NCBI RefSeq assembly: GCF_012489685.1 | Contig: NC_080041.1 | Coordinates: 106,547,760 to 106,611,759, forward strand | Source of the DNA: Lotus japonicus | Taxonomy: Eukaryota > Streptophyta > Magnoliopsida > Fabales > Fabaceae | Length of the DNA: 64,000 nucleotides | Direction: 5' to 3' | Part shown: in pieces, positions 1-64,000 of the stretch | Layout: every line of letters begins with the position of its first letter | How positions within the stretch are numbered: the first letter of the stretch is position 1 | Made by a program: the position numbers and the translations under genes | The notes under the pieces: model-generated | The model's database searches: none | Told to the model about the DNA's origin: nothing | What the model saw: only the letters and a program-made list of their open reading frames with translations

Positions 1-1
1 T

Positions 2-1648
2 ATTTCCTATGAAGAGTACCAGAAGATTACAGATCGTGAGTTTGCAAAAGGCATTTTCGAATCTCTGAAGATGTCTCATGAAGGAAACAAGAAAGTCAAA
101 GAATCAAAGGCATTGTCTTTGATCCAAAAGTATGAATCCTTCATCATGGAGCCAAATGAGTCCATTGAAGAAATGTTCTCCAGATTTCAGTTGCTTGTAG
201 CTGGCATACGACCTCTCAACAAGAGCTACACAACAAAAGATCATGTCATAAGGGTCATCAGGTGTCTTCCTGAAAGTTGGATGCCTTTGGTGACTTCAAT
301 AGAGCTCACGAGAGACGTTGAGAATATGAGTTTAGAAGAACTCATCAGCATTTTGAAATGCCATGAGTTGAAGCGCTCAGAGATGCAAGATCTAAGGAAA
401 AAGTCCATAGCCTTGAAATCTAAATCTGAAAAGGCTAAGGTTGAGAAGTCAAAAGCTCTTCAAGCTGAAGAAGAGGAATCTGAAGAAGCGTCAGAAGATT
501 CTGATGAAGATGAGCTGACTCTGATCTCCAAGAGACTCAATCGCATCTGGAAGCACAGGCAGAGCAAATACAAAGGCTCTGGAAAGGCAAGAGGAAAGTC
601 TGAATCCTCAGGTCAGAAGAAGTCCTCACTTAAGGAAGTCACATGCTTTGAGTGCAAAGAATCAGGGCACTACAAAAGTGACTGTCCAAAATTGAAGAAG
701 GACAAGAAGCCAAAGAAGCACTTCAAGACAAAGAAGAGTCTGATGGTGACATTTGATGAATCAGAGTCAGAGGATGTTGACTCTGATGGTGAAGTCCAAG
801 GACTCATGGCTATTGTCAAAGACAAGGAAGCAGAGTCAAAGGGAGCTGTTGACTCTGACTCAGAATCAGAAGGAGATCCTAACTCAGACGATGAAAATGA
901 GGTATTCGCTTCTTTCTCTACCTCTGAACTGAAACATGCATTGTCTGATATTATGGATAAGTATAACTCCTTATTGTCTAAGCATAAGAAGCTGAAAAAG
1001 AACTTATCTGCTGTTTCCAAGACTCCTTCTGAACATGAGAAAATTATCTCTGATTTGAAAAATGATAATCATGCCTTGATCAATTCTAACTCTGTGCTTA
1101 AGAACCAGATTGCTAAGTTAGAAGAAATTGTTGCCTGTGATGCCTCTGATTGTAGAAATGAATCTAAGTATGAAAAGTCTTTTCAAAGATTCCTAGCTAA
1201 AAGCGTGGATAGAAGCTTAATGGCTTCAATGATCTATGGCGTAAGCAGAAATGGAATGCATGGCATTGGCTATTCTAAACCAATTAGAAATGAGCCCTCT
1301 GTGTCTAAAGCTAAATCCTTGTATGAATGCTTTGTTCCCTCAGGTACCATATTGCCTGATCCTGTACCTGCTAAAGTTGCTAAACACCCTCTTAAAAAGG
1401 GATCCTTCTCTATGACTAAATATCATGCAAATATTCCTTTAAAATATCATGTTAAGACACCCAAGGTGATCAGAACCTCTGGGGTAACTAACAAGAGAGG
1501 ACCCAGAAAGTGGGTACCTAAGGACAAGATTATCTATGTTGCAGATATCCTTGATAGCTCCACTGAAACACCAATCATGGTATCTGGACAGTGGATGCTC
1601 GCGTCACATGACGGGAGAAAGGCGTATGTTCCGAGAGCTGAAACTTAA
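2..1648 (+). CDS. SIRE-A gag (capsid/nucleocapsid), 5' part outside window
   Basis: Retrotransposon Gag, forming the cytoplasmic particle. The frame is open from base 2, so the start lies to the left; sister copies show about 115 missing residues. A UBN2-type capsid region is followed by a Lys/Glu-rich stretch, one CCHC zinc knuckle near 645-690 ([14 protein letters not shown]), a Ser/Asp/Glu-rich acidic segment and a coiled-coil region. The last 113 bases overlap pol, which is read in the +1 frame. No stop or frameshift is seen in the visible part. Closely related copies are at 13080-14990 and 27406-29262. Confidence 0.85.
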   Translation: MSYEEYQKITDREFAKGIFESLKMSHEGNKKVKESKALSLIQKYESFIMEPNESIEEMFSRFQLLVAGIRPLNKSYTTKDHVIRVIRCLPESWMPLVTSIELTRDVENMSLEELISILKCHELKRSEMQDLRKKSIALKSKSEKAKVEKSKALQAEEEESEEASEDSDEDELTLISKRLNRIWKHRQSKYKGSGKARGKSESSGQKKSSLKEVTCFECKESGHYKSDCPKLKKDKKPKKHFKTKKSLMVTFDESESEDVDSDGEVQGLMAIVKDKEAESKGAVDSDSESEGDPNSDDENEVFASFSTSELKHALSDIMDKYNSLLSKHKKLKKNLSAVSKTPSEHEKIISDLKNDNHALINSNSVLKNQIAKLEEIVACDASDCRNESKYEKSFQRFLAKSVDRSLMASMIYGVSRNGMHGIGYSKPIRNEPSVSKAKSLYECFVPSGTILPDPVPAKVAKHPLKKGSFSMTKYHANIPLKYHVKTPKVIRTSGVTNKRGPRKWVPKDKIIYVADILDSSTETPIMVSGQWMLASHDGRKAYVPRAET

Positions 1649-4172
1649 GCCTGGAGGCGAAGTTGGCTTTGGAGGAAATGAAAAGGGTAAAATTGTTGGT
1701 ACTGGTACTATTTGTGTAGATAGTAGTCCATGCATTGATAATGTGTTATTGGTAGACGGCTTAACACATAACTTATTGTCTATAAGTCAATTAGCTGACA
1801 AGGGTTATGATGTTATATTCAATCAAAAGTCCTGCCGGGCTGTAAGTCAGATCGATGGCTCTGTTCTGTTTAACAGCAAGAGGAAGAACAACATCTATAA
1901 GATCAGATTATCTGAGTTGGAGGCTCAGAATGTGAAGTGCCTTCTGTCTGTTAATGAAGAGCAGTGGGTATGGCATAGACGGTTAGGGCATGCCAGTATG
2001 AGAAAGATTTCTCAGCTGAGCAAGCTAAACCTTGTCAGGGGCTTACCCAATCTGAAGTTCGCTTCAGACGCTCTTTGTGAAGCATGTCAGAAAGGCAAAT
2101 TCATAAAAGTCCCTTTCAAGGCAAAGAATGTTGTCTCAACCTCAAGGCCGTTGGAACTTCTGCATATCGACCTTTTTGGACCAGTGAAAACTGAGTCTAT
2201 AGGTGGCAAGAGATATGGGATGGTTATCGTTGATGACTATAGCTGCCGGACATGGGTAAAGTTTCTAACTCGCAAGGATGAGTCTCATGCTGTGTTCTCT
2301 ACCTTCATTGCTCAAGTGCAAAACGAGAAGACTTGTAGGATTGTGCGTGTCAGAAGTGACCATGGTGGAGAGTTTGAGAATGACAAGTTTGAGAGTCTGT
2401 TTGATTCCTATGGAATTGCACATGATTTCTCTTGTCCCAGAACTCCTCAACAAAATGGTGTTGTTGAGAGGAAGAACAGAACTCTTCAGGAGATGGCTAG
2501 AACCATGCTCCAAGAAACTGGCATGGCTAAGCATTTTTGGGCAGAGGCAGTAAATACAGCATGTTACATTCAGAACAGAATCTCTGTGAGACCAATTCTG
2601 AATAAGACTCCTTATGAATTGTGGAAGAACATAAAACCCAACATTTCTTATTTTCATCCTTTTGGCTGTGTTTGTTATCTTCTCAATACTAAGGATAGAT
2701 TGCATAAATTTGATGCTAAGTCTTCTAAGTGTCTATTACTCGGTTACTCTGAGAGATCTAAAGGTTTTAGATTTTATAATACTGATGCTAAGACTATTGA
2801 AGAATCTATTCATGTTAGATTTGATGATAAGCTTGACTCTGACCAGTCAAAGCTAGTTGAAAAGTTTGCAGATTTAAGCATTAATGTTTCTGACAAAGGC
2901 AAAGCTCCAGAGGAAGCTGAGCCAGAGGAAGATGAACCAGAGGAAGAAGCTGGTCCCTCTAACTCACAAACTCTGAAGAAGAGCAGAATCACTGCAGCTC
3001 ACCCTAAGGAATTGATTCTGGGCAACAAAGACGAACCAGTCAGAACCAGATCTGCCTTCAGACCCTCTGAAGAGACCTTGCTCAGTCTGAAAGGATTGGT
3101 GTCCTTAATTGAACCCAAGTCCATAGATGAAGCTCTTCAGGACAAGGATTGGATTCTGGCCATGGAAGAAGAATTGAATCAATTCTCCAAGAACGATGTT
3201 TGGAGCTTAGTGAAGAAGCCTGAGAGTATCCATGTTATTGGAACGAAATGGGTATTCAGAAACAAGCTGAATGAGAAAGGAGATGTAGTCAGAAACAAGG
3301 CAAGGCTAGTTGCTCAAGGCTACAGCCAGCAGGAAGGAATAGACTACACTGAAACATTTGCTCTAGTAGCAAGACTGGAGGCAATCAGACTGTTGATCTT
3401 TTTCTCAGTAAATCACAACATAGTTCTACATCAGATGGACGTGAAGAGTGCCTTCCTAAATGGTTATATTTCAGAGGAAGTCTATGTTCATCAACCCCCA
3501 GGTTTTGAAGATGAGAAGAAACCAGACCATGTGTTCAAATTGAAGAAATCACTCTACGGTCTGAAGCAAGCTCCCAGAGCATGGTATGAGAGACTTAGCT
3601 CATTCCTTCTGGAGAATGAGTTTGTAAGGGGTAAAGTAGATACAACTCTTTTTTGCAAGACTTATAAAGATGATATCTTAATTGTGCAAATTTATGTTGA
3701 TGATATTATATTTGGTTCTGCTAATCAATCTCTATGCAAAGAATTTTCTGAGATGATGCAGGCTGAATTTGAGATGAGTATGATAGGAGAATTAAAGTAC
3801 TTTCTGGGAATACAAGTTGATCAAACACCAGAAGGAACAAATATCCATCAGAGCAAGTACACTAAAGAACTTCTGAAGAAGTTCAATATGCTGGAATCTA
3901 CAGTGGCCAAGACTCCAATGCATCCTACATGCATCCTGGAGAAAGACGATAAAAGTGGTAAAGTATGTCAGAAGCTCTATCGTGGCATGATAGGTTCACT
4001 TCTATACTTAACTGCATCTAGGCCAGACATACTATTTAGTGTTCATTTATGTGCTCGTTTCCAATCAGATCCAAGGGAAACCCACTTAACTGCTGTTAAG
4101 AGGATCCTAAGGTATCTAAAAGGCACCACTAACCTTGGCTTGATGTATAAGAAAACATCAGTGAAGGTATGA
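1536..4172 (+). pseudogene. SIRE-A pol (protease, integrase, reverse transcriptase), truncated at RNase H
   Basis: Copia-order polyprotein. It begins with the protease site [10 protein letters not shown], then the GAG-pre-integrase HHCC zinc site (HRRLGHAS ... CEACQKGKF), the integrase D,D35E core ([25 protein letters not shown]), and RT with YVDDIIFGS. The frame stops at 4172 with three codons contributed by the LTR of SIRE-B, inserted just after the [14 protein letters not shown] region, so the RNase H domain is lost. Against the sister copies two unusual changes stand out: Cys for Arg after the DDYS motif in integrase and Leu for Pro in the RT motif ETFAPVAR. The copy cannot be functional. 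Confidence 0.9.
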
Positions 4173-5374
4173 AAAACGGTAGAAAGGGGGGGTTTGAATA
4201 ACGTTTTCAGTACAAAACTACCTCCTTAAAGATTTTAACAAATCTTTTCGAGAACTAAGTGCAAAAGATAGAGATAGAAAAGCACACAAGGATTTTATCC
4301 TGGTTCACTTGATAAATCACTCAAGCTACTCCAGTCCACCCGTTAAGGTGATTTCTTCCTTCTTAGAATGAAGGCAATCCACTAATCAGGTAAGAGTTAC
4401 AACTGCACTTGAAACCTACAAGTGACTAACAATTACACTGACTTAGCTCACACTAAGATTCACTCTCTTAGTCTTCTCTAGGATCCGATCAACCTTGATC
4501 TCCTAAAGGAAAATCAAACAACTGTTTGAGGTTGGTGTTTACAAGGGTTTGCTTCTGAATAAGCTGAGTGTAAACTAAATAAATTACAGGATGAAAGAAA
4601 GCTTAGAATATTTTGAATATCTTGCGCGTGTGTTGCTTCTCGTATATTTCTTTTCCGCTTCTTTCAATCTTCAGCCTCTATATATACTCCAAGGATTAGG
4701 GTTGAGCGTTGCATGGGAAATGCTACCGTTGGAGGGCAGTTCTGGAAAATCCAGCTTCTGCTGTGGCTGAGAACGTTAGGTAGGTCGTCAGGAAGGTACA
4801 CTTGCTTTTGTACTTGGATAGCGACTTGACCTTTTAACCTAGGAGACTTCTGATCAGGGGAATACTTCATATTGGAACTTGTGAAGCCGGTTGATCAGAG
4901 TCAGAGGGAAAGCACAAATCCTCTGACCATTGTATCTTCTGATTCTGAACTCAGAGGGAAGAACATGGCCTTCAGAGTTTCTTGCTTCTGGACTTCAGAG
5001 TTTCCACTATTCAGCTTCTGGATCTTCAGAGTCTTCTACACCATCAGAACATCTGAACCTTCAGTGTTTCTTGGCTATCAGAACTTCTGGATCTTCAGAG
5101 CTTCTAGCGACTGAGTCCTCATCAGAGTTTGTATAGCTTCAGATCTTCTGAAGCTTTTCCACTGTTCATACTGAACATGGTGAATGCGAAAGCGTTGCTT
5201 GGGTTACCCTTTATACACAGTGCTTCTGATTTGTGTGAGATTGAGTTGAGGTCAGAGCCTGTAACTAGCACACTCAGAAAAACACGTTAGAGTAACACAA
5301 TTGTTCATATCAAAAGGTTAACTTGTAATCATCAAAACATGAGTTGTACTACTAGATCAAAACTTGATCTTACA
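4162..5374 (-). repeat. SIRE-B 3' LTR
   Basis: 1,213-bp LTR with TG...CA ends in element sense (TGTAAGATCAAG ... CATACCTTCA). It is preceded in element sense by the PPT and followed by the pol sequence of SIRE-A. It contains a TATA-like run in sense orientation (complement near 4678-4690) and a U3 segment around 4880-5160 dense in TCAGAG / CTTCTGA words in both orientations. The same LTR type occurs at 16571-17775, 18455-19661 and 29335-30541. Confidence 0.93.
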
Positions 5375-5945
5375 ATCTCCCCCTTTTTGATGATGACAAA
5401 ACTAAGATTTTTGATGAACAATTCTTAGACAATAAACTGAATTCACTCAGAGTTTAGAGATATAGAATAAGACTTATCCTGATGTGAATAGTTTATCTTG
5501 CTCATTCTGAATTCAAGTCACTGCTTGATTCTGAGTTTAGCTCCCCCTGAATCTAACACTTGATGAAAACGTTAGTAAAATCTAGATTCTGAGCTAAAAC
5601 ATATAAGAGTTCAGAGTAAAAGGCTTATGACATAGATGAAAAACTAATAATCAGAGCGCATAAGTGATCAGAGTCATAGACAGGGTATCAGAGTCTTGGG
5701 TATCAGAGTCAACTTAGAATCACTTCAGAAGAAGTGAAATGTATTCCTTGTATTTGCCCAGTGACACATCTATGGTGATGAAGGTGGAACTCTTAAAATC
5801 TCCAAAAGAAAAATAAGTCACACTAACACATCTTACACATCAAAAACTTGGTTTACTCCCCCTTTTTGTCATAAGCAAAAAGCTTGGGGTGTGAAAAACT
5901 TAGCTTGAAGTACAAGGTACTCCCCCTTAGAGAAGGTCTAAGTTT
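5375..5945 (-). promoter_or_regulatory. SIRE-B polypurine tract and upstream PPT-like copies
   Basis: The primary PPT is the complement of 5375-5388 (AAAAAGGGGGAGAT in element sense), directly before the 3' LTR. Further GGGGGAG runs lie at about 5549-5557, 5853-5866 and 5919-5927. Several PPT-like copies before the 3' LTR are a known hallmark of Sireviruses. The rest of the stretch to 6180 is non-coding. Confidence 0.8.
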
Positions 5946-6183
5946 AAGGAAAATGAAAATGATGTAAGAATCAGAGTTAGGCGAAAATAAATAGGAGAGT
6001 TAATGCAAGGGATGAACGTTTACCACCGGTCAAGTGAGTAAATAGAAGGGTCAGTTACCAAGAACTTAACCTCGAGAAACTGTAGGAGCATTAACTTTCA
6101 GAGAGAAAGTGAAGCCTATAAGAAAAGAAACGTTGGAGAGAAAGGTAAGCTTCACACCTCGAATAATTTTCAGTAAGAAAAAA

Positions 6184-6576
6184 ATGGCATCATACAGAAC
6201 GACATTAGAAGAGCTCAGAAGGAAGGCTTTTGAGGAAGATATGTTCCTCAATATTAGGCATCCCGATGGTACAAAGACCATACAAGAGCTGACGAAGACA
6301 CTGCTGGAAGAAGATCTTGGTCCAGAGATGGAGAGAGATCTGAAGGAGTTCCTCTGCTTCGTGGAGGAGATTCAGGGGCTTTGCCAGCGGGAGCTGAATC
6401 TGCTGGAAGAGAAGGAGACTGTGGAAAAGAGACTTAAGACGACAGAAGATAGTCTAGAGAGAGAGGAGCTGAGCATCAGACTCGGCAACATAGAGTATAC
6501 ACTGGATCGTCTGGAGAAGGAAAGAGTGGAGCAGCGCCAAGAATGCAGAAGAATGAGGAAGGATCCTCCATTCTAG
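6184..6576 (+). CDS. Antisense coiled-coil ORF of SIRE-B (130 aa)
   Basis: Small acidic/basic coiled-coil protein encoded opposite to gag-pol, between the env-like ORF and the PPT. It starts MASYRTTLEELRRKAFEED and ends QRQECRRMRKDPPF. Residues about 60-120 are Leu/Glu/Lys/Arg heptads. The start is chosen because all three copies share MASY here; an in-frame ATG at 6109 is not shared. An AATAAA lies at 6633-6638. The TATA position of the sister copies reads CTATAAGAAA here, so its promoter may be weakened. The protein differs from the SIRE-C copy at about 37 of 130 residues with no length change. I do not recognise a family and propose no function. Confidence 0.7.
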   Translation: MASYRTTLEELRRKAFEEDMFLNIRHPDGTKTIQELTKTLLEEDLGPEMERDLKEFLCFVEEIQGLCQRELNLLEEKETVEKRLKTTEDSLEREELSIRLGNIEYTLDRLEKERVEQRQECRRMRKDPPF

Positions 6577-6794
6577 ATATAGGGAATAATGTATGATGGA
6601 AAGAAGTATGATGTAAACATAGAACAATTATGAATAAACCAGGTTTTGCAAACATATGTGACACAAATATATATAGATATATGCATATAGAATCACAAAC
6701 GAACAAATGAAAATAAGTAATTAAAAAGAATAAACAGAGTTTAACAAAAAGGAAAACAAAGTAAACGAAAGAAGAAAAAGAAGAGATCCTAAGA

Positions 6795-9700
6795 CTAAGG
6801 TTTGTCAGTACGGCGCAGAAGTTCCATCATCATTTGCTTCATCTCAATCAGCATGGATTCATGAGTGTCAAGACGTTGTTCCATGATGTCGAGTCTGGAT
6901 GAGCTTGTCTGAGTAGAGCTGGAAGGAACGTTCTGAGCAGCTTGAGGTTCTGGAATGGAAGCAGAAGCAGCAGGAGTAAACATAACTGGTGCAAGTCGCT
7001 CTGCCTCAGCCTCAGCTTCAAGACGCTCTGCCTCAAGTCTTGCTTGTTCAGCCTTAGCTGCTGCTTGACGTGCAGCTTCTTCGTCTTGTTCTTTCTTTCT
7101 CTGGGCTTCTTCAATGGCTTCAAGAAGCTTGTTTCTCTGTTCTAGTTCGTGAAGAGCCACCCTCCTAGCAAACCTTTGCTTTGCAGCCTCAATGCTCTGA
7201 CTGCCCTCTGCATGCAGGAGCTGCAGCATAACGGGAAACTGAGCCACTAGCCAAGTGCTCAAATTGTTCCACTCATCAGCCACATTGTCAGCATTCTCAC
7301 TGAGATCAGTCTGACCGTGCACATTGCGGAGCCTCAAGGAGGCTTCATGATTGAAAATATTGATGCACTCAGAGAGAGATGTGGGTTGAAGGTGAGTATA
7401 GGGAATGATGGAGAGGTTGGGTGCAGGAGAGGCTGGGTGATTGCTGCTATGAGCTTCAGAGGCACCTTGTGGAGAACCAATGTTAATTATGGGAGCATTG
7501 GGTTCAGAGGTTCCACGGTGAGGGTCTGAAGTTTCAACCAGAGGGTGAGGTGATCTAACCGAGGATTGGTTAGACACTGATTGTTCAGGTTCAGGGTCTG
7601 GTTGAATTGGCTCTTGTTGGTCAGGGAAAGGGTGAGCTTGTTGGACTAAGGGGTCTGCCTCTTGGATAGGATTGGCCAAGATAGGTTCATCTGGGTCAAC
7701 TAGACGTTCAGGTCTAGGGCCAGGATATTGCCTAGGGCTTGGACATGTAAGGTAATATTCTTCCAAGGCAGATACCTTCTCTTTCCTAACCTCCATGAAT
7801 TTTCTAATTGATTCAGAAGTGTTGGAGGGAGGAGAGTCAATCACATTGATGGGGAAGGATACAGGTGTGAAGGCTGATGAAGAGTCTGTATCCGTGGGTC
7901 TGACAGCAGGACGTGCTGATGCTCTGGGAGCAGAGTGATCAGACGTTCTGGGTTGTGGTTCTGTTTGGTTGGGCTCGGTTTGGTCATGGATGATGGGTTC
8001 AGAAGGTAATGGGTCGACTGGAATGGTAAGGAGAGAGGTTGGATCTTCTGACCTAGAGGGTTGGTTCTGAAGCAAATTCCAGAGAGGTGCTTCAGTAGGA
8101 GAAGGTTGAAAGAAGGAAGATCTTGGGGAATGTGGTGGAGAGGTGGTTTGTGCGGCTGGTTGGGTTTCAGGAATAGGAGTGAGGGGATTTGAAGAGTGTT
8201 GGAGTAAGGCAGAAATCGGGAGTGCATCAAATAAATTCAAATCATCATCAGAGGTAAGTGCAGGCTTACTTGTATGTGCTGATGATCGAGTCACTCTGGC
8301 AGGAGCTTCAGTCCTTCTGACCTCTGCAGCAGCTGGTTCCACCCGAGTAGGCTTCACCACAATTCTGACTTTCTTCTGCTTCTTCTTTGGAGGACCATCC
8401 TCACTATCATCACCATCATCATCAGCAGGCTTGCTCTTCGGTTTCTTGACCAGAGGGACATCAGATTCCTCTGAGGAATCTTCCAGAACCATCTTCCTCT
8501 TGGTTTTCTTCTTTGGAGGAGAAGAATACTCTGGAGCTGGTGGAAGTCTGCTGACAAAATCATCAAGGTCAATCTCGAATCCTTGAGCCATGAGGTCTTC
8601 AACATAGCATCTGATGGCTTCAGGATGGTCTGCTTGAGTCCACAGAGGGTAGTTATTCAGAGGCATTCTTCTTCCTCTGATCTCAGAAGATGTGTCTTCA
8701 TGAGCAGGAGCAATCTTCTTCTGGATTAAGCCCATCTTCTTCAAAGAGTTGGCAGTGAAGACGTCACTGACAATTGTGCTCAAGTCCTCTGTGCAACCAG
8801 CATTGATCAAATCTTGCACCAAGTTGCTTTCAATGAGAAAGTCTGAGAGCAGCCTCCCAAAAGGGATATATTTGATGGCTGACTTGATGGAGGCGGTGGT
8901 GCGAGACTTCCGGATGCATTCCTTCAAATAGGAGAACAGGAAGTAGGGAAGGCAGATCTTCTCCTTGTCTTGAATGAAGAACAGCATCGCCTTCTGGTTG
9001 AAGTTGATGTAGTCTGGAGAACTTCCCTTTGGTCGCTGATTGATGCAGTTGAGCAGGATCTTGTGCCAGATCCTGAGTTTGGGATGAAGGTCCATCACCT
9101 TGTAGCTCGTCTTGCCCGGTTTGAAAGTGGTGTACAGGGCCTTGTTGACTATGTCCTTGGTTCTGGGTTTCAGCTTCGATTCCGTTAGTGAGAACCGATA
9201 CCCATGAGCAGTTTCTGCACCAAGCAGATTCACGAATGACTTCTCCGTGATGATGATCTTCCTACCCAGTATGTAGGAGACTACCTGAGTGTCATCACAA
9301 TCAGCGTGCTTCCAGAATTCCTTTACTAGCTTCTCATACACCGGTCCTCGAAGTCGATTGAAGTAGTTTCCCCAACCTTGAGCTTGGACTTCAGGACGAA
9401 GATCAAACCCATTAGCAGCCAAGTTGTCGAGGTTGAATCTCCATTCTGCCAGGACTTGGAGTTCCTCAGGAGGAAATACACAGTGAACGGCACAGCCCCG
9501 TTCTGCAATAGGAACAACCTGCTCTTGAGCTTGAGCTTGTTCTTGTGCTAGGTTCTCAGAGCCTTGTTGACCCGTTGCCAAACCGACTACCATGTGAGGG
9601 AACTGAGGTGCATCTGCAGTAGATCTTCTGGTTTGTCTCACCATTTTGAAGAGGTTGAGGGTTTGAGGTAGAAGATGAAGTTTGAAGGATGAGGAGTGAT

Positions 9701-9800
9701 CGAGAGAGAAATCACGAAGGAGGCGGTTTTGAAAAACAGAGAGTGCGAGAGTGAAAACCGGAAGTGAGAGAGAACGTGTGTGTATAGTGGGTTTTATCAA
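6795..9800 (-). CDS. SIRE-B env-like ORF (sense ORF downstream of pol)
   Basis: Large ORF in the place where SIRE1-type elements carry an 'envelope-like' gene. The likely start is the Met at 9644 (MVRQTRRSTADAPQFPHM), giving about 949 residues; the frame is open to a Met at 9800. The first 350 residues resemble the 'putative plant transposon protein' domain (LLNCINQRP, FNQKAMLFFIQDKEKICLPYF). Two basic, NLS-like clusters follow (PPKKKTKRK, PPKKKQKK), then a long Pro/Ser/Glu-rich stretch and an Ala/Glu/Arg coiled coil near the C-terminus. I see no convincing signal peptide or membrane anchor after the likely start, so 'envelope' describes position, not proven role. It is intact, unlike the copy in SIRE-C. 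Confidence 0.8.
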   Translation of the reverse strand: MIKPTIHTRSLSLPVFTLALSVFQNRLLRDFSLDHSSSFKLHLLPQTLNLFKMVRQTRRSTADAPQFPHMVVGLATGQQGSENLAQEQAQAQEQVVPIAERGCAVHCVFPPEELQVLAEWRFNLDNLAANGFDLRPEVQAQGWGNYFNRLRGPVYEKLVKEFWKHADCDDTQVVSYILGRKIIITEKSFVNLLGAETAHGYRFSLTESKLKPRTKDIVNKALYTTFKPGKTSYKVMDLHPKLRIWHKILLNCINQRPKGSSPDYINFNQKAMLFFIQDKEKICLPYFLFSYLKECIRKSRTTASIKSAIKYIPFGRLLSDFLIESNLVQDLINAGCTEDLSTIVSDVFTANSLKKMGLIQKKIAPAHEDTSSEIRGRRMPLNNYPLWTQADHPEAIRCYVEDLMAQGFEIDLDDFVSRLPPAPEYSSPPKKKTKRKMVLEDSSEESDVPLVKKPKSKPADDDGDDSEDGPPKKKQKKVRIVVKPTRVEPAAAEVRRTEAPARVTRSSAHTSKPALTSDDDLNLFDALPISALLQHSSNPLTPIPETQPAAQTTSPPHSPRSSFFQPSPTEAPLWNLLQNQPSRSEDPTSLLTIPVDPLPSEPIIHDQTEPNQTEPQPRTSDHSAPRASARPAVRPTDTDSSSAFTPVSFPINVIDSPPSNTSESIRKFMEVRKEKVSALEEYYLTCPSPRQYPGPRPERLVDPDEPILANPIQEADPLVQQAHPFPDQQEPIQPDPEPEQSVSNQSSVRSPHPLVETSDPHRGTSEPNAPIINIGSPQGASEAHSSNHPASPAPNLSIIPYTHLQPTSLSECINIFNHEASLRLRNVHGQTDLSENADNVADEWNNLSTWLVAQFPVMLQLLHAEGSQSIEAAKQRFARRVALHELEQRNKLLEAIEEAQRKKEQDEEAARQAAAKAEQARLEAERLEAEAEAERLAPVMFTPAASASIPEPQAAQNVPSSSTQTSSSRLDIMEQRLDTHESMLIEMKQMMMELLRRTDKP

Positions 9801-10087
9801 ATAACCGTTGTTGATTCAAAAAGCACTTTAAGATCAACGGTTGAAAATTAAAGATAGATAGTAACAGTAAAATACACAATCACACACAGGAGATAAGCAT
9901 ATCTACACGCAATCATAACAGACTGTCACACGGGCACAAGGAACTATGCATCAGAAATTCTGACGCACGTGTTGTTGTCTCAGCTTCAGAGTCAGTACCA
10001 GTGGGCATACACACTCTGATTGAGTTACCTTCTGGACTAGACATCTTCTGATCAAGAAGTATCATAGTCAGAGGTTCTGATCCATCT
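9801..10087. other. Spacer between pol and env-like ORF of SIRE-B
   Basis: Non-coding, nearly identical to 24071-24358 in SIRE-C. It could hold the promoter or splice acceptor for the downstream ORF, but I see no decisive motif. Confidence 0.5.
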
Positions 10088-13000
10088 TCACTCTGGACAA
10101 AAGTCCATGCTTAGATTTTTCAGAATAAAATTAAATCTATCTTCAGCTAAGGGCTTTGTAAAGATATCTGCCCATTGATGGTCAGTATCAACAAACTTCA
10201 GAAGAAGTACGCCCTTCTGTACATAATCTCTAATAAAATGATACTTTACCTCAATGTGCTTTGCCCTTGAATGCAAGATAGGATTCTTACTCAATGAAAT
10301 TGCAGCAGTGTTATCACAATAGATTGGGATATTGCTCTCAAGGATCTGATAATCCTCCAGCTGATGTTTCATCCAGAGCATCTGAGTGCTGCATATTGCT
10401 GCTGAGATATATTCTGCCTCTGCAGTTGATAGTGCAATGGTTGATTGCCTCTTGCTTGCCCATGAGACTAGATTGCTTCCCAGAAATTGACAATTTCCAG
10501 AAGTACTTTTTCTCTCTGTTCTATCTCCAGCATAATCAGCATCACAATAACCTGAAAGCTTATACTCTGATGTTTTCTTATACATCAAGCCAAGGTTAGT
10601 GGTGCCTTTCAGATACCTTAGGATCCTCTTAACAGCAGTTAAGTGAGTTTCCCTTGGATCTGATTGGAAACGAGCACATAAATGAACACTAAATAATATG
10701 TCTGGCCTAGATGCAGTTAAGTATAGAAGTGAACCTATCATGCCACGATAGAGCTTCTGACATACTTTACCACTTATATCTTCTTTTTCCAGAATGCATG
10801 TTGGATGCATTGGAGTCTTGGCCACTGTAGATTCCAGCATATTGAACTTCTTCAGAAGTTCTTTAGTGTACTTGCTCTGATGGATATATGTTCCTTCTGG
10901 TGTTTGATTAACTTGTATTCCCAGAAAGTACTTTAATTCTCCCATCATACTCATCTCAAATTCAGCCTGCATCATCTCAGAAAATTCTTTGCATAGAGAT
11001 TGATTAGCAGAACCAAATATAATATCATCAACATAAATTTGCACAATTAAGATATCATCTTTATAAGTCTTGCAAAAGAGAGTTGTATCTACTTTACCCC
11101 TTACAAACTCATTCTCCAGAAGGAATGAGCTAAGTCTCTCATACCATGCTCTGGGAGCTTGCTTCAGACCGTAGAGTGATTTCTTCAATTTGAACACATG
11201 GTCTGGTTTCTTTTCATCTTCAAAACCTGGGGGTTGATGAACATAGACTTCCTCTGAGATATAACCATTTAGGAAGGCACTCTTTACGTCCATCTGATGT
11301 AGAATTATGTTGTGATTTACTGAGAAAGAGATCAATAGTCTGATTGCCTCCAGTCTAGCTACTGGAGCAAATGTTTCAGTGTAGTCTATTCCTTCCTGCT
11401 GGCTGTAGCCTTGAGCAACTAGCCTTGCCTTGTTTCTGACTACATCTCCTTTCTCATTTAGCTTGTTTCTGAATACCCATTTCGTTCCAATAACATGGAC
11501 ATTCTCAGGCTTCTTCACTAAGCTCCAAACATCGTTCTTGGAGAATTGATTCAATTCTTCTTCCATGGCCAGAATCCAATTCTTGTCCTGAAGAGCTTCA
11601 TCTATGGACTTGGGTTCAATTAAGGACACCAATCCTTTCAGACTCAGTAAGGTCTCTTCAGAGGGTCTGAAGGCAGATCTGGTTCTGACTGGTTCATCTT
11701 TGTTGCCCAGAATCAATTCCTTAGGATGAGCTGCAGTGATTCTGCTCTTCTTCAGAGTTTGTGAGTTAGAGGGACCAGCTTCTTCCTCTGGTTCATCTTC
11801 CTCTGGCTCAACTTCCTCTGGAGCTTTGCCTTTGTCAGAAACATTAATGCTTAAATCTGCAAACTTTTCAACTAGCTTTGACTGGTCAGAGTCAAGCTTA
11901 TCATCAAATCTAACATGAATAGATTCTTCAATAGTCTTAGCATCAGTATTATAAAATCTAAAACCTTTAGATCTATCAGAATAACCAAGTAATAGACACT
12001 TAGAAGACTTAGCATCAAATTTATGCAATCTATCCTTAGTATTGAGAACATAACAAACACAGCCAAAAGGATGAAAATAAGAAATGTTGGGTTTTATGTT
12101 CTTCCACAATTCATAAGGAGTCTTATTCAGAATTGGTCTCACAGAGATTCTATTCTGAATGTAACATGCTGTATTTACTGCCTCTGCCCAAAAGTGCTTA
12201 GCCATGCCAGTTTCTTGGAGCATGGTTCTAGCCATCTCCTGAAGAGTTCTGTTCTTCCTCTCAACAACACCATTTTGTTGAGGAGTTCTGGGACAAGAGA
12301 AATCATGTGCAATTCCATAGGAATCAAACAGACTCTCAAACTTGTCATTCTCAAACTCTCCACCATGGTCACTTCTGACACGCACAATTCTACAAGCCTT
12401 CTCGTTTTGCACTTGAGCAATGAAGGTAGAGAACACAGCATGAGACTCATCCTTGCGGGTTAGAAACTTTACCCATGTCCAGCGGCTATAGTCATCAACG
12501 ATAACCATCCCATATCTCTTGCCACCTATAGACTTAGTTTTCACTGGTCCAAACAGGTCGATATGAAGAAGTTCTAACGGCCTTGAGGTTGAGACAACAT
12601 TCTTTGCCTTGAAGGGGACTTTTGTGAATTTGCCTTTCTGACATGCTTCACAAAGAGCGTCTGAAGCGAACTTCAGATTGGGTAAGCCCCTGACAAGGTT
12701 TAGCTTGCTCAGCTGAGAAATCTTTCTCATACTGGCATGCCCTAACCGTCTATGCCATACCCACTGCTCTTCATTAACAGACAGAAGGCACTTCACATTC
12801 TGAGCCTCCAACTCAGATAATCTGATCTTATAAATGTTGTTCTTCCTCTTGCTGTTAAACAGAACAGAGCCATCGATCTGACTTACAGCCCGGCAGGACT
12901 TTTGATTGAATATAACATCATAACCCTTGTCAGCTAATTGACTTATAGACAATAAGTTATGTGTTAAGCCGTCTACCAATAAAACATTATCAATGCATGG

Positions 13001-13192
13001 ACTACTATCTACACAAATAGTACCAGTACCAATAATTTTACCCTTTTCATTTCCTCCGAAGCCAACTTCGCCTCCAGGCTTAAGTTTCAGCTCTCGGAAC
13101 ATACGCTTTTCTCCCGTCATGTGACGCGAGCATCCACTGTCCAGATACCATGATTGGTGTTTCAGTGGAGCTATCAAGGATATCTGCAACAT
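10088..13192 (-). CDS. SIRE-B pol polyprotein (PR-INT-RT-RNase H), intact
   Basis: 1,034-residue copia Pol. Domains in order: protease with [10 protein letters not shown] near residue 20; HHCC zinc-binding integrase N-terminus; integrase core with [17 protein letters not shown] and the NGVVERKNR glutamate; an acidic linker ([13 protein letters not shown]); RT with [24 protein letters not shown] and YVDDIIFGS; and RNase H with [23 protein letters not shown] and ADIFTKPL. All key acidic residues are present and no stop is seen. The first Met lies inside gag in the +1 frame, so expression may need frameshifting or a separate initiation. This is the reference copy for the breaks in SIRE-A and SIRE-C. 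Confidence 0.92.
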
Positions 13193-14990
13193 AGATAATC
13201 TTGTCCTTAGGTACCCACTTTCTGGGTCCTCTTTTGTTAGTTACCCCAGAGGTTCTGATCACCTTGGGTGTCTCAACATAATATTTTAAAGGAATATTTG
13301 CATGATATTTAGTCATAGAGAAAGATCCCTTTTTAAGAGGGTTTTTTGCAACTTTAGCAGGTACAGGATCAGGCAATATGGTACCAGAGGGAACAAAGCA
13401 TTCATACAAGGATTTAGCTTTAGACACAGAAGGCTCATTTCTAATTGGTTTAGAATAGCCAATGCCATGCATTCCATTTCTGCTTACACCATAGATCATT
13501 GAAGCCATTAAGCTTCTATCTACGCTTTTAGCAAGGAATCTTTGAAAAGATTTTTCATACTTAGATTCATGCTTACTATCAGAGGCATCGCAGGCAATAA
13601 CTTCTTCTAACTTAGCAATTTGATTCTTAAGCACAGAGTTAGAATTAACTAAAGCATGGTTATCATTTTTCAAATCAGATATGATTTTCTCATGTTCAGA
13701 AGGAGTTTTAGAAACAGCAGATAAGTTCTTTTTCAGCTTTTTATGCTTAGACAACAAGGAGTTATACTTATCCATGATATCAGACAAAGCATGTTTCAGT
13801 TCAGAGGTAGAGAAGGAAGCAAATACCTCATTTTCATCGTCTGAGTTAGGATCTCCTTCTGATTCTGAGTCAGAGTCAACAGCTTCCTTTGACTCTGCTT
13901 CCTTGTCTTTGACAATTGCCATGAGTCCTTGGACTTCACCATCAGAGTCAACATCCTCTGACTCTGATTCATCAAATGTCACCATCAGACTCTTCTTGGT
14001 CTTGAAGTGCTTCTTTGGCTTCTTGTCCTTCTTCAATTTTGGACAGTCACTTTTGTAGTGCCCTGATTCTTTGCACTCAAAGCAAGTGACTTCCTTGATT
14101 GATGACTTCTTCTGACCTGAGGATTCAGACTTTCCTCTTGCCTTTCCAGAGCCTTTGAACTTGCTCTGCCTGTGCTTCCAGATGCGGTTGAGTCTCGTGG
14201 AGATCAGAGTCAGCTCATCTTCATCAGAATCTTCTGATGCCTCTTCAGATTCTTCTTCTTCAGCTTGAAGAGCCTTTGACTTCTCAACCTTAGCCTTTTC
14301 AGATTTGGATTTCAAGGCTATGGACTTTTTCCTGAGATCTTGCATCTCTGAGCGCTTCAGCTCATGGCATTTCAAAATGCTAATGAGCTCTTCTAAACTC
14401 ATATTCTCAACGTCTCTCGTGAGCTCTATTGAAGTCACCAAAGGCATCCAACTTTCAGGAAGACACCTGATGACCCTTATGACATGATCTTTTGTTGTGT
14501 AGCTCTTGTTGAGAGGACGTATGCCAGCTACAAGCAGTTGAAATCTGGAGAACATTTCTTCAATGGACTCATTTGGCTCCATGATGAAGGATTCATACTT
14601 TTGGATCAAAGACAATGCCTTTGATTCTTTGACTTTCTTGTTTCCTTCATGAGACATCTTCAGAGAATCAAAAATGCCTTTAGCAAACTCACGATCTGTA
14701 ATCTTCTGGTACTCCTCATAGGAGATAGCACTTAGAAGAATTGCTCTTGCTTTGTGATGTTGTGAGTACAGCTTCTTTTGATCTGCAGTCATCTCTGACC
14801 TTGGGATCTTCTTGCCATCTGCATCAACTGGACGCTCATAGCCATCCACAATAATATCCCAGAGATCTGCATCGAAACCCAGAAAGAAACTTTCCAGTCT
14901 ATCTTTCCAATATTCGAACCTTTGACCATCGAACATAGGAGGCTTTGCGTTGTAACCATCTCTTTGAGTTTCACTGGTGGTGGCAGCCAT
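13080..14990 (-). CDS. SIRE-B gag, full length
   Basis: 636-residue Gag, starting [18 protein letters not shown] 74 bases downstream of the 5' LTR. A UBN2-type capsid domain ([19 protein letters not shown] ... [14 protein letters not shown]) is followed by a Lys-rich part, the CCHC knuckle [14 protein letters not shown], an acidic Ser/Asp/Glu tract and coiled-coil segments. The C-terminus overlaps pol by 113 bases in another frame. No internal break is seen. Confidence 0.92.
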
Positions 14991-15046
14991 TGTTTTTCAC
15001 ACCGGCCCGGATCACTGAACACTGTTAGGTGTGGTAATCAGAACTT

Positions 15047-15060
15047 GCGCTCTGATACCA
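15047..15060 (-). promoter_or_regulatory. SIRE-B primer binding site
   Basis: Element-sense TGGTATCAGAGCGC, complementary to the 3' end of initiator methionine tRNA and two bases from the LTR end. This is the usual Sirevirus primer site and it fixes the orientation and the LTR boundary at 15063. Confidence 0.93.
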
Positions 15061-15062
15061 AT

Positions 15063-15375
15063 TGAAGGTATGAAAAACGGTAGAAAGGGGGGGTTTGAAT
15101 AACGTTTTCAGTACAAAACTACCTCCTTAAAGATTTTAACAAATCTTTTCGAGAACTAAGTGCAAAAGATAGAGATAGAAAAGCACACAAGGATTTTATC
15201 CTGGTTCACTTGATAAATCACTCAAGCTACTCCAGTCCACCCGTTAAGGTGATTTCTTCCTTCTTAGAATGAAGGCAATCCACTAATCAGGTAAGAGTTA
15301 CAACTGCACTTGAAACCTACAAGTGACTAACAATTACACTGACTTAGCTCACACTAAGATTCACTCTCTTAGTCT
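15063..15375 (-). repeat. SIRE-B 5' LTR, truncated remnant
   Basis: Only the PBS-proximal 313 bp of the LTR remain, matching the same part of 4162-5374 without a difference that I could see. The match stops at agtct (15371-15375), where antisense-ORF sequence of SIRE-A begins. The promoter part of this LTR is gone, so SIRE-B should not be transcribed from its own 5' LTR. Confidence 0.9.
15371..15375. other. Deletion junction with 5-bp microhomology
   Basis: The LTR of SIRE-B reads ...cttagtct|tctc in intact copies, and the SIRE-A type internal sequence (complement of the SIRE-C region after the antisense ORF) reads ...aaaaagtct|agaatgg. The junction shares agtct. About 0.9 kb of LTR, the target duplication, the RNase H end of pol and the env-like ORF are lost. 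The breakpoint falls inside the stop codon of the antisense ORF but preserves it. Confidence 0.75.
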
Positions 15376-15766
15376 AGAATGGAGGTTCTCTCCTCATTCT
15401 TCTGCACTCCTGGCGCTGCTCTGACCTATCCTTCTCCAGACGCTCCAGTGCATGCTGGATGTTGTTGAGCCTGTTCTTTAGCTCATCCCTCTCCAGAATC
15501 TCTTCTGCAGTCTTGAGCTTCTCTTCCAAACTTTCTTTTTCTTCCAGCAGCTTGAGTTCAAGCCGGCTGAGTTCTTGCACCTCCTCAACGAAGGCAAGAA
15601 ATTCCCTCAGGTCTCTCTCCAACTCTGGACGCAGGTCCTCCTCCAGCAGTGTCCGTGTTAGCTCCGAGATGGTCGCTGTACCCTCTGGATGCCTGATGTT
15701 AAGGAACAAGTCCTCCTCGAAGGCCTTCTTCCTCAGCTCTTCTAGTGCTGCGATGTATGATGCCAT
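15374..15766 (-). CDS. Antisense coiled-coil ORF of SIRE-A (130 aa)
   Basis: Second copy of the antisense ORF, again 130 codons and opposite to its own element (SIRE-A is on the plus strand). It starts MASYIAALEELRKKAFEED and is rich in Leu/Glu heptads. About 12 residues differ from the SIRE-C copy. Its stop codon lies on the deletion junction and its own polyadenylation region has been removed. A TATATAAAG box is present upstream (complement of 15822-15830), 56 bases before the ATG. Confidence 0.7.
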   Translation of the reverse strand: MASYIAALEELRKKAFEEDLFLNIRHPEGTATISELTRTLLEEDLRPELERDLREFLAFVEEVQELSRLELKLLEEKESLEEKLKTAEEILERDELKNRLNNIQHALERLEKDRSEQRQECRRMRREPPF

Positions 15767-15821
15767 TTTTTTCCTTACTGAAAATTGTTCGAGGTGTGAA
15801 GCTTACCTTTCTCTCCAACGC

Positions 15822-15830
15822 TTTATATAG
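15822..15830 (-). promoter_or_regulatory. TATA box of antisense ORF (SIRE-A)
   Basis: TATATAAAG on the minus strand, about 55 bases upstream of the antisense ATG; the same box is at 20403-20411 in SIRE-C. It points to a promoter firing against the direction of the element. Confidence 0.6.
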
Positions 15831-16556
15831 GCTTCACTTTCTCTCTGAAAGTTAATGCTCCTACGGTTTCTCGAGGTTAAGTTCTTGGTAACTGACCCTT
15901 CTCTTTACTCACTTGACCGGTGGTAAACGTTCTTCTCTTGCATTAACTCTTCTATTTATTTCGCCTAACTCTGATTCTTGCATAATTTTCATTTTCTTTA
16001 AACTTAGACCTTCTCAAAGGGGGAGTACCTTGTACTTCAAGCTAAGTTTTTCACACCCCAAGCTTTTTGCTTATGACAAAAAGGGGGAGTAAACCCAGTT
16101 TTTGATGTGTAAGATGTGTTAGTGTGATTTATTTTTCTTTTGGAGAATTTAAGAGTTCCACCTTCATGACCATAGATGTGTCACTGGGCAAATACAAGGA
16201 ATACATTTCACTTCTTCTGAAGTGATTCTAAGTTGACTCTGATACCCAAGACTCTGATACCTTGTCCGTGACTCTGATTACTTATGCGCTCTGATTATTC
16301 GATTTTCATCTATGTCATAAGTTTTTCACTCTGAACTCTTATATCATTTAGCTCAGAATCTAGACTTTACTAACGTTTTCATCAAGTATTAGATTCAGGG
16401 GGAGCTAAGCTCAGAATCAAGCAGTGACTTGAATTCAGAATGAGCAAGATAAACTATTCACATCAGGATAAGTCTTATTCTATATCTCTAAACTCTGAGT
16501 GAATTCAGTTTAATGTTTAAGAATTGTTCATCAAAAATCTTAGTTTTGTCATCATC
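15831..16556 (+). other. SIRE-A non-coding 3' region with PPT-like copies
   Basis: Non-coding stretch between the antisense gene and the primary PPT. It holds PPT-like runs at about 16016-16025, 16077-16089 and 16397-16404 and many TCTGA/TCAGA words. No ORF is supported. Confidence 0.65.
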
Positions 16557-16570
16557 AAAAAGGGGGAGAT
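16557..16570 (+). promoter_or_regulatory. SIRE-A polypurine tract
   Basis: AAAAAGGGGGAGAT directly before the TGTAAGATCA start of the 3' LTR; plus-strand DNA primer site. Confidence 0.88.
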
Positions 16571-17775
16571 TGTAAGATCAAGTTTTGATCTAGTAGTACA
16601 ACTCTATGTTTTGATGATTACAAGTTAACCTTTTGATATGAACAATTGTGGTACTCTAACGTGTTTTTCTGAGTGTGCTATTTACAGGCTCTGACCTCAA
16701 CTCAATCTCACACAAATCAGAAGCACTGTGTATAAAGAGTGACCCAAGCAACGCTTTCGCATTCACCATGTTCAGTATGAACAGTGGAAAAGCTTCAGAA
16801 GTTCTGAAGCTATACAAACTCTGATGAGGACTCAGTCACTAGAAGCTCTGAAGATCCAGAAAGTCTGATAACCAAGAAACACTGAAGGCTCAGATATTCT
16901 GATGGTGTAGAAGACTCTGAAGATCCAGAAGCTGATTAGTGAAGTTCTGATGTCCAGAAGCAAGATACTCTAAAGACCATGTTCTTCCCTCTGAGTTCAG
17001 AATCAGAAGAAACAATGGTCAGAGGATCTGGGCTTTCCCTCTGACTCTGATCAACCGGCTTCACAAGTTCCAATATGAAGCATTCCCCTGATCAGAAGTC
17101 TCCTAGGTTTAAAGGTCGCGTCGCTATCCAAGTACAAAAGCAACTGTACCTTCCTGACGACCTACCTAACGTTCTCAGCCACAGCAGAAGCTGGATTTTC
17201 CAGAACTGCCCTCCAACGGTAGCATTTCCCATGCATCGCTCAACCCTAATCCTTGGAGTATATAAAGAGGCTGAAGACTGAAAGAAACGGCTAGAAGCAT
17301 TCACATACGCAAGACATATTCAAAATCTTCTAAGTTTTCTTTCATCTGAAATTCATTGAGTTTACTATTAGCTTTTTAGAAGCAAATCTCTTGTAAACAA
17401 TTCTTTGATAAACAGTTTGTTTAGTTCCTTTAGGAGATCAAGGTTGATCGGATCCTAGAGAAGACTAAGAGAGTGAATCTTAGTGTGAGCTAAGTCAGTG
17501 TAATTGTTAGTCACTTGTAGGTTTCAAGTGCAGTTGTAACTCTTACCTGATTAGTGGATTGCCTTCATTCTAAGAAGGAAGAAATCACCTTAACGGGTGG
17601 ACTAGAGTAGCTTGAGTGATTTATCAAGTGAACCAGGATAAAATCCTTGTGTGCTTTTCTATCTCTTATCTTTAGCACTTAAGTTCTCGAAAGATTTGTC
17701 AAAATCTTTAAGGTGGAAGTTTTATACTGAAAACGTTATTCAAACCCCCCCTTTCTACCGTTTTTCATACCTTCA
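16571..17775 (+). repeat. SIRE-A 3' LTR
   Basis: 1,205-bp LTR, TGTAAGATCA...CATACCTTCA, in plus orientation. A TATA box (TATATAAAG) lies at 17259-17267. It joins HSP70 codons of HNT-1 directly at 17776, which marks the true LTR end. Confidence 0.93.
17259..17267 (+). promoter_or_regulatory. LTR TATA box (SIRE-A)
   Basis: TATATAAAG within the LTR, in sense orientation; the likely U3 core promoter of this family. Confidence 0.6.
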
Positions 17776-18454
17776 CCTGGATGAGGACATTATCTTGGTC
17801 GTCTTCGATGGTTGTGTGAACGTCACTCTGTATTTTCGGAATACAAGTGTTCCTTGGAATGAATACAGCCATGTCACCAGTAGAAGTTTCCACACCAAGT
17901 GAATGGGGAGTGACATCCAACAACAAAATATCTTCAAGATTCTCACAATGACTTAAGATAGCAGCCTGGACAGCAGCACCATAAGCAATAGCCTCATCGG
18001 GGTTGATACTCTTGCAGAGGTCCTTTCCATTAAAAAAATCCTGCAACATTGACTGCACCTTGGGGATCCTTGTAGACCCACCAACAAGAACAACATCATG
18101 AATACTGCTCTTGTCCATCTCAGCATCCCTCAAACACTTATGAACTGGCTCCATGCACTTCATGAATAGGTCCATGTTGAGCTCTTCAAACGTGTCACGA
18201 GTGATTGTGGTATAGAAGTCAAGACCTTCATACAATGAGTCAATCTCAATAGTAGTATGTGTAGTGGATGAGAGACTCCTTTTTGCCCTTTCACATGCGG
18301 TCCTCGACCTCCTTAAAGCCCTCGGGTTCCCACTAATATCCTTCTCGTGCTTCCTCTTGAACTCCTCAACAAAATGGTTAACCATCCTGTTATCAAAGTC
18401 CTCACCTCCAAGATGGGTGTCTCCAGCCACTGCCTTAACTTCGAAGACACCCAT
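17776..18454 (-). pseudogene. HNT-1 HSP70, middle part of exon 2, between two SIRE insertions
   Basis: HSP70 segment from just after the FDVSLL nucleotide-binding motif to the start of the substrate-binding domain. It contains [13 protein letters not shown], the third HSP70 signature ([14 protein letters not shown]), [16 protein letters not shown] and the interdomain linker [14 protein letters not shown]. At its 5' side (18454) it was separated from the N-terminal part by SIRE-C, and at its 3' side (17776) from the C-terminal part by SIRE-A. The missing C-terminus, presumably with NB-ARC and TIR as in HNT-2 and HNT-3, should lie left of the window. Within this piece the frame is open. Confidence 0.9.
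18450..18454. repeat. Target-site duplication of SIRE-C, left copy
   Basis: cccat, repeated exactly at 30542-30546 on the other side of the element; the bases are HSP70 codons of HNT-1. Confidence 0.95.
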
Positions 18455-19661
18455 TGAAGGTATGAAAAACGGTAGAAAGGGGGGGTTTGAATAACGTTTT
18501 TAGTACAAAACTTCCACCTTAAAGATTTTGACAAATCTTTTGAGAACTTAAGTGCTAAAGATAAGAGATAGAGAAGCACACAAGGATTTTATCCTGGTTC
18601 ACTTGATAAATCACTCAAGCTACTCCAGTCCACCCGTTAAGGTGATTTCTTCCTTCTTAGAATGAAGGCAATCCACTAATCAGGTAAGAGTTACAACTGC
18701 ACTTGAAACCTACAAGTGACTAACAATTACACTGACTTAGCTCACACTAAGATTCACTCTCTTAGTCTTCTCTAGGATCCGATCAACCTTGATCTCCTAA
18801 AGGAACTAAACAAACTGTTTATCAAAGGATTGTTTACAAGAGATTTGCTTCTAAAAAGCTAATAGTAAACTCAATGAATTTCAGATGAAAGAAAGCTTAG
18901 AATATTTTGAATATATCTTGTGCATATATCTTGCTTCTAGCCGCTTCTTTCAATCTTCAGCCTCTATATATACTCCAAGGATTAGGGTTGAGCAATGCAT
19001 GGGAAATGCTACCGTTGGAGGGCAGTTCTGGAAAATCCAGCTTCTGCTGTGGCTGAGAACGTTAGGTAGGTCGTCAGGAAGGTACACTTGCTTTTGTACT
19101 TGGATAGCGACTTGACCTTTTAACCTAGGAGACTTCTGATCAGGGGAATACTTCATATTGGAACTTGTGAAGCCGGTTGATCAGAGTCAGAGGGAAAGCA
19201 CAGATCCTCTGACCATTGTATCTTCTGATTCTGAACTCAGAGGGAAGAACATGACCTTCAGAGTTTCTTGCTTTTGGACTTCAGAGTTTCCACTATTCAG
19301 CTTCTGGATCTTCAGAGTCTTCTACACCATCAGAACATCTGAACCTTCAGTGTTTCTTGGTTATCAGAACTTCTGGATCTTCAGAGCTTCTAGTGACTGA
19401 GTCCACATCAGAGTTTGTATAGCTTCAGAACTTCTGAAGCTTTTCCACTGTTCATACTGAACATGGTGAATGCGAAAGCGTTGCTTGGGTCACTCTTTAT
19501 ACACAGTGCTTCTGATTTGTGTGAGATTGAGTTGAGGTCAGAGCCTGTAAATAGCACACTCAGAAAAACACGTTAGAGTACCACAATTGTTCATATCAAA
19601 AGGTTAACTTGTAATCATCAAAACATAGAGTTGTACTACTAGATCAAAACTTGATCTTACA
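18455..19661 (-). repeat. SIRE-C 3' LTR
   Basis: 1,207 bp, TG...CA in element sense, preceded in element sense by the PPT at 19662-19675. Confidence 0.95.
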
Positions 19662-19675
19662 ATCTCCCCCTTTTT
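19662..19675 (-). promoter_or_regulatory. SIRE-C polypurine tract
   Basis: Element-sense AAAAAGGGGGAGAT adjoining the 3' LTR. More PPT-like runs follow near 19830 and 20205; one near 20145 has decayed to GGAGGAG. Confidence 0.88.
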
Positions 19676-20402
19676 GATGATGACAAAACTAAGATTTTTG
19701 ATGAACAATTCTTAAACATTAAACTGAATTCACTCAGAGTTTAGAGATATAGAATAAGACTTATCCTGATGTGAATAGTTTATCTTGCTCATTCTGAATT
19801 CAAGTCACTGCTTGATTCTGAACTTAGCTCCCCCTGAATCTAATACTTGATGAAAACGTCAGTAAAGTCTAGATTCTGAGCTAAATGATATAAGAGTTCA
19901 GAGTGAAAAACTTATGACATAGATGAAAAACGAATAATCAGAGCGCATAAGTAATCAGAGTCACGGACAAGGTATCAGAGTCTTGGGTATCAGAGTCAAC
20001 TTAGAATCACTTCAGAAGAAGTGAAATGTATTCCTTGTATTTGCCCAGTGACACATCTATGGTCATGAAGGTGGAACTCTTAAAATCTCCAAAAGAAAAA
20101 TAAATCACACTAACACATCTTACACATCAAAAACTGGGTTTACTCCTCCTTTTTGTCATAAGCAAAAAGCTTGGGGTGTGAAAAACTTAGCTTGAAGTAC
20201 AAGGTACTCCCCCTTAGAGAAGGTCTAAGTTTAAAGAAAAGAAAAACGATGCAAGAATCAGAGTTAGGCGAAATAAATAGAGGAGTTAATGCAAGAGAAG
20301 AAAGTTTACCACCGGTCAAGTGAGTAAAGAGAAGGGTCAGTTACCAAGAACTTAACCTCGAGAAACCGTAGGAGCATTAACTTTCAGAGAGAAAGTGAAG
20401 CC

Positions 20403-20411
20403 TATATAAAG
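20403..20411 (+). promoter_or_regulatory. TATA box of antisense ORF (SIRE-C)
   Basis: TATATAAAG on the plus strand, 53 bases before the ATG at 20464, opposite to element transcription. Confidence 0.6.
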
Positions 20412-20463
20412 CGTTGGAGAGAAAGGTAAGCTTCACACCTCGAACAATTTTCAGTAAAAAGGA

Positions 20464-20856
20464 ATGGCATCATACAACGTAGCACTAGAAGAGCTGAGGA
20501 AGAAGGCCTTTGAAGAGGACTTGTTCCTGAACATCAGGCATCCAGAGGGTACAACGACCATCTCGGAGCTAACACGGACACTGCTGGAAGAGGACCTGCG
20601 TCCAGAGTTGGAGAGAGACCTGAAGGAATTTCTTGCCTTCGTGGAGGAGGTGCAAGAACTCAGCCGGCTTGAACTCAAGCTGCTGGAAGAAAAAGAGATC
20701 TTGGAAGAGAAGCTCAAGACTTCAGAAGAGAGTCTGGAGAGGGATGAGCTAAAGGTCAGCCTTAACAACATCCAGCATGGACTGGAGCGTCTGGAGAAAG
20801 ATAGGTCAGAGCAGCGCCAGGAGTGCAGAAGAATGAAGAGAGATCCTCCATTCTAG
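20464..20856 (+). CDS. Antisense coiled-coil ORF of SIRE-C (130 aa)
   Basis: Complete small antisense transcription unit: TATA box at 20403, ATG at 20464, stop at 20856, AATAAA at 20902-20907. The protein (MASYNVALEELRKKAFEED ... QRQECRRMKRDPPF) is charged and largely helical; residues 45-120 are dense in Leu, Glu, Lys and Arg with heptad spacing. Against the SIRE-B copy there are many third-base changes (for example gaagat/gaggac, ctcaat/ctgaac) and no indel in 390 bases, although SIRE-C's own gag, pol and env-like genes are broken. This pattern fits selection on the antisense protein. Function is unknown; binding to a coiled-coil partner such as Gag or the env-like protein is speculation. 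Confidence 0.75.
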   Translation: MASYNVALEELRKKAFEEDLFLNIRHPEGTTTISELTRTLLEEDLRPELERDLKEFLAFVEEVQELSRLELKLLEEKEILEEKLKTSEESLERDELKVSLNNIQHGLERLEKDRSEQRQECRRMKRDPPF

Positions 20857-20901
20857 ACTTTTTAGAGAAGTAATGTATGATGTAAACAAAAAAAGATTAT
20901 G

Positions 20902-20907
20902 AATAAA
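20902..20907 (+). terminator. Polyadenylation signal of antisense unit (SIRE-C)
   Basis: AATAAA 46 bases after the stop of the antisense ORF; also present in SIRE-B at 6633-6638. Confidence 0.5.
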
Positions 20908-21073
20908 ACGAGTTTAGCAACCATATGTGACACAAGTATATAGATATGCATATATAATCACAAACGAACAAATTAAAAAAAAAAAAAGAAACAGAGTTTA
21001 ACAAAAGGAAAACAAAGTTAACGAAAAAGAAGAAAAAAAAGAAGAGATCCTAAAACTAAGGTTTGTCAGTGCG

Positions 21074-24070
21074 TCACAGAAGTTCCATCATCATGTGCTT
21101 CATCTCAATCAGCATGGATTCATGAGTGTCAAGACGCTGTTCCATGATGTCGAGTCTGGATGAGCTTGTCTGAGTAGAACTGGAAGGAACATTCTGAGCA
21201 GCTTGAGGATCTGGAATGGAAGCAGAAGCAGCAGGAGTAAACACAACTGGTGCAAGTGCTTGGCATCTAAGAGCTTCAGCCTCAGCTTCAAGTCGCTCTG
21301 CCTCAAGTCTGGCTTGTTCAGCTTGAGCTGCTGCAAGAAGTGCAGCTTCTTCTGCTTGTTCTTTCTTTCTCTTGGCTTCTTCAATAGCTTCAAGAAGCTT
21401 ATTTCTCTGTTCTAGTTCATGAAGAGCCACCCTTCTAGCAAACCTTTGCTTGGCAGCCTCAATGCTCTGACTTCCCTCTGCATGCAGGAGCTGCATCATA
21501 ATTGGAACTTGAGCCACTAGCTAAGTGCTCAGATTGTTCCACTCATCAGCCACACTTTCAGCATTCTCACTGAGGTCAGTCTGACCGTGCACATTGCGGA
21601 GCCTCAAGGAGGCTTCATGATAGAAAATATTGATGCACTCAGAGAGAGATGTGGGTTGAAGGTGAGTATAGGGAATTATGGAGAGGTTGGTTTCAGGAGA
21701 GGCTGGGTGATTGCTGCTATGAGCTTCAGAGGCACCTTGTGGAGAACCAATGTTAATCATGGGAGCATTGGGTTCAGAGGTTCCAAGGTGAGGGTCTGAA
21801 GTTTCAACCAGAGGATGAGGTGATCTAACCGAGGATTGGTTAGACACTGAATGTTCGGGTTCAGGTTCTGGTTGAATAGGCTCTTGTTGGTCAGGGACAG
21901 GGTGAGCTTGTTGAACCAAGGGGTCTGCCTCTTGTAAAGGATTAGCCAAGATAGGTTCATCTGGGTCTACTAGACGTTCAGGTCTAGGGCCAGGATATCT
22001 CCTAGGGCTTGGACAAGTTAGGTAATATTCTTCCAAGGTAGACACCTTTTCTTTTCTAACCTCCATGAATTTTCTAATGGATTCAGAGTTATTGGAGGGA
22101 GAAGAATCAGCAACATTGGTTGGGAAGGATACAGGTGTAAAGGCTGTTGAAGAGTCTGTATCCGTGGTTTTGGCAGCAGGACGTTCTGATGTTCTGGGAA
22201 CAGAGTGATCAGACGTTCTAGGTTGTGGTTCTGTTTGATTTGGCTCGGGTTGGTCATGGATGATGGGTTCAGAAGATAATGGGTCGTACGGAATGGTGAG
22301 GAGAGAGGTTGGTTCTTCTGACCTAGAGGGTTGATTCTGAAGCAAATTCCAGAGAGGTGCTTCAGTAGGAGAAGGTTGAAAGAAGGAAGATCTTGGGGAA
22401 TGTGGTGGAGTGGTGGTTTGTGCGGCTGGCTGGGATTCAGGAATAGGAGTGAGGGGATTGGAGGAGTGTTTGAGCATAGCAGAAATAGGGAGTGCATCAA
22501 ATAAATTCAAATCATCATCAGAAGCAAGTGCAGGCTTACTTGAATGTGCTGATGATCGAGTCACTCTGGCAGGAGGTTCAGTCCTTCTGACCATTTCAGC
22601 AGCTGGTTCCACCCGAGTAGGCTTCACCACGATTCTGACTTTCTTCTTCTTCTTCTTTGGAGGACCATCCTCACTATCATTATCATCACCATCATCAGGC
22701 TTTCTCTTCGTCTTCTTGACCAGAGGGACATCAGATTCCTCTGAGGATTCTTCCAGAACCATCTTCCTCTGAGCTTTCTTCTTGGGAGGAGAAGGAAACT
22801 CTGGAGCTGGCGGTAGTCTGCTGACGAAATCATCAAGGTCTATTTCGAATCCTTGAGCCCTGAGGTCTTCAACATAGCATCTGATGGCGTCAGGATGGTC
22901 TGCTTGAGTCCACAGAGGGTAGTCATTCAGAGGCATTCTTCTTCCTCTGATCTCAGAAGATGTGTCTTCATGAGCAGGAGCAATCTTCTTCTGGACCAAA
23001 CCCATCTTCTTCAGAGAGTTTGCAGTGAAGACATCACTGACAATTGTGCTCAAATCCTCTGTGCAACCAGCATTGATCAGATCTTGCACCAGGTTGCTTT
23101 CAATGAGAAAGTCTGAGAGCAGCCTCCCAAAAGGGATATATTTGATTGCAGACTTGATGGAGGCGGTGGTGCGAGACTTCCGGATGCATTCCTTCAAGTA
23201 GGAGAACAGGAAGAAGGGAAGGCAGATCTTCTCCTGATCTTGGATGAAGAACAACATCACCTTCTGGTTGAAGTTGATGTAGTCTGGAGAACTGTCCTTC
23301 GGTCTCTGGTTTATGCAGTTGAGCAGGATCTTGTGCCAGATCCTGAGTTTGGGATGAAGATCCATCACCTTATAACTCGTCTTGCCCGGTTTGAAGGTGG
23401 TGTACAGGGCCTGGTTGACTTTGTCTTTGGTGCTGGGTTTCAGCTTCGATTCCGTCAGTTGGAAACGATACCCATAAGCAGTATCTGCACCCAGCAAGTT
23501 CACGAAGGACTTCTCCGTGATGATGATCTTTCTGCCAAGAATGTAAGAGACCACCTGAGTATCATCGCAGTCGGCGTGCTTCCAGAATTCCTTTACCAGT
23601 TTCTCATACACCGGTCCTCGAAGTCGGTTGAAGTAGTTTCCCCAACCTTGAGCTTGGACTTCAGGACGAAGATCATACCCATTTGCAGCCAGATTGTCGA
23701 GGTCGAATCTCCATTCTGCCAGGACTTGAAGTTCCTCAGGAGCAAATACGCAGTGAACGGCACAGCCCCGTTCTGCAATTGGAACAATCTTCTCTTGAGC
23801 TTGAACTTGTTCTTGTGCCGGGTTTTCAGAGCCCCTTTGACCCGTTGCTAGACCAACTACCATGTGAGGGAACTGAGGTGCATCTGCAGTAGATCTTCTG
23901 GTTTGTCTTACCATTTTGAGGAGGTTGAAGGTTTGAGGTAGAAGATGAAGGTTGAAAGATGAAGAGAGATCGAGAGAGAAATCGAGAAAAAGGCGGTTTT
24001 GAAAAGCAGAGAGAGCGAGAGTGAAAACCGGAAGTGAAAGAGAACGTGTGTGTATAGTGGGTTTTATCAA
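21074..24070 (-). pseudogene. SIRE-C env-like ORF, interrupted by one stop
   Basis: Same gene as at 6795-9800: 'putative plant transposon protein'-like N-terminal region, NLS-like Lys clusters (PPKKKAQRK, PPKKKKKKVR), Pro/Ser/Glu-rich middle and C-terminal coiled coil. A Trp codon has become TAG at 21521-21523, splitting it into 849 and about 148 residues; the frame continues unchanged after the stop. The C-terminal piece keeps the coiled coil. The likely start is the MVRQTRR methionine near 23914 rather than 24070. Confidence 0.85.
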
Positions 24071-24358
24071 ATAACCGTTGTTGATTCAAAAAGCACTTTA
24101 AGATCAACGGCTGAAAATTAAAGATAGATAGTAACAGTAAAATACACAAATCACACACAGGAGATAAGCATATCTACACGCAATCATAACAGACTGTCAC
24201 ACGGGCACAAGGAACTATGCATCAGAAATTCTGACACACATGTTGTTGTCTCAGCGTCAGAGTCAGTACCAGTGGGAACACACACTCTGATTGAGTTACC
24301 TTCTGGACTAGACATCTTCTGATCAAGAAGTATCATGGTCAGAGGTTCTGATCCATCT

Positions 24359-27300
24359 TCACTCTGGACAAAAGTCCATGTTTAGATTTTTCAGAATAAA
24401 ATTAAATCTATCCTCTGCTAAGGGCTTTGTAAAGATATCTGCCCATTGATGGTCAGTATCAACAAACTTCAGAAGAAGTACGCCCTTCTGTACATAATCT
24501 CTAATAAAGTGATACTTTACCTCAATGTGCTTTGCCCTTGAATGCAAGATAGGATTCTTACTCAATGAGATTGCAGCAGTGTTATCACAATAGATTGGGA
24601 TATTGCTCTCAAGGATCTGATAATCCTCCAGCTGATGTTTCATCCAGAGCATCTGAGTGCTGCATATTGCTGCTGAGATATATTCTGCTTCTGCAGTTGA
24701 TAGTGCAATGGTTGATTGCCTCTTGCTTGCCCATGAGACTAAATTGCTTCCCAGAAATTGACAATTTCCGGAAGTACTTTTTCTCTCTGTTCTATCTCCA
24801 GCATAATCAGCATCACAATAACCTGAAAGCTTATACTCTGATGTTTTCTTATACATCAAGCCAAGGTTAGTGGTGCCTTTCAGATACCTTAGGATCCTCT
24901 TAACAGCAGTTAAGTGGGTTTCCCTTGGATCTGATTGGAATCGAGCACATAAATGAACACTAAATAGTATGTCTGGCCTAGATGCAGTTAAGTATAGAAG
25001 TGAACCTATCATGCCACGATAGAGCTTCTGACATACTTTACCACTTATATCTTCTTTTTCCAGAATGCATGTAGGATGCATTGGAGTCTTGGCCACTGTA
25101 GATTCCAGCATATTGAACTTCTTCAGAAGTTCTTTAGTGTACTTGCTCTGATGGATATATGTTCCTTCTGGTGTTTGATCAACTTGTATTCCCAGAAAGT
25201 ACTTTAATTCTCCCATCATACTCATCTCAAATTCAGCCTGCATCATCTCAGAAAATTCTTTGCATAGAGATTGATTAGCAGAACCAAATATAATATCATC
25301 AACATAGATTTGCACAATTAAGATATCATCTTTATAAGTCTTGCAAAAAAGAGTTGTATCTACTTTACCCCTTACAAACTCATTCTCCAGAAGGAATGAG
25401 CTAAGTCTCTCATACCATGCTCTGGGAGCTTGCTTCAGACCGTAGAGTGATTTCTTCAATTTGAACACATGGTATGGTTTCTTTTCATCTTCAAAACCTG
25501 GGGGTTGATGAACATAGACTTCCTCTGAGATATAACCATTTAGGAAGGCACTCTTTACGTCCATCTGATGTAGAACTATGTTGTGATTTACTGAGAAGGA
25601 GATCAACAGTCTGATTGCCTCCAGTCTTGCTACTGGAGCAAATGTTTCAGTGTAGTCTATTCCTTCCTGCTGGCTGTAGCCTTGAGCAACTAGCCTTGCC
25701 TTGTTTCTGACTACATCTCCTTTCTCATTCAGCTTGTTTCTGAATACCCATTTTGTTCCAATAACATGGACACTCTCAGGCTTCTTCACTAAGCTCCAAA
25801 CATCGTTCTTGGAGAATTGATTCAATTCTTCTTCCATGGCCAGAATCCAATCCTTGTCCTGAAGAGCTTCATCTATGGACTTGGGTTCAATTAAGGACAC
25901 CAATCCTTTCAGACTCAACAAGGTCTCTTCAGAGGGTCTGAAGGCAGATATGGTTCTGACTGGTTCGTCTTTGTTGCCCAGAATCAATTCCTTAGGGTGA
26001 GCTGCAGTGATTCTGCTCTTCTTCAGAGTTTGTGAGTTAGAGGGACCAGCTTCTTCCTCTGGTTCATCTTCCTCTGGCTCAGCTTCCTCTGGAGCTTTGC
26101 CTTTGTCAGAAACATTAATGCTTAAATCTGCAAACTTTTCAACTAGCTTTGACTGGTCAGAGTCAAGCTTATCATCAAATCTAACCTGAATAGATTCTTC
26201 AATAGTCTTAGCATCAGTATTATAAAATCTAAAACCTTTAGATCTATCAGAATAACCAAGTAATAGATACTTAGAAGACTTAGCATCAAATTTATGCAAT
26301 CTATCCTTAGTATTGAGAACATAACAAACACAGCCAAAAAGGATGAAAATAAGAAATGTTGGGTTTTATGTTCTTCCACAATTCATAAGGAGTCTTATTC
26401 AGAATTGGTCTCACAGAGATTCTGTTCTGAATGTAACATGCTGTATTTACTGCCTCTGCCCAAAAGTGCTTAGCCATGCCAGTTTCTTGGAGCATGGTTC
26501 TAGCCATCTCCTGAAGAGTTCTGTTCTTCCTCTCAACAACACCATTTTGTTGAGGAGTTCTGGGACAAGAGAAATCATGTGCAATTCCATAGGAATCAAA
26601 CAGACTCTCAAACTTGTCATTCTCAAACTCTCCACCATGGTCACTTCTGACACGCACAATCCTACAAGCCTTCTCGTTTTGCACTTGAGCAATGAAGGTA
26701 GAGAACACAGCATGAGACTCATCCTTGCGGGTTAGAAACTTTACCCATGTCCAGCGGCTATAGTCATCAACGATAACCATCCCATATCTCTTGCCACCTA
26801 TAGACTCAGTTTTCACTGGTCCAAAAAGGTCGATATGCAGAAGTTCCAACGGCCTTGAGGTTGAGACAACATTCTTTGCCTTGAAAGGGACTTTTGTGAA
26901 TTTGCCTTTCTGACATGCTTCACAAAGAGCGTCTGAAGCGAACTTCAGATTGGGTAAGCCCCTGACAAGGTTTAGCTTGCTCAGCTGAGAAATCTTTCTC
27001 ATACTGGCATGCCCTAACCGTCTATGCCATACCCACCGCTCTTCATTAACAGACAGAAGGCACTTCACATTCTGAGCCTCCAACTCAGATAATCTGATCT
27101 TATAGATGTTGTTCTTCCTCTTGCTGTTAAATAGAACAGAGCCATCGATCTGACTTACAGCTCGGCAGGACTTTTGATTGAATATAACGTCATAACCCTT
27201 GTCAGCTAATTGACTTATAGACAATAAGTTATGTGTTAAGCCGTCTACCAATAACACATTATCAATGCATGGACTACTATCTACACAAATAGTACCAGTA

Positions 27301-27464
27301 CCAACAATTTTACCCTTTTCATTTCCTCCAAAGCCAACTTCGCCTCCAGGCTTAAGTTTCAGCTCTCGGAACATACGCTTTTCTCCCGTCATGTGACGCG
27401 AGCATTCACTGTCCAGATACCATGATTGGTGTTTCAGTGGAGCTATCAAGGATATCTGCAACAT
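24359..27464 (-). pseudogene. SIRE-C pol, frameshifted and with altered protease motif
   Basis: Same domain order as 10088-13192. Two breaks: the protease motif reads DSE instead of DSG, the change that also ends gag (27406), and one extra A in a run at 26336-26340 shifts the frame inside the integrase C-terminal region, so 385 and 646 residues are read in different frames. RT with YVDD and RNase H with STAEAEY and ADIFTKPL are otherwise intact downstream. The element would depend on proteins supplied by other copies. Confidence 0.92.
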
Positions 27465-29262
27465 AGATAATCTTGTCCTTAGGTACCCACTTTCTGGGTC
27501 CTCTTTTGTTAGTTACCCCAGAGGTTCTGATCACCTTGGGTGTCTCAACATAATATTTTAAAGGAATATTTGCATGATATTTAGTCATAGAGAAAGATCC
27601 CTTTTTAAGAGGATGTTTAGCAACTTTAGCAGGTACAGGATCAGGCAATATGGTACCAGAGGGAACAAAGCATTCATACAAGGATTTAGCTTTAGACACA
27701 GAAGGCTCATTTCTAATTGGTTTAGAATAGCCAATGCCATGCATTCCATTTCTGCTTACGCCATAGATCATTGAAGCCATTAAGCTTCTATCCACGCTTT
27801 TAGCTAGGAATCTTTGAAAAGACTTTTCATACTTAGATTCATTTCTACAATCAGAGGCATCACAGGCAACAATTTCTTCTAACTTAGCAATCTGGTTCTT
27901 AAGCACAGAGTTAGAATTTATCAAAGCATGATTTTCATTTTTCAAATCAGAAATAATTTTCTCATGTTCAGAAGGAGTCTTGGAGACAGCAGATAAGTTC
28001 TTTTTCAACTTTTTATGCTTAGACAATAAGGATTTATACTTATCCATGATATCAGACAAAGCATGTTTCAGTTCAGAGGTAGAGAAAGAAGCAAATACCT
28101 CATTTTCATCGTCTGAGTTAGGATCTCCTTCTGATTCTGAGTCAGAGTCAACAGCTTCCTTTGACTCTGCTCCTTTGTCTTTGACAATGGCCATGAGTCC
28201 TTGGACTTCACCATCAGAGTCAACATCCTCTGACTCTGATTCATCGAATGTCACCATCAGACTCTTCTTGGTCTTGAAGTGCTTCTTTGGCTTCTTGTCT
28301 TTCTTCAACTTTGGACAATCACTTTTGTAGTGCCCAGATTCTTTGCACTCAAAACATGTGACTTCCTTGATTGAAGACTTCTTCTGGCCTGAGGACTCAT
28401 ACTTTCCTTTTGCCTTTCTAGAGCCTTTGAACTTGCTCTGCCTGTGCTTCCAGATGCGGTTGAGTCTCTTGGAGATCAGAGTCAGCTCATCTTCATCAGA
28501 ATCTTCTGATGCTTCTTCAGATTCTTCTTCTTCAGCTTGAAGAGCCTTTGACTTCTCAACCTTAGCCTTTTCAGATTTGGATTTCAAGGCTATGGACTTT
28601 TTCCTCAGATCTTGCATCTCTGTGCGCTTCAGCTCATGGCATTTCAAAATGCTGATGAGTTCTTCTAAACTCATATTCTCAACGTCTCTCGTGAGCTCTA
28701 TTGAAGTCACCAAGGGCATCCAACTTTCAGGAAGACACCTGATGACCCTTATGACATGATCTTTTGTTGTGTAGCTCTTGTTGAGAGGTCGTATACCAGC
28801 TACAAGCAATTGAAATCTGGAGAACATTTCTTCAATGGACTCATTTGGCTCCATGATGAAGGATTCATACTTTTGGATCAAAGACAATGCCTTTGATTCT
28901 TTGACTTTCTTATTTCCTTCATGAGACATCTTCAGAGTTTCAAAAATGCCTTTAGCAAACTCACGATCTGTAATCTTCTGGTACTCTTCATAGGAAATAG
29001 CACTTAGAAGAATTGCTCTTGCTTTGTGATGTTGTGAGTACAGCTTCTTTTGATCTGCAGTCATCTCTGACCTTGGGATCTTCTTGCCATCTGCATCAAC
29101 TGGACGCTCGTAGCCATCCACAATAATATCCCAGAGATCTGCATCGAAACCCAGAAAGAAACTTTCCAGTCTATCTTTCCAATATTCGAACCTTTGACCG
29201 TCGAACATAGGAGGCTTTGCATTGTAACCATCTCTTTGAGTTTCACTGGTGGTGGCAGCCAT
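27406..29262 (-). CDS. SIRE-C gag, ended early by a point mutation
   Basis: 618-residue Gag with the same start as in SIRE-B ([14 protein letters not shown]), UBN2-type capsid, CCHC knuckle [14 protein letters not shown], acidic tract and coiled-coil region. A Trp codon turned into TGA at 27406-27408 removes the last 18 residues present in SIRE-B. All recognised Gag domains are kept, so particle formation may not be affected. Confidence 0.9.
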   Translation of the reverse strand: MAATTSETQRDGYNAKPPMFDGQRFEYWKDRLESFFLGFDADLWDIIVDGYERPVDADGKKIPRSEMTADQKKLYSQHHKARAILLSAISYEEYQKITDREFAKGIFETLKMSHEGNKKVKESKALSLIQKYESFIMEPNESIEEMFSRFQLLVAGIRPLNKSYTTKDHVIRVIRCLPESWMPLVTSIELTRDVENMSLEELISILKCHELKRTEMQDLRKKSIALKSKSEKAKVEKSKALQAEEEESEEASEDSDEDELTLISKRLNRIWKHRQSKFKGSRKAKGKYESSGQKKSSIKEVTCFECKESGHYKSDCPKLKKDKKPKKHFKTKKSLMVTFDESESEDVDSDGEVQGLMAIVKDKGAESKEAVDSDSESEGDPNSDDENEVFASFSTSELKHALSDIMDKYKSLLSKHKKLKKNLSAVSKTPSEHEKIISDLKNENHALINSNSVLKNQIAKLEEIVACDASDCRNESKYEKSFQRFLAKSVDRSLMASMIYGVSRNGMHGIGYSKPIRNEPSVSKAKSLYECFVPSGTILPDPVPAKVAKHPLKKGSFSMTKYHANIPLKYYVETPKVIRTSGVTNKRGPRKWVPKDKIIYVADILDSSTETPIMVSGQ

Positions 29263-29318
29263 TGTTTTTCACACCGGCCCGGATCACTGAACACTGTTAG
29301 GTGTGGTAATCAGAACTT

Positions 29319-29332
29319 GCGCTCTGATACCA
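29319..29332 (-). promoter_or_regulatory. SIRE-C primer binding site
   Basis: Element-sense TGGTATCAGAGCGC, two bases from the 5' LTR end; initiator-Met tRNA complement. Confidence 0.93.
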
Positions 29333-29334
29333 AT

Positions 29335-31515
<2,181 letters not shown>

Positions 31516-31763
31516 ACATATCTGAGAATGCAGCGGCACAGAGAGAAAGAAGAAAAGACAAGAGCAAAGGAATGTTTAGTATAATAGTTTGGTCAAAGAA
31601 ATCAAGCTTTTGAGTTTTTATCTAAATCTGCTACTCTTAGTTTGTGCCATGTTGAATTAGAATATTACTACTTGTATTTACAATTCTAAATGAAACGCGG
31701 TTTGTTTGCAGTTGCACATGGAACTAGCCTTATATCATTTGAATAAATTAAACTTTGTTTAAG

Positions 31764-31890
31764 TTTTTTTTTTTTTTATAGGTCAATGTTAGTTGTTAAT
31801 TGTTAGTAAATTAGTTCCTTCACCAGGATTCGAACCCTGACCCGTCACCCTCCAAATCCCTTCATTCCCGTAGCTCACGCTACCCTTCCC
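31764..31890 (-). mobile_element. SINE-like insertion upstream of HNT-1
   Basis: The complement carries a pol III B-box-like GGGTTCGAATCCTGG (31823-31837), an A-box-like segment about 35 bases earlier (31868-31883) and ends in an A-rich tail (T-run 31764-31777 on plus). The equivalent spacer at HNT-2 (about 57960-58000) lacks it. I could not define clear target duplications. Confidence 0.5.
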
Positions 31891-31985
31891 AAATGCAACT
31901 TGATTAGCCAGCTTTCTCCTCTATCTTGTTCCTCTGTAAAAGACAAGGTGTCACTTTCAATTACTTCTCCTTCTACAATCATATA

Positions 31986-32290
31986 TTCCCTCCGGTTCTA
32001 TTTATAAACATGAAAGAGAAGAAAAATCTTAGTCCTTTTTATAAGAACCAAATGAAAGTTTGAGCTATATTAATTAATTTTTTCCAATGATGCCCTTATT
32101 AATTCTAACTTGTAAAATGTGTCTCATTAATTATTCTCTTTCTTTTCCACTTTCCAACACTAATAACAAAGGGTAATTTTAGAAGTTCATTTTAATTTAA
32201 GACAAATTTAATGCATTTTATCTAGTTTAACTACATTTCTTAAACTATGTGAATTTTTTTTTTGTTGCTTATAAATAGGGTCGGAGGGAG
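31986..32290. mobile_element. Stowaway-like MITE (Tc1/mariner type)
   Basis: 305 bp with terminal inverted repeats of the CTCCCTCCG type (left ttccctccggttctatttata, right complement CTCCCTCCGACCCTATTTATA) and TA on both sides. The HNT-2 spacer at about 58078-58095 reads straight through (aatcatactttttt), i.e. an empty site. No coding capacity. Confidence 0.85.
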
Positions 32291-32374
32291 TACTTTTTTT
32301 AACTCAACAACTTGGTCGGTAACTCCAATAAATGAATCAACTTCCTTATGCGAGCGATAAACTATAAACTATAA

Positions 32375-33522
32375 GGCTTAATTGCGCTTTTGGTCCCCCA
32401 CGATTACGAAAGCCACGATTCCGGTCCCCAACAAAATTTTATTGCATGGAGCGTCCCCCACGTTATGCTCCGTTAACAACTTTGGTCCCTCCCCTCTTTT
32501 CCATCCAAAAACTAACGGTTCTAGGGACCAAAAGTGCAATTAAACTAATAAAATGAATTTTAAAATAAAAATTAAATAAAAACCCAGAAACATTAGTATT
32601 GTTCTTCATCATCATCTTCTTCCTCTTCAATTTCATCATCTTCAAACCCAAAACCCAGAAAATCTATGAAACCCCAAATTAAGTAAAACCCAAAATACCC
32701 ACACTTTTTCCCCTCTATCACCCTGTCTCTCATCATTGAATCACTCTCCATCACCTAACCTTTCGAGATCTGGTCATAGTGTGAGAACCTTTCGAGATCG
32801 TTGGCGGTGTCGCTCAACCCACATCTGTTTCATGGTCATTCCAGTTAAGAGGAAAATAGAACCCAAAACCCAGATTTGTTGCAAATCCAGATCTGGAAAG
32901 AGAGAGATGTCAATAGGTGTTCCCGAAAGGGGGAGATTGATCAAAGAGTGAGGGAGAGGAAGGAACCAGAGATTCAAAGAGAGGGGAGATGAGAATGAGT
33001 GAAAGGAGAGAACGTAAGAAAATGAGAAACAAGGAGATTGTGGGAGAGAGGTCGAGATCGAGATTGATCGGGATCAAGATCAATGGGTATGTCTGAATAG
33101 GAATTTCAGTAAAGCTTTCATGATTGGTTCTTTAGAAATTGGGGGTGCAAGAGGAAGGAAAATGGAAGGAGAAAAATTGAAGGTGAAGAAAAGATCTCTG
33201 CCCAGATATTGATCAAGTTCAGCGGTGGTATGGCATGTGTGATGGTGGTGGCCGGTGGGGGTGAGGAAAGGGTTGGTGGTTCTGGAAAAGTTGAAGAAGG
33301 TTGAAGGTGTGGATGGTATTCATGTTTTATGAGTTTTAATTTTAATATTTAATTTTTAATTCTTTTTTAGGAGAGAGAAACGTTTGAAAACTAACGGAAT
33401 AGAGGGTCCGGACTAAAGTTGTTAACGGAGCATAACGTGGGGGACGCTCCATGCAATAAAATTTTGTTGGGGACCGGAATCGTGGCTTTCGAAATCGTGG
33501 GGACCAAAAGTGCAATTAAGCC
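32375..33522. mobile_element. MULE-1: non-autonomous Mutator-like element
   Basis: 1,148 bp with long inverted repeats (over 100 bp, outer end GGCTTAATTGC[G/A]CTTTTGG) and a perfect 9-bp target duplication aaactataa (32366-32374 and 33523-33531). The HNT-2 spacer has the single empty site at about 58167-58177. A further inverted copy of the terminal sequence lies inside at about 32524-32543, so an older short foldback may be built in. No transposase recognised. Confidence 0.92.
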
Positions 33523-33854
33523 AAACTATAAGTATACTTTTTTATTTTCTCAATTATTTGCATTTGATCTATGTAGATTGCTTACGTCGACTGAGATACT
33601 ATAAATATCAATTTAGATTTTTTTTTGAAAGTATCAATTTAGAATTAATAGTTAATTTATATACAATTAAATTAAATGATATCATAATTTATTTTATACA
33701 CAGTATATTATGCATTATCATGCTTTCGCCTGTTATCTTTTTTTCAGTGAAGACTACACATGGTGTGTAAGATGTCCCTATTCATGATTGAGACTAGTCC
33801 ATTTTATAAGCAAGTCAATTGATCCATATTTTGAGCATAGTGTAGTGGCACTAA

Positions 33855-35310
33855 GAGCAACTCCAACGCTGGTTTATTAACCCAGCTGGAGTTGCTAAGA
33901 AACCGTTTCTTATTTTTTGCAGCATTGAAGCATGTCTAGTTGACAGTTTTGGTTTCTTAGCAACAGTGCAGAGTTCCTTGTGGAAGAAACTCTGCTTTTT
34001 GGTTTCTTAGATTAAAAAAATGATATTTTCTATCACTTGCTTCAACTGAATTCAGAGGGAAAGAAACAGAATGAAGGAACATCAACACATCAACACAGTT
34101 CTTGTTCTTAAACCAGAATTTCAGAAATTTTATTCAACAATAAAATAATTAAAAAATTATAATGAAATGTTCAGAAGAAAGAAGATGAACAAATTTATTT
34201 ACAAAAGATGAGTTTTTTTACATAGAAAAAAGATAAAAAAAAATATGATCTTGACTGTGTGGAAGAACAAGAGCTCCGATCCGGTCGTTTTTGCTCCGAT
34301 CTGGAAGGGAAATGAGAGAAATTCAATAGAAGAGTAAAGAAACTGACGAAAATATACAAAATCAACATAAACTTACCTCAAATCGGCTTGCATGTGTCAA
34401 AGAGGGGCGGTGGAGGCTGCATCGTGGCCGGAGCGTGGCGTGGCAGGAAGAGACCGTGAGTGGGTGAGCGAGAAAGGAGGAAGAGAGCGATCGGAAGAGG
34501 AGGAAGACAGTGAGTGGGTGAGCGAGAAATCAAATCTACTCCTTTGCAAGCTTCAAGGCTTTGAAGCTATGAAACATGGGCTGTGGGGGGGGGGGGGATC
34601 AACGCTCTATGGTGGCGGTGGTGGTTGTTTGGTGGCCGGTGGCGAGTGTGTGTGGTTGTTTGGTGGCCGGTGGTGGTGGTTTTGTGACCGGCTGGGGAGA
34701 CGTGGACCAGAGGTGAGGGAGATGAAAAATGGAATTCAAGCAGAGAGAGGGGGAGAGAGGAAGGAGACGGCTGATCAGAGGTGTGGGAGAACTAGGGTTT
34801 CAAGTGGAAGAAGAGAGAAAAGGGAAATTTATACCCAGGTGACCGGTTCACCCGATTTTTTGCCCGTTTGAGCCCTGGTTAACCGGCTGGAACCCGTTTA
34901 TTTTTACCATTTATGCATATTTTGACCGGATGGGCCGGTTTTTTGTCCATATGGGCTCATCTGATCAGCCCAATTTTTTTTTTTAATTTTAGCCCAATTA
35001 TTACTATTTAATTATAATATTAGAAAATTAAAAGAAAATCATTTAATTTAATTATATTATTAATTTAGTATTAAATTATAAATCTAAATTGAGTGAAAAT
35101 AAATATTATTAATTTATGTTGTATGGTGGGACACGGGTGGGACCCTTCAAATAGTAATTTAAGAAACCATGGGTTGGAGCAAAATCTGCTTCAGTTTCTT
35201 AGGAGTTTCTTAAGTCTGATGTGGCAGTACGGGGCCCACAGGAATAGTGCTGAATAGTGCTGAATAGTGTGTTAAGAAACTAGATAAGAAATTGTGGGTT
35301 GGAGTTGCTC
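33855..35310. mobile_element. PIF/Harbinger-like non-autonomous element
   Basis: 1,456 bp with GAGCAACTCCAAC terminal inverted repeats and a 3-bp TAA duplication (33852-33854, 35311-35313). The TIR is imperfectly extended by aac/ttaagaaac-type words. A 159-codon frame inside (34392-34871) is Gly/Arg/Glu-rich with no transposase motif. A run of 13 G at 34585-34597 may be a sequencing weak point. The superfamily call rests on the 3-bp TAA duplication. Confidence 0.75.
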
Positions 35311-35358
35311 TAAGTTTGTCCAAGACTAAAGTCGCTTGAAACTTTAGGGGAAACAAGA

Positions 35359-36861
35359 GGGGGCGTTTACTATGGACCACTTTTTTGTGGTCTATAGTTG
35401 CACCACCTGCTTTTGACCTGCAACTGCAGGTTTTGCAGGTAATTTGTAATTTTTCAAAAATAAAATAATTAATATATTATAGTATAATTAGTTATATAAT
35501 TAGCGAATGTTAATGTATGATTTAAGCTAATTGGATCAGTTCATTCATCATGAAGAACCTTCACTAAATTAAACCCTCATCATCTTCATCCTACCAGAAA
35601 CTTCATCTTTTATTTCAAAAAAAAAAAAAAAAAAAACTTCATCTTCTCCATCCCTCTTGTTCATCCGTCTTTGAATCTGCAAATTGCTCCACCAACACCA
35701 CCACCAAATCTGCCATATCTTCTTCCACCACGACACCACCCTCAATCTCCCTTCCTCTACCATGACTAAATCCTTCTCTCCAGTAAATCTGTGGCGGCTC
35801 GTTCCATCATATCATCCCAACTAAACAAGCAATGCTCAGGACATGACAAATCACCACTTTCAATTCCACGTGAATGCCATTTTTACTAATCAAAACACAT
35901 AAGCCACAAACCACTCTCTTTTTGCATTGCAGTAATAATGATACAAAAAGAAAGAAAATGGAAATTTAGAAGGAAGAAATTAGGGATTGAATGAGGAAGG
36001 CTCTCAACTTGGCAGATTCATAAATAGCCATCAAAATTCAATTCGTGTTAAAGCCTAAAACAATTATGGGTTCTCATCCTCAACCCTCCAACTCCAATTC
36101 TTCTTCTTCTCAACTCTACAACTCAGATATGGTTTCTGCTTTCTCTATTTCTAAAGTTTCCACCCACCCACCACCATGATCACCCAGAAATCTCCCTCCT
36201 CCCAACAACCCAGAACCACCCCCAACCCCACCAAACACACACCCAGCCTCACCTCATCCCCACCGCAACCCAAACCAGCAAACCGCAACCCACACCAGCA
36301 AACCACAACCCACTCGAACCCAGAACCCACCCACACCCTACCTCACCCCATCCTCACCGCAACCCACAGTGCAAATCGATCCCAGATCTGATACCAACCC
36401 CACAACCTCATCGTCGCGCCGCTTTGCTCCGCTGTCGTCACCCAACCCCCACCACCACCACCACCACGCCTTGCACCTTCCATCACAAACTCCATTCAAT
36501 TTCATGAAGCAAGGAAACACAAGAACCACGATCTACAGAAGAGTACGAGGAAGAGGAAACAAATTTCAGTGTTTGGTGAGTTGGGCGGTGGGGTGGGGGC
36601 AGTGGTGGTTGGGTGGATGATGAGATGGCAGCGGCTGGGTGGTCGGAGTTAGGGTTGTGGGTGGTAGTGGAGAAGATTGAAAATGTTGAAGCTTTGAGAG
36701 AGAGAGAAAAAGGGAGAAGATTAGGGGTAATTAATTTACTTAAATATATTAAATATTTTAATTTTGAAAAAAATGAAAATAAAATAAAACCTCCAGTACC
36801 CGGTCAACAGGTAGTGGTCTAACTTTAGACCACCAAAAATTGGTCCATAATAAATTTTCCC
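35359..36861. mobile_element. MULE-2: non-autonomous Mutator-like element
   Basis: 1,503 bp, inverted ends of the type GGGAAAATTTATTATGGACCA (left variant GGGGGCGTTTACTATGGACCA), about 75 bp, imperfect. Perfect 9-bp duplication gaaacaaga (35350-35358, 36862-36870). The interior is C/A-rich (many ccaccacc and cccaaccc words); no transposase. Same TIR family as MULE-3. Confidence 0.9.
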
Positions 36862-36870
36862 GAAACAAGA

Positions 36871-37654
36871 TGCTAACTTAACCCCTATTAATTTCCATAT
36901 GTAAAAAATCAAGAAAATATGAAAGGTCAATGCTTTGTGTTGTGACTTATATACCACAACACAATAATTTTTCTCTCATCTTTCCAGCAAAAATACAATT
37001 TAAATCAAACAAATATATATCAGATTTTTTTTTTGGTGAAACAATATATAAGTTGCTTAATTACTTCAAAAAAATCCCTTTTTAAAAACTCTTCTCGAAC
37101 AAATTCATTATTTATGTGTAAATAATATTCAAAAAAAAAAGTGTAAATTACAACCAAAAACCATTTGCAACAGCTCTGTCTTGTGCTGCACTTGCCGCAA
37201 GAGAAGCTAAAGTTTTTATTTAATTGCAAAAAACTTTTACAGAACATTTATCTCAAGTGAGTATTCAATAAAAGCCAACTTCGCACCACAAGAATCCCAT
37301 ACACTTAATGAAACAGCCTTTAGTTACTCAGATATATAAAAAACCAAAACACCAACATCAAAATCAGGATCCTTGTTGAGTTGAGTTGAGACCAACGTCA
37401 GAACCAAAGCACCCAACAAACATACATAATATACCAACTAGTAGAAAATCAAATTGATTTATGTTTTCTTCACACTTCATTTAAGTGAGTGAAAAAGAGG
37501 TGGAGGAACGAGAGAGATGGAAAAAAATAGGAAGAAAGTATGACATGTGACATGTGATATATAATAAGAAAAGAGACAGATACAAGGTTGAATCAATTTA
37601 AACACCCACCAATTTGACCATCAGCTTCCTTATACCCATCCTTACACTTCAGCA
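36871..37654. other. Spacer downstream of HNT-2 unit, no gene
   Basis: AT-rich. The part 37020-37230 matches 60720-60890 in the HNT-3 downstream spacer (shared words such as gtgtaaattacaacc and a gcaagctctg-like segment), so it belongs to the duplicated unit. Nothing coding is supported. Confidence 0.6.
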
Positions 37655-37663
37655 AAAAGAAAC

Positions 37664-38975
37664 GGGAAAATTTATTATGGACCACTTTTGTGTGGTGCAA
37701 AGTTGCACCACTCTCTTTTGACTTACAATAACAGGTTTTAAAAAAAAATCAAAAAACATATTTTCTTAATCTTTAATTAATTATTAGGTTAATTGAATTA
37801 GCTTTTCTAGTTCATCTCCCTCTGTGTATCATCTCCATCTATCTCAGTTTCTATGTTCTTCTTCTTCTTTTCTAGTTCATCTTCTTCTTTTCTTCCTCCC
37901 ACCCAACAACCACTGCCACCCACAACCCTAAACTCGACCACCCAGTCGCCGCCACCACAACCCTAAACCCCACCACCAACCTACCACCACCACCACCAAC
38001 CAGAAACCCAGGACCCACTCACCACAATCAACGCCAGAAACCCAGAACCCGATGAGTTTGCTACAGGACCTGAAAGTTCTCAAGAAGAGAAGTCCAATGG
38101 TGGTTGTCTTGCTTTGAAAAGACGCCAGAAACTCCGGTTGCAGGTCTATGGAAGCTTGCCCAAATCTGGAAACCGCGGTGGAGGCGTTGAAGTTGGGGAT
38201 GGAGGCGAACCAGTTCTGTTACCTCGACGGCGAGGCCGTAGGCGGCGGAGAAGGCGAAGCAGGTGGTGGAGTTAAAGGGTCTTCCATTTTGCTTCTTCAT
38301 CACCAACAACCTCTTCATCTTTCTCTCCCTTTTACCTTCAACCTTCATTAATTGGAACCCAATCTTCAAATCACCCGATCTACTTTCCTCATGAGCCCAA
38401 CAACCAGATCTGACAGTTGCAGGTTGTCTGGGTTCGGCGCCTCCTTCTTCCTCTCTGCTTTTCTTCGCAGCTTTGTGATTTTTAACATGCTACTCTTGTT
38501 GTTAATGTTGTTCGAGATGAAAACTGAGTGGTATTGAATCTGTTTTATCATGAAAGTATAAATTTTGAAGATTTGTGTTTGTTGCCTGTGTTTTTGGATA
38601 TAGAGTTTGATGATAGAATCACTGTGCCAGAGGTTTGAATGGGTAAATGGAGTAAAGTGAAATCCAGATCTGGAGATGGAAGGTTGTGTTGAAGGGAGGT
38701 TGAATTTTTTGATCTGTGTTGAAGATGGTGTTGTTAGATCTTGTGGCTTGGGCGGTGGTGGTTGGGGTGGATGGTGAGAGGATGAGATTGTGAAAGGTTG
38801 AAGATGATCCACTTAGATTTAATCATATTAACTATTCACTAATTATATTAATTTTTTTGATTAATAAATATATATTTTTATTTTTATTTTAAAACCGGAA
38901 AACCTGGACTAGCAGGTCAAAAGGTGGGTGGTGCAACCATGGACCAGAAAAAACTGGTCCATGTTAAACGGCTCC
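37664..38975. mobile_element. MULE-3: non-autonomous Mutator-like element, possible gene-fragment carrier
   Basis: 1,312 bp with GGGAAAATTTATTATGGACCAC-type inverted ends and a perfect 9-bp duplication aaaagaaac (37655-37663, 38976-38984). A GC-rich island at about 38060-38275 on the minus strand reads as peptide (STTCFAFSAAYGLAVE) and then meets a GT, as an exon fragment would. That suggests captured host sequence (Pack-MULE), but I cannot name the source. Confidence 0.88.
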
Positions 38976-38984
38976 AAAAGAAAC

Positions 38985-39556
38985 CCCAGGTCCTAAAAAC
39001 TAGGACAATTTTTATGAGATCCTTTCCACCATTGACCTTTAAAAACAAAGTTTAGCCATCAAAATATATTAGCCCCACTGACTGATATTAACATCACTTT
39101 GGGAACTTTTGACCACCCTTCTTGACCAGTACCAGATCATGCTAACTTGAAACCAAAATACGAGAACAAAGCCACCATCTGCTTGTGAATGCAAACCCTG
39201 CAACTCCACCCCCATTTTCTTTCACCTAGTTCATATACATGCTTTGAATATGCAAGCGATGTCTGTTATTACAGGCGAATCTTACTATCTTTCCGATAAA
39301 TTGATCTCTTGTCCTGTAAAAAGTATATACAACAACACCTTAATTTTGCTTGATAATTTTCAACGAGAGTTGTGAAAATCGAACTGGACAGACCGGTTTG
39401 ACTGGTTGCATGAATCAGGAACCAGTAAAGTGTCTGGTCCATTTGATAAAATTTAAATTTCAGGAAATTTCATTTGACAAAAATTGTTCAAATAATATAT
39501 TTTTTAAGTGAGATATATACAAATTTAAATGTTTTTAAATTTAAACATAACTTTTT
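38985..39556. other. 3' flank of HNT-2, no gene
   Basis: Includes 39230-39350, which matches 60900-61010 downstream of HNT-3 (for example acatgctttg, tatgcaagcg, aataaattgatctct). This is duplicated-unit flank, with no coding sequence. Confidence 0.6.
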
Positions 39557-40592
39557 TCAAAAATTTAGTAATACGTAACTTAACTGAAAGATTACTACGT
39601 ACCCTTCGTAACGCTCTCCTTTCAAGTTGGAAATATCCCTCAAAGCGTGTGTCCATTCCAGCACTGTCTTAGAATCCTTTCCTAACTCTTTTTCATGTTC
39701 AGCCATGGCTTCACCAGACCTCCCTTTTAGATGCCTTATGTCAGTTGGTTCCACTTCATAAAAAATTGGCAAAACTAACTGTTTCTTCCTCTTCCGACAG
39801 TCAAGAATCTTGACAAGTTCCGTAAGACACCATTTAGAGTCTGCAAAATTTTTAGACAAAACGACAATTGCAAACCTTGATTCTTCAATGGCTTCAAGAA
39901 GTTCCTCAATTGGGGCTCCACCCTCCAATGATTGGTCATCTTTAAAGGTGTAAAATCCCTCCTTGCACAACGCATCATAGAGATGCCTTGTGAAAATCTC
40001 CCGAGTATCCATTCCTCTAAAACTGATAAAAATTTGATAGCGGGCTTTTGAGTGGCTTAGACTAACTAATGATTCTTCCCACTTCTCAAGGGACTTCTTT
40101 TGTAAGGAAGACACCACATCTTTAATTAGACCAGGTAGGCCATTGCATGTAAAAGCAATCTCTTGTGCCATGTAGAATAGATCGGATCGGGGGTTCACAC
40201 CTGAAAGTTTTTGCAGCAGGGACAAAGCCTCATCACCAGATAATGGCTCCAAAGGAATCAAATGGTCACATCCCATGTTGATGCAGTCTGCTTCGTCACG
40301 TGTGGTCAAAAGGACCTTGCACCGTTTCCTCTCATATGGGATGCCTATATCTTGTGGTTTAGACTTTGTTGGAAAATCATCCAAGATAACAAGAGTAGTT
40401 CCATCTTTCCTTTCAAACCCTGAATTTATTTTTATTGCTCTCATGATATCACTGTTATCTCTTTCAAAACGAACATTTAACTTGTTAGCAATTCCTTCTT
40501 GAATGCTCTTGATATCTTGGTTACCGGACACCGTGGGAAATATAACTCTAGGAAAAATCTTTTCGTACTCTTCTATCTCAGCCTGCACTAAG
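39557..40592 (-). pseudogene. HNT-2 C-terminal part: NB-ARC remainder plus TIR
   Basis: Continues HNT-2 after the P-loop, which lies at 55329. It starts in [10 protein letters not shown], then kinase-2 TTLVILDDF (near residue 64 of the open frame), RNBS-B-like KVLLTTRDE and a GLPL-like CNGLPGLI. No ARC2/MHD or LRR follows; the chain passes directly into a TIR domain beginning [16 protein letters not shown] near residue 185, with WCLTEL carrying the Glu that is catalytic in plant TIR NADases. The reading frame here is intact through 343 codons. It is close to 61782-62830 of HNT-3. It is separated from the HSP70 part by about 14.7 kb of nested retrotransposons, so it is not expressed as the original fusion unless from a new start. 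Confidence 0.9.
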
Positions 40593-40597
40593 GTTGT

Positions 40598-40804
40598 TAT
40601 TGGAAAATAATAGGTAAATGTTGTTCTATTTTATTCCTCAGCCAAAGGCTGGTATTTATAGAGAGGATACAATTATTACTCCTTGAATTAAGGAGAGAAT
40701 TACTACTCCTTGAATTAAGGAGAAAATTATTACATATAAAAAAGTCAATAATAGAATCTCTAGAATTGACTGGAAAACAATAAATACTGATATATTTTCC
40801 AACA
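40598..40804 (-). repeat. Copia 3' LTR
   Basis: 207 bp, element sense TGTTGGAAAATA...TATTTTCCAATA, i.e. TG...TA ends with a 12-bp near-perfect terminal inverted repeat. It holds two tandem copies of a word with the hairpin arms CTCCTT / AAGGAG. The element-sense PPT (GAGGGGGG) lies next to it at 40805-40812. Confidence 0.9.
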
Positions 40805-40810
40805 CCCCCC

Positions 40811-43800
40811 TCAAGTTGGTGCATAGATATCTATCATGCCCAACTTGCCTATCACATGCTCAAAGGTAGGTCTTGCCAAGCTCTTGGTCAGGATATCCGC
40901 AGTTTGCTGACTCGAAGTCACAAAAGGTAGACATATGATTCCAGCATCTAACTTCTCCTTTATGAAATGTCGATCAATCTCAATATGCTTGGTTCTGTCA
41001 TGTTGAACTGGGTTATGAGCTATGCTTAATAGCAGCTTTACTGTCAGAGTATAATTTCAATGGAAGCTCAATTTTCATCTTAAGTTCTTCTAGGACTCTA
41101 TGAATCCATAATCCTTCACAAATACCTTGAGCCATAGCTCTAAACTCAGCTTCTGCATTACTTCTTGCCACAACTCCTTGTTTCTTGCTCCTCCATGTCA
41201 CAAGATTACCCCAAACATAGGTACAATATCCAGAGGTTGATCTTCTATCTGTGACTGAGCCTGCCCAATCAGCATCGGTGAAGATAGACACATTTCTTTC
41301 ACTAGTATTCTTAAAAAATAAGCCTTTTTCGGGATTTCCCTTCAAATATCTCAGTATCCTATAGACTGCCTCAAGATGTTCCTGAAAAGGAGAATGCATG
41401 AACTGACTCACTACACTAACTGAGAAAGCAATATCAGGTCGAGTGTGTGACAAATAAATCAGTTTCCCAACCAATCTTTGGTATCTTCCAGTATCAACGG
41501 GAACACTACCTTCTTCCCAAAGTTTAGCATTAGGATCCATAGGGGTATCTGCTAGACGACATCCACTCATTCCTGTTTCTTTCAATAAGTCTAGAATGTA
41601 TTTCTGCTGTGAAACCACAATACCATTCTTTGATCGAGCAACCTCCATTCCAAGAAAATATCTCATGGGTCCTAAGTCCTTGATTTCAAAGTCTACCGCT
41701 AATTTCTCTTTTACTCTTGCCATTTCAACTGTATCATCTCCAGTAAGGACAATATCATCAACATAAACAATCAGGGCAGCAAATTTCCCATCGTGGGAGA
41801 ATTTTGTGAATAAGGCGGGGTCAGCCTGTCCTTGAGTGTACCCTTGTTTCTTCATGGACTGAGTGAATTTTTCAAACCAAGCTCTAGGGGACTGCTTTAA
41901 TCCATACAAAGACCTATTTAGTTTGCATACATTTGGTCCAAATTTGCTTTCAAAGCCAGGAGGAATCTCCATATATACTTCTTCTTCTAGATCACCATTA
42001 AGAAACACATTCTTAACATCCAATTGATGTAGGGGCCAATCCAGGTTGGCAGCAAGAGATAAGAGAATTCGGATAATGTTCAATTTTGCAACAGGAGCAA
42101 ATGTCTCTGAGTAGTCTATACCATAGGTCTGAGTAAAGCCCTTCGCCACCAAGCGAGCCTTGTACCTTTCAATTGACCCATCTGAATTATACTTCACAGT
42201 AAACACCCATTTGCATCCAACTGTCTTCTTGCCATCTGGTAGTGTCATAACACTCCAAGTTTTGTTCTTTTCAAGAGCTGTCATCTCCTCAAGTACAGCT
42301 TCCCTCCACTTTGGAATTTCTAGAGCAACCTGGACATTTTTTGGAATTTCTACACTAGACAATTTTGAGGTAAAGGCAGACAGAGATGAAGACAAATTTG
42401 AATATGATATAAAATTGGAAATAGGGTGTTTAGTGCAAGATCTAACAGGTTTTCTAATGGCAACAAGATCATCTATATCAGGATACAAAATACGACTCTC
42501 AGAAACAGAGATAGACTTACCTTTCATTTCTTTAGGAGGTTGATCATTCCCCGGTTCAGATTCCTGACAGTGTTGAGATGTGGACTCATTCCTTTCTTTG
42601 TGGTGCTTTTTCACATAAACCTTCCCTTTCCAAGTCCTGTTTCCTACTTCAAATCTGTTCTCTTTAAGTGACTCATTATTTTGTGGCATTTTAATTAGAT
42701 CATCATCATCCCTATTGTCAAGATTCTCATTGGTTTCTTCATGAGAAAATGTAGGCTCTGATTCCCCAAGTTCCTTACTCATAACAGGAGTAGGATCAGA
42801 TAGAGTATCTTGGCCATTTTCTGTTGGTGCAGAACTGTAAGTCTTAGAGATTTGTGGTACAGGCAAAGATAATTTATTTAAAAAACTCATGTCCTCAATT
42901 TGAAACGAGTCTTCCTTTATATCCCCCCTTGAAGATGAGTGTCATTAAAAAAAGGTTTATTTTCAAAAAACGTAACGTCCATAGTGACAAACATTTTCTT
43001 GTTTTTTGGATCAAAACATTTATACCCCTTTTGGGTTGGGGAGTATCCAACAAAAACACATTTTATAGCATGTGGTTCAAGTTTTCCAACATTTTTATGT
43101 TCATGAACAAAGGCTATGCAACCAAAGATTTTTAATGTCAAATCAGTTGAAACACGAGTACTAGGAAAACATTCTTTGAAAGTATTAATTGGAGTTTGGA
43201 AATTGAGAACTTTGGAGGGCATTCTATTAATTAAATATGCCGCTGTTAAAACAGCTTCGCCCCACAAATAGTTTGGTACTTTACTTGAGAAAAGTAATGC
43301 TCTAGCAACCTCCAATAAATGTCTATTTTTTCTTTCAGCAACTCCATTTTGTTGAGGAGTATTAGGACATGAACTTTGATGTACAATCCCATTTTTTAGG
43401 AAAAAATCATCCAAAATAGTGTTAAAATATTCTTTGCCATTATCACTTCTTAAGACTTGAATATTTGTTTGATATTGGTTCTGCACCATTGTACAAAAAT
43501 CCTTTACAGCGTGACAAACATCTGATTTCCCCTTTAACAAGTAAACCCAACATACTCTTGAATGGTCATCTATAAATGTGATGAACCATTTTTTAAGAGA
43601 AAGTGTACTTGTACGGTTAGGGCCCCAAACATCACTGTGAACAATAGAAAAAGGTTTTGATGGTTTATATGGCTGTATTGGAAATTGGGAACGATGATGC
43701 TTTGCAAACTCACATGCTTCACAATTAAGCAAAGAAAGGTTCTTATTATAAAATAACTTAGGAAACAAGTGTTTTAAGTAATGAAAACTAGGATGATGAC

Positions 43801-44432
43801 CTAATCGTAAATGCCATAACATAACTTTGTCATCATTATTATTCAAAACAAAAAAAGATTCAAAGCAGGAACTTATTGTTTTTGGAGGTAGTTGTGATGC
43901 AGATCCAATGTCAAGGTAGTAGAGTCCTCCACTCTCCTTAGCACTGCCAATCATCTTCCCCGAGTTCAAATCCTGAAAGACACAGTGAGAACGGAAAAAA
44001 TTAGTTTGACAATTTATATCTCGGGTTAATTTACTAACAGACATTAAATTACAGGATAAGTTTGGAACATGAAGAACATCGTTAAGAGTTAAGACTGGAG
44101 ACAACACAACTGACCCTTTACCTGCAATGGCTGAAAAAGAGCCATCTGCAATTTTTATTTTTTGATTACCTGCACATGGACTAGATAAAGAAAACAAGGT
44201 GGATTCACCTGTCATGTGATCCGAGGCACCTGAATCTAATATCCAAGTATGACTGGGACTGACACTAAGACATGCAGAATTACCTTTTGTTGCTATAGAG
44301 CAAGAAGAGGTTGAAGACTCGAGGAGTTTGAGCAGTTTGTCTAGTTGTTCCGTAGTGAGCGGAAGCTGAGTCGAAGAGGATTGCTGCCCTTGATCAGAAT
44401 TACTTGCTTGAAATGCACGACCACCTTTCTTC
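40811..44432 (-). pseudogene. Copia pol, two frameshifts
   Basis: Pol of a copia element in the same frame as gag. It holds protease WILDSGASDHMTG just upstream of 44215, GAG-pre-integrase/HHCC (WHLRLGHHPS ... CEACEFAKH), integrase core (IVHSDVWGP, LRSDNGKEY, NGVAERKNR), RT (QLDVKNVFLNG, SLYGLKQSPRAWFE, YVDDIVLTG) and RNase H (FTDADWAGS, DSKAA). A frameshift lies near 42918 in a G-run after integrase, and another near 41025 in RNase H. The decayed frame can be followed to a stop right before the PPT at 40811. Confidence 0.9.
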
Positions 44433-44434
44433 TT

Positions 44435-45508
44435 TCAGTTAGGAGGTTTTCCTATGAGCTTCCAACAATTTTCACGCGTGTGCCATTCGCGCTTGCAGTG
44501 ATCGCACCAAGGAACTTTGTCTGACCTTTTTCCCTCGCCGAGGTTCCTAGTAGCCAGAGCAGAGCCTTCAGATTCAGAACTTCGTGGTGTCTTGCCCATC
44601 ATAATTCCTTGTCGTGCCTCCTCCCTTCTGATTTCTGCAAAAGTTTCACGAAGAGTTGGCAATGGTATTTTTCCTAAAACTCGACCCCTTACCTCATCAA
44701 GGTCTGTAGTTAGCCCAGCAAGAAACATGAAGACACGATCATTTTCTTGCCTCTTGAGAAACAGAACACTATCTTCTGTACACCTCCAATTGTCATCATA
44801 ACAGAGATCTAATTCTTGCCACACGGTCAACAGCTCATTGTAATAAGCAGTTACACTCCTGTCACCTTGTTTAGCCTGCCATAACTTTGATTTTAAACCA
44901 AAAATTTGGGAGGAGTTTTGAATATCAGAGTATGTTTCCTTAACAGCTTCCCACACATCCTTTGCAGAAGGCAAAAACATGTAAGACTTACCTATTCCAG
45001 TTTCCATAGAGCTTACCAACCAAACAATAATCAAGGAGTTTTCAGATTTCCATTGTTTGTAACGAGGGTCTCCGCTTGTTGGTTCAGCTACTGCTCCTGT
45101 TAAAAAACCAAGCTTCCCTTTGCTATCCAATACCAAGCGAACGGTTTGGGCCCATTCATTATAGTTCTTCCCATTCATCTTAGGAATATTGACCTTGAGG
45201 GAGTATGAGGAACCCTCTTGGTCATTGCAACCTATATTGACATTACTGTCACCATAAACACGGTTGTTCCTGTTTTCATTGTTGCCGCCATTACCGCCAC
45301 TGTTTGCGACGAACTTTGGTGTGCCATCTCCACGATCACCACCATTACCGCGGCCACCGCCGTCTCCTTTGCCACCGCCATCACCGCTGTCTCCTTTGCC
45401 ACCGCCATCACCGCTGTTGACGCCCGAGTCAAGTGATTGTTCGCCGTGGTTGGCTGTGGATCCGGTGTAGGCCTCTGCTATGGAGGGCCACCTATTGCGA
45501 CCTGCCAT
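44435..45508 (-). CDS. Copia gag
   Basis: 357-residue Gag: Gly/Asp-rich N-terminal repeats (GGGKGDGGG-like), a UBN2-type capsid domain (MNGKNYNEWAQTVRLVL ... FGLKSKLWQAKQGDRSV), and a C-terminal CCHC knuckle CDHCKREWHTRENC. It ends in TGA just after PPN; the same frame then continues into the protease, so the stop probably arose by mutation within a single gag-pol frame. Confidence 0.88.
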   Translation of the reverse strand: MAGRNRWPSIAEAYTGSTANHGEQSLDSGVNSGDGGGKGDSGDGGGKGDGGGRGNGGDRGDGTPKFVANSGGNGGNNENRNNRVYGDSNVNIGCNDQEGSSYSLKVNIPKMNGKNYNEWAQTVRLVLDSKGKLGFLTGAVAEPTSGDPRYKQWKSENSLIIVWLVSSMETGIGKSYMFLPSAKDVWEAVKETYSDIQNSSQIFGLKSKLWQAKQGDRSVTAYYNELLTVWQELDLCYDDNWRCTEDSVLFLKRQENDRVFMFLAGLTTDLDEVRGRVLGKIPLPTLRETFAEIRREEARQGIMMGKTPRSSESEGSALATRNLGEGKRSDKVPWCDHCKREWHTRENCWKLIGKPPN

Positions 45509-45834
45509 AGGAGGCTAAATGGGTATGTGAAACGGGTCGGGGAAGGAAATAGGTTGATCAGACTAGCTGTGGAAAGCTCTACAGTAGAAGTCCCAACCTA
45601 GGGCTCTTGATACCATGTCAAATAACCACTTATCCCAAAAGCTTAAGTTGTTGGGTAAAGGCCACATCAATGGTTTTCTATTATATTTTAACACGCCTCC
45701 TCACGCAAGAGCCTTTTGGGCTTGATGCGTGGATAAATGCACAGGCCCACCTACCATGTGCTTAATTAAATTCCACTTTTTAATTAGAAAGTGAGGGGAG
45801 CAAGGATCGAACTCTAGACCTCTAGGTCATAGAT
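45509..45834 (-). other. Copia 5' leader
   Basis: Untranslated region between PBS and gag start. No other feature is seen. Confidence 0.6.
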
Positions 45835-45846
45835 GCTCTGATACCA
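45835..45846 (-). promoter_or_regulatory. Copia primer binding site
   Basis: Element-sense TGGTATCAGAGC directly adjoining the LTR; initiator-Met tRNA complement. Confidence 0.9.
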
Positions 45847-46053
45847 TATTGAAAAATAATAGGTAAATGTTGTTCTATTTTATTCCTCAGCCAAAGGCTG
45901 GTATTTATAGAGAGGATACAATTATTACTCCTTGAATTAAGGAGAGAATTACTACTCCTTGAATTAAGGAGAAAATTATTACATATAAAAAAGTCAATAA
46001 TAGAATCTCTAGAATTGACTGAAAAACAATAAATACTGATATATTTTCCAACA
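45847..46053 (-). repeat. Copia 5' LTR
   Basis: 207 bp, nearly identical to 40598-40804. Confidence 0.9.
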
Positions 46054-46055
46054 GT

Positions 46056-46340
46056 TGTGGACTGGGCGAGCCCCTAGAGGGGCAACGCCCAGCATATAGC
46101 CCGCCCCGAGGCGGGGCCCTGGCCTTAAATTGGGCCTTGATCTCGGAGGCCCAATTGGCCCAATAGGTAGTACCCGAGCTCTATAAATAGGAGGTAGTTA
46201 TCAGTTGTAAGGGACTTTTGGCTCATTTGATGAAATCACGCATAAAATTCAGCATTCTCTCTCTCATTCTCATTCTCTCTCTAGCACAATCCACCACTCT
46301 CTAGGTACTATACCTTTCTTTAATGTTCATTGCTAGAACA
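46056..46340 (+). repeat. Tat element 5' LTR
   Basis: 285 bp, TGTGGACTGGG...GCTAGAACA, with a ctataaata box near 46181-46189. Confidence 0.9.
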
Positions 46341-46342
46341 TT

Positions 46343-46361
46343 TGGCGCCGTCTGTGGGGAT
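46343..46361 (+). promoter_or_regulatory. Tat element primer binding site
   Basis: TGGCGCCGTCTGTGGGGAT, two bases after the LTR, of the kind used by Tat-lineage gypsy elements. Confidence 0.85.
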
Positions 46362-46504
46362 TGTAAACTTTCTACTCCCATTCACGTGGATTGATTGTGC
46401 AGGAAGTTATCTCTGATTGCGATCAGGCAATTCTCTGGTTTTCTGATTTTGATTCTGTGACCGGTGTTCGTTTTCCGATCGAGTTTGCGTCATTCCTGGT
46501 TTGG

Positions 46505-47413
46505 ATGGAGACTCGACGCAGGAGGCAGCATCATTCACCAGTGCGACAGCGAATTTCGCCGCCTCGGCGACCTCATCGCGTGGTCCTGGATTCTCCGGTA
46601 CGAACGACGGGAGTGCAACCGCCTTCTCCTCCTCCTCCATCACCACCACCTCCTCCATCGCCTTCACAAGTTGGATCTCTGGAGCGCTCACCAGAGAATT
46701 CACCTGCTCCGGAGCAACAACCGGCGGTAACACAGGAGCAATGGCGCCATTTGATGCGCAGCATTGGCAACATCCAGCAGCGGAATGAGCATCTACAGGC
46801 TCAGTTAGATTTCTACCGTCGCGAGCAGCGAGATGATGGAAGCAGAGAAGCAGATTCCGTGGCTGAGTTCCGTCCGTTCTCGGAGGATGTGGAGAGTGTG
46901 GCGATTCCGGATAATATGAAAACGTTAGTTCTGGATTCTTACAGTGGAGATTCCGATCCGAAGGATCATCTTCTGTATTTCAATACGAAGATGGTGATAA
47001 TTGCGGCGTCAGATGCGGTGAAGTGCAGGATGTTTCCATCGACGTTCAAATCGACGGCGATGGCGTGGTTCACAACTTTGCCGCGCGGATCGATTTCAAA
47101 TTTCAGAGACTTCTCATCCAAGTTTCTAGTGCAATTCTCGGCGAATAAGAATCAGCCGGTGACGATCAATGACCTATACAATATTCGCCAGCAAGAGGGG
47201 GAGTCACTGAAAGAGTACATGGCAAGGTACAGCGCGGCGTCGGTCAAGGTAGAGGACGAGGAGCCTCGAGCTTGTGCTCTAGCATTCAAAAACGGTTTGC
47301 TACCGGGAGGGTTGAACAGCAAATTAACACGTAAGCCGGCGCGCTCGATGGAAGAGATGCGTGCTCGCGCCAGCACTTATATTCTTGATGAGGAGGACGA
47401 CGCTTTCAAATGA
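46505..47413 (+). CDS. Tat gag, ended by an in-frame TGA
   Basis: Gag of the Tat type: an Arg/Pro-rich start (METRRRRQHHSPVRQRISPP), then the retrotransposon gag domain (LDSYSGDSDPKDHLLYFNTKM ... AMAWFTTLPRGSISNFRDFS ... QQEGESLKEYMARY). The start at 46505 is preferred; the frame is open from 46391. The TGA at 47411-47413 is followed in the same frame by the zinc-knuckle-like and protease region, so gag and protease form one reading frame with a single stop. That may be a mutation or a read-through site. Confidence 0.85.
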   Translation: METRRRRQHHSPVRQRISPPRRPHRVVLDSPVRTTGVQPPSPPPPSPPPPPSPSQVGSLERSPENSPAPEQQPAVTQEQWRHLMRSIGNIQQRNEHLQAQLDFYRREQRDDGSREADSVAEFRPFSEDVESVAIPDNMKTLVLDSYSGDSDPKDHLLYFNTKMVIIAASDAVKCRMFPSTFKSTAMAWFTTLPRGSISNFRDFSSKFLVQFSANKNQPVTINDLYNIRQQEGESLKEYMARYSAASVKVEDEEPRACALAFKNGLLPGGLNSKLTRKPARSMEEMRARASTYILDEEDDAFK

Positions 47414-49438
47414 AAGCGCGCGAAGTTGGAAAAGGGCGACACGTCGCCCAAGCGCGCGAAAAAAGATAGAGGCGGCAAAGATAAGGGGGATGGCAAGCAG
47501 CAGAGACCAGATAAGGGGAAGGCGGTATTCAAACCGACCAAGGAACAGTTGTATCCACGGCGCGATGATTATGAACAACGTCGGCCTTGGCAATCTAAGT
47601 CTCATCGCCAGCGGGAGGAAACTGATATGGTGATGAACACAGATTTATCGGATATGCTCCGAGGGGCGAGGGACGCAAATCTAGTGGATGAACCGGAGGC
47701 CCCAAAATATCAGCCACGGGACGCCAATCCCAAGAAGTGGTGTGAGTTCCACCGGTCCGCCGGGCACGATACGGATGACTGTTGGACTTTGCAGCGGGAG
47801 ATTGATAAGCTGATTCGGGCGGGGAATCAAGGAAATCGCCAAGGTCCGTGGCGCAACGGTGGCGATCAGAACAAAGCGCATAAGCGGGAGGAGGAGCGAG
47901 CGGACACTAAGGGCAAGAAAAAGCAAGAATCAGCGGCTATCGCCACCAGAGGGACTGATGACACGTTCGCTCAACACTCAGGACCGCCCGTCGGGACCAT
48001 AAACACCATCGCCGGAGGATTTGGCGGCGGTGGCGACACCCATGCGGCGCGGAAACGCCATGTTCGTGCCGTTAATTCCGTTCATGAGGTCGCTTTTGGA
48101 TTCGTACACCCTGACATAACAATCTCGATGGCAGACTTTGAGGGGATAAAGCCTCATAAGGATGACCCGATCGTGGTGCAGTTAAGGATGAACAGTTTCA
48201 ATGTTAGAAGGGTACTCCTGGATCAGGGTAGTTCGGCCGATATTATCTATGGTGATGCATTTGACAAGTTGGGACTAACTGACAATGATCTGACTCCATA
48301 TGCGGGAACCTTGGTAGGTTTCGCGGGGGAGCAAGTAATGGTGCGAGGATACATTGATCTAGACACGATATTTGGGGAAGATGAGTGTGCCAGGGTTTTG
48401 AAGGTAAGGTATCTGGTTCTCCAGGTGGTGGCATCTTACAATGTCATCATTGGGCGAAATACATTGAATCGCCTTTGTGCTGTAATTTCAACAGCCCACT
48501 TGGCGGTCAAGTATCCTCTAAGCAGTGGAAAGGTGGGAAAGCTGAAGGTGGACCAGAAGATGGCGAGGGAGTGTTACAATAATTGCCTTAACTTGTACGG
48601 CAAGAAGAGTGCGTTGGTCGGTCATAGATGTTATGAAATCGAAGCTTCGGATGAAAATCTTGATCCCCGGGGCGAGGGGCGAGTAAATAGGCCCACGCCA
48701 ATTGAGGAAACGAAGGCGCTAAAGTTTGGCGATCGCACTTTGAAGATTGGGACCAGACTGACGGAAGAGCAGGAGACGCGCCTGACAAAACTGCTTGGGG
48801 AGAACTTAGACTTGTTTGCTTGGAGCTGCAAAGACATGCCTGAAATTGATCCAAACTTCATCTGCCATCGATTGGGTCATCCGCAGACGAACGGGCAGGT
48901 GGAATCTGCGAACAGGGTAATCCTACGAGGACTAAGACGACGGCTTACGGAGGCTAAGGGAACTTGGTTGGATGAACTTCCGGTGGTGCTGTGGTCGAAC
49001 AACACCACTGTGCAATCCACTACAAGGGAAACCCCCTTTAGAATGACCTATGGGGTAGATGCCATGTTGCCGGTGGAGATTGACAACTTTACATGGCGGA
49101 CTCAACCAGGTTTTGAAGGGGAAAACCAGGCCAACATGGCGAGGGAGCTGGACCTTTTGTCGGAAACGCGCGACGAGGCGCACATTCGGGAAACAGCGAT
49201 GAAGCAGCGCGTGGCGGCAAAGTTCAACAGCAGGGTTCGCGTCCGAGATATGCAGGTCGGCGACCTGGTCCTTAAGTGGCGATCGGGGGCCCCTGGGAAC
49301 AAGCTTACTCCTAACTGGGAAGGGCCCTACCGCATTATTAAAGTTCTTGGTAATGGGGCCTATCACTTAGAAGAGCTCGATGGAAGGCGGTTATCTCGGT
49401 CGTTCAATGGTTTGAGCTTGCGCTACTATTATAGTTGA
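47414..49438 (+). pseudogene. Tat protease fused in frame to integrase C-terminus (RT, RNase H and integrase core deleted)
   Basis: Opens in the gag frame with a Lys-rich stretch and a knuckle-like CEFHRSAGHDTDDC. The aspartic protease follows (VLLDQGSSADIIY, then VIIGRNTLNRL). Residues around FAWSCKDMPEIDPNFICHRL normally precede RT, but at about 48872-48877 the frame joins GHPQTNGQVESANRVILRGL, the end of an integrase core, and continues through the integrase C-terminal part (VGDLVLKWR, NWEGPYRI) to a stop at 49438. Roughly 3 kb is missing, yet the frame is kept over 670 codons. It cannot reverse transcribe on its own. Confidence 0.88.
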
Positions 49439-50387
49439 TTGCAGGCGAGAAAGTAAACAAGGCGGAGTCGCCGGAGCCAGATATCTTTAAAATTTTCTGA
49501 AATGTTTTCAAATTCTCCAATGTATTGCAATAACAAAGCGTGCTCTTTTTCTCCGAAAGGAGTTTTTTAATGAGGCGCTATGTCAATAAAATAAAACGAA
49601 AATTCACGAAATTCGTGTCCAAAAATTCCAGGGATTCCCTGACGATCGGAATTGCCGATCGACATAAAGAATTACGGCGATCACTAAGTGGGACAAGCTT
49701 GATCCCCAAAGGGGCTTGCTGGAACCCTGAAGGTGGCGGCGATTCCACAAATGGCCTTTGAGGCCTGGGAATCACCCCCCAGAAAGTCTGACGTGATCGC
49801 CGGTCCCGTAAACGATGTGCTGGGTAAGTCTCGCCAGAATACGACGAGCGCCGTTAACTAGGCAAAAGTCTTGGGACCCCCAAATGGCCATTGGGATCCA
49901 AGCATTGTAAGCCCCGAGCGGGCAAAGCCCCGGGCGAAGCCCTCGAGAATGGAGGCCGTTTTCTTCCTTTGGGGAAAACGTCTAAAGTCTTGGTGGTGGA
50001 ATACCAAGCAACAAGTCCTAGTTAAAATTAATGCACGAAATCGTTAGGCGTAATTCAATCATATGACACGTGAAAAACAGCGCAAGATATAAGGTCGGCG
50101 AATGAATAAGGTGGAAGGCGAGTGCTTGGTCACTCAGGATGTTGAGTATTTTACTACTCCGGCGTGTTGGGGGGGTTAAACTATGAAACTCGTTCTTAAA
50201 TTTTTTAAGCAATAAGAATACGGCGACCAAAAAATGTACGGCGAAGAGCATTCCAACATGGTTTACAAAATATCCAACGGCGATATAAAAAGCTATGGCA
50301 AGGTGGCGAGGTTGCTTAAACATAGATGCATGGCGGAAAAGTACGCTACAAGGTGGCAGTAAAAGCTAAAGTAATGTTAAAATTACA
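49439..50387 (+). other. Tat element spacer between pol remnant and antisense gene
   Basis: Non-coding, with several GC-rich, short imperfect repeats (ggcgaa/gggcgaagcc words). No supported gene or RNA. Confidence 0.5.
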
Positions 50388-53031
50388 TTATTCATTGTTT
50401 TCTTTCTCTTTCTCTTGTTCTTCTTCTTCCTCTTCTTCTTCAGTCGCTGTCCAGAGGTGTTGGTCAATCAGGGGAGGATCGTCGGGACCAACCAGTCCTT
50501 CAGCGGTTATCTCTTTCATTACTCCCATGGCGCTAAAGTCAAAGTTCGGGTACAAATGTAGGGCCTGATCTTTGGCGAGATAGAAACCGCGCTCGCGGTT
50601 TTCGAGGGCGATGTCAGCGGCTTGTTCCCTCGCCTCAGTGGCTTTGGTTTTCTCCGTCGCCAGCTCGTCCTCGAGCACTTTGATTTTTGCCAGTTGGGAA
50701 GCAATCTCGGCATCTTTCGAGGCGAGGGCCTCGGCGTGAGCACCAGTCGTTTTCTTGATTTCCTCAGCTGTGGCTTGCATCACCGCCTCCATGTCAGACC
50801 TCGCCAGGGCCAGGGACTCGGCAGACTTTTTCTCTTGCTCCGCCAGCGCCTTCTTCACTAACTCCAGCTCAGTGCGCAATATTGCGAGCTCCGACTCCTT
50901 AGCAACCAGCATCTCGCCTCTGGCGATCAAGTCCTTCTCAGCTTGCTCTTTTTCCTTTTTGCAAGCTTGAAGGCTTGCGTCAAGACCATTCGCTTCCTCC
51001 TTCATCAGCGCCAGCTGATCATCCAGTTCGCCGATTTTAATTCCCGCCGTGCCAATCATCTTGTCGGCATAGACCTTGTATTTTCCTGCCTGCGTCGCCA
51101 GTTTGTCGAAACGCTTTTCCCAAGCAGCGGCGGCTTCTTGATGCTTAGCACTCTCGGCCTTCAATCGCTCAGCTTCGATGGTGGCGACGTTGAACTTTTC
51201 AAACGCGTGGGCAAAGATGCACCCAGCGCGTAGGAGGCAAGCGAGAGTTTCCTCCTTGGTTTCATTAATACCCCGGCTCAAAACCTTTTTCTCTATGACT
51301 TCGCGGTTGAGGCCGGTAAGCAAGAATTCTGAAGGTTCAATGGCGTTAGGAAGCATGTTGAAGTAGCTGGAGGAACCGCTCTCTTTACCAGGAGCTTGCT
51401 CAATCTGGGTTGCGGCGACATTAGAAGATCCCTCTTCGCGGCGAGGTGGAGGAGACGCAGGGCGCCCATCATTTGTTGGGGGCGGGCTAGGAGGTGCGTC
51501 CTGGCGAGGAGGAGACTGGGGGGCTTCATTTTCTTTCCTTTTCTCCCCGGCAAGAGCATCAGAAGACGTGGCGGCTGTTGTGGCATTGACGGTGACAGAT
51601 TTCTCAGCAGCTGAAGGTTGGGAGATGTTGGCGGTCGAATCAGCGGTTGGTGACGGATCAGCAGAGGTAGTTGTAGCACCAGCAGAGGTAGTTGTGGCAT
51701 CGGTGGAGGCAGCTGTGGCACCTACAGTAGTGGACTTGGTGGCGGCTGCAGAGGCCACGTCCGCGGTAGCAGATTTGGGGGCCGGGACAGTGGTTGTCTC
51801 GGTAGCTGCGGCGGCGGAGGCTTTAGCAACACTTTTACCTTTAGACGCAGCGGCGGTGGTGGGTTGAGCGCCAGGGTTGGAGGTGCCGGCGACGGAGGAG
51901 GCTTTGACCAATTTTCTCCTTTTGGGAGCGTTGGCGCCCTCACCTTGGTTCTCGGCACCGCCCCGCTTTTTCACGTCGCCCTCAGTGTTGAACTTTGGGG
52001 AAAAGCGGGCCATTCTCCTCTCACGAGCCTTCAGGAGCTCGGCGTTTGTAAAGTTCATATCTTCTGCAACAAAGAAAAATATCAGTAACAACATAAGAGG
52101 CGAGAAAGAAGATGTCGATAATAGAAGTAAGCCATGGACGACCTAGGTATTTGGGAGTCCTTGAGGAGCCAGCGCCCTCAAGGACTGTTGAGCAGTCAAG
52201 GATGGGGAGTGGGGCAAGGAGATGCAGAAAAGCTTTGTCGTTAGCGGACAAGGATTCCTCGGAAGGATCAGTAATCCCATTAGGCTTCTCCGTCCAGTAA
52301 AGAGGGAAAAGGGCGGTCCCGTCTCTAAGGGTGAAGGCCTCTGGGTAGGCGGGATGAACCGCCACACGGAAGTACTTCCGCGCGAAGGAAGACTTCGCAT
52401 TACTTTTGTGGGGATGCAAGCACTTCCGGCCGGCCCGGGCCTTCAAGGAAATCCATCCTTTGTTTTTGATGAACTTGGGGTCGACGTCGTAGAGGTAGAA
52501 GAAACTGGTGGGGGATGGGGCGATGCCAACAGCGGCGCTTAAGATTTCAAAGCACCGAATGAAGGCCCAGGCGTTGGGGTGGAGTTGGCAGGGAGCCGCG
52601 TTGATGTCGCGGAGGACGATTTGAACAAAAGGCGAGAAGGGAAGCCTGATTCCAAGCTCGCTAAACATGTATTCATATGCAAAGAAAAAATGGGATCTCT
52701 TTACGTCGCCGTCTGGCTTATGAAGCCAGGGGCGATCCCCAGGACTGCAAATCCAGATCCTGAGTTTGGCGTTAAACTCATCGTCATTAGACAAACCACC
52801 CAAGGAGTTTACGAACTGCACGATGAGATCGCTATCCTGGAAAATAGAAGGTTGGTCTATAGCCTCGTGAGTGGGGGCTATTTGGACTGGAAGGGGCAGA
52901 GTGGCGTAGGTTTTTAGTCGGTAAGGAGGGATCTCCGGGACCTCTAAACGGAGGCCGCCGGCAGCGGTGGCGTCGGGGTCGCTTCCGGAAGAGGATGAGG
53001 AGTGATTAGGGGAGGTAGGGTTTGAAGCCAT
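50388..53031 (-). CDS. Tat antisense gene, two exons, Transposase_28-like and coiled coil
   Basis: Encoded opposite to the element. Exon 1 runs 53031-52143, intron 52142-52064 (79 bases, GT...TTGCAG with a T-rich tract), exon 2 52063-50388; the splice keeps the frame (KYL|EDMNFTNAELL). The ATG at 53031 sits in aaaaATGGCT. The N-terminal region (FNAKLRIWICSPGDRPWLHK, FVQIVLRDINAAPCQLHPNAW) looks like the 'putative gypsy type transposon' domain found in antisense ORFs of Tat elements. Exon 2 has a Pro/Ala/Thr-rich stretch, a long coiled coil and an acidic tail (EEEEEEEQEKEKE). Both exons are open and coherent although the sense pol is wrecked. Its function is unknown. Confidence 0.82.
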
Positions 53032-53586
53032 TTTTAGAAGACAGCGAGGTGAAAGAAAGGAAAAGACGAGTATGTGTATGATGCAAAGATAAAGACAGTA
53101 GGACTCACCGGAGTAAGATGTGAAGAGTGGGTAGCGGAAAGGGTGGTACGCAACGGCTCCGGAACGGAAGTGGGCAGAGGGGGTTTGGTAAGCGATTAGG
53201 GAAGTAAAGAGAGGTCTCGGAAAGGGGTGATTGTGGGGAAGAAGGGTTTTTATAGGAAAAGGGGGGAAGCTGGAAGGGTGACGCGTGTTGGACGCGTGTG
53301 GAAGGTCGGAAGTCATGATGGTTTTGGGAAAGTGGGTCGCGTGTAATGGGGAGTTACTGCGCACGATGGGACGGTTATGAAAAGCGAAGTGACGGTTCCG
53401 GAGAAAGAGGAAATTGATGTAACTGACACATCACGTGGGGCAGTCACGTGGGGCAGTTTGGGATTTGAAAGGGTTTTAAAATAAGGGAAAGCGCGAAAAG
53501 CCTCGCCACTTTAAAAATCAAACACCATCGCCTGACAGGTGACACCAGCAACAAAGTTTAGTCGCTCGTCGGGGATACCATCAGGC

Positions 53587-53664
53587 AATGATTGAATGAT
53601 CAGCACATGACCCATGCCTGCCACCAATGATTGAATGATCAGCACATGACCCATGCCTGCCACC
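53587..53664. repeat. 39-bp tandem duplication
   Basis: Two exact head-to-tail copies starting aatgattgaatgatcagcac; within the 3' untranslated part of the Tat element. Confidence 0.9.
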
Positions 53665-53735
53665 TTTCCCGCCGGCGAACGGTCATACACCTGCTCCAGC
53701 TAATCGCCAGTACGAAGGGATCGCTCTCGCCGCTT

Positions 53736-53831
53736 GTGGACTTGTGGACTCGCCGGCTCGGGTTGCTCGCCGAGCCAGTGCACGTGGACTTGTGGACTTG
53801 CCGGCTCGGGTTGCTCGTCAAGCCAGTGGAC
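53736..53831. repeat. 48-bp tandem duplication
   Basis: Two near-identical copies starting gtggacttgtggact; each contains the gtggact word that also begins the LTR. Confidence 0.88.
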
Positions 53832-53893
53832 TGGGTAACTGAAAATGCTAGTTTCCTTTTGCTCACGCCACGTTGGCGACGTAGTTTGCTTTT

Positions 53894-54924
53894 GAGTAAA
53901 GTACACTCACCCCCCTCAAGGTTTATTAGAATTACACTCCACCCCATTCTTATCTAAAATCTACACCCCACCCCATTTTATATAGAGGCAAATTTAGTGA
54001 CGAAAAATATTCTTCATTAGTAATTAGTTATTATTTAAATTGTTAATCAATAATTTCAAAAAATATTTTCAATATAATCCAATAAATTTAAAAATGTAAA
54101 CATTACAGTCCCCCTCACTCTCTCAATCGTGTTCTTCTTCCGCAAATTCACAATGCAAATTTTGCAATAGCACACCTGACCGGTTGACAAACCATATCTC
54201 AAACACAGTGAAACATGCTTGTGTTTTCATATTTGGTAATAATTCAATTTGAATTAAAATAATCTCTTTATACCTCTAATTTTCAAAATTGGATTGTAGA
54301 CCCTAAAAGCAACACAAATGGGTGAAGAAAATTGAGAAACAAAATTAAGAAATATGAACTGGATCAGAGGTTATTAGAACCCTCAACGGTGCGGTGGAGC
54401 ACCGTTTTTAACAAAATCCAACAACATCTTAAACCAACAGAGCGTTCACTCACAACTTAAAGGGGTAAAGTTCACAAGAAGTAGTTGAACAAGTGGCTTT
54501 GGGGATGTGCGATTCACGTTCTGGGGTTCAGGTCGCAACAAAACTTTGAGGCATGGTGGTGCCATGGGGTTTCACATTCTGGGACGGTGGCCACCGTGTT
54601 AAAGGGAGAAAAGGCTTGGTGGTGAGCGTTTGTGGTGAGAAATATGATTTGGAGATAGATAAGACGTGGACTCAACAGACAGAGTTGATGGTTTTTTTAA
54701 ATTTAATTCAGTAAAATTATTTTCATAAATTAATGTATGATATTGTATATGCATTAAATTTATTTAAATTTTAACTAATTAGTAATTATTTTTTATTAGT
54801 GACGAATTTGTTTTCATCACTAAATTTTGCCTTTATAAAAAATAGGGTGGAGTGTAGATTTTAAAAAAGAATGGGGTGGAGTGTCATTTTTGCAAACCTT
54901 GAGGGGGGTGAGTGTATTTTATTC
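53894..54924. mobile_element. MULE-4 inside the Tat element
   Basis: 1,031 bp with about 95-bp inverted ends (GAGTAAAGTACACTCACCCC at left, GAATAAAATACACTCACCCC complement at right) and a perfect 9-bp duplication tttgctttt (53885-53893, 54925-54933). Interior AT-rich; a short hairpin aacggtgc...gcaccgtt near 54387-54408. No transposase. Confidence 0.92.
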
Positions 54925-55035
54925 TTTGCTTTTCTTTTCTTAAGCCATGTTGGCAGCTCAAATCCCAGTGTATTATAGCACATGTGAAGGCATTTAAAAG
55001 ACACACTTAGCTCTCATACTTCGAGCTCGGTGTCT

Positions 55036-55328
55036 TGTGGACTAGTGGACTGGGCGAGCCCCTAGAGGGGCAACGCCCAGCATATAGCCCGCCCCGAGGC
55101 GGGGCCCTGGCCTTAAATTGGGCCTTGATCTTGGAGGCCCAATTGGCCCAATAGGTAGTACCCGAGCTCTATAAATAGGAGGTAGTTATCAGTTGTAAGG
55201 GACTTTTGGCTCATTTGATGAAATCACGCATAAAATTCAGCATTCTCTCTCTCATTCTCATTCTCTCTCTAGCACAATCCACCACTCTCTAGGTACTATA
55301 CCTTTCTTTAATGTTCATTGCTAGAACA
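55036..55328 (+). repeat. Tat element 3' LTR
   Basis: 293 bp, like the 5' LTR except for one base and an 8-bp duplication at its start (tgtggactagtggact). No purine-rich tract precedes it, which is unusual. Confidence 0.85.
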
Positions 55329-57648
<2,320 letters not shown>

Positions 57649-58235
57649 AGATATCTGAGAATGCAGTGGCACAGAGAGAATGAAGAAAAGAGAAGAGCAA
57701 AGGAATGGTTAGTGTAATAGTGTGGTCAAAGAAATCAAGCCTTGGAGTTGTAGTCTAAATCTGCTACTCTTAACTTAAGCCAAGTTGAATTAGAATATTA
57801 GCTTATACTCTTAGCTTACTCTCATATAATAAAATGCAGCCACATAATTTGAATAGTAAAAAATTAGTTGTTAAGTTACTGAAGAAACAAAGACCAAAAA
57901 GAAAGACTGAATAAACTAGCTATGCTACTGTGTACAAATTCATTGAAGTCGTAATATTATATTAGAAGTGTCCAGCTGATCACGTTACTTGTTCAAATGC
58001 AACTTGATTAGCCAGCTTTCTCCTCTAGCTAGTTCCTCTGTAAGAGACAAAGTATCATTTTCAATTACTTCTCCTTCTGCAATCATACTTTTTTAACTCA
58101 ACAACTTGGTCTGTATTTTCATTTTAGTAACTAGTGATTGTATCAACTTCCTTTTGCCATCGATAAACTATAAGTATACTTTTTTATTTTCTCAATTATT
58201 TGCATTTGATCTATGTAGATTGCTTACGACTGTGA
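57649..58235. other. 5' region of HNT-2, duplicated relative to HNT-1
   Basis: Matches the HNT-1 upstream region (31516-31985, 32293-32374, 33523-33600) in blocks, e.g. caacttgattagccagcttt and ctcaattatttgcatttgat. It lacks the SINE, MITE and MULE-1 found beside HNT-1 and so serves as an empty-site reference. It should contain the HNT-2 promoter; I could not fix a TATA box or heat-shock elements. Confidence 0.7.
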
Positions 58236-58523
58236 TACAAATTGCACCATTTGCTTACGACTGTGATACAAATTACAAGCAGAGGATCATAAAATTCTGA
58301 AATTACTCAACCCAATAATCTACGAAACCTGGTGCTCCACGAGGGATAAACAATACCATTGTCTATTAATTATCTAAACTATTTCCATAAAATGGTTAGG
58401 CACCCAAAGTGTATAAAACAGATCAAATACTTGTAAGATTGAACAGTAAGAAATGCTCATTTCACTCCATGAGTTCACAAACTACATAGCAGATAACACT
58501 AACGCCATCAAACATGTAGTGAT

Positions 58524-58710
58524 TCATGTACAGCCTAAGATATCATAAACCAGCTTACTAAGAGTCCCTGGCTTTATGATGTCAACAATCTCTTCCAAGG
58601 AACAGTTTCCTTTTGCCTCCACAAACAGGGCCCCCTATCCTGTGCAGTCTAATATGTGTTTACCCTCTGAGCTGATACTCAGCCTCCCAGCGTTGTAAAG
58701 TCAATTATGT
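58524..58710 (-). pseudogene. Fragment of a BAHD acyltransferase gene
   Basis: The minus strand reads NAGRLSISSEGKHILDCTG, stop, then GALFVEAKGNCSLEEI and GTLSKLVYD. This matches the region of HCT-like BAHD acyltransferases after the YPLAGRL motif. The catalytic HXXXD and DFGWG motifs are absent, there is an in-frame TAG at 58635-58637, and the similarity stops at 58524. Small relic, not a gene. Confidence 0.6.
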
Positions 58711-60129
58711 TAGCATCCTATGGATACAATAAGAAAGCAAATGCACCTATAAGAAGCTTGTAATCAAATAGGTGAAAAAAGACAACTCATAAGGAGTCAT
58801 AGGATATAGGAATTACTTTATAGAAATTAAAAAACCATTCATAACAGATAACACCAATCTTTCCATATATGATAAAACTTAAAGCACCAAATATAAACTT
58901 TTCGATCAAATTCACATTTAAAAGTAAACACAGAACACTTTCCCTACAACACAGAACTTTGAAATTCTCACATGATTGTTTCTCTTACATATCATTTTCA
59001 CTTATTTTTCTTCCTATCTCTCTCATCTATTCTATCACATCACTTATCATATCACTAATTTCTCTCTCCTCTATTTCTACATCTCTCTAGAGGTGGAGAG
59101 GTGTGTAAGCAACATTTTCCCTACAACATATCATATCTACAGTGTTAACATCATTCTCATATAAACCTCGCTTAAAATCAACTGTGCTCAGAAAAAACTC
59201 AGATTCTTACTTTTGCTAACCCCTGGAGTCCTTCTTGTAGCTACTTCCGATAACAACCTCCTATCCTCTTCAGAAAGCTGAGTGCTAACACTGTCCAAGG
59301 ATATAAATTATCACATCTTTGACTGAAGATGAAGTCTGTTGGGAGAACAAGTAATTCGTTTAGGAACTGGCCTTGTGCCAATATTATTATGTATGTATCC
59401 CAGAAAGGTAACCAAATGGTGAGGCTGAGTCAACAATTCCAAGATGTAAAAATCCATCTTCTGCTTATCAGCGTATTAATCAGGTTACTTTCTTTGCCTG
59501 TCTTTTGGCCAAACTCATTTCTGCAAAACCACAAACTAAATTTATCACAAATACTACTCCTACACTACATCTCAAATCAAATATAGGGAAAAGGTTATCT
59601 AACTAACCAATTACAGGGAGAAGCTTCTATAATTAACCAATTACAGCCAAAACTCAACAGCATAGTGACTTAAGATTAAGCTGGTTGTCAAAATAAATAA
59701 TAATCATGTAGAAATGAGAGAATTATTCACAGATGTGGTAAACAGTTAACAGATATGATTGGAAGAAAATAAGGGAAGAGATACTCACAATCTTCATCCA
59801 TCCAGAACTGATTTAATGTTCTGTCTCCTATTATCAAACATGGAAGATGCAACCAAGGGCATCCAAAATTGAAAAATCACAATGAATTAAGGAATGGGGA
59901 ATCGTACACAATAACATAATACAGTCATCAAATGAAAGATAACTAAAACCTACAATGTACACCATAGAGAGGAGAGTTGCAACAAAACCTTGCAGTTATC
60001 TTCAATGGTTAGCGAGTAGGAAGAAGAGACTTGCAATGGAAACCTACAACAAGCTTTGGTGATTTGGGATTAGGGAGAAGAAAAGAGAGTTACAACTCAC
60101 AACATTATAGACTTCAAGCTGGGCACCTT
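58711..60129. other. Spacer between HNT-2 and HNT-3, no recognised gene
   Basis: AT-rich. One short minus-strand coding-like stretch at about 59206-59304 (LSEEDRRLLSEVATRRTPGV) is followed by a good GTAAG donor, but I cannot assign it. Nothing else supported. Confidence 0.5.
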
Positions 60130-60640
60130 CTAAACCTCTTAGATTAATGAATTTAATGTGGATGGTATTGCAAAAGGAAATTTGGCCTCATTGTTATTGG
60201 TGGCGTTATTAGAAATGATAAAGGTGTGATTCTTGGTTCCTTAATTCCTTTTCAAAACATTTAGGGTGGTCAAGAGCTTTTGATGCTGAGGTTCATGCTA
60301 TTTTAAATGCTTTGCTTTTTTTTGTTATGATTTTGAATTCGGCAATGCAATTATTAAAAGTGATTCCGCTTTAGCGGTTAACTGAGCTAATAATGATAAT
60401 ATTAGACATCAGAAATTATTAAATATATGTGCTCAATAGGATTGTTGTATTGCGTCAAGAGGTTTGTTGCCTAGCTGTAAAACATATCTTTAGAGAATAA
60501 AATCATATTCCTGATTGTTTGGCTAAAAGAGGATGTATTAGAACAACTGATTTATGAGTTAGGTGGTGATTTATGGTCTATATCATCCTTTCATGTATTC
60601 TCACCTATTTGGGAAGGCTGTTCCCAGTATAATTTAGTGA
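60130..60640 (+). pseudogene. RNase H domain remnant of a LINE (non-LTR) retrotransposon
   Basis: Across frames the plus strand reads FNVDGIAKGN, then IGGVIRNDKGVILGS, AFDAEVHAILNAL, FGNAIIKSDSALAV and a late DCLAKRG-like stretch. This is the order of motifs of the plant LINE-type RNase H (D...E...D). Several frameshifts and stops are present. Only the 3' end of a LINE is left. Confidence 0.7.
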
Positions 60641-60699
60641 AACATATTTTTATTTCCAAAAAATAAAATCAAACAAACATATAGCAGAAAAAACAAACA

Positions 60700-61010
60700 T
60701 ATAGCAGGTATATTATAAGTTTGCTTATTTAAAAAAATGCACTTTAAAAAACTACTCATCTCCAACAAATTTATTACTCATGAGTAAATAATATTAAAAA
60801 TGTGTAAATTACAACCAAAATCCATTTCTGACCTAAAAACCATGTGCAGCAAGCTCTGCCTTATGTTGCACTCGCTTGAAGAGAAGCTGAAGTCTTTCAT
60901 CTAGTTCATGTACATGCTTTGTATATGCAAGCGGTGTTTGTTATTATGGGCAAATCTTATGATCTTTCCAATAAATTGATCTCTGTCCCTGTAAAAAGTA
61001 TATGCAACAC
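60700..61010. other. Duplicated 3' flank of HNT-3
   Basis: Matches two blocks beside HNT-2 (37020-37230 and 39230-39350), which there are separated by MULE-3 and other sequence. Evidence that the repeat unit includes downstream DNA. Confidence 0.65.
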
Positions 61011-61781
61011 CTCATCACTTATGTTTTGCATATATATTACTTATTGAAAGGCCAACAATATATACCAATAATAAAAGTGACTACAAGATGTACCCAAAAT
61101 AAGATACAAAAATAAGGTCATGAAAATAGGAACACGGCTAAATGAAATAAATAAATAAAAAACACTAAAAGTCTCCAATGAGCTAGTCAAGCTCCTATTT
61201 TTCAGCCCATACATCATTCTTTTAATACTTCTAAAAAACATATATTATGCTTTGATTCCCAACACACAAAAGGTAAACAAAATCTTGTACCTTGACCTCA
61301 GATTTTTTAGTAAAAGTAATATTATTGAATTCTCCAAAAATCCTGTACCTTTCTTAGGTCAAGGTACTTTTTTTTATTCAACATGAAATGTAATTATTGA
61401 TCGTATAATTTTTAAAACACATACATCTAATTAAGTTCGAAAATATTTGGTGAACATGAATATGGTGTAGACACTTTGAGTGAGATAGGAAGATAATAGA
61501 AATAAGTGATGATAAATATGATATGTGATGTGATAGGAAGAGGGAATAGAGAGGAAGAAATTGTGAGTGGGTCTAGTTATTGTTTTGGTGTGCATGAATC
61601 GAGACTCAATTAAGCTTTTCAATTTTACCACTTCATAACTTAATTAAATTAAAAATATAAAAAATGTAAATAATAAAATATAATTAGCTGTTTGTGTAAA
61701 AAAATTACGTTTAAAATTTAAACATAACTTGTACAAAATTTTAGTATGGAATTTAACTAAAAGTGATTGAAAGTTTACTAC
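61011..61781. other. 3' flank of HNT-3, no gene
   Basis: AT-rich, with poly-T/A runs. It may hold the polyadenylation site or further exons of HNT-3, but nothing is clear. Confidence 0.5.
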
Positions 61782-64000
61782 CTACCTTTCGTAATGCTCT
61801 CGTTTGAAGTTAGAAATGTAGAAATGTTCCCCTTTCAATTGGGAAATATCACTCAAAGCCAGTGTCCATTCCAGTACTGTCTTAGAATCTTTTGCTAACT
61901 TTTTTTCATGTTCAGCCATAGCTTCACCATACCTCCCTTTTAGATGCCTTATGTCGGTTGGTTCCACTTCAACAAAAATTGGCAAAACCAATTGTTTCTT
62001 CCTCTTCCGGCAGTCAAGAATCTTGACTAGTTCTTTAAGACACCATTTAGAGTCTGCAAAGTTTTCCGACAAAACAACAATTGCAAACCTTGATTCTTCA
62101 ATGGCTTCAAGAAGTTTCTCAATTGGGGCTCCACCCTCCAATGCTTCATTATCTTTGAAGGTCTCAAATCCCTCTTTGCATAAAGCATCATAGAGATGAT
62201 TTGTGAAAGTCTCCCGAGTATCCTTTCCTCTAAAACTGATAAAAATTTGGTAGCGGGCTGTTGAGTGGCTTAGACTGACTAATGATTCTTGCCACTTCTC
62301 AATAGACTTATTTTTCAAGGAAAACGCCACGTCTTTAATTAAACCCGGTAAGCCATTGCATTTAAAAGCAACATCCTGTACCACTTTAAATAGATCAATC
62401 TGGGAGTCAACGCCTGAAAGTTTTTGTAGCAGGGAAAAAGCTTCCTCATTAGATAAGGGCTCGAGAGGAATCAAATGATCACATCCCATCAAGATGCAGT
62501 CTGTCTCATTACGTGCAGTCAAAAGGAACTTGTACTGTTTACTATTATAAGGAACACCTAATTCTTGCAGTTTAGACTTCGACGGAAAATTATCCAAGAT
62601 AACAAGAGTAGTTCGATCCTTCCTTTCTAATGCCAAAATTATTTTCATTATTCTCGCACCATCATTGTCATCTTTTTCAAACACGTTCAAGGAGCTAGCA
62701 ATTCCCACTCGAATGCTCTTGATATCTTGATTCTCAGACACGGTGAGAAATACCACTCTACGAAAAATCTTTTCATACTCTTCTATCTCAGCTTTCAGTA
62801 ATGCTGTTTTACCAGAGCCTCTCTTTCCATACAATCCAAGTACATAGCAATTATCATCTTTTAGTCCCTTTATAATTTTCTGTGAAGCCACTTTTGTGGA
62901 GTTGAAATAATACCCAAAGTTTCCGGAAGGAAAGGATTGTAAACTTGAACTAGGAGTTGGTAATGCAATCTGATCATGGCAAGTATCATGTTGTACTTGT
63001 GCCTCCAAGTGTTGATATGGACTATCTTTTGAAGAATTGTACTTCTCCCCCTCCTGCACCATCTTCTCCAAGGCTTTTTTGGCATCGACCTTCTTCTTGT
63101 GCTCCTCATCCTCGACCTTGTACTTCTCCGCCTCCTGCACCATCTTCTCAATCTCCTCTTTCGAGAGTCTCCCCTCGTCATTTGTAATAGTGATATTGTT
63201 TTTCTCACCAGTAGTCTCATCTTCAGCAGAGACCTTCAGGATACCATTCTCATCAATGACAAAGCAAACATTGATCTGAGGAACACCCCTTGGAGCAGGA
63301 AGAATGCCACAAAGCTCAAATTTACCTAACAAGTTGTTGTCGCTGCTCCTTGTTCTCTCACCCTCGTACACCTTGATCAACACACCAGGCTGGTTGTCTG
63401 AGTTGGTTGAGAAAACCTGCTCCTTCTTGAATGGGATTGGACAGTTCCTTGGAATCAGGACAGTCATGACACCACCAGCAGTTTCCACACCAAGTGAAAG
63501 GGGAATGACATCCACCAACACAAGATCCTTAACCTTCTCATGACTCTCATGACTCAAGATAGCAGCCTGAATAGCAGCTCCATAAGCAACAGCCTCATCT
63601 GGGTTGATGCTCTTGCAGAGCTCCTTCCCGTTGAAGAAATCCTGCAACAGCTGCTGCACTTTTGGGATCCTAGTAGACCCACCAACAAGAACAACATCAT
63701 GGACACTGCTCTTGTCCATCCTAGCATCCTTCAAACACTTGTCAACTGGCTCCATGCACTTCGTGAAGAGGTCCATGTTGAGCTCTTCAAACTTTTCACG
63801 AGTGATATCAGTGTATAAGTCAACACCTTCATACAACGAGTCAATCTCAATGGTGGTCTGTACAGTGGATGAGAGAGTCCTCTTTGCCCTTTCACATGCG
63901 GTCCTCAACCTTCTTAAAGCCCTCGGGTTCCCACTAATGTCCTTCTCGTGCTTCCTCTTGAACTCCTCAACAAAATTGTTCACCATCCTGTTATCAAAGT
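61782..64000 (-). CDS. HNT-3: HSP70-NB-ARC-TIR fusion protein, 5' part outside window
   Basis: One uninterrupted frame of about 739 codons in the window; it enters at FDNRMVNNF, so the HSP70 ATPase N-terminus lies to the right. Numbering from the Met at 63986: HSP70 signature [14 protein letters not shown] near 95-108, linker [15 protein letters not shown], substrate-binding domain to about 300 with a shortened, charged lid and no EEVD. Then [18 protein letters not shown] and P-loop [14 protein letters not shown] (about 383), kinase-2 TTLVILDNF (about 460), RNBS-B-like [12 protein letters not shown]-like CNGLPGLI (about 541); no MHD or LRR. A TIR domain from [16 protein letters not shown] (about 577) holds WCLKEL with the Glu used by TIR NADases. 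The NB-ARC style is CNL-like, the TIR TNL-like. An immune sensor or signalling role is inference. A GTAGGT donor-like site overlaps the stop, so more exons are possible. Confidence 0.88.

What the first reader, a model, noticed from the sequence alone, without database searches (positions are those of the whole stretch)
61782..64000. HSP70, NB-ARC ATPase and TIR domain in one continuous reading frame
Seen directly: no intron, stop or frameshift separates the HSP70 substrate-binding domain, a P-loop/kinase-2/GLPL module and a complete C-terminal TIR. Plant immune receptors normally carry TIR at the N-terminus, and HSP70 acts on NLRs only as a separate chaperone. I know of no characterised protein with this order. 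A chaperone covalently joined to a nucleotide switch and a TIR with its catalytic Glu suggests a self-chaperoned or misfolding-sensing immune executor. That role is inference.
Basis: partly seen in the sequence, partly recalled or inferred. Interest (0 to 1): 0.92.

Follow-up and report, generated by a model that had tools for sequence, protein, structure and literature searches.

The report
Heat-shock chaperone fused to immune TIR
Bird's-foot trefoil and clovers carry a family of genes that join most of a heat-shock chaperone to a shortened immune-receptor switch and a TIR immune-signalling domain, and the chaperone part has changed most at the surface that helper proteins, and one known pathogen protein, use to grip it.

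Summary
Confirmed. The frame lies in Lotus japonicus and carries HSP70, NB-ARC and TIR. Genome DNA shows a three-exon gene: exon 1 beyond the window, exon 2 with all three domains, and a conserved last exon at 60988-60901; the stop at 61782 is intronic. Nineteen models carry all three modules, 6 Lotus and 13 Trifolium. Their NB-TIR parts form one clade whose two halves each hold both genera, so the fusion predates their split. Acceptor: a legume CC-NB-TIR gene; donor: canonical cytosolic HSP70. NB lacks ARC2/MHD, HSP70 lacks lid and EEVD, TIR keeps its catalytic Glu. New: fused HSP70s conserve ATPase and docking residues, yet published J-domain contact sites are among the most variable (D477 site first of 536), with dN/dS 1.15 against 0.34 overall in Lotus. 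Diverged unfused HSP70s also lose this face, with less variety. Best reading: an immune sensor with integrated HSP70 bait and TIR output; transcript, partner and activity are untested. New variant of a known kind; no paper found in the searches made.

The parts
61786..64000 (-). Exon 2 of the HSP70-NB-TIR gene (copy A), the part inside the window; outside it, exon 2 begins at window coordinate 64498 and exon 1 (residues 1-73) runs from 64902 to 64683
63024..63998 (-). HSP70 residues 241-565: end of the nucleotide-binding domain, interdomain linker (63527-63507), SBD-beta; no lid, no EEVD
   Evidence: Pfam; PDB alignment
63258..63260 (-). Codon of residue 487 (V), aligned with the D of plant HSP70s and with DnaK D477 (J-domain salt bridge); most variable HSP70 position of the fused family
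62883..63038 (-). Junction and linker between SBD-beta and NB; resembles the repeat linker of the Lotus CC-NB-TIR P0026 (by eye)
   Evidence: sequences
62253..62882 (-). Partial NB-ARC (NB+ARC1): P-loop GKRGSGKT 62828-62805, kinase-2 TLVILDNF 62609-62586, GLPG; no ARC2/MHD
   Evidence: Pfam; AF2; Foldseek
61821..62252 (-). TIR domain, catalytic Glu of WCLKEL at 62033-62031
60901..60988 (-). True last exon (28 codons and the stop at 60903-60901); intron 61785-60989
55332..57645 (-). Copy B, 5' part: HSP70 exon 1 (57645-57430) and exon 2 (57126-55332) down to the P-loop, with a frameshift and at least one in-frame stop; pseudogene
39229..40597 (-). Copy B, 3' part: rest of NB, TIR (to 39584) and last exon (39321-39229), cut off from the 5' part by LTR elements
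17774..31512 (-). Copy C: broken HSP70 pieces (31512-31297, 30994-30538, 18451-17774); no NB or TIR match beside them

Best explanation
A canonical cytosolic HSP70 replaced the coiled-coil of a legume CC-NB-TIR protein in a common ancestor of Lotus and Trifolium (supported by trees and exon structure). The product is a TIR immune protein whose N-terminal HSP70 (ATPase plus SBD-beta, without lid) serves as an integrated bait or sensor. A pathogen protein that engages host HSP70 at its J-domain face also engages the fused HSP70; this changes its ATP-driven NBD-SBD arrangement or brings copies together, and the C-terminal TIRs assemble and act as NADases that signal through EDS1. The P-loop module would serve assembly rather than act as a full NLR switch. 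Shown: architecture, family, ancestry, retained and lost residues, J-face variability. Inferred: expression, partner, activation, TIR activity, pathway.
For: 19 three-module models in four species. One NB-TIR clade with both genera in each half. Fused HSP70s group together next to canonical HSP70s. Catalysis (4 sites) and docking (16 sites) are conserved; of 13 pocket/arch sites 7 are invariant and the two arch positions vary. Five published J-contact sites: mean entropy 2.16 against 0.46 elsewhere; permutation p about 1e-4 for the four that are invariant in canonical HSP70s. Lotus DNA: dN/dS 1.15 at these sites against 0.34 for HSP70 as a whole, 0.39 for NB, 0.28 for TIR. Sites that touch the HPD motif mostly stay: R167 20/20, L391 20/20, Q378 18/20, P419 17/20. 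TIR Glu in 7 of 7 Lotus DNA copies. The P. syringae effector HopI1 binds host HSP70 in a J-domain-dependent way and stimulates its ATPase (PMC8982422, PMC8150971, passages). Five fused upstream regions lack the three-unit heat-shock element found in 4 of 5 canonical ones.
Against: No transcript, protein, NADase or binding data. The J-face idea arose after seeing the variable sites. A dN/dS of 1.15 over 5 codons fits lost constraint as well as diversifying selection. J-face change is not specific: 33 of 89 sites changed in 18 diverged control segments, and 25 of 26 unfused diverged Lotus HSP70s lack the D at the D477 site. The interdomain linker is also somewhat more variable (0.83, permutation p 0.05). 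No ARC2, MHD or LRR. Of 11 Lotus copies with 71% identity or more only 5 read open through all parts.
Confidence: 0.42

Rival explanations
1. Client sensor: freed from host J-domain co-chaperones and without a lid, the HSP70 binds exposed hydrophobic peptides of misfolded or foreign proteins, and binding triggers the TIR.
For: Peptide-pocket residues mostly conserved (mean entropy 0.35, not raised), ATPase and docking residues conserved; the arch pair is altered (A to V/C, Y to N/S/H) as if peptide choice had changed. Charge at the J-contact sites is reduced in 20 of 20 fused models.
Against: Lidless Hsp70s hold peptides weakly (recalled); without J-domain drive the ATP state would dominate (recalled); variability is concentrated on the J face, not in the pocket.
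Confidence: 0.2
2. Relaxed by-product: a fusion made in a duplicating array, now decaying, with sites drifting where J-domain contact is no longer needed.
For: About half of the Lotus copies are broken; fused HSP70 dN/dS 0.34 against 0.03 in canonical, whose synonymous sites are near saturation; J sites near neutrality; other diverged HSP70s lose the face too.
Against: Both halves of the tree keep three-module proteins in both genera; dN/dS 0.28-0.39 in NB and TIR; catalytic residues invariant; J sites change faster than the HSP70-NB linker (8.0 against 2.4 changes per site).
Confidence: 0.2
3. Modulator: the fused protein lacks ARC2 and LRR and acts as a helper or brake, for example by joining TIR assemblies of other immune receptors or by sequestering HSP70 partners.
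For: No ARC2/MHD/LRR; kinase-2 second acid N in 17 of 20; TIR-only and TIR-NB proteins with adaptor roles are known (recalled).
Against: The TIR active-site Glu is retained; nothing here shows a partner.
Confidence: 0.12
4. Annotation artefact: HSP70 and NB-TIR are separate genes whose frames happen to run together.
For: No RNA seen here; some Trifolium models join FtsZ pieces, so gene models in these clusters can be over-joined (Pfam column).
Against: The frame is continuous in DNA within one exon, and the same junction recurs in models of four species and in 5 intact Lotus copies.
Confidence: 0.05

Closest known systems
Legume CC-NB-TIR proteins (e.g. P0035, P0031 Lotus; P0033 Medicago; P0244 Cicer; P0334 Lotus, UniProt I3S288)
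   Same: Same NB-then-TIR order and truncated NB; 45-53% identical in NB and TIR (P0030-P0039); similar C-terminal tail in the Lotus ones; Lotus P0026 is the row next to the HSP70 clade
   Different: N-terminus is coiled-coil-like (read by eye; long linker in P0026), not HSP70
NLRs with integrated domains (RRS1-WRKY, RGA5/Pik-1-HMA, BED-NLRs)
   Same: An immune NB protein carrying a host domain of a kind that effectors target
   Different: No LRR, no ARC2/MHD; the integrated domain is a near-complete ATP-driven chaperone in N-terminal position, with the TIR at the C-terminus
TNL / TIR-NB immune receptors (RPV1, RUN1, ROQ1, RPP1)
   Same: TIR best matches RPV1/RUN1 (43-45% identity, Foldseek E 7e-14) and has the catalytic Glu
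   Different: TIR is C-terminal behind a CNL-type NB; the best structure matched over the NB is the wheat G10 resistosome (rank 21), the first TNL matched over the NB is rank 44
Canonical plant cytosolic HSP70
   Same: 85% identity over residues 1-560; same intron position; ATPase, docking and most pocket residues
   Different: No lid or EEVD; J-domain face altered; dN/dS about ten times higher; no three-unit heat-shock element in 5 upstream regions

Membership tests
Plant NLR (NB-ARC-LRR) | NB-ARC with P-loop, kinase-2, GLPL | tested here: met
   Pfam NB-ARC 81.5 bits against cut-off 23.5; motifs read
Plant NLR (NB-ARC-LRR) | ARC2 with MHD | tested here: not met
   TIR follows the partial NB-ARC match directly (residues 822/823)
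Plant NLR (NB-ARC-LRR) | C-terminal LRR | tested here: not met
   No LRR family listed at E 1 for the frame or at 1e-3 for the full protein; the gene ends at the short last exon
NLR with integrated decoy (NLR-ID) | Carries a domain homologous to an effector target | tested here: met
   HSP70 present; host HSP70 is a HopI1 target (PMC8982422, PMC8150971 passages)
NLR with integrated decoy (NLR-ID) | The domain binds an effector and triggers immunity | not testable with these tools
   needs bench work
Plant TIR NADase | TIR fold | tested here: met
   Pfam E 1e-45; AF2 pLDDT 88 for NB-TIR and Foldseek to RPV1/RUN1 TIR
Plant TIR NADase | Catalytic Glu in the WCLxEL motif | tested here: met
   E in 7 of 7 Lotus DNA copies and in 17 of 20 models; the other three (P0023, P0028, P0029) lack that part of the TIR. 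Role of this Glu recalled; cf. the RUN1 E100A entry
Plant TIR NADase | NAD+ cleavage | not testable with these tools
   none
Cytosolic HSP70 chaperone | ATPase core, docking and peptide-pocket residues | tested here: met
   4 of 4 catalytic sites invariant; docking mean entropy 0.20 (16 sites); pocket 0.35 (13 sites, 7 invariant, two arch positions altered)
Cytosolic HSP70 chaperone | Helical lid and EEVD tail | tested here: not met
   homology ends at residue 554-565
Cytosolic HSP70 chaperone | Acidic J-domain contact sites | tested here: not met
   Net charge at five sites -1 to -3 in 20 of 20 fused against -4 in 63 of 63 unfused
Legume CC-NB-TIR | NB then TIR, and the RLxIxS-like tail | tested here: met
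Legume CC-NB-TIR | N-terminal coiled-coil | tested here: not met
   HSP70 in its place; that the relatives' N-termini are coiled-coils was read by eye

The most novel reading that the evidence does not exclude
HSP70-NB-TIRs are a dedicated class of immune sensors that watch the J-domain docking face of host HSP70: an ATP-driven chaperone used as bait, in an arms race with J-domain effectors, with its conformational cycle directly gating TIR assembly in place of the missing ARC2/LRR switch.
Probability: 0.25. Interest if true: 0.92.

Novelty: new variant of a known kind. Interest (0 to 1): 0.74.

Why it matters
If right, plants have wired the central HSP70 chaperone, a known effector target, directly to a TIR output, in a protein without the parts thought to be needed for NLR switching. 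That would let one ask how a TIR is controlled without ARC2 or LRR, which face of HSP70 pathogens exploit, and whether J-domain effectors are recognised by plants. Even without the mechanism, a family of chimeras of CNL-type NB, TNL-type TIR and HSP70 that predates the Lotus-Trifolium split, and whose members are often deposited under names such as 'heat shock cognate 70 kDa protein', is easily missed in NLR and HSP70 surveys.

Tried and rejected
Considered and set aside. (a) Horizontal transfer between Lotus and Trifolium, suggested by 89% identity in NB-TIR and by no listed Medicago, Vicia or Cicer fusion: the HSP70 parts of the same pair (P0001, P0002) are only 80-82% identical, which a recent transfer would not give; not formally tested. 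(b) Decay of the NBD-SBD docking interface: the published docking residues are conserved, so I turned to the J-domain face. (c) FtsZ as a real further domain: FtsZ pieces occur in Trifolium models, none in this window; read as neighbouring exons joined, not proved. (d) Heat-inducible promoter: no three-unit element upstream.

Led nowhere: tRNA and Rfam scans. The first structure model (whole protein) was poor in the HSP70 part (mean pLDDT 67), so variable sites were not mapped in 3D. Script 63 ended with a formatting error after its main output; the last part was redone. Literature searches showed no paper on HSP70-NB-TIR; one search listed only 15 of 7,290 papers and told nothing. Only open-licence full texts are held and supplements could not be read; PMC12787737 reports 1226 integrated domains (abstract and section 2.3 seen), so HSP70 may be listed in its supplements.

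Weak points of my own test: the J-face hypothesis was formed after seeing the ranking; contact residues then came from two papers. DnaK-to-plant numbering was mapped by motifs recalled from memory, agreeing with residue names in the papers. E206 is T in plant HSP70s, and PMC10349383 calls E206 and D211 non-conserved; D211 was left out for lack of a clear partner. K70 (catalysis) and D326 (docking) were not scored. Canonical synonymous sites are near saturation (dS 1.17), so the 0.03 is rough.

Full report
WHAT IS THERE. The minus-strand frame 61782-63998 is open over 738 codons and runs off the window. Pfam finds HSP70 (1-325), a partial NB-ARC (373-582) and a TIR (583-726). A protein search places the window in Lotus japonicus: the window's own protein is a 1006-residue model, P0001, on a contig of 137,250,648 bases, the length also given for named L. 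japonicus proteins. In the held assembly (554 Mb) the window lies at G000:C1:106547760-106611759; C1 is there 137,247,279 bases, so the two versions differ slightly. From genome DNA the gene has three exons: exon 1 (residues 1-73; window coordinates 64902-64683, outside the window), an intron in the codon of residue 74, where canonical Lotus HSP70 genes are split too, exon 2 (64498-61786) with the rest of HSP70, NB and TIR, and a last exon at 60988-60901 reached by GT...AG splicing. The TAG at 61782 lies in the second intron. The last exon recurs as ...RLHIQSMY(M/T/I/V)N at the end of several relatives from both genera.

WHAT IS MISSING. HSP70 homology stops at residue 554-565, so the helical lid and EEVD are absent. 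The NB-ARC match stops at profile position 227 of 248 and the TIR starts at the next residue; there is no ARC2/MHD, and no LRR family is listed. Kinase-2 reads ILDN in 17 of 20 non-redundant fused models and ILDD in 3. The TIR keeps the WCLKEL glutamate in 7 of 7 Lotus DNA copies.

THE FAMILY. One search gave 152 proteins at E 1e-20 or better (120 listed, from the 7988 candidates sharing most words). Of the first 56, which I dissected, 19 carry all three modules: 6 Lotus, 13 Trifolium (pratense, repens, subterraneum). Six of the 19 models lack part of the HSP70 N-terminus (P0004, P0008, P0013, P0014, P0015, P0021) and P0011 has half a TIR; five more (P0007, P0022, P0023, P0024, P0027) hold only a scrap of one module. 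No Medicago, Vicia, Cicer, Pisum or Glycine fusion is among the listed rows, although NB-TIR relatives without HSP70 from Medicago, Melilotus, Vicia, Cicer, Lathyrus and Abrus are (order checked for those in the tree); clusters of the database show one name each. In the NB-TIR tree (43 rows, 19 of them labelled HSP70-fused) the fused proteins form one clade (100/100), with one Lotus protein without HSP70 (P0019) inside; both halves (95/90 and 96/93) hold Lotus and Trifolium. The fusion therefore predates that split, about 34 My in one estimate for Lotus and Medicago (PMC4881053, passages; I recall older dates elsewhere). The next row is Lotus P0026, a CC-linker-NB-TIR; its repeat linker resembles the HSP70-NB linker, which suggests that HSP70 took the place of the coiled-coil (by eye). 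Fused HSP70s form one group beside canonical HSP70s and apart from the diverged Lotus array (SH-aLRT 93, quick method; similar, where the two unlabelled rows inside belong to the T. pratense fusion P0127). Trifolium P0016 and P0017 pair an HSP70 of one half with an NB-TIR of the other, so modules are exchanged.

ORIGIN OF THE PARTS. By sequence the NB matches CNL and RNL structures (up to 39 bits), while the NB of the TNL Roq1 aligns at 6 bits; only the top three alignments were shown. By Foldseek on a good NB-TIR model (pLDDT 88, 54 sequences) the best match over the NB is the wheat G10 resistosome (rank 21) and the first TNL matched over the NB is rank 44; the TIR matches RPV1 and RUN1. The protein is thus a three-way chimera: canonical HSP70, CNL-type NB, TNL-type TIR. 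Two canonical HSP70 genes (C1:106708219 and 106733703) lie in the same region, about 96 and 121 kb from this gene.

GENOME NEIGHBOURHOOD. Eleven NB-TIR matches of 71% identity or more, this one and copy B included, lie in C1:105.78-106.67 Mb (counts are lower bounds). Seven fetched loci have HSP70, NB and TIR in order (L039-L045); five read open through all parts, and two carry one stop each. Others are broken or partial, among them copy B; copy C has HSP70 pieces only. Copy B is split inside its P-loop codons by two LTR elements with LTR pairs 99% and 100% identical, and has a frameshift and at least one stop upstream.

SELECTION. Pooled over 7 Lotus copies, dN/dS is 0.34 for HSP70, 0.39 for NB and 0.28 for TIR (0.36 and 0.31 in the 5 intact ones), against 0.03 for 5 canonical Lotus HSP70s, whose dS of 1.17 is near saturation. 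Between Lotus P0001 and T. subterraneum P0002 the TIR is 93% identical, NB 86%, HSP70 80-82%; the module that is normally the most conserved is here the fastest.

THE J-DOMAIN FACE. I compared 20 non-redundant fused HSP70s (from 22 models with most of the domain; P0024 and P0027 dropped as near-copies) with 63 unfused HSP70s (those of 640-662 residues among the 71 ids P0165-P0235; mostly named land plants, some from unnamed sources) over 536 positions. Published DnaK residues that position the J-domain (E206, E217, D477 from PMC8215388, passages; D208, E209, E217 for eukaryotes from PMC10349383, passages) map to residues 219, 221, 222, 226 and 487. Their mean entropy is 2.16 bits against 0.46 elsewhere (Mann-Whitney p 1.2e-4; permutation among canonical-invariant positions p 1e-4, n = 4; ranks 7, 21, 43, 15 and 1). 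Position 487 (D477) is the most variable of all 536: D in 63 of 63 unfused, D or E in 3 of 20 fused. Docking residues (PMC4595643, PMC12406271, passages), catalytic residues and the peptide pocket are not raised (0.20, 0.00, 0.35); the interdomain linker is somewhat raised (0.83, p 0.05). The residues that touch the HPD motif mostly stay: R167 20/20, L391 20/20, Q378 18/20, P419 17/20. The effect is present in Lotus (6) and Trifolium (14) separately, and net charge at the five sites is -1 to -3 in 20 of 20 against -4 in 63 of 63. On a tree built without these sites they change 8.0 times on average against 2.4 for the HSP70-NB linker, 2.3 for NB and 2.5 for TIR columns. In Lotus DNA their dN/dS is 1.15; in windows of two residues around eight published contacts it is 0.73 against 0.32 for the rest; 0 of 400 random codon sets reached the window pN.

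RESULTS AGAINST SPECIFICITY. Eighteen similarly diverged HSP70 segments from other proteins also changed 33 of 89 of these sites (72 of 100 in the fused set), 12 of 18 keeping D at the D477 site against 1 of 20 fused; four control proteins (P0128, P0137, P0141, P0151) changed at least four of five. Among 26 unfused Lotus HSP70s that are 66-73% identical to canonical, mostly in the same array (28 fetched; L058, canonical-like, and L076, incomplete, left out), 25 lack the D at the D477 site, 19 having A, and 21 have K at D208; yet there the pattern is closer to fixed and dN/dS at the sites is 0.44, or 0.20 in the windows. So loss of the J face recurs in diverged HSP70s, while the variety is the peculiarity of the fused ones. 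Neutral release and diversifying selection are not separated by these numbers.

MECHANISM. Most likely the HSP70 is an integrated bait. HopI1 of P. syringae binds cytosolic HSP70 in a J-domain-dependent way and stimulates its ATPase (PMC8982422 and PMC8150971, passages). A fused HSP70 with ATPase and docking intact could register such an engagement and pass it on to the TIR. The rival client-sensor model is favoured by the conserved pocket. Steps not shown: expression, protein, partner, assembly, NADase, EDS1 dependence. Upstream of the five fused genes examined (234 to 1000 bases available) no three-unit heat-shock element was found, against 4 of 5 canonical genes, which fits a role outside the heat response, weakly.

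NOVELTY. Seven searches of the open full-text library showed no description of this order. Term searches of the main texts of PMC4759884 and PMC12787737 found no HSP70, and the table of species-exclusive NLR domains in PMC11734081 lists FtsZ C-terminal and DnaJ entries but no HSP70 for T. pratense. Public gene models exist under names such as 'heat shock cognate 70 kDa protein', so the genes are deposited; the architecture, its age and the J-face pattern appear undescribed within those limits.

Noticed in passing
G000:C1:105.27-106.93 Mb (outside window; L051-L057, L059-L076): 25 fetched unfused, strongly diverged HSP70 copies (66-73% identical to canonical, nearly all without stops) with a nearly fixed altered J-domain face (mostly T-K-G/D-K/E-A) lie around the fused genes; an unusual HSP70 amplification in its own right.
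   Followed up: partly
P0037, P0026, P0019 (Lotus): Other N-termini on the NB-TIR cassette: two MSP/VAP-like domains (P0037), a coiled-coil with a long repeat linker (P0026), a second partial NB (P0019); the NB-TIR unit seems to accept different sensors, if these models are right.
   Followed up: partly
P0002, P0007, P0022, P0023, P0024, P0029, P0041 (Trifolium): FtsZ pieces or names on these models; probably neighbouring FtsZ fragments joined; none found in this window.
   Followed up: partly
40598-46053 and 46057-55328: Two LTR elements side by side inside copy B's P-loop, with LTR pairs of 207 bp (99% identical) and 284 bp (100% identical): recent insertions.
   Followed up: partly
6795-9815 and 21521-24085: Two related-looking long minus-strand frames (1006 and 854 codons) beside copia-like polyproteins; retroelement-associated genes of unknown role.
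   Followed up: no
P0236, P0238, P0246, P0260, P0306: Melilotus officinalis NB-TIR-type proteins are deposited under the name 'nodulation protein'; the basis of the name is unknown.
   Followed up: no
P0016, P0017 (Trifolium): HSP70 from one half of the family combined with NB-TIR of the other half: exchange of modules between paralogues.
   Followed up: partly
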